Shown here piece by piece: positions 1-64,000 of a DNA stretch of 64,000 nucleotides. The notes beneath the pieces are model-generated. The model ran no database searches. It was not told the DNA's origin and was given only the letters and a program-made list of their open reading frames with translations. How positions within the stretch are numbered: position 1 is the stretch's first letter; each line of letters opens with the position of its first letter. The translations under genes and the position numbers were made by a program. Source of the DNA: Xenorhabdus mauleonii (GTDB lineage Bacteria > Pseudomonadota > Gammaproteobacteria > Enterobacterales > Enterobacteriaceae); assembly GCF_900113945.1 (NCBI RefSeq), contig NZ_FORG01000006.1, forward strand, positions 186,001-250,000. The letters are read 5' to 3'.

Positions 1-286
1 TTGGCAGGGCCAGATAGCGGCCATCAAAAGAATCTACACAGGTTTAATGTGACCGCATTCAAAGGATAAGAAAATCATATTGTTCTATTTTTACTCATTT
101 TTTCACTTAAAAACCCCACAATAATGCATGCCTTCCCCCCATTTTTAATTGATTTCCACTTTGAAACGGAAATTAGCTTGCTCCAAAACCAGAAATAAAA
201 TCGATAAGGTGATTTCAGCAAACAAAATTGCATTTGTTTGCGGCAATGCGTGATTCGTCGCGATCAATTTGACTGAGAGGTTTTTT

Positions 287-673
287 ATGAATAACTCCTC
301 CATACGTTTCAATATGACGAAAGCCACTTTTGATCACACGCTTGATCAGCCTTCTGATCACACAACTGATCACCACATTGATCCCGAAACGGTGAGCCAA
401 GAGTTGCTTACTCTTATCGAAAAATGGCTGACGGCAGAAGGCGCCTATACCACACCAACCCAGCAGCAGATGCTGGCATCCCATGTTAACGCAATGGTCT
501 TGAGAGCCAAGACCGGTGAGTCCTTACCGGAAGTCGATCTTTCTCTGTTTGATGAGATTTCTCCGGAGTCCATAAAACTGGCTGCACAAATCGTCGAAAT
601 CCTGCCTGAGCTGGCTGTCGAAGAGGTTTATTTACTCTCGGTACATTTTGAAATTGCGCGTTCCAATCCTTGA
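287..673 (+). CDS. PRD-domain protein of the EF_0829/AHA_3910 family
   Basis: Small protein of 128 residues with a single helical PRD-like domain, about residues 45-125, after a His/Asp-rich N-terminus (several DHxTDH-like steps). PRD domains normally respond to PTS phosphorylation; in this family the protein is a lone PRD without DNA-binding domain, so its role is unknown but probably regulatory. I chose the ATG at 287 because GAGAGG (275-280) lies six bases upstream; a TTG at 269 is in frame but has no such site. It opens an operon of seven tightly spaced genes ending with a DgaE-like enzyme. The 286 bases before it hold only a short open 3' end at 1-70 that I cannot name. Confidence 0.8.
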   Translation: MNNSSIRFNMTKATFDHTLDQPSDHTTDHHIDPETVSQELLTLIEKWLTAEGAYTTPTQQQMLASHVNAMVLRAKTGESLPEVDLSLFDEISPESIKLAAQIVEILPELAVEEVYLLSVHFEIARSNP

Positions 674-692
674 TTAAATGGAGGCAGAACCT

Positions 693-1097
693 ATGGGCAA
701 CAAGCTATTTTCTAAAGAACAATCCATTAAAAAACAAGTGGTCGTCGTTATTGGCGATCGATTGGGCAAAGGGCAAAACGTTGCCGCTGGCATTGAGGCC
801 GCTGGCGGCAAAGCGATTGTCATTCCGGGCATGGCTGCCGATATGAAACTGGGTGATGTCATGCACCAAGAACAAGCCGATATCGGCATCTCGTTTTGTG
901 GCAGCGGTGGTGCCGGCGCCATCACCGCGCAGAATAAATATGGTTATTCCGCCCGCCACGGCATGCGTTCCATTGAGGAAGGAGAAACCGCAATCCGTGA
1001 AAACTGTATTGTGCTCGGATTTGGTTTTATGGACAAAGCCGAGCTGGGGGAACGTCTTGTTCATGCCTTTATAAAAAAACGGAGCGAAACATCATGA
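693..1097 (+). CDS. Glycine-rich SFCGS family protein
   Basis: Family defined by the motif SFCGSGGAGAIT, seen near residue 70 (GISFCGSGGAGAI). The 134-residue soluble protein has an early hydrophobic strand (VVVVIGDRLGKG) and a glycine-rich centre that could bind a nucleotide or phosphate. Known only from conserved operons with DUF4310-4312 proteins and a DgaE-like lyase; the biochemical role is not established. Start 693 is preferred over an in-frame ATG at 678 because GGAGG (680-684) sits eight bases upstream of 693. The end overlaps the next gene in an ATGA junction, suggesting translational coupling. Confidence 0.85.
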   Translation: MGNKLFSKEQSIKKQVVVVIGDRLGKGQNVAAGIEAAGGKAIVIPGMAADMKLGDVMHQEQADIGISFCGSGGAGAITAQNKYGYSARHGMRSIEEGETAIRENCIVLGFGFMDKAELGERLVHAFIKKRSETS

Positions 1098-1552
1098 AAG
1101 AATCATTTGAAACCTCCGTCCGTGTCAGCGGCTCCGGTGATTCGCGCCAGAAAGCCATCGCTGATGCTTTAAACTCAGTGCAGCGTACCGTATTGCAAGG
1201 AACGTCCCACATTATCCTGCGCATTGAACCGAAAGATATTTCCATCGTCAGCGCTGTTTGCAAAGTGACAACCGAAAAATTCCTGTTCTTTTTTCTGCCC
1301 CGTCGGCGTGAAAACTATTCCATCGTCTTGGACGTTGCCGTCAGTGTCACTTCGTTGGATGTTCAGGCGATTCCTTTCGAGGAATCCGTTTTATCCGAAC
1401 CTTCTGTTGTTCCCAAAGCGTCTGTTGTACCCAAAGCGTCTGTTGTACCCAAACCATTTGCTGCATCCAAATCATCAGTTTTATCCAAACAATCATCTGG
1501 TTTATCCGGACAGGGCCACGCCGAAAAAAAATACTATTCCGGCAAGCCATGA
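1094..1552 (+). CDS. DUF4312 family protein with hexapeptide-repeat tail
   Basis: The first ~95 residues match the conserved DUF4312 protein of this operon type: a small alpha/beta domain with early SGSGDSRQKAIADAL and a basic LPRRRENYS segment. The last ~50 residues are unlike the family: a low-complexity chain of six-residue units (SVVPKA and variants) rich in Ser, Pro and Lys. Function unknown. ATG overlaps the TGA of the SFCGS gene by four bases, with GGAG at 1081-1084. The tail is probably an unstructured extension grown by slippage in an 18-base DNA repeat. Confidence 0.8.
   Translation: MKESFETSVRVSGSGDSRQKAIADALNSVQRTVLQGTSHIILRIEPKDISIVSAVCKVTTEKFLFFFLPRRRENYSIVLDVAVSVTSLDVQAIPFEESVLSEPSVVPKASVVPKASVVPKPFAASKSSVLSKQSSGLSGQGHAEKKYYSGKP
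1385..1510 (+). repeat. Degenerate 18-bp tandem repeat inside the DUF4312 gene
   Basis: About seven units of 18 bases run in frame. Units 1403-1420, 1421-1438 and 1439-1456 are nearly identical (tctgttgtacccaaagcg); the flanking units at 1385, 1457, 1475 and 1493 are diverged. Each unit encodes six residues such as SVVPKA, so copy-number change would keep the frame. Confidence 0.85.
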
Positions 1553-1567
1553 TAGGGAGGAAAAATC

Positions 1568-2359
1568 ATGAATACTGCTGCCTCTTTTATCGAAATACTG
1601 GGCATGTCTTTGATTATCGGCGGGCTGTGTGGCTTCGGCCTCGGAGCCGGAGCGGCACGAATGTTCCACGCTCCGACCGTTCAGGGCATGGGCGCATTTC
1701 GCACGCTGGGTGAGCTGAATGCCTGTGAAGGCGATCCCGCTTCCCATTTCTCTTTTGGTCTCGGTTTCTTTTTTAACGCTTGGGCGTCATCGGTCGCCGT
1801 AGGGGCATTCACGCAGGATGTGGATCACCGCATCATCCCCAACTGGGGCGCTGCCGTTTTGATGATCAAGAACCGCAACGTCGCGGAAACGCTGCACAAT
1901 CCGAAAAAAATGGCGATAGCTTGCGGGGTGATTGGCGCACTGCTGGTGGCATTTTTAAATACAACCGCTTCCGCCGTGCCTGCTGCCTTACAAACCACTG
2001 CCGCCAATGTCCTTGTCCCCGCCGCCAATTTGCTGGTGAATACCGTAATGCCCGTACTGTTTTGGCTCGCCGCAATGGATGCCGGACGCCGCTCGGGTTT
2101 CTGGGCCACGCTGTTTGGTGGCTGTGCCCAGCTCATCATGGGCAATGCCATTCCCGGCTTGGTGCTGGGTATCCTGATAGGCAAAGGCGTTGATGACAGC
2201 GGCTGGAACAAAATCACCCTGACCATGCTGGTTGCCGTCGTTTTACTGTTTATTCTCAGCGGCTTCTTCCGTGAGTTCGATCTGAAACTCCTGCACTCCT
2301 TCATGCTGGATGCACCAAACTGGCTGCACCGTATCCATCAAATCCTGAGCGGGAAATAA
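1568..2359 (+). CDS. DUF4311 family membrane protein
   Basis: Integral membrane protein of 263 residues with about six hydrophobic segments. It begins with a glycine-rich helix (IGGLCGFGLGAGAARMFHAP) and has a conserved MGAFRTLGELNACEGDP stretch. It is always found beside a DUF4310 protein, and the pair probably forms one membrane complex. The co-occurrence with a DgaE-like lyase and an amidohydrolase suggests uptake of an amino-sugar-acid type substrate in place of a PTS, but no transport data are known to me. GGAGG-like site at 1556-1561, start ATG 1568. Confidence 0.82.
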   Translation: MNTAASFIEILGMSLIIGGLCGFGLGAGAARMFHAPTVQGMGAFRTLGELNACEGDPASHFSFGLGFFFNAWASSVAVGAFTQDVDHRIIPNWGAAVLMIKNRNVAETLHNPKKMAIACGVIGALLVAFLNTTASAVPAALQTTAANVLVPAANLLVNTVMPVLFWLAAMDAGRRSGFWATLFGGCAQLIMGNAIPGLVLGILIGKGVDDSGWNKITLTMLVAVVLLFILSGFFREFDLKLLHSFMLDAPNWLHRIHQILSGK

Positions 2360-2361
2360 CC

Positions 2362-3012
2362 ATGAATAATGAATTGAAAAAACACGATTTTTGGTACGCC
2401 GAGTGGACGTTTCCCCTATTTGTCGGCCTGCTGTCTGCGGGGATCTTTGCCGGTACACATATGTACGTGGTGTATGGGTTTGGGGCATTTAATGAAGTGG
2501 CGTTCGTCGCAATGCTGCGTTCCGGCCTTGATACTGGTGTTTATGGCGCAGTTGCCGCATTCGGTGCCAGTTTTCTGTTTGCCCGCGTCGTTGAAGGCTC
2601 GCTGGTTGGGATCCTCGATATCGGGGGAGCGCTGCAAACTGGCGTTGGTTTGGGCATTCCTGCGTTACTGCTGGCGGGAGGCTTTGATTTTCTGGTTACG
2701 AATTTCTGGGCGTCGCTGCTCACGGGCATGCTGCTGGGGGTTGCCATTGGCCTGATTATTATTTTCGCCCGTAAATTCACGGTAGCACAGGGCAACTCCA
2801 CTTTCGGTGCCGATGTCATGATGGGAGCAGGAAACGCATCCGGCCGCTTCCTCGGCCCCCTCATCATTCTGGCCGCAATGACCGCATCCATCCCGATTGG
2901 CCTGGGTTCTCTGGCTGGCGCCCTGCTGTTTTATCTGTGGAAAAAGCCCGTAGCAGGCGGCGCAATTTTGGGAGCGATGGTACTCGGCTACTTTTTCCCT
3001 GTCGCAGCATAA
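2362..3012 (+). CDS. DUF4310 family membrane protein
   Basis: Membrane protein of 216 residues with five to six predicted segments and many Gly/Ala residues. It starts two bases after the DUF4311 stop, and the two are strictly paired in this operon family. Probable second subunit of a transporter-like complex at the cytoplasmic membrane. No catalytic motif is visible. Start is the first ATG; the ribosome site lies inside the end of the upstream gene (AGCGGGAAATAACC). Confidence 0.82.
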   Translation: MNNELKKHDFWYAEWTFPLFVGLLSAGIFAGTHMYVVYGFGAFNEVAFVAMLRSGLDTGVYGAVAAFGASFLFARVVEGSLVGILDIGGALQTGVGLGIPALLLAGGFDFLVTNFWASLLTGMLLGVAIGLIIIFARKFTVAQGNSTFGADVMMGAGNASGRFLGPLIILAAMTASIPIGLGSLAGALLFYLWKKPVAGGAILGAMVLGYFFPVAA

Positions 3013-3035
3013 CTCATATTAAGGGCAGGTATCTC

Positions 3036-4220
3036 ATGAATGACTTAATCATCAAGCAAGGCAAACTCATCAATGGGACTATCATCGATCTTGTCATCAA
3101 TGATGGAAAAATCACCGCCATTGGCCCTTTCGCAGCAACGGGCCTGAACGCTATCAAGGAAATTGACTTGCATGGGCATTATCATATCAGTGCCGGGTGG
3201 ATTGATGCCCACACCCATTGCTACCCACAATCCCCCCTCTATTTTGACGAACCAGATTTGATTGGTATAGCCAGTGGCGTTACCACGGTAGTAGATGCCG
3301 GCAGTGCCGGTGCTGACGATATCGACCATTTTTATGCGGTGTCACGTAAGGCCAAGACCCATGTTTATGCCTTTTTGAATATCGCCCGCACGGGTATCCG
3401 CAGCCAAAATGAACTGGCTGACATGAACAGCATTGACAATGAACAATTTCAGGATGCGGCCAGGCGGCACAAAGGCTTTGTCATCGGACTAAAAGCACGC
3501 ATGAGTAAAAGCGTCATTGGTGAAAATGGGCTTTTGCCCCTGCTCAAAGCCAAAATCATGCAGAAAACGAACGGATTGCCATTGATGGTGCATATTGGCA
3601 ATCCTCCCCCCAATCTGGAAGCCATGGTCGATCTGCTGACCAAGGGCGATATCATTACCCACTGTTTTAACGGCAAGCCCAACCGCATTCTTGACGGTAC
3701 CGGCAAGCTGAAACACGCAGTCCAAAAAGCGCTGGCGCGAGGCGTTATTCTGGATGTAGGTCATGGAACAGAGAGCCTCAGTTTTTCTGTTGCCGAGCAA
3801 GCCATCAAGTTCGGCGCCCATCCCCATATGATCAGCTCCGATATTTATCAAAGAAACCGGGTTGGCGGGCCAGTCTACAGCCTTGCCAGTGTGATGACGA
3901 AATTCCTCAACATGGGGCTGCCTGCTGAATACATTCTAAACTGTGTAACAATCAACGCGGCGAATTTGCTTCATCTGCCGCAGAAAGGACGATTGGAGCG
4001 GGGCTGCGACGCTGATATCACCATATTTGAACTAAAAGACCAACGTATCGAGCTTGTCGATGCTGAAGGGCAAGTCAGAATCGGCTCGCAACAATTTATC
4101 CCCATTGCGGCCATTGTCTCCGGAACGCATATCGCCGTGACCGAAAATACCGCAACAGTTGACCTGACCGTCAAAAATACAACTGCTGACAGGAGTGCAA
4201 TCAATGACCTCTCTCAATGA
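3036..4220 (+). CDS. Amidohydrolase/deacetylase family metallohydrolase (EF_0837/AHA_3915 type)
   Basis: Dihydroorotase-like TIM-barrel hydrolase of 394 residues. The metal motif HxH is at H59-T-H61 in IDAHTHC, and a late conserved Asp is in MISSDIYQ. A C-terminal beta segment (GCDADITIF) closes the small domain. It probably deacetylates or opens a cyclic amide of an amino-acid or amino-sugar substrate before the PLP enzyme encoded next. Start 3036 follows AGGGCAGG; the longer reading frame from 2937 would overlap the DUF4310 gene and lacks a site. Overlaps the next gene by 17 bases. Confidence 0.88.
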   Translation: MNDLIIKQGKLINGTIIDLVINDGKITAIGPFAATGLNAIKEIDLHGHYHISAGWIDAHTHCYPQSPLYFDEPDLIGIASGVTTVVDAGSAGADDIDHFYAVSRKAKTHVYAFLNIARTGIRSQNELADMNSIDNEQFQDAARRHKGFVIGLKARMSKSVIGENGLLPLLKAKIMQKTNGLPLMVHIGNPPPNLEAMVDLLTKGDIITHCFNGKPNRILDGTGKLKHAVQKALARGVILDVGHGTESLSFSVAEQAIKFGAHPHMISSDIYQRNRVGGPVYSLASVMTKFLNMGLPAEYILNCVTINAANLLHLPQKGRLERGCDADITIFELKDQRIELVDAEGQVRIGSQQFIPIAAIVSGTHIAVTENTATVDLTVKNTTADRSAINDLSQ

Positions 4221-5310
4221 AAAATACCAATTGCGCCAAGTGATCAATGCAGCCGGACGCCTGACCATATTGGGTGTTTCAACGCCTTCCGAGCCGGTTA
4301 TCAATCAAATCACGGAAGGGCTGAAACACTATTTTGAAATGGACGATTTGATAGAAAAAACCGGTGATCACATCGCCGGATTACTTGATACAGAAAGTGC
4401 CGTTGTTGTGTCTTGCGCCTCAGCAGGCATTGCCCAATCCGTTGCGGCAGTGATTTGCCAAGATAATGGCGAACGCCTGCTTAATCCCTATTCAGAAGCG
4501 TCAATTCCCCGTGAAATCATTCTGCCCAAGGGACATAACGTCAATTTTGGCGCACCTGTTGAAACCATGATTACATTGGGAGGCGGTAAAGTCGTTGAAG
4601 CGGGTTTTGCCAATGAATGCAGCGCCACACAAATTGCCAATAAAATCTCACAACAAACCGCAGCGATCCTCTATATCAAATCACACCATACCGTACAAAA
4701 AAGCATGCTGACGGTGGCGGAGGCGGCACACGTCGCACATGCACATAACTTACCCTTGATTGTGGATGCCGCTGCCGAAGAAGATTTAACCTTCTATTAT
4801 CAGCAAGGGGCTGACTTGGTCATCTACAGCGGGGCAAAGGCCATCGAAGGCCCTACCAGCGGGCTGGTGATTGGCAAACAACCTTATGTTGATTGGGTTA
4901 AGCGGCAGCGCTATGGGATCGGGCGTGCCATGAAGATCGGCAAAGAAGGCATTCTCGGCCTGACACTGGCTATCGAAAACTATCTTCAAAAAACGAAAGA
5001 AACAGGCGCTGAGATGGTTGCAAAAATGACGCCGTTCATTGAGAAATTGAACGGTATTGCGGGGGTTTCCGCCAAAGTCGTTTGGGACAGTGCAAACCGT
5101 GATATCGCCCGAACAGAAATTACTTTTGATGAACGGTTAATTGGCAAAAACACGTTCGATATTCTGGCACAACTCCGGCAAGGGACGATTGCCATCTACT
5201 TCCGGGAATATAAAGCGGATGAAGGCAAAATCGAAGTTGATATTCGCAGTGTGACATCTGCTCAACTTGATACCATTATTGTGGAAATTAAGCGCGTACT
5301 CAGTGTTTAG
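4204..5310 (+). CDS. dgaE: DgaE family PLP-dependent ammonia lyase
   Basis: PLP enzyme of 368 residues of the SelA/aspartate-aminotransferase fold. The Schiff-base lysine is K212 in YSGAKAIEGPTSG, and the Asp binding the pyridine nitrogen is in LIVDAAAEE. In Salmonella, DgaE dehydrates D-glucosaminate-6-phosphate to KDG-6-phosphate and ammonia. Start 4204 is fixed by AGGAG at 4191-4195. In related loci a KDGP aldolase (dgaF) follows, but none is present here, so the product would have to feed an aldolase encoded elsewhere. Family assignment is strong; the exact substrate is inferred. Confidence 0.83.
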   Translation: MTSLNEKYQLRQVINAAGRLTILGVSTPSEPVINQITEGLKHYFEMDDLIEKTGDHIAGLLDTESAVVVSCASAGIAQSVAAVICQDNGERLLNPYSEASIPREIILPKGHNVNFGAPVETMITLGGGKVVEAGFANECSATQIANKISQQTAAILYIKSHHTVQKSMLTVAEAAHVAHAHNLPLIVDAAAEEDLTFYYQQGADLVIYSGAKAIEGPTSGLVIGKQPYVDWVKRQRYGIGRAMKIGKEGILGLTLAIENYLQKTKETGAEMVAKMTPFIEKLNGIAGVSAKVVWDSANRDIARTEITFDERLIGKNTFDILAQLRQGTIAIYFREYKADEGKIEVDIRSVTSAQLDTIIVEIKRVLSV

Positions 5311-5550
5311 CCTCAGCACTTGAAGCAACGAGTTACGGCCCAGCAATCTTATACAGACCGTTTGAAACAAGCCATATTATTGATCGAATCCAAGCGACCA
5401 ACCATAACCGAGCCACAACTGGCATCGGTGGCTAAAAAACCATGGAAATTTTGGAAAAATAGCCTGTTGGTGGCATTTTGACGGCTTACATGGTTTTTTC
5501 AGTTATAACCTAAGCGCTGGGCCGCTTAAGATGCATGAACCTGAATATCG
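5311..5550 (+). other. Gap after dgaE with an unassigned open stretch
   Basis: The dgaE frame stays open for about 50 codons after its TAG (5311-5481), reading a basic, Gln/Lys-rich peptide (HLKQRVTAQQSYTDRLKQ). There is no clear start or ribosome site. It does not resemble KDGP aldolase. Probably a remnant of another gene. Confidence 0.3.
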
Positions 5551-5904
5551 CTAGAGTGATTTTCCATACAGATTTATATTCTTGTCCCCCCATTCCTTCA
5601 AAGCAGTAAGGATAGGAGTTAATGAAACCCCTAAATCTGAGAGCCGATATTCAACTTTCGGAGGAACCTGTGCATAGACTTTTCTTATAATAATTTTATC
5701 TTCTTCAAGCTCACGCAACTGACGTGTCAGCACTTTTTGGGTCACTGCAGGAATCTTCTTTCTTAGTTCGCTAAATCTCAATACATCATCACAAAGTAGG
5801 TGCCAAAGGATAATACTTTTCCACTTGCCTTCAATTATCCCAATAGCAGCCTCCACAGAACATCCGGGAGTGCAATCAAAACGAGAATGCTTAAGTTTAC
5901 CCAT
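5551..5904 (-). CDS. HxlR family winged-helix regulator
   Basis: 117-residue HxlR-type repressor or activator. It has the family hallmark Cys near the N-terminus (C11, C15 in FDCTPGCSVE), IEGKWKSIILWHL for helix 1, and the recognition segment FSELRKKIPAVTQKVLTRQL. HxlR proteins such as YodB and QorR sense quinones or other electrophiles through an N-terminal cysteine. It is divergent from a quinone-reductase-like gene at 6004, the usual arrangement for local control. A palindrome in the shared promoter (5920-5938) is a candidate operator. Confidence 0.9.
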   Translation of the reverse strand: MGKLKHSRFDCTPGCSVEAAIGIIEGKWKSIILWHLLCDDVLRFSELRKKIPAVTQKVLTRQLRELEEDKIIIRKVYAQVPPKVEYRLSDLGVSLTPILTALKEWGDKNINLYGKSL

Positions 5905-5919
5905 TGCAATAGTATCCTT

Positions 5920-5938
5920 TTGGTCACTATATGACTAA
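5920..5938. promoter_or_regulatory. Candidate HxlR operator
   Basis: Imperfect palindrome TTGGTCA-CTATA-TGACTAA with 7-base arms and one mismatch pair, in the divergent promoter between the HxlR gene and the oxidoreductase. Binding is inferred from position and symmetry only. Confidence 0.45.
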
Positions 5939-6003
5939 TTTATCTGTATAACTTATTTTTGGATATTAGTTAAACTAAAAAAACATAACAAGAGGATAAT
6001 CCG

Positions 6004-7005
6004 ATGAAAGCAATATCATTTATAGCTAATATTGATAACACGTTTAAAAACCCACTCATTGAAATTGAAAAAGCGCAGCCTAATTTGAAAGAACGTGATG
6101 TCCTTGTCAAAGTCCAGGCGATATCTGTCAATCCGGTAGACACTAAAGTGAGAAGAGGCGACATTCCATCCGATAAATTACGGATTTTGGGATGGGATGC
6201 GGTAGGTGAAATTGTTGAAGTCGGCGTTAACGTAGAACATTTTAAAGTCGGTGATCAGGTTTGGTACGCTGGAGATTTAACTCGAGATGGGAGCAATGCA
6301 GAATTTCAAGCTGTAGATGAAAGAATTATTAGCCTTAAACCTAAGACAATATCTAATGCGGAAGCGGCTGCATTACCTTTAACAGCGATAACAGCATGGG
6401 AAGTATTATTTGACCGTTTCAATATTTCCGCAGAGCAATCAGGTAATATTCTCATTATTGGCGGGGCTGGTGGTGTAGGCTCTATTGCCATTCAGCTACT
6501 AAAAGCAAAAACAAACCTTACTGTTATTGCAACTACGTCTAGAGAAGAAACGAAATCTTGGGTTGAATCACTGGGAGCGGATTACGTCATTGATCATACC
6601 AAAGATCTCAATGCGCAGATTCAATCATTACATCTGGAACAACCGAAATATGTATTTTCAACCAATCATACCGAAACCTACGTTAAGCAAATTGTCGAAC
6701 TGATTGCTCCTCAAGGAAAATTAAGTCTCATCGACGACCCAGCATTATTTGATATTATGCCATTTAAGAGAAAATCTATCTCTGTGCATTGGGAATCCAT
6801 GTTCACGCGTTCCATGTTTGAAACTGATGATATTGAAGCACAGAAAAATCTCCTGCAAGAAGTCGCACAACTTGTAGATGATAAAAAAATTAGAAGCACG
6901 TTGAATCAGAACCTAGGTAAAATCAATATTGAAAACTTACAGCATGCACATGAGCTGATTGAGTCTGGCAGATCAAAAGGGAAAATTGTTTTAGAAAATT
7001 TCTGA
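6004..7005 (+). CDS. Zinc-type alcohol dehydrogenase-like / quinone oxidoreductase family protein
   Basis: 333-residue medium-chain dehydrogenase/reductase. N-terminal GroES-like domain (WDAVGEIVEVGVNVEHFKVGDQV) and a Rossmann domain with GGAGGVGSIAIQLLKA at about residues 157-172 for NADPH. It lacks the structural-zinc cysteine cluster, so it resembles the ZADH/quinone oxidoreductases that reduce quinones or enals. Probably under the divergent HxlR regulator and induced by electrophiles. RBS AGAGGA precedes the ATG. Confidence 0.88.
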   Translation: MKAISFIANIDNTFKNPLIEIEKAQPNLKERDVLVKVQAISVNPVDTKVRRGDIPSDKLRILGWDAVGEIVEVGVNVEHFKVGDQVWYAGDLTRDGSNAEFQAVDERIISLKPKTISNAEAAALPLTAITAWEVLFDRFNISAEQSGNILIIGGAGGVGSIAIQLLKAKTNLTVIATTSREETKSWVESLGADYVIDHTKDLNAQIQSLHLEQPKYVFSTNHTETYVKQIVELIAPQGKLSLIDDPALFDIMPFKRKSISVHWESMFTRSMFETDDIEAQKNLLQEVAQLVDDKKIRSTLNQNLGKINIENLQHAHELIESGRSKGKIVLENF

Positions 7006-7641
7006 GTAAGTATTAAAAATAGGGAAGCCATGTATGGGCATTTCAATAGTTACAATACTCGTATCCAAAATTGATATGGAACTTGTAAATAACTCTGTGT
7101 ATTTGCCCGTTAATCATAAAACGACTCATCACCTGTTTCCAATTTTAGATTCGCATACTCCATTTCCTTGATGGCTGACCAGCTCCAACCATTAATTTGC
7201 CCACCAGCCAACGCCCTAATGGCCGACCTTTCGCGGTAACCATCAACGTAATAGTTCGGGGTTTGGCAATTTCCTCGCATTTGCTAGGCCTGATAAATGC
7301 GGCGCCGTACTCCAAAGAGTTAGCAAAGCAGAACGACGGGGTAATGCACGCTGAATCTTTCGATTAACGCAAATTGTTCAGAGAGTCGCTACATCCGAGC
7401 GTCAACACAGTCTGTATTAATGTGACGCTAACGAAAGGTCGGAGGTGGATTGCGTATAGATGACAAGCCACCATAAGGAGGGTGGGCTGTAACACTTCGA
7501 ATTCGGGTACAAGAATCGGATAGATCGGAATGCCTATCAGAATTTAGCATACAAGTAGCAGCTAGCGGCAACGGTTGTAATATCTGGGAAACCAGTCGTC
7601 GTGTAGTACAAACTATTGGTTCGCTAAGAGGCAATCTCAAC
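7006..7641. other. 636-bp gap with possible decayed coding DNA
   Basis: No intact gene. On the minus strand, 7156-7275 reads a basic open peptide (TITLMVTAKGRPLGRW), and an adjacent frame at about 7255-7375 reads QRALPRRSALLTLW. Together they look like a frame-shifted fragment of one gene that I cannot name. The last 150 bases lead into the esterase gene. Confidence 0.35.
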
Positions 7642-8583
7642 ATGACTCAATATACTGATTCTATTCTCGACTATAATTATGCTTGTTCTGTAGCCCAAGA
7701 TCCCTACTTCTACGATATTGGAGTTGAGTATTTTCGTGAGACTTTCAAAGCTAAGTTCGCACGGTTTCCAGTTCCCCCTAATCCGCATCTGAAAACAACG
7801 CTAGAATCCTTTGAGCGGGACGGGTGTGATATCCAAATAAAAATATACAAAAATGATACACGTCAGAAAAATTTAAATGGCGATACGTGCATTATATATG
7901 CTCATGGGGGAGGGTTTATCGGTGGTGGATTCGAACTTGTCGATGGCCTCTGCCAGGATTTCGTTTTTGATTTAGGGGTGACAGTCATCGCTGTAGACTA
8001 CCGCGGGGCACCTGAATTCAGACACCCTACTGGCCCATTAGATTTTATGGCCGGGGTTCAGCATGTCAGAATGCATGCTGAAAAATATGGAATAAATCCA
8101 AATAAGATTTTCCTTAGTGGTGAAAGTAGCGGCGGATGTATTGCTGTTGCCGTGCCCCTAATGCTTAGAGATAAAGGCCTCCTGCAAGTAGCAGGTGTTA
8201 TTTCAATTAACCCTGTATTAAATACCCATCGCTGGGCGAACCGGCAAGTTCATGATTGCTCAAAAGAATATCAGGATGAAATGTATTTTTTTACAAGTCA
8301 TTATTTAGGTGAGAACCAAGATGTATTTCCAGAGTATGCGTCACCACTTCTGATTGAGAATGTGGAAGGTATGCCACCAACTATCTTTTTTGCTGCAAAA
8401 TCTGATCCACTTTCTGTTGAAGCAGACCAAATGCATAAACGCTTAAAGGAAGTCGGTGCCGTTACCTATATTCATATTGATGAAATTGCCATTCACGGTT
8501 CAATCCGTGCTCGTTATTATTACCGTTTTGCACGTAGCGCCTATGATTCTTTGCTTGAAAATATTAAAAAGATCATAGGCTAA
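7642..8583 (+). CDS. Alpha/beta hydrolase of the hormone-sensitive-lipase family
   Basis: Esterase of 313 residues. The oxyanion motif is HGGGF at 88-92 and the nucleophile is S162 in GESSGG (family usual GDSAGG). A late Asp (AAKSDPLS) and His (IAIHGS) complete the triad. No signal peptide, so cytoplasmic. Start follows AGAGG at 7628-7632. Six bases separate it from the MFS transporter gene downstream, implying an operon. It may process or detoxify the compound handled by the transporter; the substrate is unknown. Confidence 0.88.
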   Translation: MTQYTDSILDYNYACSVAQDPYFYDIGVEYFRETFKAKFARFPVPPNPHLKTTLESFERDGCDIQIKIYKNDTRQKNLNGDTCIIYAHGGGFIGGGFELVDGLCQDFVFDLGVTVIAVDYRGAPEFRHPTGPLDFMAGVQHVRMHAEKYGINPNKIFLSGESSGGCIAVAVPLMLRDKGLLQVAGVISINPVLNTHRWANRQVHDCSKEYQDEMYFFTSHYLGENQDVFPEYASPLLIENVEGMPPTIFFAAKSDPLSVEADQMHKRLKEVGAVTYIHIDEIAIHGSIRARYYYRFARSAYDSLLENIKKIIG

Positions 8584-8589
8584 TGAACT

Positions 8590-9828
8590 ATGCACAGTGA
8601 AAACACAAACGTCATTATTCGGCGCCTCTCAAGCTCCAATTTGGCTGCTCAATTTAGCGAGCAAATGGCCATTTCAGCGATTCCAATACTTGCTGTCGTC
8701 GCTTTAGGTGTTTCAGCAGAACAATCGGCCTCATTGCAGGCCGTCAATACACTCCCTTTTCTGCTGCTGTCGATCCCTGCGGGTCTTCTTGCTGATAAAT
8801 ATCGACGAAAACATCTGATGATTGGTACTGAGATAATTCGGGCTTTAGCTCTGTTTTTACTGTTTTTTTTGTTCTATACCAAATCCCTCGGACTATATGA
8901 GTTGGCGGCTCTGAGCTTCGCGATTACTACCGGAACAGTTGTTTATAGTGTAGCAACACCGGCATTAGTCGCTGCAGTGGTTGATAAAGATCATTTACTG
9001 ACTGCGAATCGGAAACTTGAAATCGCCAGAAGTATTGCATTTACTGCCGGCCCATCAGTTGGTGGTGTTTTAGCTGGCTGGTCATCTGGAATATTTGCTT
9101 TTCTCGCTGCATTTATATTGTCTATGGTAAGTGTCTGGTATTTGTCCCGCTTGCCAAATGAAAAACGTCAGCCCCCTTCAGGTAGGCATGTAATGCAGGA
9201 ATTATCCGAAGGCGTACGTTTCATTGCCCATAATAGTTTCCTGCGTCCTATTGTGGCGACTGCCTTTATATTCAACACATCATGGTATCTGCTACTGGCT
9301 ATTTTCGCATATTACGCAATTAATAATCTGCACTTCAGTGCATCAGCGGTAGGCGGAACTCTTGGATTTTTTGGCGCAGGGATGGTTGTTGGCGCTTTTC
9401 TGTATCCATTCATTTCCCGATACATAAGTTTCGGCCGGCAAATTATGCTGGGGCCAATTTGTGCATTTTCGGCAGCGCTTTTAATGGTTGGAACGATGTT
9501 AGTACCGATTCATTTTATTGTATTCATTGCCTTTTTTCTTTTTGGTTTTGGCCCTATTGTTTGGACCATTTCGACAACATCGTTAAGACAGATTGTAACG
9601 CCCAGTGGACTGATTGCCCGGGTTTCATCTGTCATCATGACTGCAACATTTGGTGCACGTCCGCTAGGGGCAGCCTTAGGCGCTTGGATTAGTGCCACTT
9701 TTAGCGTCACAAGCTGCTTGATCGCAGTGGCCATTGGTTTTTCTATTCAATTGGGAATAATTGCCTTGTCAGCCCCATCCCGCCTTTCATCCATCGACGG
9801 CCTCGGACATAAAGAAATAGGTACCTAA
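8590..9828 (+). CDS. MFS transporter, EntS/MFS_3-like
   Basis: 412 residues with twelve predicted membrane helices. The cytoplasmic loop after helix 2 carries the MFS motif (GLLADKYRRKHLM). The overall pattern resembles the EntS-type drug or siderophore exporters. Its place between an esterase and DNA-alkylation genes, and close to the nitrosourea-type genes at 13-16 kb, makes export of a small toxic metabolite a reasonable guess, not shown by sequence. The ribosome site is weak; translation may be coupled to the esterase stop six bases upstream. Confidence 0.85.
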   Translation: MHSENTNVIIRRLSSSNLAAQFSEQMAISAIPILAVVALGVSAEQSASLQAVNTLPFLLLSIPAGLLADKYRRKHLMIGTEIIRALALFLLFFLFYTKSLGLYELAALSFAITTGTVVYSVATPALVAAVVDKDHLLTANRKLEIARSIAFTAGPSVGGVLAGWSSGIFAFLAAFILSMVSVWYLSRLPNEKRQPPSGRHVMQELSEGVRFIAHNSFLRPIVATAFIFNTSWYLLLAIFAYYAINNLHFSASAVGGTLGFFGAGMVVGAFLYPFISRYISFGRQIMLGPICAFSAALLMVGTMLVPIHFIVFIAFFLFGFGPIVWTISTTSLRQIVTPSGLIARVSSVIMTATFGARPLGAALGAWISATFSVTSCLIAVAIGFSIQLGIIALSAPSRLSSIDGLGHKEIGT

Positions 9829-9896
9829 ATATGAAGTTAACTCAGACACAACATTCGGCAAAAATCGCGTCTGAAACATCTGAAGAGAGGAATGCG

Positions 9897-10592
9897 ATGT
9901 CAGAACGGTATGACTGGTTAGCAATTGAAAACACGATTCAGCAATCTGGGTATGCCGTATTGGATTTACTTCTTGATAAAATTGATTGTGAACAGTTTGC
10001 AACATTGTTCAATAAAGATGAACTTTACCGAACTCGCATTCAAATGAACCGTCATGGATTTGGGCGTGGTGAGTATAAATACTTTACTTATCCCCTGCCT
10101 GAGAAGATACAGGCGCTGCGTCAGGAATTGTACGGTCCTTTGGCTGAGATAGCTAATCGATGGAATTTACAGTTAGGAAAGCCTGCTGTATATCCAGATA
10201 ACTTATCGCTTTTTCTTTCTCATTGTCATTCGGCAGGGCAAGTGAGACCAACCCCGCTAATTTTCAAGTACATGGAGGGGGATTATAATAACCTTCATCA
10301 AGATCTTTATGGAGAATTTGTATTTCCTCTTCAGATTGCGATTCTGCTATCCGTTCCTGGGGAAGATTTTACTGGTGGGGAGTTCATTGTGACTCAAAGT
10401 ATTGGGGCAGATTCACGGTCGGTTGATGTGGTCCCGCTAAAGCAGGGGGATGGTGTGATTTTTCCAGTCCATTCACGGCCAGTCCCTGGGAAACGTGGGC
10501 GCATGCGTCGTGCAGTCATGCGACATGGTGTTAGCAGGATTCGTTATGGGCAGCGACATACGCTGGGCCTCATTTTCCATGATTCACGATGA
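9897..10592 (+). CDS. 2OG-Fe(II) oxygenase
   Basis: 231 residues with a complete double-stranded beta-helix metal site: H134-Q-D136 in NNLHQDLYG, distal H210 and the 2-oxoglutarate-binding R220 in a segment reading HGVSRIRYGQR. Such oxygenases often neighbour ada in proteobacteria and are thought to act in alkylation damage or small-molecule hydroxylation; the substrate is unknown. I chose ATG 9897 because GAGAGG lies just upstream; an in-frame ATG at 9831 would add 22 residues. A degenerate paralogue lies at 12107. Confidence 0.8.
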   Translation: MSERYDWLAIENTIQQSGYAVLDLLLDKIDCEQFATLFNKDELYRTRIQMNRHGFGRGEYKYFTYPLPEKIQALRQELYGPLAEIANRWNLQLGKPAVYPDNLSLFLSHCHSAGQVRPTPLIFKYMEGDYNNLHQDLYGEFVFPLQIAILLSVPGEDFTGGEFIVTQSIGADSRSVDVVPLKQGDGVIFPVHSRPVPGKRGRMRRAVMRHGVSRIRYGQRHTLGLIFHDSR

Positions 10593-10604
10593 GGAACTTA
10601 TATG

Positions 10605-10673
10605 ATGAATCAGAATGATTTGTTTTCCGAGGATGCGACTGACAATGATGAGTTTATCAGTTCGCATGTCTAG
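10605..10673 (+). pseudogene. 22-codon ORF, possible AlkB N-terminal remnant
   Basis: ATG preceded by GAGG encodes a peptide beginning MNQNDLFSEDATDNDEFI and then stops. The acidic start with DLF resembles the first residues of AlkB proteins, after which the conserved barrel would follow but is missing. Directly abuts the AlkA-like fragment, so a deletion may have fused an alkB start to an alkA end. Low confidence because so little remains. Confidence 0.3.
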
Positions 10674-10676
10674 GCA

Positions 10677-10949
10677 ATGCAGCTTACAGACGATGGTTCA
10701 ATTAAATATTCAACTTCACTCCATGACATTAGCCGTTGGACTGTCGAGATGCTCTTAATCTATATGTTGAAACGAACCGATATTTTTTCTGCTGATGACT
10801 TTGGCATTCATGAAAGTTATCGGCGGCTTAAAGATATGGATAAATCCCCCACAGTAATCCAGATGCGTATCTTGGGACACATATAGAGCCCATAACGGAC
10901 AACTGCTTCCTGGTATTTGCGGCGAGTACCGGAGCGGAGAAGAAGCTAA
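10677..10949 (+). pseudogene. DNA-3-methyladenine glycosylase (AlkA-like) C-terminal remnant
   Basis: One frame reads RWTVEMLLIYMLKR, DDFGIHESYRRLKDMDKSPT and, after two in-frame stops (10884-10886 and 10893-10895), TTASWYLRRVPE. These are the C-terminal blocks of AlkA-type glycosylases (WTVEMLLIY, DDFGVREGYRRL, ASWYLWR). The helix-hairpin-helix and the N-terminal half are absent, so it cannot be functional. It shows this locus once carried a fuller alkylation-repair set beside ada. Confidence 0.72.
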
Positions 10950-11024
10950 CTGATAAAATCGTATTTTCAGTGAACAGATTTCTTTCTATATTGAACTTAA
11001 GCTCACGATAATTTGGAGGTTTAT

Positions 11025-12110
11025 ATGAGTGCCTCTCCATCGGACTATTCTACATTCGAAACAGATGATCAGCGCTGGCAAGCGGTGCGAACTCGGAATC
11101 GTATCGCAGATGACCATTTCGTGTATGCAGTCAAAACAACGGGGGTCTATGCCCGACCAAGTTCTGCGGCAAGACTTCCTAAACGAGAAAATGTGATGTT
11201 TTTCGATTCTCCACAGGAAGCTGAAGCAGCAGGTTATCGCCCAAGCCGCCATAATTCCGGAGATCGCAGCAGCGCGACGTCTCGTTGGACAGACGTTGTC
11301 ACTGCAGCATGTAGATTCATTGAAACATCGGATCCTCCACCAAACCTGGAAACGTTATCTAAGCATGCGGGTATGAGCCTGGCATATTTTCATAGGATCT
11401 TCAAATCGATTACGGGACTGACACCGAAAGCATATATTGCTGCATTACGAGTGCGCCGCCTACGAGAACAATTGGAAAATGAAAAGCAAACTGTAACAAA
11501 TGCAATTTATGAAGCAGGTTTCAATTCCAATAGCCGTTTTTATGAAATATCACATGCTCGACTTGGAATGAGGGCTAAAGATTACCGACGTGGAGGGCAA
11601 GGAACACGGATTCGTTTCGCAGTAGGTCAATGTTCCATGGGGGCTATACTGGTGGCTCAGAGCCAAAAAGGCATCTGTGCCATTCTCATGGGAGACGATC
11701 CGGAAGAGATTGTACGCGATCTGCAGGATCAATTCCCCTTGGCTAATTTGATAGGTGCAGATAGTGAGTTTGAGCAACTTATTGCCCAAGTTATCGGGTT
11801 TGTAGAGCAACCGACTATAGGATTAGATTTACCATTAGATGTTCAGGGTACAGCATTTCAAGAACGCGTCTGGCAGGCACTACGGGAAATTCCGCCTGGT
11901 ACAACAGCCAGCTATAGTGACATTGCTGAACGTATTGGGTCCCCGAAAGCTGTTCGTGCAGTTGCACGGGCATGTGCTGCCAACCATATTGCGGTAGCGA
12001 TTCCTTGCCATCGGGTTATACGTCATAACGGTGATATTTCTGGATATCGTTGGGGCGTAGAGCGTAAACAACAGCTCTTAAGTTGCGAACAGAATGGGAA
12101 GAAATCATGA
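11025..12110 (+). CDS. ada: Ada-type regulator/O6-methylguanine-DNA methyltransferase with altered zinc site
   Basis: 361 residues in Ada order: N-terminal Ada domain (about 13-78), AraC-type HTH (about 95-185), and C-terminal methyltransferase with acceptor C328 in IPCHRVIRHNG. In E. coli Ada, C38, C42, C69 and C72 bind zinc and C38 takes methyl groups from phosphotriesters. Here the matching positions are A43, S47, S74 and N77, although the surrounding sequence is conserved. O6-alkylguanine repair should work; phosphotriester sensing and methyl-switch activation should not. GGAGG (11015-11019) fixes the start. The end overlaps the next gene by ATGA. Confidence 0.9.
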   Translation: MSASPSDYSTFETDDQRWQAVRTRNRIADDHFVYAVKTTGVYARPSSAARLPKRENVMFFDSPQEAEAAGYRPSRHNSGDRSSATSRWTDVVTAACRFIETSDPPPNLETLSKHAGMSLAYFHRIFKSITGLTPKAYIAALRVRRLREQLENEKQTVTNAIYEAGFNSNSRFYEISHARLGMRAKDYRRGGQGTRIRFAVGQCSMGAILVAQSQKGICAILMGDDPEEIVRDLQDQFPLANLIGADSEFEQLIAQVIGFVEQPTIGLDLPLDVQGTAFQERVWQALREIPPGTTASYSDIAERIGSPKAVRAVARACAANHIAVAIPCHRVIRHNGDISGYRWGVERKQQLLSCEQNGKKS

Positions 12111-12823
12111 GCCAGTTAAATACTTTGTATAGTTATATAGAAAAACTGGATTGTGAATATATTGCAGAGCAGTTACAAAATGAGGGGTATATTATATTTT
12201 CTAATATGCTATCCCACCCATATTTTGAAGCTCTTCATGATAGTTTATATTCATCAATGGATTTAGCGTTATCTCCAAATAGTGAACTGGTTGATGTGCA
12301 AGGTGAACAGTCTTTTTTTAAAATACCTACAAGCGAAATTCTTACAGTCTGTCGAGATATGTTTTACCGCAAAATTATGCCAATTGCTAACCAATGGAAC
12401 GAGATTCTCGGTAAGGAGTTTCGTTTTCCAGATACTCCCCACGATTTTCAGAAACTAAACTATGAAATAGGCCAAAGGAAAGAATTATCTTGTTTAAATA
12501 TCCTGCGCAGAAAAAATTTAATTCCGCTAAAAAATAATGAAAGTACTACAATAACTTTTCCATTTAAATTGATTGGCCTTTTTTCCTCACCTGAAACGGA
12601 TTTTTCAGGAGGTGAGTTTGTTATGGTCGAACAACGTCCTCGCATGCAATCACGTCCAATTGTTGTCCCCTTAGAAAAGGGGGATGTTGCCCTTATTGCA
12701 TTATCAGATCGACCAGTAAAAGGAGCGCGAGGCTACTATCGCGCGAACCTGAAGCATGCCATTAGTCGGGTTCGTCGTGGGCAACGCATTGGATTAGAGG
12801 TATTTTTTCATCATGGAAAATAA
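12107..12823 (+). CDS. Degenerate 2OG-Fe(II) oxygenase paralogue
   Basis: 238 residues, clearly related to the oxygenase at 9897: shared SPxxDFSGGEFVM against VPGEDFTGGEFIV, DRPVKGARG, and a C-terminal HAISRVRRGQR. The metal triad is broken. Aligned on the common FP, the HQD of the paralogue becomes K142-N-N144, while distal H217 and R227 remain. Without the first two iron ligands it should not bind iron normally and may be a pseudoenzyme, a binding protein or a decaying copy. Translationally coupled to ada (ATGA). Confidence 0.75.
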   Translation: MSQLNTLYSYIEKLDCEYIAEQLQNEGYIIFSNMLSHPYFEALHDSLYSSMDLALSPNSELVDVQGEQSFFKIPTSEILTVCRDMFYRKIMPIANQWNEILGKEFRFPDTPHDFQKLNYEIGQRKELSCLNILRRKNLIPLKNNESTTITFPFKLIGLFSSPETDFSGGEFVMVEQRPRMQSRPIVVPLEKGDVALIALSDRPVKGARGYYRANLKHAISRVRRGQRIGLEVFFHHGK

Positions 12824-13088
12824 ATCAAATTCAAAATTAATATGGAAGCTAGTTGGGCTGAACGGTAAGATTTATCTAAGCGAAATCCCAGGAACTATTG
12901 GGGGAAACAAGCTAACACGTATTTATGGGATGCTTGATTGTCAGGTAGCAGTCCGGGCAATTGAACGAGGTGGATATGTGAATAATCGGATTTTTTTTCT
13001 AGATGAGAAAACTGCAATTGCAGCGGGTTACCGACCCTGTGCTGCCTGTATGCCAGAACAATATGCAATATGGAAACAAAAGAGTTAA
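12813..13088 (+). CDS. Stand-alone Ada-type metal-binding domain protein
   Basis: 91-residue protein consisting of little more than the Ada zinc domain: GGNKLTRIYGMLDC, then NRIFFLDEKTAIAAGYRPCAACMP. The spacing matches the FRPCKRC half of Ada, with three cysteines available (one in MLDC, two in CAAC). Such small proteins are annotated as metal-binding domain of Ada, without known function. It overlaps the upstream gene by 11 bases. Because the neighbouring Ada has lost its own zinc cysteines, this could supply that domain in trans; that is inference. Confidence 0.75.
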   Translation: MENKSNSKLIWKLVGLNGKIYLSEIPGTIGGNKLTRIYGMLDCQVAVRAIERGGYVNNRIFFLDEKTAIAAGYRPCAACMPEQYAIWKQKS

Positions 13089-13177
13089 CTATGTGAAAAA
13101 TAGGGGGTGTTACTCTATCAAAATCTATTGCGGGACACAGCCTAGTGATGAGAGGGAAGCTTATGGGGAGAGTGCTA

Positions 13178-13201
13178 ACTGCCCCGATGTTCCGGGGCAG
13201 T
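13178..13201. terminator. Hairpin between convergent operons
   Basis: Perfect 9-bp stem ACTGCCCCG / CGGGGCAGT with a 6-base loop, between the + strand Ada-domain gene and the - strand Rieske gene. There is no long T-run on either side, so it may be a factor-assisted or weak bidirectional terminator. Confidence 0.55.
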
Positions 13202-13224
13202 ACGATAATTATATTGCTCTGGAT

Positions 13225-13545
13225 TCAAATGCATACTTTTACAGGCCATGGTTCATCATGTTGGTTGGGCGCAACTAAAATAATAGTTTCATCTTTCGGA
13301 TAGTATATCAATGCAACTTCCGAACTGTAGCGGTCCGACGGATTTGGTCTGTCATGCCAAGGGCATCTTCGGATATTATTGCTATCTCTATAGCACAAAT
13401 GAAGTGGCCCACCTCGATGAGTGCATTTATCATTCAAAGCCTTAACACTTTTTTCATCTAGGTAAATAGCCACCCGATCGTTGGTAGATGTAAGGTCAAC
13501 AATAAGACTTTTTGCACCTTTTGTGCTAATTTTCTTTATTGCCAT
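13225..13545 (-). CDS. Rieske [2Fe-2S] ferredoxin-like protein
   Basis: 106 residues with both Rieske ligand pairs: C41-T-H43 and C61-P-W-H64, in a compact domain like those of NirD and dioxygenase ferredoxins. No transmembrane or oxygenase domain, so a soluble electron carrier. Its ATG overlaps the end of the diiron/cupin gene by ten bases, so the two are probably co-translated; I infer it donates electrons to that oxygenase. GGGGATG upstream of the start. AT-rich like its two partners. Confidence 0.87.
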   Translation of the reverse strand: MAIKKISTKGAKSLIVDLTSTNDRVAIYLDEKSVKALNDKCTHRGGPLHLCYRDSNNIRRCPWHDRPNPSDRYSSEVALIYYPKDETIILVAPNQHDEPWPVKVCI

Positions 13546-14963
13546 TTATTCACATCCCCTATAGTGTAAATCTGATATTTGCAATTTTCAGAGTGAATCA
13601 AAGCGCCATGTAGTCTGTTGTGCTCGATTATAATTCCATCCCCCGGGCCTAACATGGTTGATTTACCGAATCCATTAAGGAACTCCATTTGCCCTTCAAT
13701 CACGTGGCACAATTCATCTTTATCGTGACTGTGAGTGATTGATAGTTCACCTAGAGGTTCATCTAAATTGGCTAAAGGGATATCCCCATTATTTGCAGCA
13801 TTTTTTACGTCAGGCCAGATTTTTTTGTAGATATTTACATAATCTTCAGCACTGTCTTTCCATAAAGTTTGTTTCACAAAGTCGCTATCAGCAATATCAG
13901 AGATTAACCGGGCTTCTTCAAAGCCTCTGATAATTTCCCTTGCGGCATAATTGCCATATTTATCTATTGCTGGCATGACTAAATTTTCAAGTACCATTCT
14001 GCTGTGATCCACATCAATATGGTGATGTTCACTGAAATATTTAGTGTCTATTCCTGGTAATGCGGTTTCTAAGCATTTTTTCCAAATTTTACAACTTTGT
14101 ATGAACCCTGTTTCTGCTAAGTAAATAGCGCCAATATATTTGAAAAAATTATTTTTATTTCGAGTTATTGAATTGTAATAATTAGCTAATAATAAACTAC
14201 CATTTAAATAATATTGCCAGTATTTATGTGGTTCTGAACTTAACCCCACAGAATTTAATGTATTTTCAAATAAAGTTGAGTGTTTGGAATTATGGCATCC
14301 ATAGCCTAATTCATCAATAATGACTTTAAATAGAGATGAGGATAGTTGGCCGTAATTTCCTGGAGCATACCGTGCCATAGGGCTTGATTCAATGAGAAAA
14401 TCAGGACAAAGTTGAACTAAAAAATCTTTTGCCGCTAATTCTGGGTTTTTCGAATTAAGAATAACCTCAGAGGAAGGTAGTGTTTTTATTGTGCGAATAT
14501 CATTTTCAAATGAATAAAAATACTCTTTAACTTGGGCCTTACTCCAGTGTTCTGATATTTTAATATCATCATCAAGGAATGAAAATAAATATTTCTCAAG
14601 GTATGGCATTCCTATATATGCTTCGGCGGATTTTGTTGTATTGTATCGTTTCCCTAAAAGATCGATGTCCTCGCCAGAATTAGGTAACATTAAAAAATCT
14701 ACTTCATTCATTGCAAATAGTATTCTATTAGCAGCAAAGGCTGAATATTCATTGAGATTTTCTTTTTTGAGTGGGTTTTTGAAGTTTAGAAATTTAACTA
14801 CGTGAGGCCGTAGGCGTCGCCCCCAATATAGTTCCTCATAACGATGTTCATTATCGATAAATAGTGTATCATCGCAAAAGTTAAGAATAGCATCCCTGCA
14901 TAATTCATGGTTATTTGTACTAAAGTCGGCAATAACCTTTGTGTCTTTGATATCTGTTTTCAT
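13536..14963 (-). CDS. SznF-like diiron (HDO)/cupin N-nitrosating oxygenase
   Basis: 475 residues with SznF architecture: N-terminal dimerisation region (about 1-130), central heme-oxygenase-like diiron domain and C-terminal cupin. Candidate diiron ligands are E192, E218 (DELGYG), H228, E284, H313, D317 and H320 (EHHHIDVDH); the cupin triad is H411, H413 and H452. These occur in the same order and nearly the same spacing as the ligands I recall for SznF of Streptomyces. SznF hydroxylates N-omega-methyl-L-arginine and rearranges it to an N-nitrosourea. The gene lies four bases after a PRMT-like methyltransferase, as the pathway predicts. GGGG precedes the ATG. Product identity is inferred. Confidence 0.85.
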   Translation of the reverse strand: MKTDIKDTKVIADFSTNNHELCRDAILNFCDDTLFIDNEHRYEELYWGRRLRPHVVKFLNFKNPLKKENLNEYSAFAANRILFAMNEVDFLMLPNSGEDIDLLGKRYNTTKSAEAYIGMPYLEKYLFSFLDDDIKISEHWSKAQVKEYFYSFENDIRTIKTLPSSEVILNSKNPELAAKDFLVQLCPDFLIESSPMARYAPGNYGQLSSSLFKVIIDELGYGCHNSKHSTLFENTLNSVGLSSEPHKYWQYYLNGSLLLANYYNSITRNKNNFFKYIGAIYLAETGFIQSCKIWKKCLETALPGIDTKYFSEHHHIDVDHSRMVLENLVMPAIDKYGNYAAREIIRGFEEARLISDIADSDFVKQTLWKDSAEDYVNIYKKIWPDVKNAANNGDIPLANLDEPLGELSITHSHDKDELCHVIEGQMEFLNGFGKSTMLGPGDGIIIEHNRLHGALIHSENCKYQIYTIGDVNKWQ

Positions 14964-14966
14964 ATT

Positions 14967-15881
14967 CTACCCCTTCTCTGATACAATAGTTATTGAGCCA
15001 TTTTTGTTAATTTTCATTATGTATGTATTCCCAGCTTTAACATTTATTGGTTCTTGTAATGGATGGAACGCTTGGTGCCAATGCCCTTTATCCCTAAGAT
15101 CATTTGAAATAATCGATGGCCCCATTCGGGCCTGAAAATATGAAATTATACCGTGGCATATACCTGTTCGGTAGGCAATGAACTTTGATGACCTTATGCC
15201 ATGTTCGAGAGTAGTATATGTATATTCATTGATTTTCATACTTTCAGATAATGTTTTTACATTGAAATTGTTATATCTGATAGGAAAATATGTTGTTGTT
15301 GAGTGATCGTTAATATGAGTTAGTTTAATTCCATTAAAATTTCCTGATATTTTATTTTGGTTATAAATTTCTTCTGATTCAATCATAAAGCCATATTGTT
15401 TTATTATATCAGGAATTATTTTTGTGTTGGAACTTGCTATTGTGCGAATATCTTTTGCGACTGACCAAAATCCCTCGCCAACAATACCGCAGTCTAATGT
15501 TTCAGTGAATATGACATCAGGCGGTTCTTTCATAATGCCTGATTTTATTAGTTCACTGCTAGTCATGTGATATATTTTTATAATATTTTCAAAATTATTT
15601 TCTTTTATATTTTTCACTGCTACATGATAAAGTTGTTCATCCATTTCACACGTATAAACAACTTTAGCACCATGTTTTGCGAAATATATCGCAGTAAGGC
15701 CTGCTCCAGTACCTATTTCTAAAACAACTTTGTTATCAACACCATAATAAGTAATAGCTTCTTTTATTGCTTCATTTCTTAATTTATCATTCAACATAGA
15801 AAAATGCCATGTCGGAAATTTTCTTTCCATGATCATGGGTTGTATGCCAATCACATCACGTTTTTTATATAGTAGTACCAT
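14967..15881 (-). CDS. PRMT-like methyltransferase, probable SznE-type L-arginine N-methyltransferase
   Basis: 304 residues. SAM motif I is VLEIGTGAG (53-61) with acidic E79. The PRMT double-E loop is E127-x8-E136 in TETLDCGIVGEG, close to the PRMT7 form, and GHW (266-268) stands at the THW loop. A free-arginine methyltransferase of this class (SznE) makes N-omega-methyl-L-arginine for SznF, and the next gene is SznF-like. First gene of a three-gene operon; GAGG nine bases before the ATG. Five 19-bp repeats lie just upstream. It could instead methylate a protein, but the partner argues for free arginine. Confidence 0.82.
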   Translation of the reverse strand: MVLLYKKRDVIGIQPMIMERKFPTWHFSMLNDKLRNEAIKEAITYYGVDNKVVLEIGTGAGLTAIYFAKHGAKVVYTCEMDEQLYHVAVKNIKENNFENIIKIYHMTSSELIKSGIMKEPPDVIFTETLDCGIVGEGFWSVAKDIRTIASSNTKIIPDIIKQYGFMIESEEIYNQNKISGNFNGIKLTHINDHSTTTYFPIRYNNFNVKTLSESMKINEYTYTTLEHGIRSSKFIAYRTGICHGIISYFQARMGPSIISNDLRDKGHWHQAFHPLQEPINVKAGNTYIMKINKNGSITIVSEKG

Positions 15882-16262
15882 TTATGTTGTCCTCAATATA
15901 ATGATCAAGTAAGTATATTGTGACTATGGGGTTATATTGTGATTATGGATTTATATGGTGACTATGGGTTTATATGGTGACTATGGGTTTATATGGTGGC
16001 TCACAGAATATGATATATGTCCTATCATTCGTTGCAATATCTTGATGTTGCATGCTGCCGCTAGGAAGAGTTATGAGGAATACTTCCTATGAAGTTTACA
16101 CAGTGTTAGCCTCCTTTAAAAGGAATACGATATATATCGTTTCCATATTTATACATCCAGGTTTATTAAAAAAAAAGTTAAATATTTTCAGTGGTAATAA
16201 GAACTATAATTACTTTAATGTGTAATAGTTTTTATTTAAGCCACGAATTTCACCCGTAATGA
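15882..16262. other. Leader/promoter region of the nitrosourea-type operon
   Basis: AT-rich non-coding stretch upstream of the minus-strand operon. It holds the 19-bp repeats described separately and no credible ORF. Confidence 0.6.
15914..16003. repeat. 19-bp direct repeats upstream of the PRMT-like gene
   Basis: Four full units (15914, 15933, 15952, 15971) and a partial fifth (15990). Consensus tatatggtgactatgggtt; units three and four are identical and units one and two differ at two to four positions. They lie 33 bases upstream of the operon start codon. Spacing of 19 bases is just under two helical turns. Possible regulator-binding iterons or a slippage-prone array. Confidence 0.85.
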
Positions 16263-16382
16263 ATTGAACCGCCCCGGGAGTCCTGGAAACTAAACTCCTT
16301 GAGAGAAGTAAACAGGATGACTAAAAATACCCTCTTTTCCCCTGAGATCTGTCAGCGGCCCCGTATGGTTCTGGAAAGTTAG
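16263..16382 (+). mobile_element. IS3-family left-end remnant
   Basis: Begins with an IS3-type terminal sequence (tgaaccgccccgggagtcct). A short orfA start at 16317 reads MTKNTLFSPEICQRPRMVLES then stop; intact copies read like MTKNTRFSPEVRQRAVRMVLES. Only about 120 bases survive and there is no transposase core. Confidence 0.7.
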
Positions 16383-16605
16383 GACAAAGAAATCACATAT
16401 CGCCAGTAAATAGTGGAGTTTCAATGAAACTTGCGAGCGGGTTTGAGATATTTGAAAAAATAAAAAAGTTACTATGCAAACAGCCAACAATCCACATTTA
16501 AAATGTACTGATGGCTGTTTTTCTAAAAAACCCTTCGTCATTAATAAAACCAGATCACACGCCTAATAAAATCAGTTATCTACCAAAGTAGATTGATAGC
16601 TTTAA

Positions 16606-17544
16606 TTACGAAATACAACAACCGGAAGAACCGTGTTTTATATATTCATACTCACCGTCAAGAAATCCCGCCATTCTTGGCACTCTTACTTCAGGGCGAT
16701 ATAGCCCATTGATAATAAGGTTAAACTCATCATCACTGCGCGCTGAAAGGAGCTTTTTCCTATCGTGTTCATTACACAACTTACTGATGTCATTTAAGAT
16801 GTAATACAATAGCCCATTAATAGAATTATCAAAACCTGAAAAAGAACTGTCTCCTCTGCGTATCGTTCTGCCCTCAAGTTGTTTTCTTGATTCCGCACTA
16901 ATATTAAAATGATTGAACAACCTTTCTCTATTGGCACTCCCCTCCAAATATAAATAGGGGTTTAATTGATCAAATAACATCATAGAAGAATGCATAAGTG
17001 AAAATTTATTTCCAGAATATCTAATTCGGTAAAAATGGTGCCCAAACCTACTTTTGCATTTTTTAGGATTTCTGCCGACTTCAAGTGAAAACGACACAAA
17101 TCTATCATTTCCTAAGTAGGACAAATCTTTTTGGGTTGCGCCGCTATAATCACAAAATGTCATTTTTCTCTCCATGAGGGTAGCTCTTGAGAAAAGATTT
17201 AATGATTTTTTAGTACTATCTATCAGATTATTTTCGCTGGCATGAACAATATAAAATTCTTTTGACTTAAAAGCTTGTACAAAACCCTGCTGGTTTTCGT
17301 TAATAATACCTAATTCATTTCTTAAGTCTTGCGTTATCGTTCTCATATTCGAACGCAAATCTGGATAATTATCTCCATCTTTAAGTTTGTGGTAATCATA
17401 TATCGCGCCAAAATTATGATTATTAGCGGCATTGATCATTGTCTTGCGCATTTCATCAATCGCATTGTTTTCAAAGTGCCGGCGAATACTTCTTTTAATT
17501 ACGTTAGCAGCATTTATATTTTTTTCTGCATTCATGCTCTTCAT
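16606..17544 (-). CDS. Effector-like protein with C-terminal CaaX-type motif (paralogue 1)
   Basis: 312 residues, no signal peptide or membrane segment. Conserved blocks shared with the next gene are EFYIVHAS, GNDRFVSFSLEVGR, HFYRIRYS and RPEVRVP. The succession HAS... VSFSLEVG... PEVRVP faintly resembles ADP-ribosyltransferase-type toxins, but I do not see a firm triad. It ends CCIS after a GSSG linker, a sequence eukaryotic farnesyltransferase would accept, which the paralogue lacks. ATG 17544 has GAGG six bases upstream. AT-rich, next to an IS scar. Probably an injected host-directed effector; function unknown. Confidence 0.62.
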   Translation of the reverse strand: MKSMNAEKNINAANVIKRSIRRHFENNAIDEMRKTMINAANNHNFGAIYDYHKLKDGDNYPDLRSNMRTITQDLRNELGIINENQQGFVQAFKSKEFYIVHASENNLIDSTKKSLNLFSRATLMERKMTFCDYSGATQKDLSYLGNDRFVSFSLEVGRNPKKCKSRFGHHFYRIRYSGNKFSLMHSSMMLFDQLNPYLYLEGSANRERLFNHFNISAESRKQLEGRTIRRGDSSFSGFDNSINGLLYYILNDISKLCNEHDRKKLLSARSDDEFNLIINGLYRPEVRVPRMAGFLDGEYEYIKHGSSGCCIS

Positions 17545-17671
17545 AATCAACCTCATTACTTCTTATACATAAAGAAAAACAAAACTATAATTTAATTCCC
17601 TCCATACGCAAAGCGTTCTCATTTTTGTGAAAAATTAAAGAATAGATACAACCCGGAATAAAAACTCATAT

Positions 17672-18592
17672 TTAAATATTGCGTTCTATATATTCATACT
17701 CCCACTGAAAAAATCCTGCCACTATCGGAATCCTAACTTCAGGGCGATAAAACCCATTGATAATATTATTGAATTCTTCATCTGTACTGGCGGAAAGGAG
17801 TTTTTTCTTATCCTGTTCGTTTTTTAACTCACGAATATCAATAAGAAGAGAATACAAGAGTCCATTAATAGAATTAAAATATCCAGAAAAAGCACTGCCC
17901 CCATTCGTTCTGCGTAATATTGAAAGCTCAATTTGCTCTACTGAATCGGAACTAATACCAATTCTATCGATTATCCTTACGCTATGTTCCAACATATTTA
18001 AATGCTTACATTTATAGAGCTGATCATATAATACCATTGAGGAATAAACAAGTGAGTATTTATTAGCTGAATACCTAATGCGATAAAAATGATTTCCAAA
18101 ATTACTTCTCTTTTTTTTAGGTTCCCTGCCTACCTCAAGTGAAAAAAATACATATTTATCATTTCCTAAAAAAGTTGCATCGTCCTTAGAATTTGCCTCA
18201 TCAAACGGAATTTTCCTCTCCTGAAGACTAACCCTTGATAAAAGAGTTAATGATTTTTTAGCTCTATCTATAAGATTATAATCACTGGCATGGACAATAT
18301 AAAACTCTTTTGAATAAAAATTTCTTACAAAACCTAACTCATCTTCATTAAATGCACCTAGCTTATTTTTTAAGTCTTTTGCAATCGTTTTCATATTTGA
18401 GTGCAAGTCTGGATAATCACGTCCATCTTTAGTCTTATGAAAATCAAATAATTTTTTACTATGATGCCTTCTATGTCTATGGATCAGTGTGCTACTCATT
18501 CTATCAATTGCTTTATTTTCAAAGTACTGGCGCATACTTCTCTTAATAAGATTAGCAGCATTTATCCTTTTTTCTTCATTTATGTCTCTCAT
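17672..18592 (-). CDS. Effector-like protein (paralogue 2)
   Basis: 306 residues, about half identical by eye to the gene at 16606 along the whole length (EFYIVHAS, FSLEVGR, HFYRIRYS, RPEVRIP, EYEYI). It stops right after EYEYIERNI and lacks the GSSGCCIS tail. A tandem duplication with divergence is the simplest origin. Start 18592 is chosen because GAGG lies six bases upstream, exactly as in the paralogue. Probable cytosolic or injected effector; no function can be assigned. Confidence 0.62.
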   Translation of the reverse strand: MRDINEEKRINAANLIKRSMRQYFENKAIDRMSSTLIHRHRRHHSKKLFDFHKTKDGRDYPDLHSNMKTIAKDLKNKLGAFNEDELGFVRNFYSKEFYIVHASDYNLIDRAKKSLTLLSRVSLQERKIPFDEANSKDDATFLGNDKYVFFSLEVGREPKKKRSNFGNHFYRIRYSANKYSLVYSSMVLYDQLYKCKHLNMLEHSVRIIDRIGISSDSVEQIELSILRRTNGGSAFSGYFNSINGLLYSLLIDIRELKNEQDKKKLLSASTDEEFNNIINGFYRPEVRIPIVAGFFQWEYEYIERNI

Positions 18593-19010
18593 AATTAACC
18601 TCAACATTTCTTATATATAAAGACAAATAAAACCATATTGTGTTTTAAATTGATACTAATGCACAAAGCGGGCTGATATTTTCAAGGAAGAATATTGTAA
18701 GTATGGACACGGATACCAGAATCATAATCATAATCAGTAGCCATTAATACCACAAGTAATTAATACACTCTTCATAAATAAGTTTTGTGAATATAAATAT
18801 TCAATTGAATTCAATGTGATAGTACAAAGTGTGATCCAAAACTCAAACAATACATATTTTCATATTAAAAGGCGTGAAATCTGACTAGGATAAATTTGCT
18901 ATTATTTCAGTCTATCCATTATCTCATCACGAGCATAATCATTCTGTTAATCGCATTGTAGAGAGAAAATCCCATTATTTATCACTCCTGCCACACCAAG
19001 GAGAAAAGGC
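18593..19010. other. Divergent intergenic region before treB
   Basis: 418 AT-rich bases. No gene seen; treR, which lies upstream of treB in E. coli, is not here. It must carry the treB promoter, but no operator was convincingly recognised. Confidence 0.5.
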
Positions 19011-20444
19011 ATGAAGAAAAAATCTATAGATCAAAAGGATATTGATAAACTTATTACTTTAATCGGCGGAAAAGAGAATATCGCCTCCGTCAGCCATTGT
19101 ATTACCCGCCTCAGATTTGTTCTCAATGCACCAGAAAAAGCCGATACCAAAGCCATTGAAGAATTGCCTATGGTTAAGGGTTGTTTCACCAATGCTGGTC
19201 AATTTCAGGTGGTTATCGGGACAAATGTGGATGCTTATTATAAAGCCCTTATTGAAACTACGGGCAAAGAATCCGCCAATAAAGAAGAAGTTAAACAAGC
19301 CGCTCGTCAAAATATGAAATGGTATGAAAATGCAATTTCACATTTTGCCGAGATCTTTTTCCCATTACTGCCTGCACTTATCAGCGGCGGTTTGATTCTC
19401 GGTTTCCGCAACCTAATCGGCGATATCCCATTCAGTAATGGCAAGTCACTCGCACAAATCTATCCTGTTTGGCAAAGTATTTATGATTTCCTCTGGCTCA
19501 TCGGTGAAGCGATATTCTTCTACCTCCCGGTAGGCATTTGTTGGTCTGCCGTTAAAAAAATGGGAGGCACCCCTATTCTGGGGATTATTCTGGGGATCAC
19601 GCTGGTTTCCCCACAATTAATGAATGCTTATCTCTTGGGCCAACAAACCCCCGCGGTTTGGGATTTCGGTTGGTTTACCATTGCCAAGGTCGGCTATCAG
19701 GCTCAAGTTATTCCTTCCCTATTGGCAGGCCTGACGTTGGGCTGGATTGAAACCCGACTGAAAAAATTGATTCCGGATTACCTCTATCTTGTTATTGTCC
19801 CTGTTGTTTCGTTATTACTGGCCGTTTTCCTTGCCCACGCCCTGATAGGCCCAGCCGGCCGTGCTATCGGTGATGGTGTCGCTTGGGCGGTGAAAGGGTT
19901 AATGACAGGCAGCTTTGCTCCCATCGGGGCGGCTCTGTTCGGTTTCTTCTATGCTCCGCTGGTCATTACGGGTGTACACCAAACCACGTTGGCAATCGAC
20001 TTGCAAATGATACAGAGCACCGGGGGAACCCCAATTTGGCCGATTATTGCACTCTCCAATATCGCTCAAGGCTCTGCTGTCGCTGGCATTATCTGGGCAA
20101 GCAAAAAACAGAAAGAGCGGGAGATTTCCGTTCCGGCAGCCATCTCAGCCTATCTGGGTGTTACTGAACCTGCTATGTACGGTATTAATCTGAAATATCG
20201 TTATCCGATGTTCTGCGCGATGATAGGCGCGAGTCTGGCTGGTTTAATTTGTGGTTTCAATCACGTGACAGCCAATGGTATTGGCGTTGGCGGTATCCCT
20301 GGGATCCTTTCCATTAAGCCCCAGTTCTGGATGATTTATTTGGTCGCAATGCTTGTTGCCATAGTTATTCCAATGTTGCTGACCATTCTGGCGTATCGCA
20401 GAAATGAGCGCAAAGCAGCTCAGGCCAATGAAATAACCAGTTAA
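19011..20444 (+). CDS. treB: PTS trehalose transporter EIIBC
   Basis: 477 residues. EIIB domain with phosphorylated C30 in SVSHCITRLRF, then EIIC with about ten membrane segments and the conserved GVTEPAMYGINL. Imports trehalose as trehalose-6-phosphate across the inner membrane. Length and sequence match TreB. Followed 49 bases later by treC. Trehalose is the main insect haemolymph sugar, which fits the proposed lifestyle. AGGAG precedes the ATG. Confidence 0.96.
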   Translation: MKKKSIDQKDIDKLITLIGGKENIASVSHCITRLRFVLNAPEKADTKAIEELPMVKGCFTNAGQFQVVIGTNVDAYYKALIETTGKESANKEEVKQAARQNMKWYENAISHFAEIFFPLLPALISGGLILGFRNLIGDIPFSNGKSLAQIYPVWQSIYDFLWLIGEAIFFYLPVGICWSAVKKMGGTPILGIILGITLVSPQLMNAYLLGQQTPAVWDFGWFTIAKVGYQAQVIPSLLAGLTLGWIETRLKKLIPDYLYLVIVPVVSLLLAVFLAHALIGPAGRAIGDGVAWAVKGLMTGSFAPIGAALFGFFYAPLVITGVHQTTLAIDLQMIQSTGGTPIWPIIALSNIAQGSAVAGIIWASKKQKEREISVPAAISAYLGVTEPAMYGINLKYRYPMFCAMIGASLAGLICGFNHVTANGIGVGGIPGILSIKPQFWMIYLVAMLVAIVIPMLLTILAYRRNERKAAQANEITS

Positions 20445-20493
20445 TGTAATCAATAAAAATCCGATCAAGCGCATTAAATTAACAGGTATAAAT

Positions 20494-22152
20494 ATGACCG
20501 AACAAAAACCGTGGTGGATGGACAGCGTTATCTACCAAATTTATCCAAAAAGTTTTCAGGACAGCACAGGTAAAGGCACGGGGGATATCAACGGGATCAC
20601 CCGACGGCTGGACTATTTGCAGCAACTCGGTGTGGATGCTATCTGGATCACCCCCATTTATCCCTCTCCACAAATTGATAATGGCTATGATGTTGCCGAT
20701 TACTGTGCCATCAACCCCGATTACGGCTCTATGGCGGATTTTGATAACTTGGTGCAAAACGCCCATCAACGAGGCATCCGCATTATTTTAGATATGGTTT
20801 TTAACCATACTTCCACGCAACATCCATGGTTTCAGGCCGCTCAGGATATTCACAGCCCTTATCGTCAGTTTTATATCTGGAAAGATGGCGTTGAAGGCAC
20901 CCTGCCCAACAATTGGAAATCTAAATTTGGCGGTAATGCATGGCAATGGCATGCAGAGAGCCAGCAGTACTACCTTCACCTGTTTGCTGTAGAACAGGCC
21001 GATCTGAACTGGGAGCATGAACCTGTTCGCACTGAATTGAAAAAAATCTGCGAATTCTGGGCCGATAAAGGCGTAGATGGATTGCGGTTGGATGTCGTGA
21101 ATCTTGTTTCCAAGCAACAAGATTATCCTGATGATGATCGTGGGGATGGGCGCCGATTCTACACCGATGGCCCCCGGATACATGAATTCCTGCAAGAGAT
21201 GAGCCGTGATGTTTTTCAGCCCAAGGGGTTGATGACTGTCGGTGAAATGTCTTCCACAGTCCTTGAGCACTGCCAGCGCTACAGTGCATTGGATGGAACA
21301 GCGCTGTCCATGACGTTTAATTTCCATCACCTGAAAGTTGATTACCCGAATGGGGAAAAATGGACTCGCGCCAAACCAGATTATGTGGAATTGAAAAAGA
21401 TTTTCTCAACCTGGCAACAAGGAATGCACCAAAAGGCCTGGAATGCGCTCTTCTGGTGCAATCATGATCAACCCCGCATCGTTTCGCGATTTGGCGATGA
21501 AAATGAACTGCGCAATATATCGGCCAAAATGCTGGCTATGGTGTTGCACGGTATGCAGGGAACGCCATACATTTTTCAAGGCGAAGAGCTTGGCATGACG
21601 AACCCGCATTTCACGCATATTGAAGACTATCGGGATATCGAAAGCCTGAACATGTATCACGAGCGCATAGTACAAGGCATGCAGCCAGAAAACATACTGG
21701 CAATTCTGGCGCAGAAATCCCGTGATAATAGCCGAACCCCTATGCAATGGGATAATTCAGCAAATGCCGGTTTTACAACAGGTACACCGTGGATTGGCCT
21801 TTGCAGTAATTACTCAGAAATCAATGCCGAAGCCGTATTACAGGATAAAAATTCTGTCTTCTATTGCTACCGCGATCTGATTAAGTTGAGAAAACAGCAG
21901 CCTATTCTGATCTACGGCGATTATTTGGATCTGCTTCCTGAGCATCCGTCACTATGGTGTTATTTGCGCCGTTGGCAGAATCAAACCTTACTGGTTATCG
22001 CCAACCTGAGCAATGAGACTCAATTGTGGTCTCCGGCACCTTCGCTGGCAGATAAAGAATGGCAAGTATTAATCAGTAATTATCCGTTTTCCATCAATAA
22101 AGATTATGAAATCAGACCTTATGAGGCCGCGTACTTAATTTCCACTTCATAA
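20494..22152 (+). CDS. treC: Alpha,alpha-phosphotrehalase
   Basis: GH13 enzyme of 552 residues hydrolysing trehalose-6-phosphate to glucose and glucose-6-phosphate in the cytoplasm. Motifs: DMVFNHTS, GLRLDVVN (nucleophile Asp), VGEMSS (acid Glu) and NHDQPR (second Asp). Pairs with treB as one operon. An inverted repeat at 22209-22236 (ACG..ATCCCTTT/AAAGGGAT..CGT) may end the transcript, although its T-run is poor. Confidence 0.96.
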   Translation: MTEQKPWWMDSVIYQIYPKSFQDSTGKGTGDINGITRRLDYLQQLGVDAIWITPIYPSPQIDNGYDVADYCAINPDYGSMADFDNLVQNAHQRGIRIILDMVFNHTSTQHPWFQAAQDIHSPYRQFYIWKDGVEGTLPNNWKSKFGGNAWQWHAESQQYYLHLFAVEQADLNWEHEPVRTELKKICEFWADKGVDGLRLDVVNLVSKQQDYPDDDRGDGRRFYTDGPRIHEFLQEMSRDVFQPKGLMTVGEMSSTVLEHCQRYSALDGTALSMTFNFHHLKVDYPNGEKWTRAKPDYVELKKIFSTWQQGMHQKAWNALFWCNHDQPRIVSRFGDENELRNISAKMLAMVLHGMQGTPYIFQGEELGMTNPHFTHIEDYRDIESLNMYHERIVQGMQPENILAILAQKSRDNSRTPMQWDNSANAGFTTGTPWIGLCSNYSEINAEAVLQDKNSVFYCYRDLIKLRKQQPILIYGDYLDLLPEHPSLWCYLRRWQNQTLLVIANLSNETQLWSPAPSLADKEWQVLISNYPFSINKDYEIRPYEAAYLISTS

Positions 22153-22407
22153 AACCATTTATTATGCAATGCCATTCTCATAATAAATGACTGGTAAAAT
22201 AAATAAATACGTATCCCTTTAAAAAAAGGGATGCGTACATCTAAAAAATATTAAATAAATTAACGAAAAATAAAATAACCAATTAACAAAACAATATTCC
22301 TTCGCTGTAGAAATATCCTCAGAGTAAGTTTGACATTTGATAGCATCTGCTATACTTAAATTAAAATAGAAAAACATATCATCACTTGCAAACAAGGGGA
22401 TATTATT

Positions 22408-23760
22408 ATGTCATGGTGGCAGAAAGATATTGTTGTCATGAACAGCACACTTCATGACTGGAAAGTGATTGACGAGCACTTACCGAATATAAAGGTTGCA
22501 TATCCAGAACAGGAAAAATTAATAAAACCCAGAAGCATCTTCATATTAAATCTCATTTATAATTCAGAGAATACAATTACAAATGATTATTTTGAAATAA
22601 AATACCAAATAATGGATTCACAAAACAGCACCTTCACCATTCGTGGAAAAATTGATGGTGCTAAAGACCCCGATTTAGAAATTTATCTAGAAAATCTAGA
22701 AACAGAAAACCAAGCAAAAGGTTCAGTAGTAATACTCCCCAGAAGATCTAAAAACACCTACCTATTATTTTTCATTGGTGAGTCTGGTCATTATATAGGG
22801 CCTAGTATAAAAACGGAATCTTGGATGCAAGATCACCGAAATATATTGGGGGATCACGCATTGGATGCAGTATGCATTCCAGGCACCCACGATGCCGGAA
22901 TGAGTAGTGTGACATGGAAAACCCTGTTGGCCAGCGCATGCAATACGTTAACCCAGACACATAATGTTTTAGGGCAATTGAAATTAGGTATACGCTATTT
23001 TGATATCAGGCCAGTCATCCAAAATGCTAAATTTTATACTGGACACTATTCAAAAATAATTAACATATGGGAAGGCGCTAACGGAGAGTCGCTTGATTCT
23101 ATCATTGATGGTATTAATGAGTTCACAAAAAACCATAATGAAGTCATTATACTCAGGCTTGACCACTCCCTAACTTTAGATGTGGGTTTTTTTCAGTCTT
23201 ATCGTAAATTTAATCAAGAAGAATGGTTTAAATTATTCAAGAAATTATCTACTGTCAATCATCTGTATCATCATGATGGTTCAAATAATATTACAAAATT
23301 AACCGTCAATAAGCTGACAAACAATGGAACTCGCCCAGCGGTCTTATTCCTTGCTGAAAACAAAAAAACCTATATTGATTTGGGAGAATATAAGAATAAA
23401 GGATTCTTTTATATTAGTGATATAAATATGTATGATAAGTATTCACATACAAGTGACTTATATAAAATGACCGAAGATCAAATCGATAAAATGAATAAAC
23501 ATTCTCCTTCACAATATTTCCTATTATCATGGACTTTAACTCAAGAAGGCGTACAAGTATCAACATGTAATGTGGTTGATTCCTACAGCATCAAGAAGTT
23601 AGCTGATTATGCAAATGAGAATTTAATTCAAACTATATACCCCCGCATGACAAAAACAATATATCCTAATATTATTCATATTGATAATGTGAAAGATGAC
23701 TTAGTAGCAACTCTTGCTCTCGCCATCAATTGGACAGTTTTCTCCTATAAGCCAAAATAG
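22408..23760 (+). CDS. PI-PLC X-domain phosphodiesterase-like protein
   Basis: 450 residues. The N-terminal ~140 form a separate beta-rich region, followed by a PI-PLC-X barrel: H161 in IPGTHDAGM, QLKLGIRYFDIRP, H213 in YTGHYS, and EVIILRLDHS. These are the two catalytic histidines of bacterial phosphatidylinositol phospholipases. No Sec signal is visible, so if it acts on host membranes it needs another secretion route or cell lysis. AAGGGG before the ATG. The substrate is not certain because X-domain proteins vary. Confidence 0.85.
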   Translation: MSWWQKDIVVMNSTLHDWKVIDEHLPNIKVAYPEQEKLIKPRSIFILNLIYNSENTITNDYFEIKYQIMDSQNSTFTIRGKIDGAKDPDLEIYLENLETENQAKGSVVILPRRSKNTYLLFFIGESGHYIGPSIKTESWMQDHRNILGDHALDAVCIPGTHDAGMSSVTWKTLLASACNTLTQTHNVLGQLKLGIRYFDIRPVIQNAKFYTGHYSKIINIWEGANGESLDSIIDGINEFTKNHNEVIILRLDHSLTLDVGFFQSYRKFNQEEWFKLFKKLSTVNHLYHHDGSNNITKLTVNKLTNNGTRPAVLFLAENKKTYIDLGEYKNKGFFYISDINMYDKYSHTSDLYKMTEDQIDKMNKHSPSQYFLLSWTLTQEGVQVSTCNVVDSYSIKKLADYANENLIQTIYPRMTKTIYPNIIHIDNVKDDLVATLALAINWTVFSYKPK

Positions 23761-23798
23761 AAAAGTTAACATTATATTTATACTGAATATATTCGTAC

Positions 23799-23859
23799 AA
23801 TGGCATACTCTCAAAATCTGTGTCATACTTTTTTAATCTCAAACAAGGGGTATGCCATT
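23799..23859 (+). promoter_or_regulatory. Inverted repeat enclosing the ribosome site of the next gene
   Basis: AATGGCATAC (23799-23808) and GTATGCCATT (23850-23859) are perfect complements. The 41-base loop contains AAGGGG, and the 3' arm ends directly at the ATG (23860). Folding would occlude the start region, a possible translational switch. Confidence 0.45.
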
Positions 23860-24339
23860 ATGTTTTCTTCAAAATATTTAATTTATTTTGGCGCTAGCTG
23901 TCTACTCTTGTCTTCTCTCGCACAAGCGCAAACACCATCGAATCAATTATCTTTAAGCCAGAAAAAATATCTGGAAAAGCAGATTAGTAAACACGTCACA
24001 GATAAGTCTGCACTGAAAGACGTAGAAAGTTGGTCTGATACCAAAAAAGTCGCTGAATTTATTTGCCGCCCTTTTGCTTTGCCTGTTATTCAAAAACAGC
24101 ATAAAGATGCTGACAAAATTTTTCTTGGTGAGGTATCACCAGATGATATAAAACTGACATCGGCTTCTGAATTGGTTGGTATAGGCATGTACCGGACAGG
24201 CATGGATTGGCATGATATTCGATTTACCTGCAAATTGGATGCGACAGGTAAAGCACACTCTTTTACATTCGAAAAAATAGTGCTGCCCAAGTTGCAAACT
24301 GGCCCAGGGCCTGTTGTTCTGCCTCATAAGGAGAACTAA
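23860..24339 (+). CDS. Exported small protein, DUF930-like pattern
   Basis: 159 residues. A clear Sec signal peptide (MFSSKYLIYFGASCLLLSSLAQAQ) is followed by a short domain with two cysteines (EFICRPFA and RFTCKLDA) and YRTGMDWHDIRFTC ending in SFTFEK. That layout recalls DUF930 proteins, whose function is unknown; I regard the match as tentative. Start 23860 follows AAGGGG; the longer frame from 23800 would hide the signal peptide. Probably periplasmic and cotranscribed with the LprI-like gene that begins on the next base after its stop. Confidence 0.6.
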   Translation: MFSSKYLIYFGASCLLLSSLAQAQTPSNQLSLSQKKYLEKQISKHVTDKSALKDVESWSDTKKVAEFICRPFALPVIQKQHKDADKIFLGEVSPDDIKLTSASELVGIGMYRTGMDWHDIRFTCKLDATGKAHSFTFEKIVLPKLQTGPGPVVLPHKEN

Positions 24340-24666
24340 ATGAAATCTCTCTGGTTGATGCTACTGCTCCTGTCGCCATTCAGTTTTGCCGCCAGTTTTG
24401 ACTGTGCAAAAGCCAAGGCACCTGATGAAAAAGCAATTTGCGCAAACAAGAAGCTGAATGATCTGGATGTGGAAATGAGTGTGAAATATAACTTTCTGCG
24501 AGGGTTGTTCGCGATGGGCGTTTCAGGCGAAATGTATGATAACCAAACAGCATGGTTGAAGCAGCGCCAAAAATGCAAAGGTGATACCGCTTGCTTAATG
24601 CAGAGTTATCATCAACGCATCAATCAATTGGATACGCTGTATAACTCGATAGATAAACCCATTTAA
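24340..24666 (+). CDS. LprI-like lysozyme-inhibitor family protein (DUF1311)
   Basis: 108 residues with signal peptide (MKSLWLMLLLLSPFSFAA), then SFDCAKAKAPDEKAIC, QTAWLKQRQKC, CLMQSYHQRI: the four-cysteine pattern of the LprI/DUF1311 domain. Members inhibit lysozyme or are uncharacterised periplasmic proteins. AGGAG at 24329-24333 and adjacency to the preceding exported protein suggest an operon. Could protect the cell wall against insect lysozyme; inferred. Confidence 0.8.
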   Translation: MKSLWLMLLLLSPFSFAASFDCAKAKAPDEKAICANKKLNDLDVEMSVKYNFLRGLFAMGVSGEMYDNQTAWLKQRQKCKGDTACLMQSYHQRINQLDTLYNSIDKPI

Positions 24667-24681
24667 TGGCAAAGATTCAGG

Positions 24682-24717
24682 AACTCAAGGAGAGATTTTC
24701 TTTCCTTGAGTTTTTTA
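24682..24717 (+). terminator. Intrinsic terminator after the LprI-like gene
   Basis: AACTCAAGGA (24682-24691) pairs with TCCTTGAGTT (24703-24712), followed by TTTT. Perfect 10-bp stem. Confidence 0.85.
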
Positions 24718-24720
24718 TAT

Positions 24721-25185
24721 CTAACAACCATTTTGCCCTTGCTTATAAATATCCGGACGCGCTATTTGCCAAACATGATGTTCAGAATTAACGGGAGAAT
24801 AACCAAATTTTTCATATAGCCAAGGCGCCGTTGATGTAACAAGCATAATTCTTCGTAACCGCTGTATCGCCGGATGAGTTTGGCAGCATTCGATTAACCA
24901 ACGACCTAATTTTTGTTTCTGATATTCTTCTAATACATAAACATCACATAGGTAGCCGAAGGTAGCAAAATCCGTCACAAATCTGGCAAAACCTATTTGG
25001 GTGTTATCCTTATACAGCCCAAATGTCAGACTGTTTTCAATCGAGCACTTTACTGTTTCGTGATCAATTCCATTAGCCCAACCTGATGAATGTGCAAGAA
25101 ATTGATGAATGGCTGTAATATTTAATAGCGATTTATCTGTTGAGACTTTATAACCTTCTTTTATCCAATGAAAGTTTTCATGCAT
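24721..25185 (-). CDS. GNAT family N-acetyltransferase
   Basis: 154-residue single-domain acetyltransferase. The acetyl-CoA loop is around QKQKLGRWLIECC, preceded by the strand DVYVLEEY, and the C-terminal KFGYSPV is typical. Substrate unknown. Convergent with the LprI-like gene across the terminator at 24682. Downstream of its own promoter lies a repeat element (25215-25313) between it and the next minus-strand gene. Confidence 0.85.
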   Translation of the reverse strand: MHENFHWIKEGYKVSTDKSLLNITAIHQFLAHSSGWANGIDHETVKCSIENSLTFGLYKDNTQIGFARFVTDFATFGYLCDVYVLEEYQKQKLGRWLIECCQTHPAIQRLRRIMLVTSTAPWLYEKFGYSPVNSEHHVWQIARPDIYKQGQNGC

Positions 25186-25214
25186 AATTTACCTTTCCTT
25201 AATGCCTTATTAGT

Positions 25215-25313
25215 TGATATACGCGTCGTACTTCAAGGTGCATGTATTATCATCCCGCGACGCGGAATGATAATACGTTGCTTCCTGAAACTTTGAGTTA
25301 ATAGGGTATATAC
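25215..25313. repeat. ~99-bp palindromic intergenic repeat, copy 1
   Basis: The outer flanks (gatatacgcgtcgtacttca ... gttgcttcctgaaactt) match copy 2 at 35917-36012 in inverse orientation. The central hairpin has arms GTATTATCAT (25244-25253) and ATGATAATAC (25267-25276) around CCGCGACGCGG. The centre differs in sequence from copy 2 but stays self-complementary. Confidence 0.8.
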
Positions 25314-25393
25314 CTATATGTTGTTGAGTTCATTATGATTAACATCAATTCTCTGGTAATACCGGAATAAAAATAGTTTCACTGCCTGATAAT

Positions 25394-27178
25394 TTAATTT
25401 TCTTCCACACCTTTTGAGGCAATTTTTGCATATATATTCTGGTGATGAAAAATCCCATTAAGTAATTCAGCATAGTGCAGTTTACCCTCAAACTGGAAAC
25501 CGCAACGTTTCGCTACATTGTTACTGGCTGCATTCTGAACGCTGCATTTGATGACAAATCGCTTAATTATATCCTTGTCAGAATAATGGCTAATCAGCGC
25601 ATTCAATGATTCCGTGACGATACCTTTCCCCTGCATTTGAGGATCGAGCCAGTAACCTATATAAGCGGTTTTATTTCCGCTATCAATACTATTGAATGAC
25701 AATAAACCCACCGGTGCATTCTGGTGCAAAATAATATACGTCTTTCCTTCGCTTTTTTGGTGTGAGAGCTGACATGAGTCCATGAATTCCGCAGTATCGT
25801 TCTCACAGGTCACATAGCGCGGCCATGCCATAAATTGACTAAAGTAATCACGGTGTTCATTGATAATAGTATAAAGGCCACGAGCATAATTTCGTGACGG
25901 AGTAACCAAGGCTAAATACGCATTGACGATGATAGAATCGCGCTTGTGTAGCAGATCGCGGGGAAATAGCTCAGACTCTGGCTGCTGTACTCGGGCAAGT
26001 TCAATCTTGCCATCCAGTAACGCATATACAGCGGGTTTCCGACGGCTCCACTCTGCGCCAGTCTGTAGATCATACGCGCCACATCCCCGGATAAGGAAAT
26101 GGCACCCTTGCCTGAAACCGTGCCGTCCCACCGGCAGGAAAGTGTCATTTTCAACGCAATTATAGCCAGCAGCAACCTGAGCATAATTTGGCTCAGTCAT
26201 GCAACCGGCATCTATGACCGTAAAGGAATGGGCAGATTTATGTATTGATGGAACCCAATTCATCCCCAAATTCGTCTGAATAACTTCCGCGTTATAGCGC
26301 CACTTGCTGCCGAAAGCTTTGCCACACAGATACCCATTGTCTTCGCTGAGGTAACGACCGGATTCAAAAATCAGTTTCCACTTTTTATAATAATCACTGG
26401 CATCACCTTCCAGCAATATGTTGATTTTCCTAAAAAACACCTCTGGCGATAACGTTTCGATCTCCGAACTTTCAGAAAATGCCTCCGCAGGAAAATCACT
26501 GCCGAGGCTGAGATGCCCTCCTGCCGGGAGGTTTTCAACGAGAAAAGGCAACCAGCTACTCAGGTTTTCGATTAACTTATAGGAGCCGGATTGATTTGAG
26601 CCGGTGTGCAAATGAAAGCCAGCCAGATACAACGTCCTGGATTTAGATAATAACGGTAAGACTTTTGTCAGATACTCATCTTCAGTCACCCCAAAACGGG
26701 ACGGCTTACTCTCACGATACATATGTGAAAGACGAATACCCACGCCACACTGCCTACCTTGCTTGGCGGCAATTTCTTCCAGCCTTTTCAATTCCTCAAC
26801 ACTATCCACCTGAATAAGGATATCGTTTTGAACGGCATATGAAAGTTCTCTGGATAACTTCAGTGGGCCACCCAGCATGATGCGATGATGTGGGAATCCT
26901 GCCGCAGAACTCATGTACATTTCTTCAATGGAACAAGTTTCGGCACTGACGCCTTCTTCTGCCATTATGCGGCAGAAAAGCCCCAACGAACAAAACTTCA
27001 GTGAGGCAGAAATTTCAAAGTTATTGAAAAAGTTAGCACAGGATGAACGAAGTACTTTTACTTTTTGCCGCACGCTGTCGGCATCAAAAATAAAAAAAGG
27101 CTGTTCTGGAACAACACCACTTTCAAGAATCGTTTTGGCTGCTTTCAGAATAGGTAGAGACGTTATTTTTTGTGCCAT
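25394..27178 (-). CDS. PLP-dependent decarboxylase fused to a GNAT acetyltransferase
   Basis: 594 residues. Residues ~25-415 are a fold-III decarboxylase (DAP/ornithine family): candidate PLP lysine K61 in ISASLKFCS, HLHTGSN for the phosphate, ESGR where the family has EPGR, and a late CGAYDL. Residues ~440-590 are a RimL-like GNAT (MAWPRYV, GYWLDPQMQGKGIVTESL, NVAKRCGFQFEG). A chain that decarboxylates an amino acid and then N-acetylates the amine is the obvious reading. Substrate and pathway are unknown. GGGAG lies twelve bases before the ATG. Monocistronic. Confidence 0.8.
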   Translation of the reverse strand: MAQKITSLPILKAAKTILESGVVPEQPFFIFDADSVRQKVKVLRSSCANFFNNFEISASLKFCSLGLFCRIMAEEGVSAETCSIEEMYMSSAAGFPHHRIMLGGPLKLSRELSYAVQNDILIQVDSVEELKRLEEIAAKQGRQCGVGIRLSHMYRESKPSRFGVTEDEYLTKVLPLLSKSRTLYLAGFHLHTGSNQSGSYKLIENLSSWLPFLVENLPAGGHLSLGSDFPAEAFSESSEIETLSPEVFFRKINILLEGDASDYYKKWKLIFESGRYLSEDNGYLCGKAFGSKWRYNAEVIQTNLGMNWVPSIHKSAHSFTVIDAGCMTEPNYAQVAAGYNCVENDTFLPVGRHGFRQGCHFLIRGCGAYDLQTGAEWSRRKPAVYALLDGKIELARVQQPESELFPRDLLHKRDSIIVNAYLALVTPSRNYARGLYTIINEHRDYFSQFMAWPRYVTCENDTAEFMDSCQLSHQKSEGKTYIILHQNAPVGLLSFNSIDSGNKTAYIGYWLDPQMQGKGIVTESLNALISHYSDKDIIKRFVIKCSVQNAASNNVAKRCGFQFEGKLHYAELLNGIFHHQNIYAKIASKGVEEN

Positions 27179-27723
27179 AACTGTATTGTTACTCCCTAAT
27201 AATTATGTTGTGCATTCAAAGGATCGCAAACCAAAAAAAGCAAAAGAACAACTAATTTACAAGAAATTACGTCTTATTTTTACCCATCCATTAATATAAT
27301 AATGTTATATGGATTCAAATAATAAGTGAAAAGCAGTTATATCATCAAAGCAAGAAAAAACACATCAATTCAAATAACCCTTTGATTTTCATTATTTCTA
27401 ATTTTCAGGGGAGTTTATTTCATCAGTTTTAACGTGTTGTCCCTTCAAGCCAAACACTTTATTAAAAACCTTCGGCATTTAAAAGCAACATTTCATTAAT
27501 TCCACCTAATTTTAATTTATTAACTTTTTTAAGAAAAATACCAATAAAAAACAAATTAATAAAAAAGCCTCTAAATTTCAGATAATAAAAATCAGAAAAT
27601 ATGAGGCAGGTATATTAACCAAGCATGATTTTGACAAAGTAAATTACAGCTATTTTTCAGCGCTGAAATTACTCAATATCTACTGATTGTCTCAAACTAA
27701 ATCAGGTTAGGTTTAATTGAAAA
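27179..27723. other. 545-bp AT-rich gap
   Basis: No gene, RNA or convincing structure seen; very AT-rich with many stops in all frames. Confidence 0.5.
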
Positions 27724-28191
27724 TTAAAGCCCTAACTCCGAAAGCCCAGGATGCTCATCAGGTCGGCGTCCCATTGGCCATAAAAAAAGGCGCTCTTCTT
27801 CCCTGATCGGCATATCATTAATGCAGGCATATCTATTGATCATCAGCCCCTGTTCATTAAATTCCCAATTTTCATTGCCATAGCTGCGATACCAGTTTCT
27901 TGAATCATCACACCATTCATAGGCAAATCTGACCGCAATACGGTTCTCATCATAAGTCCATAGTTCCTTAATTAACCGATATTCTAATTCCTTGGCCCAT
28001 TTCCGACGTAAAAACTCCACAACAGCTTCACGTCCATCAACAAATTCAACACGATTGCGCCAGTGGGTATTCAGAGCATATACCCCTGCAACTCTCTGTG
28101 GATCACGACTGTTCCATGCATCTTCAGCCAAGCGAATTTTTTCCATTGCGGTTTCTTTGCTGAAAGGAGGCGTTGGGAGACGAACTTGCAT
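27724..28191 (-). CDS. DUF1348 / NTF2-like (SnoaL-fold) protein
   Basis: 155 residues. Conserved DUF1348 blocks: [43 protein letters not shown], and a C-terminal [11 protein letters not shown]. The family has an NTF2-like cone that may bind a small hydrophobic ligand; function unknown. Divergent from a TetR regulator with two palindromes in the shared promoter, so it is almost certainly that regulator's target. Confidence 0.85.
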
Positions 28192-28213
28192 AGTGTTACT
28201 CCTGGTTGATTAG

Positions 28214-28231
28214 GTAGACAGGTCTGTCTAC
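28214..28231. promoter_or_regulatory. TetR operator, site 1
   Basis: Palindrome gtagacaggtctgtctac, 18 bp, with 8-bp perfect arms. It lies just upstream of the DUF1348 start codon and repeats as site 2. Confidence 0.8.
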
Positions 28232-28250
28232 ATTTTTTATCGTAATACAG

Positions 28251-28268
28251 GTAGACAGATCTGTCTAC
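28251..28268. promoter_or_regulatory. TetR operator, site 2
   Basis: gtagacagatctgtctac, a fully symmetric 18-bp palindrome, 37 bases from site 1 and 30 bases before the tetR start. The two sites differ at one central base. Confidence 0.82.
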
Positions 28269-28298
28269 TTGGTTGATAATTTTATTAAAGGAGCCAAC

Positions 28299-28868
28299 AT
28301 GTCAAAAAATATTTCAACTGCCCGTGAACGCATTCTCCAAGTTTCCCATGATCTCTTTTATCAGGAAGGCATCAGGGCAACCGGAATAGACCGCATTATC
28401 AAAGAAGCCAATGTCACCAAAGTCACTTTCTACCGGCATTTCCCGTCTAAAAATGATCTGATTATGGCTTTTCTCGAATACCGGCATCAGCGCTGGATTA
28501 ACTGGTTCAGCACAACATTAGCCGCTGAGATATCGGTGTATGGCACGCTCGTAAAAGCGCTGCCTGCTGTATTGGGAAAATGGTTTATCAACCCAGAATT
28601 CCGTGGCTGTGCTTTTATCAACTCTACGGTTGAATTCTCTCAGGCATTACCAGAAATACAGCGTGTCGTGCAATCTCATAAGCAAGAAATGACGGAGATC
28701 CTCGCAGGATATCTTCCGGCTACATCTGAAAAATCGGTTCTGGCCAAGCAAATCACATTGCTCATTGAGGGTGCCATTGTCATGGCGCAATATGGTGAGG
28801 AAAGTGACCAAGTCGTGTCTCTGCTGGAAAAGTGGCTGTCATTACATCCGGAGATTTTGGGTAAATAG
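28299..28868 (+). CDS. TetR/AcrR family regulator
   Basis: 189 residues. N-terminal HTH (ARERILQVSHDLFYQEGIRATGIDRI... VTKVTFYRHFPSKNDL) and an all-helical ligand domain. AAGGAG at 28288-28293 sets the start. Divergent from the DUF1348 gene, with two near-identical palindromes between them; likely represses both. The inducing ligand is unknown. Confidence 0.92.
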   Translation: MSKNISTARERILQVSHDLFYQEGIRATGIDRIIKEANVTKVTFYRHFPSKNDLIMAFLEYRHQRWINWFSTTLAAEISVYGTLVKALPAVLGKWFINPEFRGCAFINSTVEFSQALPEIQRVVQSHKQEMTEILAGYLPATSEKSVLAKQITLLIEGAIVMAQYGEESDQVVSLLEKWLSLHPEILGK

Positions 28869-29324
28869 CCAATTCCAAAAAATCCAACTAGTTAATGATG
28901 GGAATTCAATCAAAGTTCCGGTTATTTTCCTCCATAAAAATAATACAAAAGTCGCTAAATCGCTGAGGCTAACTTCTGCAAATTCTCTACTGCTGTTCTT
29001 TGATAATTCCCCTTAAATACTCCCAGAAAATTTTATCTGAGTTTGTATATTCGTAATGCAATTTAAGAGAGCTACGCAGCCATGAGAGATAAATGATCTC
29101 GAATGTTGCTGTATCACACGGCTAGGGTATGAAGTTATTTAGCAATATTATCAGCCTGATACCAATCTTTTTTAAGATTTTTCTTGAAAGATCAAAAAAC
29201 CGGAACCCATCAATTAAATTTACTGATAATTGCGTATTATAGCCAAATTAATGCCTATAAATATTTCCAATGAAATATTTATAGGCATTAATTTGGATAT
29301 CTGTGCAAAGAAGGATTTAATCGA
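28869..29324. other. Gap before the toxin gene
   Basis: Non-coding; apart from the long hairpin at 29243-29296 nothing is recognised. Confidence 0.5.
29243..29296. promoter_or_regulatory. Perfect 25-bp hairpin in the toxin leader
   Basis: Bases 29243-29267 and 29272-29296 are exact complements around a CAAT loop, ending 28 bases before the toxin ATG. It is AT-rich and not followed by a T-run. Could stabilise or attenuate the toxin mRNA, or be a terminus of a lost element. Confidence 0.8.
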
Positions 29325-31190
29325 ATGAGTGATATAGGCAGATTAGATTGTGTTCCCTGCAGTAAATTCAAATACTGGCTGGAATTTCAGTTATTGGACA
29401 ATCAGGGCACGCCATTAGCGGGTATTCCATATATTCTTAAAAGCCGGGATGGAGTTATTAATGCCAAGGGCGTTACTGATGGTCAGGGCATACTGCGGGA
29501 AGAAGACTTATCGCCTCTGCCGATGACATTGCATGTGGAAACGCAAAAGCTGGCGGATCAATTGGTCGAGAAACCCACTGCTGACGTCATGAAAATCAAA
29601 AAAGCACTGGGTTCTTTGTCGACGATTATGCCGGGTGAACTCAGTGATGGTCTGCCGAAAATTAAAGGCTGGACAGAAGACGCCCTGCAAACAGATTATT
29701 ACGCTAACCCCGAATATCCGGGCATAACAGTTATGCCTGAACATAATCGTCGACATATGATAGTCGTTGAACGAATTGTGAATCCGGTGTTTGCCAAATC
29801 TTGCCTGCAACCTGCGGGTTGTACAGATGCGGGTACAGAAACAGAACCGCATACCCATTTTGGACAGATGCAAATTTACCAAACCGTACCGAAATCGGAT
29901 TGGATGGAAACGGCAGAGCAGGGCAGAAAGAATCATTCTGACCCATTGATTTTCGAGGCAGTTGCCTGGGTAGGTAATCAGATATTCCCGCGTGCAGAAG
30001 CGAATCCGGTCTTTATAGAGCCTTATCTACAAATGGTGCAACAAACACAGGCTCAAACGACGGCAACGATAGGAGCGGCAGCAAATCAGGATAATAACGG
30101 ACATAAAAAGGAATCAAAGCCGCTGTTATCCCATAATGAAATACAAGCACTGGAGGGGGTTCAGTTTGGTTTATCCAAGGAATATCGCCTTGCCAGTATG
30201 TCCACGACAATTTTGGGTGTCATGTTGCGGCAGTGGTGGGATGGCAGTGACAAGGGCTTATTGCATCTTGAAAATCTGAGAAAAATTGCCGACAAGAAAG
30301 GCACTGCGCCAACCCGTATCCGCTACCGTTTTGCCGAAAATCCCCAAACCGGGCAACTGACTGCCGTGGGATACCATACCAGTAAAGAAAGTGGGTTGGA
30401 AAAAGTCAAAGTTCGCCATGTGCAGCATAACGAATCCTTAAATCGGTATGAATTCTGGGAAGATGGCGCTTCCTCGCCGACATTGATCTGGTATCAGGAT
30501 GCGCTTTCTGGTGAATTATCCCAGCAGCATATTGATAACCCTGTTTCACAGAATTCGACCGCCAATGTCAAAGTGGCCGTACTTGATCCCAAAATCAACG
30601 ATCAGACACCGGGACTCCCGATGCCGGAGCAGAGGGATTGGCGGGATAGCATTTACGCCAACCCACAGCAGGATCCGAATAAGCTGGGTGAGAATAGCAC
30701 ATCTACGCCGATACCCGATGCAAGAGATAATGGGACAACTAAGCTAACTACTCCCGCCCCGCAGGAAAAGGATTTCCGCGATTATATTCTGATTTTCCCA
30801 ATATCGAATATTCCTGCGATTTATGTTTATTTGAGTAGTAATCATGATAAAGGTAGTGGGTTAATCGATGGTATACCGAGAAATCCAGGTACTGTAAGGC
30901 GATTTATGTCAACAAAGGAATATAAAAAATTCAAAAAAGAGGGATTCATCTATGATCCAAATGATTCACGAGGAGGGATTAGTGTTACCTCTATAAAAGT
31001 TGATCCTAAAAATCCAGACTCAATAAAACGAAGCACAGGAGCCTTAGGAGCTGACTATTATATGGATATTGATACAAGCAAAAAAAACGTCGAGTTAAAG
31101 GGCAAAACTAAAGGAGGTGTCATGGATTGGAAAATTAAGGATAATGTTACAGAAGACGACATTATTAAATATGGGAGAGTAGAAAAGTGA
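29325..31190 (+). CDS. Polymorphic toxin with pyocin-S-like domain
   Basis: 621 residues. The N-terminal ~85 form a carrier-like beta domain (LEFQLLDNQGTPLAGIPY, VTDGQGIL). The middle region up to ~515 ends in the S-pyocin-like RDYILIFPISNIPAIYVYLS. A ~100-residue C-terminal module (from about SSNHDKGSG) is the variable toxin, which I cannot classify. Delivery could be colicin-like or T6SS-linked; neither is proven. AAGAAGGA precedes the ATG. The downstream gene overlaps by four bases, the usual toxin/immunity layout. Confidence 0.75.
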   Translation: MSDIGRLDCVPCSKFKYWLEFQLLDNQGTPLAGIPYILKSRDGVINAKGVTDGQGILREEDLSPLPMTLHVETQKLADQLVEKPTADVMKIKKALGSLSTIMPGELSDGLPKIKGWTEDALQTDYYANPEYPGITVMPEHNRRHMIVVERIVNPVFAKSCLQPAGCTDAGTETEPHTHFGQMQIYQTVPKSDWMETAEQGRKNHSDPLIFEAVAWVGNQIFPRAEANPVFIEPYLQMVQQTQAQTTATIGAAANQDNNGHKKESKPLLSHNEIQALEGVQFGLSKEYRLASMSTTILGVMLRQWWDGSDKGLLHLENLRKIADKKGTAPTRIRYRFAENPQTGQLTAVGYHTSKESGLEKVKVRHVQHNESLNRYEFWEDGASSPTLIWYQDALSGELSQQHIDNPVSQNSTANVKVAVLDPKINDQTPGLPMPEQRDWRDSIYANPQQDPNKLGENSTSTPIPDARDNGTTKLTTPAPQEKDFRDYILIFPISNIPAIYVYLSSNHDKGSGLIDGIPRNPGTVRRFMSTKEYKKFKKEGFIYDPNDSRGGISVTSIKVDPKNPDSIKRSTGALGADYYMDIDTSKKNVELKGKTKGGVMDWKIKDNVTEDDIIKYGRVEK

Positions 31191-31603
31191 GAAACGATTT
31201 CCCTGTTATATTGGATAAATTTATAAAAAGTTATTATGAATTGGTCGATTGCATTACTAGTGTGAAAGATTCAGATTCTTTTAAATCTGATGAGAATTTT
31301 AAAAATAACTTAGAGAAATTAGTTACATTAAGAGTCTATCAACTTAAAGCATTCTCTATTTTATTAAATAATTACCCAGAAGATGCAGTATCTCTTTTTA
31401 AAAGACGATATTTGTCGGTTGATTTAGAAAACTCTCCTCGCGATCAAGTTGCTGATCTAGATGTTATGTTTTCTGATATAAAAGAGATTTTAGGAAATAG
31501 TAAATTTAATGAAATCCTAAATTGTCCAGAGTTTACACAAACAAATAAAGATTATTATCGTGTAAAAGAAGCTATTGAATTTGCTCTGGATGAAGATCTG
31601 TGA
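31187..31603 (+). CDS. Probable immunity protein
   Basis: 138 residues, helical and acidic, with no recognised domain. GTG start overlaps the toxin TGA (GTGA). Lower GC than the toxin's N-terminal part but like its C-terminal module, as expected for a toxin-immunity cassette exchanged as a unit. Called immunity from position, size and charge only. Confidence 0.65.
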   Translation: MRNDFPVILDKFIKSYYELVDCITSVKDSDSFKSDENFKNNLEKLVTLRVYQLKAFSILLNNYPEDAVSLFKRRYLSVDLENSPRDQVADLDVMFSDIKEILGNSKFNEILNCPEFTQTNKDYYRVKEAIEFALDEDL

Positions 31604-31635
31604 AGTCTAAAACACAAGAAAAAAGCCATTAATAT

Positions 31636-31720
31636 TGAACTGCGCCTCAAAAGTTGGACACCAACTGAGTAAGGCGCGTGGAGAGGGTTCTCTTTTCCGT
31701 ACAGAAAGTTAAGAGATTCG
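31636..31720 (+). mobile_element. IS3-type end remnant
   Basis: tgaactgcgcctcaaaagtt followed by ggacaccaact resembles the terminal repeat of IS3-family elements. A short GTG frame behind it stops after 15 codons. No transposase remains. Confidence 0.5.
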
Positions 31721-31789
31721 ATTAATCTCTCATGACTTCAAACTGATTTGGGCTAATCCAGCCCAGATAGAAAACAAGGAAAAATAGAG

Positions 31790-31921
31790 TGGAATCCGGT
31801 AGGGCATAAAAACACTAATGAGAGGCCGCATGTTACTATCAGAGACTTTGATGTAGCTCGTTATTCTGTAACAGATAAAATTTTCATAAAAGGCAGAGAT
31901 AAGCATGATGGAAAACCATAA
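31790..31921 (+). pseudogene. Orphan toxin C-terminal tail
   Basis: Open frame of 43 codons without start: WNPVGHKNTNERPHVTIRDF ... VTDKIFIKGRDKHDGKP, then stop. It reads like the end of a displaced polymorphic-toxin module. Overlaps the decayed immunity gene by 17 bases, mirroring the intact pair upstream. Confidence 0.55.
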
Positions 31922-32183
31922 GCAATATACTATGAAACAAGCAAATGATATTTTGCATCCTATATTAGGTGGAAATATATCAGTATTATAACATATTGAT
32001 TTAACAAGAGATGACAGATAAAAATTATTAGATAAAATAGATAACTGGGAGAACTTAGATGATCATGAAATATTAAGAAGAATTTTATTTGAAAAATACA
32101 CTCACAATTATGTGTATATAATAGCCAATCTTTCCTATTCAAAGGATGAAATTTATTTTGTAGAAAAAGAAAATATTGATTGA
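31905..32183 (+). pseudogene. Decayed immunity gene
   Basis: 92-codon frame starting MMENHKQYTMKQANDILHPI and ending KDEIYFVEKENID, interrupted by two in-frame stops (after NISVL, TAA; after LTRDDR, TAA). Otherwise continuous, so the loss is recent. Partner of the orphan toxin tail. Confidence 0.6.
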
Positions 32184-32196
32184 TTGTTATTGTAAG

Positions 32197-32472
32197 TTAA
32201 ATTCCGAATGTTTCTTTAGTGGCGCAACATTTTTTATGTCCCCATTGGATAAAAATCCACTTGAATTTAATGACAACGAGTTCACCCTCCGCAAAGATAT
32301 TACTGATATGCTCACTTATAGTGGCTTTTGCTTTACCGTAAAGTTCACAAATCATTGCTTGAGATAACCAGAGAGTATCTGACTCAAAACGGCATTCAAC
32401 GTGTGTCTGACCATCATCACTTCGGAACAAAATAAATTCGCCCTGAGGTGCTTCGGAAAGATTATCACTCAT
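32197..32472 (-). pseudogene. Truncated RhuM-family protein
   Basis: The first ~66 residues match virulence protein RhuM: GEFILFRSDDGQTHVECRFE, DTLWLSQAMICELYG, ISEHISNIFAEGEL. After that the frame runs into 25 unrelated residues and stops; RhuM proteins are several times longer. GGAGG still stands before the ATG. Confidence 0.7.
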
Positions 32473-32761
32473 TAAATTGCCTCCGTTTTACTAGACATTA
32501 TCTCAGATAGATGAAGAACCGATAGTACTAATATACCCAGAAAAATAAATATAAAAATACTCAAACCCATTAGTTACCTGCTATCGGCATCTTAGCCAAT
32601 TTTAGAATTTTGGTAATATTGTTTTTCCTATACAAATAAATATACCCCAATATGCCCTATAAACGGATTTCGTTGGGCTGAACTAAATCGGTATTAATAG
32701 AATTCCAAGTAGTTTAATTACATATCTATTAAGGAATTAGTGATATTTAACAGCACTTGAG

Positions 32762-32856
32762 TGGCGGAAGATCACAGGAGTCGAACCTGCCGAGGACCGC
32801 TGGCGGCCCCATCTGGATTTGAAGCCCAGCCGCCCCACCGGGGACGATGATCTTCC
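32762..32856 (-). tRNA. selC: tRNA-Sec (UCA anticodon)
   Basis: 95-nt tRNA reading GGAAGATCATCGTC... on the minus strand, with the long acceptor and extended variable arm of selenocysteine tRNA, anticodon TCA (complement of 32820-32822) and encoded CCA end. Very close to E. coli selC. Its 3' end faces the decayed toxin/RhuM/IS segment; selC is a known integration site for genomic islands. Confidence 0.95.
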
Positions 32857-33083
32857 ATTAAGGAAACTAATGAGGGACAGGGATTATAGCGCGTCTCGCG
32901 AGATATCTAAACTTCTCTGTTGCTTCACAGATATCTGATATAAAAAGAGCCTGATTACTCGCATAAAAGTGCGGCATTAGCATTGAACTCACTGTATCTT
33001 ATCCCCATCTATCGTCAACAACCCATTGGGATATCAATGGCTGGTTTCAGCCTATACCCTACTACACATATAAGGCGCTCATT

Positions 33084-35126
33084 ATGACTAACCCGTTACT
33101 GACACCTTCTGCATTGCCTAAGTTCTCTGCAATTGAACCAAAATATGTCGTGCCTGCTGTGAAAGAGACGTTAGCTAACTACCGTCAAGTAATTGAGAAG
33201 ATTTTGTCAGAAAATTCCACTTTTACTTGGGATAATCTGTGCCAGCCAATTTCTGAAGAGAAAGATAAACTTTCCCGTGTCTGGTCTCCTGTCGATCATC
33301 TGAATGCCGTCAAGAATAGCCCTGAGCTGCGCGAAGCCTATGAACAGAGCCTTCCCCTGCTTTCTGAGTTCGATACTTGGGTCGGACAGCACAAAGGGTT
33401 GTATCAAGCCTATAAGTCATTGAAAGCAAGTCAAGCTTTCGAAACGCTTTCCCAGCCACAGAAAAAAGTGATTGAAAATACCCTGCGTGATTTTGAATTG
33501 ACAGGTATTGGTCTGCCGGAAGAAAAACAAAAACGTTACGGCGAGATTACCGCCCGTTTATCTGAACTTGGTGCGAAATTCGGCAATAACGTGCTGGATG
33601 CCACGATGGGATGGACCAAACTGATTACCGATGAGTGTGATCTGGACGGGCTGCCGGATAGCGCCAAAGCCGCAGCCAAAGCCGCCGCGGAAGCCAAGGG
33701 GCAAGACGGGTGGCTGTTCACGCTGAATGCGCCAAGCTATTTGCCAGTCATGACTTATGCAGATGATAGCGACCTGCGCGAAGAAATGTATTACGCCTAC
33801 ACTACCCGTGCGTCCGATCAAGGGCCTGACGCCGGCAAGTGGGATAACAGTGCAATCATGGCGGAGTTACTCGCGTTGCGTCATGAACTCGCTCAATTGC
33901 TGGGATTCAAGAATTATGCTGAAAAATCCCTCGCGACCAAAATGGCGAAAACGCCTCAGCAAGTACTCGATTTCCTGAATGATTTAGCTAAACGCGCGCA
34001 TCAACAAGGTAAAGATGAGTTGGATGATTTGGCTGAGTTCGCAGAATCTCACTACTGGGCCGATGAGCTGGAAGCATGGGATTTGGCCTATTATGCTGAG
34101 AAGAAAAAACAGCATGATTTCTCCATCAATGATGAAGAACTGCGTCCTTATTTCCCTGAGCAACGTGTGCTGGAAGGGCTGTTTGAGGTTGTTCGCCGTA
34201 TTTATGGCATCACCGCCAAAGAGCGCCAAGGTGTTGATACCTGGCATCCTGATGTACGTTTCTTCGATCTGTATGACGATAAGCAGACGTTGCGCGGCAG
34301 CTTCTATTTAGATCTCTATGCCCGTGAGCATAAGCGCGGCGGTGCATGGATGAATAGTTATGTCGAAAGGATGCGCCACACTTCCGGTGAAGTGCAAAAT
34401 CCGGTTGCTTATCTGACTTGTAACTTCAATAAACCCGTCGGCGATCAACCTGCCTTGTTCACACACAGTGAAGTCACCACGCTGTTCCATGAATTTGGTC
34501 ACGGATTGCATCAAATGCTGACTCAGATTGAAACGCTGGATGTTTCCGGTATCAACGGAGTACCGTGGGATGCAGTGGAATGCCCAAGTCAGTTTATGGA
34601 AAACTGGTGTTGGGAGCCTGAGGCACTGGAATTTATTTCCGGCCATTATCAAACCAAGGAGCCGCTGCCAAAAGAGATGCTGGATAATATGCTGGCAGCC
34701 AAAAATTATCAGGCCGCGATGCGTATTCTGCGCCAGCTTGAGTTCGGTTTGTTTGATTTCCGTCTGCATGTGGAATATGACCCAGCCAAAGGTGCGCAAA
34801 TTCTGGAAACACTCCGTTCAGTGAAGAAGCAGGTTTCTGTTGTGCCATCGCCTGATTGGGGCCGTTTCCCGCACTCCTTCAGCCATATTTTCAATGGCGG
34901 CTATGCAGCAGGCTATTATAGCTATCTGTGGGCTGATGTTCTGGCTGCGGATGCCTATTCCCGCTTCTCTGAAGAAGGCATTTTCAACCGGACAACGGGT
35001 CAGTCGTTCCTCGACAATATCTTGTCCCGTGGCGGCTCAGAGGATCCAATGACGCTGTTTGTACGTTTCCGTGGCCGCGAACCAAAACTGGATGCTATGC
35101 TGAAGAGCTACGGCATCGGTGGATAA
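33084..35126 (+). CDS. prlC: Oligopeptidase A
   Basis: 680-residue M3 zinc metallopeptidase, full length. HExxH in [15 protein letters not shown] with the downstream Glu in ENWCWEPE. Degrades cleaved signal peptides and oligopeptides in the cytoplasm. Followed after five bases by rsmJ, as in enterobacteria. The short AAGGCGC site precedes the ATG. Confidence 0.97.
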
Positions 35127-35131
35127 AACTT

Positions 35132-35875
35132 GTGAAGATTTGTTTGATTTGTGAAGAAGGCGCTGACAGCAGCGCCTTATCGTTATTGGCTGAACGCTGG
35201 GGTCTGCTGCACGATGAAGATTCAGCTATGGCCTTGGTTCTGACTCTCGAACGGCTGGAATTGCGTAAGCGCGATGAACCCAAACTGGGCGGGATTTTTG
35301 TTGATTTTGTTGCCGGAACGATGGCTCATCGCCGCCGCTTTGGTGGTGGCCGTGGTGAAGCGGTTGCGAAAGCTGTCGGCATCAAAAAAGATTATTTGCC
35401 CACGGTAGTGGATGCGACCGCTGGTTTAGGCCGCGATGCTTTTGTATTGGCCAGCATTGGTTGCCAAGTCCGAATGCTGGAGCGCCATCCGGTGGTCGCT
35501 GCATTGCTGGATGATGGCCTGCAACGTGGCTATCAGGATGAGGAGATCGGCAGTTGGCTGAAAGAGCGCATGACGCTGATCCATGCTTCAAGTATTACCG
35601 CGTTGACGGATATCACCCCGCCTCCGGATGTGGTTTATCTTGATCCTATGTATCCGCACAAGCAAAAAAGCGCGTTGGTTAAAAAAGAGATGCGGGTTTT
35701 CCAATCGCTGGTCGGTGCCGATGAAGATGCGGACAGTTTACTGGAACCCGCCCGTGCACTGGCGAAACGCCGGGTTGTAGTAAAACGGCCAGATTATGCC
35801 GAGCCATTGGCGGGCGTTAAAGCCTCTGCCGCCATTACAACCAAAAATCACCGTTTCGACATTTACCCTTGCTGA
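35132..35875 (+). CDS. rsmJ: 16S rRNA m2G1516 methyltransferase
   Basis: 247 residues, GTG start. SAM-binding [18 protein letters not shown] and catalytic-type motif VVYLDPMYP. Methylates G1516 of 16S rRNA. Conserved prlC-rsmJ pair. A palindromic repeat follows at 35917 and may also end the transcript. Confidence 0.95.
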
Positions 35876-35916
35876 ATGTACCCTTGTTGAACGAAAAAAT
35901 AAGCCCTATATCTGCT

Positions 35917-36012
35917 TATACGCAATTAACTTCAAATTGCAGGAAGCAACTTATGTTCTCCCCGCGTCGCGGGGAGAACATAAATGCATCTTGAAGTACG
36001 ACGGGTATATAT
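35917..36012. repeat. ~96-bp palindromic intergenic repeat, copy 2
   Basis: Inverse-orientation partner of the element at 25215. The central stem is perfect over 16 bp, with arms at 35951-35966 and 35968-35983 around a single T. The flanks gcaattaacttcaaattgca and gcatcttgaagtacgacg match copy 1. Lies between convergent rsmJ and the ABC permease gene. Confidence 0.8.
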
Positions 36013-36016
36013 GGGG

Positions 36017-36697
36017 CTATTTTCTGAAATACATCCGACCGGAAGGCTGGCATCCCTTATAAATTAAAAACACGGCAAGAGTCAGATAACTCGCCAATTT
36101 CAATAACTCAATCATAAACTCATCCACGGATGAAACATTTTGCGGAAAAATTAAGGATAAATAGGGTGATAACCCACTATTTACCGGTATCGCTATGCCG
36201 GGAGTCAGAGAGAGTATCCAAATACTCAAGTGGTTAATATTATTTAGTGATTTTTCAGAATTGAAACCATAAGACAATGCAAAACCAATACCGAGTAATC
36301 CCATTACCACCATTAATAATAAAATATGAACAACACCGTATAAATTTTCCCCAAAAATAATAAATAGCAGGATAGAAAAAAAAGTGATTGGCAGCATTCT
36401 CATCACAAAATACAGTGTTCTTGAGAGGACTAATTTATGGGGTTTTGCATGCATATAGGGGTAGATGCCCGCATAAATCTCGATATCCCAAGATAACAAG
36501 CCAGAAATAAACGACTGAGATGCAAATAAATAAGGATATTTATTTAAAAAGACATTGATGAAAGTATCTTGTTTTTCAGCAAATACCATAACCAGAATAA
36601 CAACACTAAGAGGAACGTGAATCAACGCCATGATGAGATATTCTTTAATGGTGATTTGCCTCAAGTAGTTTTTAAAAATCAAAACACTTATTCTCAT
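36017..36697 (-). CDS. ABC-2-type transporter permease (second subunit)
   Basis: 226 residues, about six membrane helices, no signature motif. Its start shares one base with the end of the upstream permease gene, so the two are coupled. Together with 36697-37422 and the ATPase at 37419 it makes a three-gene exporter; two small diverged permeases with one ATPase is typical of peptide or bacteriocin-immunity exporters. Substrate unknown. Confidence 0.72.
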   Translation of the reverse strand: MRISVLIFKNYLRQITIKEYLIMALIHVPLSVVILVMVFAEKQDTFINVFLNKYPYLFASQSFISGLLSWDIEIYAGIYPYMHAKPHKLVLSRTLYFVMRMLPITFFSILLFIIFGENLYGVVHILLLMVVMGLLGIGFALSYGFNSEKSLNNINHLSIWILSLTPGIAIPVNSGLSPYLSLIFPQNVSSVDEFMIELLKLASYLTLAVFLIYKGCQPSGRMYFRK

Positions 36698-37422
36698 CAG
36701 CTCATCCTCATTCTACCATCTTGTAAATATCCCTCCAGCTTATGGCTTATTTTCTTATTCAGCCAATAAACACTCGAAAGCCAAATGAAGATCGTTAAAA
36801 AAAAGAAAAAAACACTGGGGAAAGCAATATCTTGCAATAACCAATATGAAGGAAATAACATTGATAATATATTGAAATAAGGAATATTGAACAAATCCAG
36901 CCCAATAATAAACATGATGTAGCCAAACCACGGTAAAGCCAAAACAGGTTGTTTCCATAGGTTAATGAAAAAAGAGATAACAAAACAAAAAACGCAGGCA
37001 AACAATAATTCGCCAATCATATAAAAAATGATTTCAATCTGAAAGTTAACGTCACGCATCAGATAGCCCAAAAAAGGGATAACTATGGCAGGTAAACTGA
37101 TAAGACCATTAGCAGCCGATTTCAATAAAATTATTTTATAAAATGGTGTTCCTGATGAAATCGCATACGAAATAGTTTCAAATTTGAATTCATTAGATAT
37201 ATTGGACATGGCGGAAAACAGTAATATGCCAATACACGTAAATAAGCCGGCTCTTATGGTAAAAAACAATGCACTGTTGTGATCTCCATTATAAAGATAA
37301 CAGCTAATTGCAAAAATAATACTTTGCAAGCTGATCCCTATCAAGAACGATGATGTTACAATTCTTTCTTTCCACTGAATTTTCGTAAAAAAGACCAGTT
37401 CGCTTATAAAATTGTTTTTCAT
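36697..37422 (-). CDS. ABC-2-type transporter permease (first subunit)
   Basis: 241 residues with about six hydrophobic helices and an N-terminal amphipathic stretch (FFTKIQWKERIVTSSF). It overlaps the ATPase gene by four bases upstream. Forms the membrane part of the exporter with the next gene. AT-rich compared with the prlC/rsmJ region, suggesting an acquired module. Confidence 0.72.
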   Translation of the reverse strand: MKNNFISELVFFTKIQWKERIVTSSFLIGISLQSIIFAISCYLYNGDHNSALFFTIRAGLFTCIGILLFSAMSNISNEFKFETISYAISSGTPFYKIILLKSAANGLISLPAIVIPFLGYLMRDVNFQIEIIFYMIGELLFACVFCFVISFFINLWKQPVLALPWFGYIMFIIGLDLFNIPYFNILSMLFPSYWLLQDIAFPSVFFFFLTIFIWLSSVYWLNKKISHKLEGYLQDGRMRMS

Positions 37423-38060
37423 TGGTTATCTATTCCATGTTTTAACAATTTAACCTCTTGGTGACGATGCTTTGCGATAAAATCTTTATTATGAGAAACA
37501 CAGATGACCATACCATTATTGGCGCAATGTTCCTGTATTTTAGCACTTAAAAAACCTATTCCTTCACTATCCAGACCATTGGTAGGTTCATCTAAAATCC
37601 ATAATGGATGATATGCCTGACATGCTCTTGCTAAATGTAATCTTTGGCGCATTCCCAATGAATAATTGGCATAAGGTTTATCAATATCCAATTCTTTAAG
37701 TCCGGTAGCCAAAGCCAATTTTTTGGCTTCCTTCTCTGTTAATTTATTGCCTTTTAAAAAAGAGAACAAAACGAGGTTATCTATTGCATTCAGGCGGGGA
37801 TAAAAACCGGATGGAGCACCAAAAGAAATGCCTATCTGCCTCCGATACCAAAACAGATCACCATAGACTTCCTTGCCTTGAAAAAATATCTGACCACTTG
37901 ATGGCTTAAGTACCGTTGACAGTATATCGAGTAATGTTGATTTACCACTCCCATTTTCACCGGTGATTGCGAGAAATTTCCCATCTTTTAATAAAAAGGA
38001 CAGAGAATTAATAACATTGAGACTTCCGTTATTATAATAAATATCGGTAACTTCAAGCAT
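37419..38060 (-). CDS. ABC transporter ATP-binding protein
   Basis: 213 residues. Walker A GENGSGKST, signature YSLGMRQRLHLARA, Walker B LWILDEPTNGLD and switch His in CVSHNKD. First gene of the three-gene operon. The lower motif set groups it with ATPases that energise ABC-2 exporters. AAAGGAT site before the ATG. Confidence 0.92.
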   Translation of the reverse strand: MLEVTDIYYNNGSLNVINSLSFLLKDGKFLAITGENGSGKSTLLDILSTVLKPSSGQIFFQGKEVYGDLFWYRRQIGISFGAPSGFYPRLNAIDNLVLFSFLKGNKLTEKEAKKLALATGLKELDIDKPYANYSLGMRQRLHLARACQAYHPLWILDEPTNGLDSEGIGFLSAKIQEHCANNGMVICVSHNKDFIAKHRHQEVKLLKHGIDNQ

Positions 38061-38577
38061 CCGTTATCCTTTTATATTAAATAGTTACTCTCATTGTCAA
38101 ATTTAAGTCACTTCATGGCATTATTGGATGGATATAGAGAAACATCATCTGTTGGTGGATTTATATTATAATTAGGATGCTCATATACACACATAATTAT
38201 TATTTTCCCGATGATTTTTAAGTATTGTATCCTTGACCTATCTTAGAATGATATGAACCAAGTATATGAATCAAATTTATCTTACATATCCGTCAATCAA
38301 TATCCAATTGTCCTTCTTCCCGACAATGAACGACATACATTAAATGCGCTTATCAGACTGTTATCACCGCGGGAATAATTCAGTACCTGTCTATATCAAT
38401 TGATGAAATGATAACGCAAGGTGATTTCTTGAGGATTTAAAAGGAAGAAACCGTCACTGAAAGTTTTCTACATTTTCCCAGTAACGGCTTCAATGGAATT
38501 CAAGTTGTGGTACTGCCATTCTTAAACAAGGCTGAAGTTATACAGCACATCAAGCATCGAACAAACCCCATGCCGGG
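38061..38577. other. Gap between ABC operon and gdhA
   Basis: 517 bases without a convincing ORF. Contains the promoter side of the ABC operon and a probable gdhA terminator. Confidence 0.5.
38444..38487 (-). terminator. Probable gdhA terminator
   Basis: CCGTCACTG (38451-38459) and CAGTAACGG (38479-38487) form a 9-bp stem with one G-U pair; on the minus strand it is followed by TTTCTTCCTTTT. About 90 bases downstream of the gdhA stop. Confidence 0.5.
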
Positions 38578-39921
38578 TTACACAACGCCCTGCGATAACA
38601 TCGCATCCGCGACTTTCACAAAGCCCGCGATGTTAGCACCTTGTACGTAATTGACCTGTTTACCTTCTCCGCCATATTCTACGCAGGCATGGTGGATATC
38701 GAGCATAATGTGATGCAGGCGAATATCCACTTTCTCCGCTTTCCAGCTCAGACGTGCCGCGTTTTGTGCCATCTCCAGACCCGATGTTGCCACACCTCCC
38801 GCATTGGCCGCTTTACCCGGTGCGAACAAAACGCCCGCTTCAACGAATGCATCCGTAGCAGCGATTGTTGCTGGCATGTTGGCACCTTCGGCAACGGCTT
38901 TTACACCATTTTTAATCAGTGTCTTCGCTGCTTCCAAATCCAGCTCATTCTGAGTCGCACAAGGCAGGGCGATATCAACCGGAATTTCCCACGGACTCTG
39001 CCCCTTGAGGAAAATTAAGCCACGCTCTTTGGCATATTCTTCCACTCGACCGTAACGCTGGTTCTTGATCTCTTCAAGATGGGCAAGCTTTTCCGGCGTG
39101 AAACCATCTTCGTCCAAGACAGTACCGCCAGAGTCTGATGCCGTAATGACTTTCGCGCCGAGTTCCATGCATTTTTCGATGGTGTATTGGGCAACGTTTC
39201 CGGCACCCGATACCGATACCCGCATGCCTTCAAGACCCATATCGTGGCGTTTAAGCATTTCATGGGTGAAATAAACCAGCCCATATCCGGTCGCTTCAGG
39301 ACGGATTAGGCTGCCACCAAAAGAAAGCCCCTTGCCCGTGAAAACACATGAAGTGTCATTGGACAGTTTTTTCATCATGCCCGCCATAAAACCAACTTCA
39401 CGCCCTCCCACACCAATATCACCCGCCGGCACATCCGTATCAGGCCCCAAATGCCGGTAAAGTTCTGTCATCAACGCCTGACAGAACCGCATGATTTCTC
39501 CGTTGCTTTTACCTTTGGGATCGAAGTCAGAACCGCCTTTCCCGCCTCCCATTGGCAAGGTGGTCAGCGCATTTTTCAATGTCTGCTCAAAGCCCAAGAA
39601 TTTCAGAATAGAAAGGTTTACAGAAGGGTGGAAACGCATCCCACCTTTAAATGGCCCAATGGCTGAATTGAATTGTACCCGCCATGCGCGGTTAACCTGT
39701 ACCTTGCCTTGATCATCAACCCAACAGACCCGGAATTGAATCACGCGTTCCGGCTCAACCAGACGTTCCAATAATCCTTGCTCGCGATATTGCGGGTTTT
39801 GTTCAAGGAAAGGCCAGAGAGAAGTAAACACTTCGCGCACTGCCTGTAAATATTCTGGTTGATGTGGATGATGGTATTGAATTGAATCGAGAAACGAGAC
39901 TAAAGATGATGAAACATTCAT
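38578..39921 (-). CDS. gdhA: NADP-specific glutamate dehydrogenase
   Basis: 447 residues, hexameric GDH type. Substrate lysines in PMGGGKGGSDFDPKGKS, P-loop-like VSGAGNVAQYT for NADP, and EGANMP. Reductive amination of 2-oxoglutarate with ammonium; full length. Minus-strand neighbour of uspA. Confidence 0.97.
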   Translation of the reverse strand: MNVSSSLVSFLDSIQYHHPHQPEYLQAVREVFTSLWPFLEQNPQYREQGLLERLVEPERVIQFRVCWVDDQGKVQVNRAWRVQFNSAIGPFKGGMRFHPSVNLSILKFLGFEQTLKNALTTLPMGGGKGGSDFDPKGKSNGEIMRFCQALMTELYRHLGPDTDVPAGDIGVGGREVGFMAGMMKKLSNDTSCVFTGKGLSFGGSLIRPEATGYGLVYFTHEMLKRHDMGLEGMRVSVSGAGNVAQYTIEKCMELGAKVITASDSGGTVLDEDGFTPEKLAHLEEIKNQRYGRVEEYAKERGLIFLKGQSPWEIPVDIALPCATQNELDLEAAKTLIKNGVKAVAEGANMPATIAATDAFVEAGVLFAPGKAANAGGVATSGLEMAQNAARLSWKAEKVDIRLHHIMLDIHHACVEYGGEGKQVNYVQGANIAGFVKVADAMLSQGVV

Positions 39922-40123
39922 TTAAAGCTTCCTTCTGTCATACAGATGTGATGACCCTCAACTATTTTCATATTATTTTTTTGTCGAAAATGTGAGGTGA
40001 TTACGGTTTGCTTTCTGAATATATCACTATTTTATGCTGAAATTTCAACAACTATTTTTTATTGGTTTCCTCAAAAATAACTTTGACAATTTCTAAATCA
40101 GTTTCATCTTCTTTTTTATCAGC

Positions 40124-40150
40124 AAAAAAATCACCTGCATAAGCAGGCGA
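40124..40150 (-). terminator. uspA terminator
   Basis: On the minus strand TCGCCTGC-TTAT-GCAGGTGA followed by seven T. Classic intrinsic terminator 44 bases after the uspA stop. Confidence 0.88.
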
Positions 40151-40193
40151 TTTTATAGAATAAATAATCAACCGGAGATTATTCTTCGTCGTA

Positions 40194-40625
40194 TCATTCT
40201 TCATCACGTAAAGGGACAATCAACATATCAACATGAACGGTGTTAATAAGCTGGCGGGCTGAAGACATCAACTTGCTCCAAAAATCCTGATGGTGGCCAC
40301 ATACGACTAAATCCATATCGTATTGCTTGATAGCATCAACAAGAACTTGAGCTAAATCACCACTACCACTTAACGTTTCTTGAACAGGATAACCTGCGCT
40401 GGCAGACAGCTCTTTCAAGGAGTTACGGGTTTCATCCGCGATGCGCTCCTGCATATCACCAAGATTAACGTCAATCAGGCCGGTATAAAGATCTGAGTAG
40501 TTAACATCAACATGGATCAGGGAAACTTTGGCATTGTACGGTTTAGCCATTGATACAGCTTTTTCCACCAAAATCCGACTTTCCGGGGATAAATCAACCG
40601 CAACAAGAATATGTTTGTAAGCCAT
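40194..40625 (-). CDS. uspA: Universal stress protein A
   Basis: 143 residues, matching E. coli UspA length. Starts [16 protein letters not shown]; nucleotide-type loop [15 protein letters not shown] and [25 protein letters not shown] before ATG 40625 decides against the longer frame starting at 40676. Divergent from uspB as in enterobacteria. Induced by growth arrest in E. coli. Confidence 0.96.
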
Positions 40626-41152
40626 AAGAACTCCTTCCATAACGTCGATTAAATAGACTGGCAGCATAAACGCCATGATTTGATATTTATACTATAACTT
40701 CTTAAGCACTCTCTTGAGTGTTGTTTTGATCACAACTTATTGTTTTACTTCTTTAACTAATTGAAATATCTCATATCGCTGAAAAATTTATCGTGGGATT
40801 TACCTGAATTCAATCTACATGATGTGTTAATTTTCACCTGAACATAAATGCGCAAAACACTGTATTTCTGCCTAATATTTAATATAGTGACTATTCGAAT
40901 TGAAATTTTTTTTCGATTAATTCCCACTTATTGGCGGCGGTTGCAACCGCGACAATTAGGAGAATGATTACGCCAGTGTCAGGCCCCATTGATGGCATTT
41001 CACTGTTACCTATTAACTTTCAACGATACAGGGTGAATGCAGAAAGGTTGCTGAGACAACAGTAGTCATGACAAAGTGACTATTTATGACGAAGTTACTC
41101 TTCATGACAAATGACTATTGCCTTACAAACGGGATGTATTCATATAGGAAGT
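40626..41152. other. uspA-uspB divergent promoter region
   Basis: 527 bases. Three degenerate 17-18-base units (starting 41068, 41086, 41104; atgacaaagtgactattt type) lie just upstream of uspB. The second opens a 24-codon frame that runs into uspB. No other gene seen. Confidence 0.5.
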
Positions 41153-41482
41153 ATGTTTAATACTATGGCATTCTTTTGGGCTATTGGCCTAATCTGCATT
41201 GTGAACATGCTACGCTACTTCTCTTCACTCCGTGTGCTCCTGTCAATTTTACGTGAGTCTGACCCCATGCTGTATCAATCCGTTGACGGTAACGGTTTTT
41301 TCACGGCCGGTGGTCAATTCAGCAAACAGATTCGGTTAGTGCGCTATATCAATTCACAAAGTTATATCAATCATCACGATCCCGATGTCGTTTCTCAGTG
41401 CGAAAGATTAAGGAAGCAATTTATATTGACGGAAATATTATGTGGAGTCGTTGCGCTGTGTCTTATCGTCAACGTCATTTAA
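41153..41482 (+). CDS. uspB: Universal stress protein B
   Basis: 109 residues with one N-terminal and one C-terminal membrane helix. MARYFSSLR of E. coli appears as MLRYFSSLR, then [10 protein letters not shown] and [10 protein letters not shown]. Start 41153 aligns with the E. coli start (MFNTMAFFW versus MISTVALFW). Inner-membrane stationary-phase protein. Ends at a bidirectional terminator shared with pitA. Confidence 0.93.
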
Positions 41483-41546
41483 GCAGACCGCTAGGATAGC
41501 GTGATACCCCAGGAAGTTAACGTGGAAAGAAGGCAAATGAAAATAC

Positions 41547-41590
41547 AAAAGGGTTGGCTTGCAATCATGCAATAACCAACCCTTTTTTAT
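41547..41590. terminator. Bidirectional terminator between uspB and pitA
   Basis: AAAAGGGTTGG (41547-41557) pairs with CCAACCCTTTT (41576-41586) and is flanked by A and T runs, serving both convergent genes. Confidence 0.88.
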
Positions 41591-41609
41591 TACGTTTTCG
41601 ATTACGCCA

Positions 41610-43100
41610 TTAAATCAGTTTCAGGGCAAACCAGTACAGCAGGCCTGACAATCCGATGGAAATCGGCAGTGTCAGTACCCACGCCAGCATGATGTTTTTG
41701 ATGGTCTTGCTTTGAACACCACCCCCATCAACCAGCATTGTTCCCGCAACCGCAGAAGAAAGTACCTGCGTTGTAGACACGGGCATACCAGTGTAACTGG
41801 CAACGCCAATAGAGACTGCAGCAGTAACCTGAGCAGAAACACCTTGGGCATACGTCATGCCTTTTTTGCCAATCTTCTCACCAATGGTGACAGCTACACG
41901 CCTCCAACCCACCATCGTTCCCAAAGACAATGCGAATGCCACTGCAACAATGATCCACAACGGCGCATATTCCACCGTATTCAATAGATCCTTACGCAGC
42001 GTATTCAGGAAACGGGAGTTTTCAAGGCTGGTTTCCGGCAATTTAGCCACGACACCTGTTGTATCTGCGATACACATCAGCATGCGGCGCATGCTGTTAC
42101 GTTGATCCGGTGTCAACTCGCTGTAATTCTGGATATTCCCCAGCATGGTTTCAGCACTATTCAACACCTGTTCAGCACGTGCGCTATCGCAATGGAATTC
42201 CATATCCAATTGGTTTTCAACCCCAGGAGACGCAGGATTCAGCTCAATTGCATGAGCCAGCGCGGGAGCATTCTGAACATAGTACTGTTTCAAATGAACA
42301 ACGGCATCGCGGGTACGGGCAATGTCATAGCTGGTTGAGTTCATGTTGACGACGAAGCCCGCAGGCGCGACACCAATCAGAACCAGCATGATCAGACCAA
42401 TACCTTTCTGGCCGTCATTTGCACCATGGGAGAAACTCACCCCAACAGCGGAAAGGATCAGCGCCGTACGTGTCCAGAATGGTGGTTTACGTTTACCATC
42501 CTGTTTTTCACGTTCAGCAGGCGTCATGTGAATGCGACGACGTTTCTTTGTGTTGCTCCAATAACGGCGCAACAAAAATACCATCGCTCCGGCAATCACC
42601 AGACCAACCAGAGGAGACAGGATCAAGGACATGAAAATCTGTATCATCTTCGGAATATTCAGCGCATCCACCACAGAAGAGCTGGTCACTATCGCATTGG
42701 TCAGGCCAATACCGATGATTGAACCAATCAACGTATGGGAGCTGGATGCTGGAATGCCGAAATACCATGTGCCTAAATTCCAGATAATTGCCGCCAGCAG
42801 CATGGAAAAGACCATAGCTAACCCGTGAGAGGAACTGACATTCAGCAGAAGATCCGTAGGCAATAGATGCACAATCGCGTAAGCGACACTCAATCCACCA
42901 AGGAGAACACCCAAAAAGTTAAAAACGCCTGCCATAACAACGGCAAGCTGCGAGCGCATCGCCCGGGTATAGATAACAGTTGCTACTGCGTTTGCGGTAT
43001 CATGAAACCCATTGATGGCTTCATAGAAAAGCACGAACAACAGAGCAAGTACTAACATAAGGCCGGTATAAAATTCCAGGCCAGTAAACAGATGTAGCAT
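41610..43100 (-). CDS. pitA: Low-affinity inorganic phosphate transporter
   Basis: 496 residues, ten or so membrane segments in two PHO4 repeats: [18 protein letters not shown] near the N-terminus and [16 protein letters not shown] in the middle. Proton-coupled metal-phosphate symport. Same neighbours (uspB, yhiN) as in E. coli. Confidence 0.97.
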
Positions 43101-43398
43101 AAACGTTAAGCCAGTTAGTAGGACATGAACGCGCGCATTATCAGTGACAAACGTTAGCGGGAAAAGAGAAATATGACCTTTTTTTGATTTAATGACAATA
43201 TGGTGTCAGCAAAATATTTGCATTTATCAATAATATCAATTGATTATCTTCTTTTAATGTTTTGATATTTTTTTAATGAAAAATTATTTTTCACGGCAAA
43301 AAGTTAAACCAAATACGCATTTTTCTCCGTAGTTCGTGAACGCTGCCCCCACTATGCAGTAATTTCCTACAAAAAACTCGGCCAAAAGAGACTAATTA

Positions 43399-44601
43399 AT
43401 GGAAAAATATGATGTAATTATTATCGGTGCTGGCGCGGCTGGTTTGTTTTGTGCGGCTCAGGCGGGGCAAGCGGGGTTAAGCGCTCTGGTATTGGATAAT
43501 GGCAAAAAAGCGGGTCGCAAGATTTTGATGTCCGGAGGCGGGCGCTGTAATTTTACCAATATGTATACCGAACCCGCAGCTTACCTTTCTGCCAATCCCC
43601 ATTTTTGTAAGTCAGCACTTGCTCGCTACACTCAGTGGGATTTTATTGATCTGGTACAGCGCCATAACATTCCTTATCACGAAAAAACGTTGGGGCAGCT
43701 TTTCTGTGATGATTCGGCACAACAAATTTTGGATTTATTGTTGAAAGAGTGCGAAAAAGGACAGGTTACCATTCGATTGCGCAGTGAAGTCACGCATGTT
43801 GAAAAGAAAGAAGCGGGTTTTGTCGTTACCGCAGCAGGGAAAGAAGTAAGTACGCACTCACTGGTAGTGGCTTCCGGTGGATTGTCCATGCCGGGCTTGG
43901 GCGCTTCCCCTCTCGGTTATCGTATCGCAGAACAATTTGAGCTTAATATCCTGCCAACACGTGCGGCACTCGTTCCTTTTACTCTGCATAAACCTCTACT
44001 GGAGCAACTACAAGTACTTTCCGGTGTTGCTGTTCCTTCTATTGTCACGGCAAAAGATGGCACTGTATTCAGGGAAAATATCCTGTTTACCCACCGTGGC
44101 CTGTCTGGCCCAGCCATTTTGCAGATTTCCAGTTACTGGCAACCCGGAGAATATGTGAGTATTAACTTACTTCCCGATACAGATTTGGCAGGCATTCTGG
44201 AACAAGAGCGGGATTCTCATCCGAATCAGAGTTTAAAAAACGCGCTGGCAAAACTACTGCCTAAACGTCTCGTCGAATGTTTGCAGTCGCTTGGGCAATT
44301 ACCGGAGGTATCGCTCAAGCAACTGAACGCAGCCCAACAAAAGGAGCTGATCACCACCCTGCAATGCTGGCAGGTACAGCCGAATGGCACAGAAGGTTAC
44401 CGCACAGCAGAAGTGACTCTGGGTGGCGTGGATACCAATGAGCTATCTTCCAAGACAATGGAAGCGCATAAAGTGAAGGGATTATATTTTATTGGCGAAG
44501 TGGTTGATGTTACCGGCTGGCTCGGTGGTTATAACTTCCAGTGGGCTTGGAGTTCGGCTTGGGCTTGCGCACAAGCGTTGGCGTCAGAGAAGCAGAAATA
44601 A
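43399..44601 (+). CDS. yhiN: YhiN/HI0933 family flavoprotein
   Basis: 400 residues. FAD-binding GAGAAGLFCAAQAGQAG, the family signature GRKILMSGGGRCNFTN, and C-terminal GEVVDVTGWLGGYNFQWAWSSAWACAQ. Predicted NAD(P)/FAD oxidoreductase of unknown substrate. Divergent from pitA, conserved order. Confidence 0.93.
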   Translation: MEKYDVIIIGAGAAGLFCAAQAGQAGLSALVLDNGKKAGRKILMSGGGRCNFTNMYTEPAAYLSANPHFCKSALARYTQWDFIDLVQRHNIPYHEKTLGQLFCDDSAQQILDLLLKECEKGQVTIRLRSEVTHVEKKEAGFVVTAAGKEVSTHSLVVASGGLSMPGLGASPLGYRIAEQFELNILPTRAALVPFTLHKPLLEQLQVLSGVAVPSIVTAKDGTVFRENILFTHRGLSGPAILQISSYWQPGEYVSINLLPDTDLAGILEQERDSHPNQSLKNALAKLLPKRLVECLQSLGQLPEVSLKQLNAAQQKELITTLQCWQVQPNGTEGYRTAEVTLGGVDTNELSSKTMEAHKVKGLYFIGEVVDVTGWLGGYNFQWAWSSAWACAQALASEKQK

Positions 44602-44675
44602 AATCACGGAATGTTCACGTTGACAGGTGGAGTCAGTGGATACTAACACCATCTGTCTGTACGTTGGAAATGGCA

Positions 44676-45686
44676 TCACCCTTGCGACAGTTCCCTGATA
44701 AAGCCGGATAGGCGCATTGTTCTTTTGCATTCAGTCTGTAGCGATTTAAGCATCTCAGAATCTGATGAGTGTATAAAGCGGGAAAAGTTTCTCAGCATGG
44801 TAACGTGTTGTCGTTCCGGTAAAGAAATCCTCATGCTTTCACGATCTAATAACGGCTTCATTCCGTGCTCAATTTCAATGCACATATCTGGCGAGAGGTT
44901 GCCATAGACAAATGAGCCACAATAGGGCATCACGAAGTCGTTCAGTATTAGCCTTCCAAGTGTGCCAGAAATTTCACACCGTTGTTTAACAACGGAACCA
45001 CGATAAGAAGCCGCACCGATAAAGGTAATATTATCCTCTGCATGACCACTGACGTTCATTTCTACGATCGCATTACCATTATCACGCAATAACAGACTTG
45101 AACCATGTGTGATGGTTTCAAAAGGGATAAACTTGCTAATCAACCGTAGCGGATACCACCCAAGATCCCCCATTACCCCATCAGGTTCGAGAAGAGGATT
45201 GAATTTAATCTGGCCTTTATTCTGATCCGGCCAGAAAAATGAGGCCTCAACCCTATCAATCATGCCTACTTTTTCCATGATTAGAGAATCGAGCATTTCA
45301 TACCACTTAGCATGGATAAAATGCGCAGCATCTAACCATACCAGCCCTTTATTATCAGCTTCCTGAAGAAGTTCCAGCATGGGCGCGGTATTAGGGAAAG
45401 GTTTTTCAATTAAAGCGTGCTTGTTATATTGCAGGCAGAGCCTGAGAAATTTTTCTTTTTCTGCCGTAGGCGTAGCAATATAGACAACATCCAGATTAGG
45501 GGCTGAAAAAAAGCGTTCTTCGTTTATCGTTCCCTGCTTTTCGGGTATACCATGTTTCGCACAAAAACCATGAGCCGTTAAAATATTTCTTGAAAGAACG
45601 GTCAATACATTAATATCAGCACTACGGCAACTATCGGCTATAATTCCAGCCATTAAGCCTGTGCCTATAATGCCGAGATTAATCAT
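44676..45686 (-). CDS. Gfo/Idh/MocA family oxidoreductase
   Basis: 336 residues from ATG 45686 (AGGTG upstream). Rossmann start MINLGIIGTGLMAG, family EKP motif in HALIEKPF, and DAAHF in the catalytic region. NAD(P)-dependent dehydrogenase of a sugar or dipyrrole-like substrate, not predictable. Its start overlaps the end of the PpnP-like gene by eight bases, so it belongs to the same operon. Last gene of the cluster that begins with the seven-codon ORF at 48228. Confidence 0.85.
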   Translation of the reverse strand: MINLGIIGTGLMAGIIADSCRSADINVLTVLSRNILTAHGFCAKHGIPEKQGTINEERFFSAPNLDVVYIATPTAEKEKFLRLCLQYNKHALIEKPFPNTAPMLELLQEADNKGLVWLDAAHFIHAKWYEMLDSLIMEKVGMIDRVEASFFWPDQNKGQIKFNPLLEPDGVMGDLGWYPLRLISKFIPFETITHGSSLLLRDNGNAIVEMNVSGHAEDNITFIGAASYRGSVVKQRCEISGTLGRLILNDFVMPYCGSFVYGNLSPDMCIEIEHGMKPLLDRESMRISLPERQHVTMLRNFSRFIHSSDSEMLKSLQTECKRTMRLSGFIRELSQG

Positions 45687-45972
45687 AATAACACCTGTAA
45701 TCGAGAGGCTCTGAAACATTCACTGTAAAGGTGGAGCCAGCAGGAACAAAAACTTCACGGCCTTGTTCTGCAATCAATTTATCACTGCCAACAATAAATT
45801 CCGCCTTGCCAGAGAGAATATGAAATCGTTCAGGCTCTTCAGCTAGCCACCGGAATTCTCCGGTCGCCATATATCCCATCGTTACTTTTACACCCTCCGA
45901 CAGAAAATTTCTCAACACCACCTTGCCATCAAAAAAAATATACGTATCTTTGAATTGCAAAAGCTCAGACAT
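45679..45972 (-). CDS. PpnP-like cupin (pyrimidine/purine nucleoside phosphorylase family)
   Basis: 97 residues. Single small cupin like E. coli PpnP: GVKVTMGYMATGEFRW, ERFHILSGKAEFIV, VFVPAGSTFTVNVSEPLDYRC. PpnP splits nucleosides with phosphate; here the neighbour is a sugar-type dehydrogenase and the family call does not prove the reaction. 238 bases separate it from the diiron gene upstream, so it may have its own promoter. Confidence 0.75.
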   Translation of the reverse strand: MSELLQFKDTYIFFDGKVVLRNFLSEGVKVTMGYMATGEFRWLAEEPERFHILSGKAEFIVGSDKLIAEQGREVFVPAGSTFTVNVSEPLDYRCYYD

Positions 45973-46210
45973 ATTCTCTCCCTAGCCTTTCAATATAAGC
46001 GTCATTGATATTTAATTTTCTGTGCAATTTTTCTTTGCAACAAAAAATGAGCTATAACCACCGGAACGGGGCTATATTCAAGATGTTATCTTTTAACAAA
46101 ATGAGGTTTTCATTTTCGCGTATCATTCACGGAACCTGATGAAGAATATAAATCACATCGCCTTATTGCTCAGTTATTAACCAAAGCATAGCTTTAACAT
46201 ACTCAAAAAT

Positions 46211-46960
46211 TTATTTTTCCTCAGTGATTTTATTGATGAAATTATCGTGCCTTGCATGAACGCGCCGCTCAATATCATTTGCGGGAATACGGCTTATTTT
46301 AGACAACCAAGCGATCCCCTCAGGATTAACCTGTAATATTTTTTTGAAAGTATTAAGATGATTTTCAACCAGTTCATATTTCAGCGGATCAGATGCGATC
46401 AATTGCCGAAAATAGTTTATCCCCATCTGAACATGTCGGGCTTCATCATGCATGGCTCCCTTATAGATTTGACCGATAAGGCTACCTTCTCCGAAGGCAT
46501 GAATGAAAAGGTTAAATTGCTCAAGGGCACCATTTTCTAAAAACACATGACTGAGGAATAGTTCATCAAACGTATTGAGCTTTTGAAAATGGTCTAAGTA
46601 AAGCTCGCGGGTGCTGGATAAATCCAGGATTTTACCATTCGCCATAATGGCATACCGGGCAAATAATTCGGCATGTCTTGCTTCATCATTGACCGCTTGT
46701 GCAAGCCCAATCTTTAAGGAAAAATCCGTTGATTGCAGCATAAGCTCTGCCGCATTTTCCATGCCGATAAGTTCTACATGCGCCGAAAGGCTTGCCACGA
46801 TGATGGCGTCTTTTTTATATTCATCTGGAAAATCATCATTGGTGGCCCGACTCCAATCCAAATCAACATCCCAAGTCTGTTTTGATTTACCTTTTAAATA
46901 AAGACCATAATGTTTATCATCTAAGAAATTTATTTCACTCATTTTCGGTGGGTTTTGCAT
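46211..46960 (-). CDS. Ferritin-like diiron protein (oxygenase type)
   Basis: 249 residues, four-helix bundle. Two E-x2-H motifs E93-A-R-H96 (DEARHAELFARY) and E173-A-R-H176 (DEARHVQMGINY) plus unpaired glutamates E63 or E68 and E142 or E147 give a full carboxylate-bridged diiron site. Family includes N-oxygenases and hydroxylases of specialised metabolism; reaction unknown. Start 46960 follows AAAGGC and lies four bases after the MFS stop, so export and oxidation genes are coupled. Confidence 0.8.
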   Translation of the reverse strand: MQNPPKMSEINFLDDKHYGLYLKGKSKQTWDVDLDWSRATNDDFPDEYKKDAIIVASLSAHVELIGMENAAELMLQSTDFSLKIGLAQAVNDEARHAELFARYAIMANGKILDLSSTRELYLDHFQKLNTFDELFLSHVFLENGALEQFNLFIHAFGEGSLIGQIYKGAMHDEARHVQMGINYFRQLIASDPLKYELVENHLNTFKKILQVNPEGIAWLSKISRIPANDIERRVHARHDNFINKITEEK

Positions 46961-46964
46961 AAAA

Positions 46965-48131
46965 TTAACGCCTTTGTTTAGAGAAATAAAATACATAGAA
47001 AAATGTCATCAATAGAACAAACAAAATAATACTAGTCAGTTTAAAGGTCACATCCAGAGAGTACATGCTGGCAATATACCCTCCGATAATTGGCATCGAT
47101 ATAGCAACCACTGAAGATAATACCTGAATCATCCCCGTTGCTTTTCCCACATTTTGATATCCAACAATTTCCCGAACACCAAGCCTTATGGCAAAAAAAG
47201 TAACGCCGGATGATATTCCTATCAGGATAATTCCGAAGTAGAACACATAAACAGATATAAATTCAGAATTCAGAAATCCGAATATAAAAAATGCGATTGA
47301 ATTAATAAGCATTGACGCCATTAATATCATGACTGGACGCAACGTTTTATTTAATAAGGACGCCAGCTTTGTGCCAATAATTCCGCCCACGCCAAGTAAT
47401 GATATAATGATACCGATACTGTTTTCGCTCTCACCGACAGTTTTAAAAAACAACCCTAACATGTCATTACTCAGAAAAAAGGCAAAATTAGCAATCGTGT
47501 ATCCTGCTACCAAATAAAAGAGATCTTTGCTCGCCTTCATTTCATTAAAAAATGAGTACTGGGTTGCCGCTTGCCCGGCAGCATCAATGCCTTGAGCGTG
47601 CATACCATCCTGTAATTTAAGGCTTATCTGTGAGGTTAGGACACTGAGAAAATTCAGGGCAGATGAAAAAACAATAACCGTCCAAATCCCGATTAAGTTA
47701 TAGAGATAGACCACTATCAAGGGAACTAATACCCTGCTGATATTAATTAAATAACCATAAATTTCAAAAAATCTTTTGGACTCATCATCATTTTTATTGA
47801 GTTTGATGTTTGAAATACTCAAACCACATCTTGACCACGTTTTTACAAAAGCTATTGCAAACAAGCCATAAATATTTCCGGTAAAAATCAACAATGGGGT
47901 TGCTAGGGTATTTATTGTGAAAAGAATGGTTCTCCATTGGTGAATTTTCCCTTTATCGAATAATTTACCAAAAAAATGGCTGGAGAATAAAAATGGCAAG
48001 GCAAAACAAGCGCCAAGCCATCCCATTTCTAATGGGGTTGCATGATACATATATATAGCAACGATACTCAATAAAGCATAATCAAGATAGGTATCAAATT
48101 CATTAGCTGCTATACCAATATATTTCAACAT
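46965..48131 (-). CDS. MFS transporter
   Basis: 388 residues with twelve helices. GKLFDKGKIHQWRT is the loop after helix 2. AT-rich. ATG 48131 has GGGAA eight bases upstream; the longer frame from 48149 has none. A hairpin and a seven-codon ORF precede it. Likely exports the product of the cluster; inferred from context. Confidence 0.83.
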   Translation of the reverse strand: MLKYIGIAANEFDTYLDYALLSIVAIYMYHATPLEMGWLGACFALPFLFSSHFFGKLFDKGKIHQWRTILFTINTLATPLLIFTGNIYGLFAIAFVKTWSRCGLSISNIKLNKNDDESKRFFEIYGYLINISRVLVPLIVVYLYNLIGIWTVIVFSSALNFLSVLTSQISLKLQDGMHAQGIDAAGQAATQYSFFNEMKASKDLFYLVAGYTIANFAFFLSNDMLGLFFKTVGESENSIGIIISLLGVGGIIGTKLASLLNKTLRPVMILMASMLINSIAFFIFGFLNSEFISVYVFYFGIILIGISSGVTFFAIRLGVREIVGYQNVGKATGMIQVLSSVVAISMPIIGGYIASMYSLDVTFKLTSIILFVLLMTFFYVFYFSKQRR

Positions 48132-48156
48132 AATAGTTTCCCAAATCACCCAAGCA

Positions 48157-48192
48157 AACAGGCATAAGCTGCTTAATTAACTTATGCCTGTT
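48157..48192 (-). promoter_or_regulatory. Hairpin between the mini-ORF and the MFS gene
   Basis: AACAGGCATAAG (48157-48168) and CTTATGCCTGTT (48181-48192) form a perfect 12-bp stem with a 12-base loop. No T-run follows on the minus strand, so it is more likely an RNA stabiliser or attenuator than a simple terminator. Confidence 0.75.
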
Positions 48193-48204
48193 AATTTACT
48201 TAAA

Positions 48205-48228
48205 TTACACCAGTGGCTGATAGTCCAT
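48205..48228 (-). CDS. Seven-codon ORF with strong ribosome site (leader or micro-peptide)
   Basis: AGGAGAA lies six bases before ATG, then MDYQPLV and TAA, a second in-frame TAA two codons later, then the 12-bp hairpin and the MFS gene. The ribosome site is the best in this AT-rich region. Either a translated leader that controls the operon or a minimal peptide precursor such as microcin C7's mccA, which has seven codons followed by a hairpin. No MccB-type adenylyltransferase is present, so a microcin C pathway is not supported. Confidence 0.45.
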   Translation of the reverse strand: MDYQPLV

Positions 48229-49100
48229 GAAATTCTCCTATTTGAATGTTGATTTTTAATTATTTCCCCCTGAAGGGAATTTAAACATAATATCACCAAA
48301 ATTTAATGTAAATAGATTAGCCATTAAATATTTCTAATACGTGACTTAGGTTTTGGTTTATTCGATTTTTCCATAAATAAAATTATTCCCGTATTTTTTC
48401 ATGAAAAAATGCATGCCAAAAATACGATTTATCCTTGGCTTTTTTAGATCTTAACTATATTACTTTCACTATTTAGCCTGATAGTGATAGATATTAATTA
48501 TTTTTTCATTTCATATAGTTTATAACTCTTAATATGCATAAATAATAACCTCCATCATCTAATAGCCAAGCCTTATATTTATAACTCAATTAATGCGAGA
48601 GAATAAAAAATACCATAATAAATTTTCTTTAGTGATATTAACATAAGGTTATTAATTTAACGCTAATTTCTTCCGTAAAAATAAAACGAAATCCTTAAAA
48701 CATTCGTCATTTAATATAATAAATAATGAAATATGCCTATTAAATAATGATAGCCACAATCTCCTTATTCTGCACAAAACATTAGAAAAACAATTTGATT
48801 GTTACCATGCGGTTTGGAATAATGCGCCCCGCAAATACCAAACTGACATTGACTACAAAAATAGTAAAACTCGATACCAAATATCGAAATACGGCAAATA
48901 TATTAAATTACAGCCTTATTTATTGTCAGTAACACCAACATCATCCTCCAACAATGCTCAAAAATTAAGTGTAAATAAGTACTTTGTTTATTAGCCATAA
49001 TAATAAATAAATCTTGTTAAAACTTATTACACCCATATACGCACAAAAAAACTAATTAAATTTATTTTAAATAAGAATTTAACATAGTTGTTACTTAATA
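48229..49100. other. 872-bp AT-rich divergent gap
   Basis: Very AT-rich. It holds promoters of both divergent clusters. A stop-free frame at 48656-48994 has no start codon. Nothing else recognised. Confidence 0.5.
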
Positions 49101-50243
49101 ATGAGTATTAATATGCAAAATTTACCTCACGTCAAAGCACTGTGTTCTATCGCACATCCTTATCGTGCTTGTGCCGAATATGATGCATTATTTGATGCCG
49201 CCATGCGTGAACTGACGCTATACCACTGCGAACATACCCCTGGTTATGAGCAGTGGCTGATGGAGCATGGGTTGAATAAGCAAACAATAATGGAAGTGGA
49301 TGATTGGTCAAGTTTGCCGCTTTTATTTGCTAATTACTTCAAACGTAACCTGATCCTCAGTGACAGCGCGAAAGATGCTCTGGAATTGACCTCTTCCGGA
49401 ACAACCGGCCAGAAAAGCCGCATGCGCTACGACGCTGAAAGTATTACCGCAGCCCAGTATATGGTGGATTGTATTTTCGACTATTATGGCTGGAATACAC
49501 CTGATCAACCGTGCAATTATTTGCTGCTTAGTTATGAACCTGCCGGCGCTGTCACTCTGGGGACGGCCTATACCGATCAGTTTCTCTGCAAATATGCGCC
49601 GGTCAATCGGGCTTATTATGCTTTGCGCCATAACGGGCAAGGCAATGAATTTGATCCTTTCGGGACTATTACCGCTCTCCAGCAATTTGCGCAGGAAGGA
49701 TTGCCTGTACGTATTTTCGGCTTTCCGGCCTTTTTGTGGTTTACCCTGCAAAGAATGGAACAAATGGGGCTGCCTGCTCTGAAGTTGCATCCGGAATCAC
49801 TGGTATTTCTCGGCGGAGGCTGGAAGACACACGCCGATAAATCCATTCCCAAAAAAGAACTGTATCAACGCCTGACAGAGCAATTGGGTATTCCTGATAT
49901 TCGCTGCCGCGATGGTTACGGCTCAGTAGAGCACCCCGTACCTTATGTTGAGTGCTCTCACCATAATTTTCACGTGCCTGTTTATGCACGGGCTTATGCA
50001 CGCCACACCGCCGATTTATCGCGCCAGCCTTATGGGGAACCGGGCTTTTTGCATTTTACATCGCCTTTTATCACTTCCTGCCCGGCTCACAGCATTGTCA
50101 CGAGCGATCTGGCCGTTCTGCATCCCGCTGAAAGCTGTGGTTGTGAACTGAATACGGATTGGTTTGAGTTGCTTGGCCGTGCTGGCACCAGCAAAGGTCG
50201 TAGTTGTGCGATTGCCGCTTCAGAATTGATTAAGAGATCTTGA
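49101..50243 (+). CDS. LuxE-like acyl-protein synthetase
   Basis: 380 residues. Motif LTSSGTTGQKSRMRYD (adenylate-forming P-loop), FLGGGWKTH and GYGSVEHPVPYVEC are typical of LuxE/acyl-protein synthetases, which activate fatty acids for reduction by LuxC. In bioluminescent bacteria the pair makes tetradecanal; no luxAB is present here. First gene of a four-gene operon. No good ribosome site upstream of 49101; an in-frame ATG at 49113 is possible. Confidence 0.82.
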   Translation: MSINMQNLPHVKALCSIAHPYRACAEYDALFDAAMRELTLYHCEHTPGYEQWLMEHGLNKQTIMEVDDWSSLPLLFANYFKRNLILSDSAKDALELTSSGTTGQKSRMRYDAESITAAQYMVDCIFDYYGWNTPDQPCNYLLLSYEPAGAVTLGTAYTDQFLCKYAPVNRAYYALRHNGQGNEFDPFGTITALQQFAQEGLPVRIFGFPAFLWFTLQRMEQMGLPALKLHPESLVFLGGGWKTHADKSIPKKELYQRLTEQLGIPDIRCRDGYGSVEHPVPYVECSHHNFHVPVYARAYARHTADLSRQPYGEPGFLHFTSPFITSCPAHSIVTSDLAVLHPAESCGCELNTDWFELLGRAGTSKGRSCAIAASELIKRS

Positions 50244-50244
50244 T

Positions 50245-52695
50245 ATGTCTTCCACAAATACTGTTTCCGTAACAAAGAAAAATAATACGGTTGCTCCAGC
50301 ACAGTCAGTAGAACAACTGCCTGTAGAACAAAAAATTGCAAAATTACGTGAGCAACTGCCGGAGCTATTGGCTCATCCCCACACTGCCGAGCAGGTGCTG
50401 GATTGTGCACAGGGTTTTGCTGACTATTTGTCCAATCTGGACTCTCATCCTTTGTTGGATGCAAAAGCCCGCGAAGCCCTCAGCGCTTTCTGCCAACGTG
50501 AAGCGCTGGAAGCTAAACTGGAGCGGGAGCTGGGGCAAAATGCCTTTTCCCTGCGTCGGTTCGATTATGACCAAAATCGGTATGAAACATGGAAACCGCT
50601 GGGGTTGGTCGTCCACATTACCCCTTCCAACGCGGAGTTGCTGCCCTTTATGGCAGTGATAGAAAGTCTGTTGGTCGGGAATATCAACTGGTTGCGCCCC
50701 AGCAGCAGCGATAATGGATTTAGCACGCAACTTCTGGACGCATTTTTGGCGCACGATATTTCCGGCAATTTAGCTGATCGGGTAGCGGTATTACCCTTGC
50801 CTGTCACACAACTGGCCGAATTGATGAGCCAGGCCGATGCCGTTTCCGCTTGGGGCAGCAATGCCGCCTTGGAATCTATCCGCGCACAATTGCCATCCGG
50901 TTGTCGCTGGATAGATTGGGGACATCGCATCAGTTTTGGCTGGTTAAATCCCAACACTGTCGATGATGCCCAGTTGGATGCTCTGGCTGATGATGTCTGC
51001 CTTTATGATCAACAAGCCTGCTCCAGCCCACAATGTCTGCTGGTCGATAGTGAAGATCCGGAAGTTTTGCAGCATATCGGGCAACGCATGGCCGCAGCAC
51101 TGCAACGCCGCGCTGGATCGCATCCGGCACTCAAACCTGATGTTCAGGAAGCCGCAGAAATTACGACCCAAACCGCGTTCCAGAAACTCGATTTTGCTTT
51201 TACGCAGGTACAGGGTGAAGTCTGGCGGGCTGATGGATGGCGGGTAATATGGCGACATGAAGAAGAACTGGCGGCTTCCCCGCTTTTCCGCACGTTGCAA
51301 GTACGCCCGGCACCCCGCCAGCATTTGTGCACGATTTTACAACCTTGGCGCAACCACCTGCAAAGCTGTGCCTTGATGACCCATCAAGACGATATCGTCG
51401 AAATGAGCCATGCCCTGTTCGCGGCGGGTGTCAGCCGCATTACTCCTGCGGGCCAAATGCATGGCGGTTACAGCGGTGAGCCGCATGATGGTGTTTATGC
51501 TCTGGCACGTCTGACCAAACGAGTATCTGTCAGCCTTGCGCCCGGCTTAATGGCGGGTTGTGCTCACCTTGATGTTCCCCCAGCACGGCCACAGGGATTG
51601 GAAAATCTTCCTGTATTGAATAAGACGGATTTTCAGGCCTTGGTGCCGAATGAAAAATCCCGCCTGTTTTTCCGCAGTGGTGGCAGTAGTGGCACGCCTA
51701 AACTCGCGGCCTATAGCTATCAGGATTACCACAGACAAATGCAGGCTGCGGCCGATGGGGTGTTCTCATCAGGGCTTGAACCCTCAACGGATCGAGTCAT
51801 GAACCTGCTGTATGGCGGAAAACTGTATGGCGGAATGATGAGCTTTTTCACCATCCTGGATAAATTGAATGTTGCTCAATATCCAATGGGCGGGCCAGCC
51901 GACAACGATTTCAGTGAAATTGCCGATATCATCGTCAACCAGCGCATTAATACATTGGTGGGCATGCCAAGTACACTGCATCGCTTATTCCTGAATGAAG
52001 AAGCCAAACTGCGTGAGTACGGCGGCATCCGTAAACTGTTCTTGGGTGGTGAACACCTGAATATGAACCAGCGGGCTTTCCTGACCAGCTTTGGCATCAC
52101 TTTGATTCGCTCAACGATCTACGGTTCAGTGGATGCAGGCCCAGTAGGCCATGCATGTGCTGCCAGCGAGGATGGTGTTTTCCATTTAATGGCCGATACC
52201 CAATGGCTGGAAATTCTCAATGTCGAAAACAATCAAACCGTAGCTGAAGGTGAAACAGGCCGCCTGATCTTTACGTCTTTACATCGCGAAGCCCAGCCTG
52301 TTCAGCGCTACGATTTGGGCGATCTCGGCCATTGGATAGATGAACCTTGTTCTTGTGGCCTGTCTGCGCCCCGCTTCCGCCTTATGGGACGTCATGGATC
52401 CTTGTTACGGATAGGCAGCATTTTTGTCAATCTGGCCGATTTTTCTGAACTGCTTGCGTTACCGGTACAGTGGATCATCGATCATGACGATCACGGCGTC
52501 GATTCCGTTCAATTGTTGGTTGATCACGCCGATCCGGACGCTGTGCGCCAGCGTTTATTGCAGGATGACAAGCTCGCCGAAGTTGTCGAAGGCCGCTTAC
52601 TGAGCCTGGATGTTATTTCTACTTCAGCCACTGATTTCCGTCGTAATTCACACAGCGGAAAAACCCCTTTGTTCATTGATTTGCGTAAATATTAA
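50245..52695 (+). CDS. LuxC-like acyl-CoA reductase fused to a PaaK-like ligase domain
   Basis: 816 residues. Residues ~20-460 are LuxC: GLVVHITPSNAELLPFM, acyl-enzyme C259 in QQACSSPQ. Residues ~465-816 are an adenylate-forming domain with FFRSGGSSGTPKLAAYS, YGSVDAGP, and RYDLGDLGHW. A fused ligase/reductase could load and reduce an acyl or aryl acid in one chain. Starts two bases after the LuxE-like gene. The fusion is unusual; the substrate is unknown. Confidence 0.82.
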   Translation: MSSTNTVSVTKKNNTVAPAQSVEQLPVEQKIAKLREQLPELLAHPHTAEQVLDCAQGFADYLSNLDSHPLLDAKAREALSAFCQREALEAKLERELGQNAFSLRRFDYDQNRYETWKPLGLVVHITPSNAELLPFMAVIESLLVGNINWLRPSSSDNGFSTQLLDAFLAHDISGNLADRVAVLPLPVTQLAELMSQADAVSAWGSNAALESIRAQLPSGCRWIDWGHRISFGWLNPNTVDDAQLDALADDVCLYDQQACSSPQCLLVDSEDPEVLQHIGQRMAAALQRRAGSHPALKPDVQEAAEITTQTAFQKLDFAFTQVQGEVWRADGWRVIWRHEEELAASPLFRTLQVRPAPRQHLCTILQPWRNHLQSCALMTHQDDIVEMSHALFAAGVSRITPAGQMHGGYSGEPHDGVYALARLTKRVSVSLAPGLMAGCAHLDVPPARPQGLENLPVLNKTDFQALVPNEKSRLFFRSGGSSGTPKLAAYSYQDYHRQMQAAADGVFSSGLEPSTDRVMNLLYGGKLYGGMMSFFTILDKLNVAQYPMGGPADNDFSEIADIIVNQRINTLVGMPSTLHRLFLNEEAKLREYGGIRKLFLGGEHLNMNQRAFLTSFGITLIRSTIYGSVDAGPVGHACAASEDGVFHLMADTQWLEILNVENNQTVAEGETGRLIFTSLHREAQPVQRYDLGDLGHWIDEPCSCGLSAPRFRLMGRHGSLLRIGSIFVNLADFSELLALPVQWIIDHDDHGVDSVQLLVDHADPDAVRQRLLQDDKLAEVVEGRLLSLDVISTSATDFRRNSHSGKTPLFIDLRKY

Positions 52696-52710
52696 TTGAG
52701 TGAAATTAAG

Positions 52711-53955
52711 ATGATGACCAGAACGACATTAATTGATTTGTTCCATCATGCGCGCGAGCATTCTGCCTATTATAAAGATCTCTACAAATCCATTCCGCAG
52801 AATTGGACGTTGGAAGATTTACCCCTCGTTGAGCCCAGTAATTACTGGGCACATTCCAGCGAGTTGCAAACATGGCCGGTTTTGACTGCACCATTGGAAG
52901 GCGGTCATGTCTATAAAACAGGCGGTTCCACCAGCGACGGGCGACTATCTGTTTTCAGCCAGCAAGAGTGGAAAGCGTTTATTGGCAGCTTTGGCCAAGG
53001 TATTGCCCATCAATTAAAACAGGGTGATCGGGTAGCGAATCTATTTTTTGCCGGCGACCTTTACACCAGTTTTATCTTCATTCATGGCGCACTGTCGAAT
53101 GTTCCTTTTCCGATTCTGGAATTTCCTTTTACCTGCAAAGTGGAAGACGAGTTGCTGGTCAAGAATATTCGGCTCCACAACATCAACGTATTGGCGGGTG
53201 TGCCAGTGCAATTAATCCGTTTTGCCCATTATCTGAAAGATATCGGACAAACGTTGCCCATGGTGGAGACCATCCTTTACGGTGGGGAAAGTCTGTTTGA
53301 TTCCCAGTCCGCCATCATACAGCAAGTGTTTCCTAATGCCCGGTTAGGTTCGATCGGCTGTGCCAGTGTGGATGCCGGCTTGATAGGCTTCGCAGATACC
53401 GAATGCAGTCAGGGCGAACACCGGGTATTTGATGATGACACGATTATTGAAATCTTGGATGAAGTCACCCACGAGCCAATCACGACACCGGGGCGCAAAG
53501 GTTTGTTGGTTGTCACCAACCTGCAACGCCAGCTCATGCCAATAATTCGCTACCCCACAGGCGATCTGGCGTGCTGGAGTGAATCAGAACAGGCTGGCCG
53601 TAAATTCGCCCTGCAAGGGCGCGCTAATCTGGGCTACCGTATCCGGGTTGGTACACTTTCATTATTCCCTGACGACTTGGCAAGCCAACTTTCGCAGCAC
53701 TCGGAGCTTCTGGCTTGGCAATTAGAGTTATCGCAACAGGCTGGGAAAGACAAAATCAGGTTGTTAGTGGCAAGCCAGCAAACGGTCGATCTCGATAAAA
53801 TACGCCATACCGTACTGACTGCTTTTCCTAATCTGGGCAAGGAATGCATAGTTCAAAATATGTTGGAAATCTTCCAAACCAACATTGATGGTATGTATAC
53901 GCATCCACGTTCAGGCAAATTGCAACGGGTTGTGGATCTGCGTAGCTATAATTAA
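52711..53955 (+). CDS. PaaK-like adenylate-forming enzyme
   Basis: 414 residues. Short P-loop YKTGGSTSDGRLSVFS, then LYGGESLF, GCASVDAGLIG and IRYPTGDLACW, paralogous to the C-terminal half of the upstream fusion. Phenylacetate-CoA-ligase fold. The ribosome site is weak, so the start could be TTG 52696 or ATG 52711. Third gene of the operon, 15 bases after the fusion gene. Confidence 0.78.
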   Translation: MMTRTTLIDLFHHAREHSAYYKDLYKSIPQNWTLEDLPLVEPSNYWAHSSELQTWPVLTAPLEGGHVYKTGGSTSDGRLSVFSQQEWKAFIGSFGQGIAHQLKQGDRVANLFFAGDLYTSFIFIHGALSNVPFPILEFPFTCKVEDELLVKNIRLHNINVLAGVPVQLIRFAHYLKDIGQTLPMVETILYGGESLFDSQSAIIQQVFPNARLGSIGCASVDAGLIGFADTECSQGEHRVFDDDTIIEILDEVTHEPITTPGRKGLLVVTNLQRQLMPIIRYPTGDLACWSESEQAGRKFALQGRANLGYRIRVGTLSLFPDDLASQLSQHSELLAWQLELSQQAGKDKIRLLVASQQTVDLDKIRHTVLTAFPNLGKECIVQNMLEIFQTNIDGMYTHPRSGKLQRVVDLRSYN

Positions 53956-53966
53956 GGTTGAAATCG

Positions 53967-54896
53967 ATGACAATCTCTTCTTCAGCTATTCAGATTCGAA
54001 GCTACCAGTCTGGTGATGACAAAAGGATCAGCCAGTTGTTCCGTGAAGTCTATGGGGATTCATATGTCTATCCTGACATCTATCTGCCAAGACTGATTGA
54101 TGGTTATCAAGTCACGGGGCAATGGTATTCGGCTTTGGCATTCCATCAAGGGCGGCTCATTGGTCATGCTTCATTGGTTAAAGATACGGTGCAACAACAT
54201 TACGCGGAGTTGGCGCTTATCGCCGTAGATCCTAATTTTCAGGGCTACGGTGTGGCTAAGTCCTTGGGTGGTCATCTGTGTCATTATGCCAAAGAGCAGA
54301 ACTATAACTTATTGACGATAAAACAGGTTTGTTCGCATCCGAAAAGTCAGTATATCGCGCGAAATTTAGGTTTTTATTCTACCGCCCTGATGCTGGATTA
54401 TGTTGATTCCCCATTCGGGCTGCCGGAACCAGAAAGTATCGTGCAAGGGATTTTGCCGCTTAAGTCGTTGCCGTTGCCTAAACTGAACTGGCCACAGTCT
54501 TGGCAAAACTGGATTGGTCAAATAAGCCAGCATGTTGGTGAGTCAGCACCAAATGAGCAGCAGATATGTCGTCGTTCTTCTGCCTCTGCGCCGTTTATCA
54601 TCAAGAAAACCGGACGCCGCCTGGATATCACTCTGTACGATATCTCTGCGGATTTTTTATCAGAGGTCATTGATTTTCCAACCGGACAGTTAATTTACTT
54701 GAAGCTGCCTGCGTGTGAAGCCTCCCTTGAATGGTGTTCACCACTCAAACAAGGTGGGTTCCGATTTGCAGGGCTATGCCCGGACAGCAATGATGGTTGG
54801 TTTTTGTTGTGGCTAAGGGGCTATCAATTGGCTCCCTATGAATTTCACGATACAGGCACACAATATCTTTATCAGATGGAATTGGGGGTTAATTAA
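53967..54896 (+). CDS. GNAT acetyltransferase with C-terminal extension
   Basis: 309 residues. N-terminal GNAT (IRSYQSGDDKRISQLFREVY, LALIAVDPNFQGYGVAKSLG) plus ~140 residues of unassigned C-terminal domain. Last gene of the LuxE/LuxC/PaaK operon; probably N- or O-acylates its product. AAGG nine bases before ATG 53967. Confidence 0.75.
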   Translation: MTISSSAIQIRSYQSGDDKRISQLFREVYGDSYVYPDIYLPRLIDGYQVTGQWYSALAFHQGRLIGHASLVKDTVQQHYAELALIAVDPNFQGYGVAKSLGGHLCHYAKEQNYNLLTIKQVCSHPKSQYIARNLGFYSTALMLDYVDSPFGLPEPESIVQGILPLKSLPLPKLNWPQSWQNWIGQISQHVGESAPNEQQICRRSSASAPFIIKKTGRRLDITLYDISADFLSEVIDFPTGQLIYLKLPACEASLEWCSPLKQGGFRFAGLCPDSNDGWFLLWLRGYQLAPYEFHDTGTQYLYQMELGVN

Positions 54897-54947
54897 TCAG
54901 CTTCCTAAAAAAACATCTAAAATTGATTAAAAAAACACTTTACAAAT

Positions 54948-54966
54948 GATATTGAGAACCATTATC
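54948..54966 (+). promoter_or_regulatory. Fur box of ryhB
   Basis: GATATTGAGAACCATTATC matches the 19-bp Fur consensus at about 15-16 positions and overlaps the expected -10/-35 region of ryhB. Confidence 0.8.
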
Positions 54967-54975
54967 ATTACTCAC

Positions 54976-55077
54976 ACTTTCAGTGCACCACCTTCAGGGT
55001 TCATGTGAAAGTACGACATTGCTCACATTGCTTCCAGTGTTTATTTTATAGGCCAGCTTGATGCTGGCTTTTTTTTT
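54976..55077 (+). ncRNA. ryhB: RyhB small RNA
   Basis: The core cattgctcacattgcttcc is identical to the E. coli RyhB seed region, preceded by gaaagtacga (E. coli gaaagcacga). Terminator stem GCCAGC-TTGAT-GCTGGC plus nine T at 55052-55077. Iron-responsive Hfq-dependent repressor of iron-using proteins. 5' end estimated from the Fur box, so about ten bases uncertain. In E. coli ryhB lies between yhhX and yhhY; only the YhhW neighbour is kept here. Confidence 0.92.
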
Positions 55078-55228
55078 GCCTGCTATCAGCTTATTTCTTA
55101 TTCCTATTTTTTTTCTTATCCCGCTGCTTTTTTCTTATTCAAATGTTTTGAACTCCAAGGTTAAATTTACAATCTTTTATATTTCACTTCATTAGCTAAA
55201 CTACAAAAAAACATTGAGGAATTTTGAA

Positions 55229-55936
55229 ATGATCTTCTTACGTCGGGCCATAGAGCGGGGTCATGCCAACCACGGTTGGCTGGACAGTTGGCACACATTT
55301 TCATTTGCCAACTATTATGATGCAAATTTCATGGGCTTTTCTGTGCTCAGAGTTATCAATGAAGATGTCATTGATGCGGCGCAGGGATTCGGCATGCATC
55401 CTCACAAGGATATGGAGATATTGACCTATGTGTTATCCGGAACCGTAGAGCATCAAGACAGCATGGGAAATAAAGGGCAAATCTCCGCAGGAGAATTCCA
55501 AATCATGAGTGCCGGTACCGGCATTCGTCATTCCGAATATAACCCGCATCATGATAGCTCATTGCACCTTTACCAAATTTGGATCATGCCAGAAAAAACC
55601 GGCCTGACTCCACGTTATGAACAACGCCGCTTTGATACGCTTGAAAGCCGCCAATTAATCCTTTCCCCCGATGCACGTGCCGGTTCGCTGAAAGTTTTTC
55701 AGGATATGACGTTGTGGCGCTGGGCATTAATGCGTGACGAGCACAGTGAATACATTATCGAAAAATCACGCAATATCTGGGTTCAGGTTGTGAAAGGCGA
55801 AATCATGATTAATGGAACCCTCGCCACCACCAGTGACGGTATTGCCATTTGGGATGAATCCCACCTTCAAATAAGCGCAAACCAAGAAAGTGAGATTTTA
55901 ATTTTCGACCTGCCATCCCATAAAAAGAATTCGTGA
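55229..55936 (+). CDS. yhhW: YhhW-type pirin (quercetin 2,3-dioxygenase family)
   Basis: 235 residues. Bicupin with metal ligands in GMHPHKDMEILTYVLSG (two His), VEHQDSMGN and TGIRHSE. E. coli YhhW degrades quercetin in vitro. GAGGA nine bases before ATG 55229 fixes the start. Next to ryhB as in E. coli. Convergent with pckA across a terminator. Confidence 0.9.
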   Translation: MIFLRRAIERGHANHGWLDSWHTFSFANYYDANFMGFSVLRVINEDVIDAAQGFGMHPHKDMEILTYVLSGTVEHQDSMGNKGQISAGEFQIMSAGTGIRHSEYNPHHDSSLHLYQIWIMPEKTGLTPRYEQRRFDTLESRQLILSPDARAGSLKVFQDMTLWRWALMRDEHSEYIIEKSRNIWVQVVKGEIMINGTLATTSDGIAIWDESHLQISANQESEILIFDLPSHKKNS

Positions 55937-55944
55937 TTTCAAAA

Positions 55945-55973
55945 AAAACCTGTCTGATTAGACAGGTTTTTTT
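55945..55973. terminator. Bidirectional terminator yhhW/pckA
   Basis: AAAACCTGTC (55945-55954), TGATTA loop, GACAGGTTTT (55961-55970) then TTT. Serves both convergent genes. Confidence 0.9.
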
Positions 55974-55986
55974 ATTCAAAGCGGTA

Positions 55987-57606
55987 TTACAGTTTAGGGC
56001 CGGCTTTCACCAATGCTGCTCCAGCAGCAGTATCCGTATATTTATCGAAATTATCGGTAAAGCGTTGTGCCAAATCTTTTGCTTTGCTATCCCATTCCGC
56101 TTTATCCGCATAGGTGTTGCGAGGATCTAAGATCCCTGTATCAACACCCGGCAAAGTGGTCGGAACCGCCAAATCAAAAATCGGCAGTTGGATGGTATCA
56201 GTATCTTCAATGTCGCCATTGAGGATAGCATCGATAATCGCACGGGTATCTTTGATGGAGATACGTTTACCCGTCCCATTCCAACCAGTATTGACCAGAT
56301 ACGCTTTCGCACCGGATGCCTGCATGCGCTTAACCAGAACTTCCGCATATTGTGTCGGGTGCAGTGACAAGAATGCCGCGCCGAAGCACGCGGAGAAAGT
56401 CGGGGTGGGTTCTGTTACACCACGCTCAGTTCCCGCCAATTTTGCCGTAAAGCCAGACAGGAAATGATACTGCGTTTGCTCTGGCGTCAGTCTGGATACC
56501 GGAGGCAATACGCCGAAAGCATCTGCTGTCAGGAAGATCACTTTAGTGGCATGCCCGGCTTTGGAGATTGGCTTAACGATGTTTTCAATGTGGTAGATAG
56601 GATAAGAAACGCGGGTGTTTTCTGTTTTGGAGCCATCATTGAAATCAACAGTGCCATCTGCCAGTACGGTAACATTTTCCAGCAACGCATCACGGCGAAT
56701 GGCGTCATAAATATCGGGTTCAGCTTCTTTCGACAAATTAATGGTCTTCGCGTAGCAACCACCTTCGAAGTTAAACACGCCGTCATCATCCCAGCCATGT
56801 TCGTCATCACCAATCAGCTTACGCTTAGGATCGGTGGAAAGTGTGGTTTTACCCGTACCAGAAAGGCCGAAGAAGACAGCGACATCCCCTTTCTCGCCCA
56901 CGTTGGCGGAACAGTGCATGGAGGCAATGCCTTTCAGCGGCAGCAGGTAGTTCATGATTGAGAACATCCCTTTTTTCATTTCACCGCCGTACCAAGTACC
57001 GCCAATTAGCTGCATCCGTTCTGTCAGGTTAAAAGCAACAAAGTTTTCGGAATTCAGCCCCTGCTCTTTCCATTGTGGGTTTGTACATTTCGCACCGTTC
57101 ATCACAATGAAATCCGGTGTGAAACCAACCAATTCTTCATCTGATGGACGGATAAACATGTTTTTCACAAAATGCGCCTGCCACGCCACTTCTGTGATAA
57201 AACGCACTTTCAAACGGGTATCCGCATTGGCTCCGCAGAATGCATCCACGATAAACAAACGTTTGCCTGAAAGCTGTTGAGTGACTAATCCCTTAAGATG
57301 AGACCAAGTTTCCTGACTGAGCGGTTTGTTATCGTTCTTGCCTTTTCCCTGATCTGCCCACCATACGGTATCGCGAGTAACGTCATCGCGGACAATGTAT
57401 TTATCTTTTGGAGAACGCCCCGTGAAAATACCAGTATCTACTGCAACAGCGCCAAGGCCAGTTAATGTACCACGCTCATACCCTTGAAGAGAGGATTGAG
57501 TTTCTTCAGAGAATAACAATTCATAACTTGGGTTATAAACGATTCCACCCGCATCACGAATACCATAAACCGCAAGTTCCTGCTCAGTAATACCTGTAAC
57601 GCTCAT
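55987..57606 (-). CDS. pckA: Phosphoenolpyruvate carboxykinase (ATP)
   Basis: 539 residues, full length. P-loop [13 protein letters not shown], metal site [21 protein letters not shown]. Gluconeogenic oxaloacetate to PEP. Upstream of hslO in enterobacterial order. Confidence 0.97.
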
Positions 57607-57765
57607 TTGTTGCTCCTGGTCAGTTATATCTTATATCTGTCTCTGCGCGGGATAATAAATAATTATGACTAATTAACAGCGATTGCTATCAAAAAAATGG
57701 AATTACATTATTTTTTTTGGACTTATATGAGACACAGGGCACGAAATGGAAGGATGATTCATAGT

Positions 57766-57788
57766 AAAAAGGGCGTTAATTACGCCCT
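57766..57788 (-). terminator. hslO terminator
   Basis: Minus-strand AGGGCGT-AATTA-ACGCCCT followed by TTTT, 69 bases after the hslO stop. Confidence 0.8.
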
Positions 57789-57856
57789 AAAAATAGTCAT
57801 GCAGATGGTAGTCACAGGAAAAAGGTGCAACCACCAAAATCTGCAATTACATAAAA

Positions 57857-58729
57857 TTAGTGCAACTGTGCTGTTTTCGTCGCTTTTATTTCACTGACGT
57901 CATTTTCATCAAAAACGTAATGCTTGCCGCAGAACTCACATCCCATGTCAATCTTGCCATCACTATGCAAAATCTCTTGTAAATCAGCTTCCGGCAACGT
58001 CATGAGAGTATCAATGCAACGCTGTCTGGAACAGGTACAACGGAATGCTACCTGCTGAGGTTCATAGAGAGTGACGTCTTCTTCATGATAAAGACGATGC
58101 AGGATTTCTTCCACATCCAGCGTAAACAATTCTTCACCCTTAATGGTTGCAGTAAGTTGTACCAGATGGTCCAGCAGTTCTTCATTACCGTCATGCTCAT
58201 TCGGTAACACCTGCAATAACATGCCTCCGGCAGCCACTTTTCCATCCAGCATGCCAGTACGGATAAACAGACGGGTAGGCAGCTGTTCAGACTGTTTGAA
58301 ATAGGCACCCAGGCACTCTTCCAGCGTTTCACCTTCCAGTGCCACGACACCTTGATAACGCTCACCTTCTGTTGGCGTAATGGTAATGACCATATAACCG
58401 TTGCCTATCATGTCCCGCAGGCTGCTTTCGGTCTTCACATCACCATCAATGCGGGCTGTACCACGCATTTGTTGCTGATTGTTGCCGTTAATCACCGCCA
58501 GCTTAACCGGCCCGTCTCCCTGAATCTGTACCGTAATATCACCATTGAATTTCAATGTAGCCGTCAATAGGCTGGTTGCGACCAACAATTCACCCAATAG
58601 CTGCTGTACAGGTTGAGGGAAGCTGTGATTTTCCAGCATCTGCTGATAAGTTTCACTGACGGAAACAAGTTCCCCTCTGACAGAATGGCCTTCAAACAAA
58701 AAACGGTGTAATTGGTCATGCTTGATCAT
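57857..58729 (-). CDS. hslO: Redox-regulated chaperonin Hsp33
   Basis: 290 residues. C-terminal zinc switch CTC ([10 protein letters not shown]) and CEFC ([10 protein letters not shown]). Holdase activated by oxidative unfolding. Downstream of hslR. Confidence 0.97.
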
Positions 58730-58788
58730 AAATTTCTCTCATTTCACTGAGGCGGTTATATGCCCTTCTTATTTCGATTCGAAATCTA

Positions 58789-59208
58789 TTAGGTATTTTC
58801 CGACTCTTTTAATTTTGTGTGCTTAAATTTAATTAGTTCACGCCGTTCTTTTTTGTCCGGGCGGCGGTCAGGATGTGGCATCGCAAGCGCATTCATTTTA
58901 CGGGCCAATGCCATTTTTTCCCTATTGGCAATACTTTCTGCCGTTTCCTGATAAAGCTGTTGAGCTTCAGTCGCACCACGCCTGTGGTCGCTCAACGCCA
59001 AGACTATCACTGTTTTTTCCTCATTTCCCTGACGCAGTTTGATCTTGGCATTCAACTCAACCAGTTTGCTCGGCCTGCTCCGTTGCCCATTATAATGGAT
59101 TTTTCCCCCTTCAATCATTTCACGAGCGATAGAACGGGTCTTGTAAAAACGCGCCGCCCACAACCATTTATCGAGGCGGACAGTCTGAGTTGTGTCTGAA
59201 TTCAGCAT
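58789..59208 (-). CDS. hslR: Heat-shock protein Hsp15, S4 domain
   Basis: 139 residues. RNA-binding S4 domain RLDKWLWAARFYKTRSIARE and a basic tail. Rescues stalled 50S with nascent chain. Order igaA-hslR-hslO is conserved. Confidence 0.95.
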   Translation of the reverse strand: MLNSDTTQTVRLDKWLWAARFYKTRSIAREMIEGGKIHYNGQRSRPSKLVELNAKIKLRQGNEEKTVIVLALSDHRRGATEAQQLYQETAESIANREKMALARKMNALAMPHPDRRPDKKERRELIKFKHTKLKESENT

Positions 59209-59296
59209 GGTAATTTTTCCCTCGATCCTAAATTCAAATTGTTATTCAGCGCAGACAAAAAACGGATTGAGAGTAACACAGCATACCTGTTCCCCG

Positions 59297-61402
59297 CTAA
59301 TCCATAGGTGTTGTTGAAAAAGAGGCGAAACAGTTGTCATAGTATAGGGTGATATATTCAAGGCGCCGCTTGTTTTTGTATCTTTTCATTACTATCAACA
59401 TAGCATTAATGGTGAATACCACCAGTAACATCGCCATCAGCAAGCAACTGCCAAGATAACGAATGAGAGTGGTTGTATCCGGCTCGCGGTGCAACATGAT
59501 ATTGAGTGTCCCATTGGGATCTTCAAACAGCTCCGTCACAATGCCGCCGGTTTCAAAAGGGGTTCGCATCAGCAGCTCGGAAATATGCTGTAACTCCAAC
59601 CACCGATCCATGGGGGTGTTTTCAAACATGTTGTTTATCCGCATCGGATATTCAAGCAATGGGCGGCTTTCATCACTGCGCAGCAGCACTCCCCCCGGCA
59701 ACGGGCTATTCATTGCCGATGCGAATTTATTGATTTCCCCATAAATAAACTCTTCAGTCGTGGCATCAACCAGCTTTTCCAGCGCATCCGCACTGCCCGC
59801 CCGCATTAACACCTTATAGCCTTGCGTTACCCTCGCTTTACTGTCTGCCAGCAACTGACCCCAAGACGTGGCGCTTCCCAGGTTAACCAGCGCATTCTTC
59901 AAACGGAGGCAATCCGTTTCTTTCGGGCATAATTTGTGCGCTTTCAAAACGATTTTTGCATAATTATCAACCGGAACCAATCCGGACTTTGCAATGGCTT
60001 GATTCAAGCTGGGACTGCTCCTGCCTTTACGCCTAGACGAATGCAATTGTTCATAGACAGTTGTGAGCAGCGCTGATGCATTTTCAACAATATCGGACTC
60101 CAGCATCGGCAATGGCGTCTCTTTATTCCAATAAATACCGATGCAATCAAATGGCGCAAACAATGTGACTTTGTACTCAGCCAGAAAGTTAGGCGGCTCA
60201 TAGCACATGCCAACACCCTTGACTTTCAATACATCCCCTTCCTTTAAATTGACGCTTTGCAGCTCAGCAACACTATTGATAACTTTGGTATTGCTGCCAT
60301 ACAACCAAGCCAAACTGAGTCTCATGGAGAGGCTTGCGGGTTGGTAGGAATAAAGCAGCAACATGATAATCACGGAGAAAATCACCAGCACTAGGTTTTT
60401 TCTATAGCGCTGATACGGATAGTGCTTTTCTTCTTCATGCAAAGAAAGATAACGCCCCTGCCGAGTCACATTGTTGTTGGCATACATATCTATATCGGTG
60501 TTCTGATCCAGATCATAAGAAATGTACGACTCCCAATGAGTTGGATAAACAAGATCAATGCCGCCGAGAGAGATGTTTTTTCTTTTCTCTGGGGCAAATT
60601 CACTGAACACCCCCCAACGTTTCGGTATTCCGTTGAAGCAATTAATATTTAATAGTTTCCGACTGGAAGGAAAACGGAAATGTGACCAGAAACCGGCCAG
60701 CATAAACAAGAACGAGACCAACATGAGCCACGGCAACATCTGAATGGGCAAGAAAAGAGCCACAAACCATACCAACAGGCCAATGCCCATCAAAACGCCT
60801 TCCTTGCCGCCGGTTGCATAACGCAACCTGTACTCTTCCGGAGTTTCCTTGCGGACATGCAGTAATTTCGCGCTAGAATTACCGTTTTTTTGAATTGAAG
60901 CGTGTTCCGTTTTTGTCGTGACACGCGCAGCAAACAGATTTTGCTGATAGTCTTTCAAAAAGTGGCCATTGACAGCGATGACCATCGGCATAGGTGTAGT
61001 CTGGATAATCTCTATGGTGTTTTTCTGCTTGATGAACGGCTCAAGCCACACCGGAAAATGTATTTCTGTATCATCAATATAATAGCGCCAGTGGTGTAAC
61101 TCTTCCTTGACCGCAGAGAAGCGGGTGATGGCATGATTAATGGTATAAACATTATCATTTTTGATAGGCAATACCGGGTAGCCTGACAAGGGTCTATTGT
61201 CCAATTTAACCAATTGAGTTACGTTTCTCAGGTAATGTTCAATAGATTGAAGTTCATCGGTATTCAGTTTACGCCGACTTGTTTTAGCTATTGATGATAG
61301 ATAACGCGCGTTATCAAGTCGCCTCCATCTGAAAATCAGAAAGGAAGCCATTATAATCAGGCTAATGATAAAAATAGCCAATATAATGACTAAAGAGCTC
61401 AT
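59297..61402 (-). CDS. igaA: IgaA/UmoB family membrane regulator
   Basis: 701 residues. N-terminal membrane helix (LVIILAIFIISLIIMASFLI), several more near 210-250 and 335-355, a periplasmic domain, and a last helix near 660. IgaA restrains the Rcs envelope-stress phosphorelay by contacting RcsD. Between hslR and nudE as in E. coli. Confidence 0.94.
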   Translation of the reverse strand: MSSLVIILAIFIISLIIMASFLIFRWRRLDNARYLSSIAKTSRRKLNTDELQSIEHYLRNVTQLVKLDNRPLSGYPVLPIKNDNVYTINHAITRFSAVKEELHHWRYYIDDTEIHFPVWLEPFIKQKNTIEIIQTTPMPMVIAVNGHFLKDYQQNLFAARVTTKTEHASIQKNGNSSAKLLHVRKETPEEYRLRYATGGKEGVLMGIGLLVWFVALFLPIQMLPWLMLVSFLFMLAGFWSHFRFPSSRKLLNINCFNGIPKRWGVFSEFAPEKRKNISLGGIDLVYPTHWESYISYDLDQNTDIDMYANNNVTRQGRYLSLHEEEKHYPYQRYRKNLVLVIFSVIIMLLLYSYQPASLSMRLSLAWLYGSNTKVINSVAELQSVNLKEGDVLKVKGVGMCYEPPNFLAEYKVTLFAPFDCIGIYWNKETPLPMLESDIVENASALLTTVYEQLHSSRRKGRSSPSLNQAIAKSGLVPVDNYAKIVLKAHKLCPKETDCLRLKNALVNLGSATSWGQLLADSKARVTQGYKVLMRAGSADALEKLVDATTEEFIYGEINKFASAMNSPLPGGVLLRSDESRPLLEYPMRINNMFENTPMDRWLELQHISELLMRTPFETGGIVTELFEDPNGTLNIMLHREPDTTTLIRYLGSCLLMAMLLVVFTINAMLIVMKRYKNKRRLEYITLYYDNCFASFSTTPMD

Positions 61403-61759
61403 TTTTTCCCCACGCCCATGACAGCAATACAGAGATCAGCAGAATAACAATCTCGTGAAACACTCAGAATCAGGCTATTCCTATTCTTGCCTTTTATTTT
61501 TAATGTTCATTAACAAAAGGTTGTATAAATTTTCTCATACCTTTCCATAAAATACTGTTTTCTTGCAAGGGTAAGATAGCAACAAAAATACATTCAAGCG
61601 ATAATCGCTATCATTTACTAACATAATCGGCCATATTAAAGCAAAATTTGTATTTGCACTGAATTTCACCACCCACATTAAGTGATACAAGTTATTTTAA
61701 CTAATTTAGTTCATTATTATTTTTAACTATCCAACACATAACAACCTTCAGGGGCAAGC

Positions 61760-62323
61760 ATGATTGATTTTAAAAAACCCAAAATACTAAATGTAAATGA
61801 TATTGCCCGCTCACGCTTGTTCAACATCCAATCTGTTGATCTTGAATTCAGCAATGGTGTAAAACGCGTTTATGAACGAATGAAACCCTCAAATCGTGAA
61901 GCAGTATTAATCATTCCTGTCATTGGTGAGGAATTAGTGCTTATTCGCGAATATGCCGTTGGGATTGAACAATACGAGCTAGGTTTTCCCAAAGGTGCAA
62001 TTGATGCTGGGGAAAGCGTTTTTGAAGCAGCCAACCGTGAACTAAAAGAAGAAATTGGTTTCGGGGCAGGAAAATTCGAACTGTTGACAAAATTAACCAT
62101 GGCTCCTTCTTATTTTTCCAGCAAAATGAATATCGTGATTGCTCAGGATCTTTATCCAGAATGTTTGGAAGGTGATGAACCTGAGCCATTGGTACAAATA
62201 CGTTGGCCTATTTCTGACATGATGTCGTTATTAGATCATTCCGATTTCAATGAGGCCAGAAATGTCAGCGCCCTATTTTTGGCACAGCGATATCTTCAAG
62301 CAAAAAATAATGGGAGAGGTTAG
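61760..62323 (+). CDS. nudE: ADP compounds hydrolase NudE
   Basis: 187 residues. Nudix box GAIDAGESVFEAANRELKEE plus IGFG. Hydrolyses ADP-ribose, Ap3A and NADH. Divergent from igaA. In E. coli mrcA follows nearby; here a Tc-toxin gene does. The 357-bp igaA-nudE gap shows no gene. Confidence 0.95.
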   Translation: MIDFKKPKILNVNDIARSRLFNIQSVDLEFSNGVKRVYERMKPSNREAVLIIPVIGEELVLIREYAVGIEQYELGFPKGAIDAGESVFEAANRELKEEIGFGAGKFELLTKLTMAPSYFSSKMNIVIAQDLYPECLEGDEPEPLVQIRWPISDMMSLLDHSDFNEARNVSALFLAQRYLQAKNNGRG

Positions 62324-62770
62324 TTATTTCCTTTCGCAATAAACGGGTATGAACGTAGTTTATTTAATATCAATATTTATTTTATGCCCGTTTTAAACGT
62401 ATTAAGCACGACAAAATAACCACTTAAAATAGAGGACATTTTTGTTAAAAAAAATAATATAGTTGATAAAAAATAATAAATGTTCATATTTACAATATCT
62501 TTGATATTAATTCATTGCCCAAAAATATCTCTCCCATTTCTATAAAAACATTCACTGCATTTCGTGCTTCCTTCCGTAACCACCTTGAAACAGAATCATT
62601 TTTTAAAAAACGATTAGAAGCTGAATATATTTTAGGCTGGATAACCATCATTACATCACCATAGTCTAACCCTGTTTATCTACCAGCAACACATAACTCA
62701 CTGTTATCGATTGGATATAGAAATATTGCTTTCTCTTTTCCCACATTTTCGATCTAAAAGGTGATCATGT
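62324..62770. other. Gap between nudE and the toxin gene
   Basis: 447 AT-rich bases. A 50-codon stop-free frame (about 62510-62662; RLEAEYILGWITIITSP end) has only a weak TTG start and no known match. Presumably holds the toxin promoter. Confidence 0.45.
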
Positions 62771-64000
62771 ATGGCTAACACAAATAATGAAACCATTAGT
62801 TACAAAAATCTCTTTGATGATAATCCAGATCTTTATTGCTTCCCTGAATTACCAGAAACCAACGATGGCCCGCTGGCCTATTTGGTTGATCTGTATCAGC
62901 AAGTCAGAATGTTTGAAAGTAAAGCCAGCAAAGACGGCACGGGGTTTCTCAATCAGCGGCGTCCCGATATTGAAAAATTGCTGCTTGATAGTACAAACTT
63001 AAATAAAACCGTCAATCTATTGCCGCTTGTCATTGAAGTCCTCGCCGAAAAAGCGAAGAAGCATATCAACCAGCAACAGCCCTTGACGAATTCACTCGCT
63101 GAAATCCATTACCCTCTCTCCTTGCCGTTTCATTTTCCGTTAAAACAAACAACGGCGGTATTGGCTGCAAAAGAGATCCCCTTGCTGGAACTGATCCAAC
63201 AAGCCGATAGCAAGTACCCCAATTTTATTGATGGCAACTTGAGTGCCGATTCTCTGCAAACAGCGATGATGGTCAGCAGTATGCTGGCACCAAAACTTCA
63301 AACGCTGTTGCTGGAAGAATCGCAAAGCAATCAAAAAGATTTCTTTGAGAAATATTTTGGCCTCAAAGGCGAGGCAGCCAACGCCGCTGAAATGCTGTCC
63401 CGCCTTACCGTATTTACTCAGCAAACCGGGCTGAGTTCCCAAGATGCAGAGAAACTATTTGCAGTTAATGGCATATCCGGCGATGACACGGTGACACACA
63501 GTACCGTCAAGTACTCCGGCAATGTTGCCAAACCTGCCAATGCCGGAACCGAATTTCCTTCCGGTGCTGATTACGTCGCGTCATACATCAATGCAGGTAA
63601 ATCACCTGCGCTCTATCTGGAAAAAACAAAAGATACAGAAACAGCCAAAGATGTCATCCAACTGAAAAGTGCCAGTAATGATAACTTTGACCGTATCCAA
63701 CGCTTCCTGCATATTCAAAAAGCGTTGAAACTCAACGCTGAACAGCTTGATTTATTGCTGGCAACTGCACGGAAGGCAGAAAAACAGACGGGCTATGTGA
63801 TTACTGAGGCCACACTGCGCACGTTAGGCGTATTCCTGCATTTCCAACACGAGTATGGTGCTACCGCAGAACAATTTGCTGCGCTTATCGGTCATATCAG
63901 CCCCTATGCCCTTGAAGATCAACTCTCTTTCTTTGATAGGCTGTTCAATGCCTCAGGATTGTCACAACAAGCGGCATCTTCTTCTGTTCTGGTTCTGGAT
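62771..64000 (+). CDS. Insecticidal toxin complex (Tc) A-subunit-like protein, 5' part
   Basis: First 410 codons of an open frame running off the window. The N-terminal region (YLVDLYQQVRMF, NQRRPDIEKLLLDSTNLNKT, LPLVIEVLAEK) matches the VRP1/SpvA-type start of TcA proteins such as TcaA/TcdA. The following helical repeats (FFEKYFGLKGEAANAAEML, FDRIQRFLHIQKALKLNAEQL, TLRTLGVFLHFQHEYGATAE) are also typical. TcA forms the pore and injection syringe for the TcB/C toxin. ATG 62771; no strong ribosome site. Full length cannot be judged. Confidence 0.85.
   Translation, partial: MANTNNETISYKNLFDDNPDLYCFPELPETNDGPLAYLVDLYQQVRMFESKASKDGTGFLNQRRPDIEKLLLDSTNLNKTVNLLPLVIEVLAEKAKKHINQQQPLTNSLAEIHYPLSLPFHFPLKQTTAVLAAKEIPLLELIQQADSKYPNFIDGNLSADSLQTAMMVSSMLAPKLQTLLLEESQSNQKDFFEKYFGLKGEAANAAEMLSRLTVFTQQTGLSSQDAEKLFAVNGISGDDTVTHSTVKYSGNVAKPANAGTEFPSGADYVASYINAGKSPALYLEKTKDTETAKDVIQLKSASNDNFDRIQRFLHIQKALKLNAEQLDLLLATARKAEKQTGYVITEATLRTLGVFLHFQHEYGATAEQFAALIGHISPYALEDQLSFFDRLFNASGLSQQAASSSVLVLD

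Follow-up and report, generated by a model that had tools for sequence, protein, structure and literature searches.

A predicted szn-type N-nitrosourea gene cluster with a Rieske partner and an altered Ada protein in a Xenorhabdus genome

Does a Xenorhabdus genome carry the genes for an N-nitrosourea, and if so, is the product streptozotocin? According to passages of PMC10849742, the N-nitroso natural products isolated so far are very few, although published mining recovered 426 SznF homologues, with SznF and 135 others lying in szn-type clusters. In the window (the whole 64-kb stretch of DNA analysed), a first-pass annotation had read a methyltransferase gene and one for a 475-residue SznF-like protein as the SznE/SznF pair that makes the N-nitrosourea of streptozotocin. 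Both frames are present as claimed, on the minus strand of 13225-15881, and the two genes are adjacent, as in szn-type clusters; the spacing, given there as four bases, measures three from the stop of PRMT to the start of SznF. A third frame within these coordinates, absent from that annotation, encodes a Rieske protein and overlaps the end of sznF. All three are open, with motif residues intact, and by eye purine-rich stretches precede their starts. We predict, with considerable confidence, that the locus is an szn-type N-nitrosourea gene cluster; the kind is already known, and the Xenorhabdus cluster is a new member (table 1).

Table 1. Features of the predicted cluster and its surroundings (window positions)
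Feature	Position	Strand	Evidence
alpha/beta hydrolase, HSL type, GESSG	7642..8583	+	PF07859 E 5e-43
MFS exporter, inferred product efflux	8590..9828	+	PF05977/PF07690
First Oxygenase-NA (PF09859), 2-oxoglutarate/Fe dioxygenase-like, HxD...H...R intact (HDHR columns)	9831..10592	+	PF09859 E 3.8e-72
Short frame, weak likeness to a portion of HhH-GPD (AlkA-like) glycosylases; uncertain	10677..10886	+	PF00730 E 0.045
Ada-type O6-methylguanine-DNA methyltransferase/AraC regulator	11013..12110	+	NF011964 439 bits, cut-off 345
Second Oxygenase-NA (PF09859), HxD replaced by K and N	12083..12823	+	PF09859 E 3.8e-52
Stand-alone Ada metal-binding-domain protein, 91 aa	12813..13088	+	PF02805 E 9.2e-07
Small Rieske [2Fe-2S] protein, 106 aa; C41-x-H43, C61-x2-H64; inferred SznF electron donor	13225..13545	-	
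SznF homologue, 475 aa; N-terminal, HDO diiron, and C-terminal cupin domains; predicted to synthesise an N-nitrosourea	13536..14963	-	
PRMT-like methyltransferase, SznE-type, 304 aa; predicted N-omega-methyl-L-arginine maker	14967..15881	-	phmmer, motifs
19-bp direct repeat, 4.5 copies, immediately upstream of the PRMT gene; possibly regulatory	15914..15998	.	Tandem Repeats Finder score 135

The SznF homologue is 41% identical to crystallised SznF (6m9r; phmmer E 6e-110), and the alignment spans residues 19-473 of 475, taking in the N-terminal domain and the full-length architecture; Pfam recognises Haem_oxygenas_2 and Cupin_2. At this E value, and at 1e-28 for the methyltransferase against PRMT7 (4m36), its best phmmer match, neither likeness is due to chance. 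In a sequence alignment with crystallised SznF, E192, E218, H228, E284, H313, D317, and H320 of the window protein corresponded to E189, E215, H225, E281, H311, D315, and H318, so that all seven diiron ligands are present and the three-histidine, four-carboxylate set is complete; H411, H413, and H452 of the cupin corresponded to H407, H409, and H448, and Y463 to Y459. The ten metal ligands listed in the first-pass annotation were thus all correct and coincide with those of SznF. Passages of PMC11705231 describe these residues of SznF as essential, except E189, which is taken as a ligand from the 3H/4C diiron description in passages of PMC13108848. Among the 27 rows of the ligand alignment, 22 hold all 11 residues; the others are the partial L043, one piece of L026, L047, and two copies at L046 with an altered cupin site. 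The homologue is predicted to turn N-omega-methyl-L-arginine into an N-nitrosourea.

The PRMT-like methyltransferase carries the double-E and HW residues claimed for it, and E127, E136, H267, and W268 occur in 22 of 22 cluster PRMTs; position 266 is Ser in 16 of these, Gly in five, and Thr in one. It scores 110-327 bits against the cluster PRMTs versus 104 against the best solved one, PRMT7, which is a mono-methylating enzyme, and is 51% identical to a Halomonas PRMT. The nearest stand-in for SznE, encoded beside an SznF that shares 93% identity with the crystallised protein, is just 29% identical to the window PRMT, so that specificity for free L-arginine is a prediction. Of 22 genome loci with SznF, 20 also have a PRMT, and the distances of the two proteins are correlated across 21 clusters (Mantel r 0.93, 0 of 2000 permutations; L026, L046, L030, L043, and L047 left out). 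The trees disagree at L048, where SznF falls with the proteobacterial set (82/77) and PRMT with the actinobacterial one (100/100), long branches being flagged; the SznF tree was built without L026, L043, L047, and the duplicate L049, and with the over-long ORFs of L032 and L034 trimmed to their last 470 residues.

The Rieske domain of the third protein is recognised at E 1.2e-06 (PF00355), and its C-x-H...C-x2-H motif is found in all 23 cluster Rieske proteins checked, a set that excludes L030 and L043. Such a protein adjoins SznF in 21 of 22 genome loci and stands beside it in four of the five plasmid loci opened, the other having none annotated in a 9-kb stretch; at the Gloeothece and Azospirillum loci it adjoins SznF with no PRMT detected. 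The Methylobacterium cluster carries a MOSC/FAD/NAD/2Fe-2S reductase. We infer that the Rieske protein is the electron donor for SznF. Our literature search, which did not extend to the founding paper (Ng 2019), found SznF and Rieske mentioned together in one paper; of the two mentions of Rieske there, the one in a body passage is about a Rieske dioxygenase.

On the opposite strand lie genes for repair, export, and a hydrolase. Ada keeps the active-site Cys of its PCHR motif, and its four zinc-cysteine columns read A, S, S, N, so that none of the four zinc cysteines, the methyl-accepting one included, is found in the alignment columns; only full-length proteins were compared, small MGMT proteins of Streptomyces loci being excluded and the short Ada of L068 omitted from the cysteine count. 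This Ada and the Rieske partner are the least expected parts of the cluster. The motif columns of the second Oxygenase-NA read KNHR, and the remaining 12 of the 13 rows have HDHR; with HxD replaced, it probably has no normal iron site, and together with the loss of the zinc site in Ada this suggests a resistance set partly decayed or repurposed. A literature search on PF09859 returned nothing on the family, and from its Pfam description and iron motif we take Oxygenase-NA to be AlkB-like. Predicted self-resistance genes of both the AGT type (Ada) and, on that equation, the AlkB type would then be present; PMC9040887, in a passage citing Ng 2019, credits AGT and AlkB homologues with direct reversal of streptozotocin alkylation. 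The stand-alone Ada-domain protein has tblastn matches at the SznF loci L044, L026, and L027, and weaker ones elsewhere. The possible glycosylase frame scores 14.5 bits for PF00730 (cut-off 26.2), and a tblastn search of the window with Methylobacterium AlkA gave nothing at E 0.05. Homologues of the alpha/beta hydrolase occur at the SznF locus in 13 of 21 genomes, window included. Exporters related to the window MFS protein are found at L031, L044, L048, and L079; the family being large, this says little about cluster membership. Two further candidates were rejected as members: a pair of minus-strand paralogues (16606-18607), which has a homologue in the same variable site of another genome of the genus (G019) with no szn gene, and an ADH (6004-7005), for which the other sznF loci gave one weak match (L042) and none that convinces.

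Do such repair genes keep company with sznF beyond the window? MGMT/Ada genes lie near sznF in 16 of 21 genomes versus 0.28 expected, and Oxygenase-NA genes in 10 of 21 versus 0.06, both uncorrected for relatedness; genome totals came from Pfam models (L028, L043, and L047 not among them), and the neighbours of sznF were counted by phmmer searches with the proteins of the window. Neither Ada nor Oxygenase-NA was found in the stretches of L028 (11 kb) and L029 (15 kb), so these genes are not universal, yet their presence above chance points to a DNA-methylating product, and those beside the cluster probably protect the producer. The window repair set is of the same protein families as the Ada-AlkB adaptive-response operon, but its Ada sits with nitrosourea genes, has none of the four zinc cysteines, and precedes an Oxygenase-NA. 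We rejected the idea that this set is the genus's own Ada operon, since the same genome has another Ada elsewhere (C58:31968), with an AlkB-type gene after it, and a search of the 29 other genomes of the genus found no Oxygenase-NA, bar one relic (G011).

Homology, the ligand map, the intact diiron site, co-variation of the pair, and the repair neighbourhood all favour the SznE/SznF reading; streptozotocin as the product fares worse. An ATP-grasp ligase is present in 18 of 25 SznF loci, and none was matched in the window by tblastn at E 0.05; hence streptozotocin itself is not predicted. For the LysE and M20 genes that sister clusters carry, tblastn likewise gave no match within the window, and no glycosylation gene was recognised. 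Elsewhere in the genome ATP-grasp matches are weak (C72, 25% identity, E 5.5e-13; C45, E 5.4e-5), and the former was rejected as a cluster partner on its low identity and the NRPS-like ORFs around it. The szn/stz cluster of Streptomyces achromogenes (SznE/StzE, SznF/StzF), for which two proxies stood in (L040 and L041, SznF 93% and 92% identical), likewise pairs a methyltransferase with an HDO-cupin enzyme, whose metal ligands all recur in the window protein; the window differs in its full-length Ada, its gammaproteobacterial host, its more distant SznF, and the ATP-grasp ligase not found. Closer are the Halomonas/Vreelandella clusters (L026, L027) and that of Methylobacterium indicum pVL1_1 (L078), with SznF 62-64% and PRMT 47-51% identical to those of the window. 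They share with it Rieske, alpha/beta hydrolase, Ada, and Oxygenase-NA genes, and additionally carry ATP-grasp, M20 hydrolase, and PLP enzyme genes; L027 also has an AlkB-type 2OG oxygenase, and the Methylobacterium cluster an AlkA and its MOSC/ferredoxin-type reductase, its Ada retaining the four cysteines.

Within the genus, PRMT matches were obtained in 13 of 30 genomes, and besides the window the only specific one is a 75-residue piece containing a stop (G020; E 1.4e-19), the rest being short matches of a generic methyltransferase kind, at best E 6e-8. An X. bovienii sznF, at a contig edge, has a stop in its N-terminal part. A search of 369 genomes of the class gave no full-length match beyond the window, and among the matches listed in our literature search no paper joined SznF with Xenorhabdus.

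Could the cluster serve another end? It might mainly make nitric oxide, the nitrosourea being an NO donor, aimed at the insect host or used in signalling, with methylation a side effect. According to a passage of PMC11705231, nitric oxide is set free when the SznF product decays without an enzyme, and the window is without a detected ATP-grasp conjugating enzyme; the methylation-repair genes clustered at sznF loci, however, suit a methylating product rather than an NO donor, and general annotation of the ORFs recognised no NO-detoxifying gene, so that we consider this unlikely, though worth keeping in view. Somewhat more doubtful is that the operon is decaying and its product no longer made in this strain: the second Oxygenase-NA without HxD, the possible glycosylase fragment (10677-10886), the X. 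bovienii stop, and the relics of PRMT (G020) and Oxygenase-NA (G011) would fit, but the PRMT, SznF, and Rieske frames are open, with their motif residues and the purine-rich stretches before their starts.

That the methyltransferase is an ordinary protein-arginine methyltransferase, next to SznF by accident or acting on a methylated protein, seems very improbable: its best solved relatives are indeed protein PRMTs, yet a PRMT lies near SznF at nearly all genome loci, with correlated distances, and in the genus the G020 piece is its only other specific match. We reject, as scarcely credible, a SznF homologue making a diazeniumdiolate (graminine) ligand for a metallophore. The SznF homologues GrbD and MobE are so implicated in NRPS clusters (passages of PMC10849742 and PMC10391617, the latter assigning mobE to the plasmid in question, in an NRPS context), and MobE shares with the window protein the cupin HHH and tyrosine. 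However, the window protein is closer to SznF (41%) than to MobE (23%), and its diiron columns (E,E,H,E,H,D,H) are complete where those of MobE (R,A,D,E,A,gap,H) have lost the site; moreover, its neighbour is a PRMT, and no NRPS gene stands among the annotated surrounding ORFs. This comparison was made through MobE, GrbD not being in the alignment, and the tree with MobE comprised 16 chosen rows.

Under the preferred reading, an szn-type N-nitrosourea cluster, the PRMT-like enzyme would place one methyl on the guanidine of free L-arginine, and the diiron domain would hydroxylate the guanidine nitrogens twice, with electrons delivered via the adjoining Rieske protein. The cupin domain would convert the dihydroxy compound to an N-methyl-N-nitrosourea, of the N-delta-hydroxy-N-omega-methyl-N-omega-nitroso-citrulline type, whose nitrosourea group would decompose to a methylating species, nitric oxide, or both; as a class, N-nitrosoureas methylate potently. 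The MFS protein may export the product, and self-inflicted methylation would be repaired by the intact Oxygenase-NA and, at O6-methylguanine, by the Ada-type protein. Catalytic steps, electron flow, export, and use against insects or competitors are all read from homology and gene context. More tentatively still, PRMT, SznF, and the Rieske protein, as a dedicated donor to SznF, may form a mobile three-gene genotoxin module by which an unconjugated, amino-acid-like N-methyl-N-nitrosourea is released, in an insect-pathogenic producer whose Ada, its methyl sensor lost, would repair O6-methylguanine without being switched by the cell's own product.

Xenorhabdus is a genus with genetic tools (PMC10983751), and gene deletion would thereby give access to the product of the cluster, its role in infection, and self-protection. 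Work on the Rieske protein would be a direct route to learning what supplies electrons to the diiron site, and the Ada variants would reveal the rewiring of a DNA-repair sensor in a producer.

Our findings support a model where the Xenorhabdus mauleonii window carries a biosynthetic cluster of a known kind, with its activity predicted from sequence. The first-pass annotation had proposed an SznE/SznF-like pair, comparable to that of streptozotocin; the ORFs, a phmmer match of the SznF-like protein to the solved SznF structure (E 6e-110, residues 19-473 aligned) and the ligand alignment confirm the pair, and this sequence evidence supports its interpretation as SznE/SznF. The window corresponds to positions 186001-250000 of contig C58 in the source genome, which spans 5.12 Mb and belongs to a genus described as nematode-associated and entomopathogenic in a passage of PMC3220699. 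Only 3 bases separate the PRMT-like and SznF-like genes, the SznF-like and Rieske ORFs overlap, and the GC content of the three biosynthetic genes is 0.34 versus 0.42 in the window. The first non-SznF structure matched by the SznF-like protein is RohS (weak, E 0.0035), and the top structural match of the PRMT-like protein is PRMT7 (E 1e-28). In the sequence alignment, every diiron and cupin residue listed in that annotation pairs with an SznF ligand of identical function; beyond these, Y463 pairs with SznF Y459. Essential SznF residues are listed in a portion of PMC11705231, and the seventh diiron ligand is treated in part of PMC13108848. Could the window protein instead belong to the graminine branch? 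Plasmid NC_017966.1 of Tistrella mobilis carries the tistrellabactin cluster with mobE (excerpt of PMC10391617), and its locus is graminine-type; yet in the Tistrella protein the cupin residues are intact and the diiron ligands gone, whereas the window protein keeps both sites and is 41% identical to SznF versus 23% to the Tistrella protein, which makes such membership very unlikely. The Tistrella loss fits a published remark that many diiron ligands are missing from NRPS/PKS-associated SznF homologues (PMC10849742, section 6).

Features of the window and their positions
Feature	Position	Strand	Remark
Operon with matches in two other genus genomes	269-5310		
69-aa frame	10677-10886		Faint likeness to glycosylase, E 0.045
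Rieske	13225-13545	minus	Pfam Rieske, E 1.2e-06
SznF-like	13536-14963	minus	Pfam Haem_oxygenas_2, E 2.1e-22; Cupin_2, E 2.5e-06
PRMT-like	14967-15881	minus	ORF
Direct repeat	15914-15998		19 bp, 4.5 copies; immediately upstream of PRMT gene
Two paralogues	16606-17556; 17672-18607	minus	57% identical; no Pfam match above cut-off
Decarboxylase-GNAT protein	25394-27178		PLP amino-acid decarboxylase-type domain, then GNAT domain, in one protein
S-type pyocin-like protein	29325-31190		PF06958
Lux-like genes	49101-54896		Consecutive LuxE-like, LuxC/AMP-binding fusion, weakly AMP-binding-like and GNAT proteins; looks like an acyl-reductase operon

Scanning genome contigs with a four-sequence alignment gave 22 SznF loci, with PRMT in 20 and Rieske in 21. 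PRMT is missing from the X. bovienii T228 locus (L030), which starts at a contig edge beside sznF, and from locus L043; the only Rieske-less locus, L047, ends inside sznF. In the SznF tree the window clusters with X. bovienii, Vreelandella, Rhodobacter and Silicimonas (support 100/99), and in the PRMT tree with Halomonas, Vreelandella and alphaproteobacterial PRMTs (100/100), with several long branches flagged. One locus from another genus of the family (L048, genome G115) is discordant, its SznF grouping weakly with the proteobacterial set (82/77) and its PRMT falling among the actinobacterial ones (100/100). SznF and PRMT distances correlate across 21 clusters (r 0.93, reached by 0/2000 permutations) and across the seven proteobacterial ones (r 0.91; 6/2000). 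SznF matches occur in 2/30 genus genomes and 18/392 family genomes; most of the protein is covered only in the window, in G004 (a second genome of the genus) and in G115, the other 15 being partial and weak. Eight plasmid records match, five with at least 80% of the query covered, and five plasmid loci were inspected. Besides Tistrella, the Methylobacterium indicum plasmid pVL1_1, typed as conjugative, holds the entire gene set; the Pantoea dispersa order is Ada-SznF-Rieske-PRMT-MFS-ATP-grasp; and Gloeothece and Azospirillum carry SznF-Rieske, with no PRMT detected within about 13 kb. In Actinomadura sp. DC4 (L046, 8549-13015), Rieske and PRMT lie between two copies of sznF. Both copies retain the diiron site, but their cupin ligands are changed (R,H,Y and R,Y,H), so the encoded enzymes may hydroxylate without rearrangement.

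Judged by family, the pathway would begin with arginine methylation, the diiron site would hydroxylate N twice, and cupin rearrangement would yield N-delta-hydroxy-N-omega-methyl-N-omega-nitroso-citrulline; the SznF chemistry underlying the latter steps is covered in parts of PMC13108848 and PMC11705231. We propose that the Rieske protein donates electrons to both hydroxylations, since these need electrons, Rieske accompanies SznF in genome loci as consistently as PRMT does and also occurs where PRMT is undetected, and the Methylobacterium cluster encodes an FAD/NAD/2Fe-2S reductase. ATP-grasp, present in 18/25 loci (contig ends truncate several of the remaining seven), gives no tblastn match in the 64-kb window at E 0.05, which suggests a product without the tailoring seen in ATP-grasp-bearing relatives. 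Elsewhere in this genome (contig C72, 98000-114000), an ATP-grasp relative (25%) adjoins ORFs that, by eye from their first residues, are NRPS-like, aminotransferase-like and transporter-like, perhaps a separate natural-product cluster.

The szn/repair block occupies a variable site. A treB-like gene is present in 30/30 genus genomes, and in six of them the 14-15 kb upstream of it contain no match to szn or repair genes at E 1e-8; the operon at the window's start lies 13.7 kb from treB here versus about 5 kb in G007 and 8.5 kb in G019. A homologue of the two paralogues occupies the same site in G019, without szn genes.

N-methyl-N-nitrosoureas decay to methylating species. Converging on the core genes from the plus strand are an alpha/beta hydrolase, an MFS exporter, an Oxygenase-NA (PF09859), Ada, a second Oxygenase-NA and a 91-aa Ada metal-binding-domain protein; Pfam describes PF09859 as 'Oxygenase, catalysing oxidative methylation of damaged DNA'. 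Direct reversal of streptozotocin alkylation is credited to AlkB and AGT homologues (a passage of PMC9040887, citing Ng 2019). As a chance control, 21 sznF-bearing genomes (158.4 Mb) hold 21 copies of PF09859 and 103 of PF01035 (MGMT/Ada); Oxygenase-NA lies at the sznF locus in 10/21 genomes against 0.061 expected, and Ada/MGMT in 16/21 against 0.275 (phmmer with window proteins, window counted, relatedness uncorrected). Several other Streptomyces genomes place Oxygenase-NA away from sznF, 63 kb off in that of L035, and PF09859 matches 1/14 control genomes. Within the genus it is confined to this genome (two copies), plus a broken piece between Ada and AlkB in G011.

Two of the putative repair proteins are themselves altered. 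The window Ada keeps its PCHR active site, with A,S,S,N at the four zinc-cysteine positions. The first zinc cysteine, which accepts the methyl group in E. coli Ada, is lost in 5/6 full-length Adas adjoining sznF versus 0/6 unlinked Xenorhabdus Adas, Methylobacterium retaining all four; this apparent trend is only suggestive, because 4/6 unlinked Adas have also lost three of the four. In the second Oxygenase-NA, K and N replace the iron-binding HxD, HDHR being present in the other 12/13 rows, including the first copy. Overall, the Rieske partner and the rewired Ada are the interesting extras of this cluster, and its product would methylate DNA, for which the repair-gene neighbourhood is the strongest evidence.
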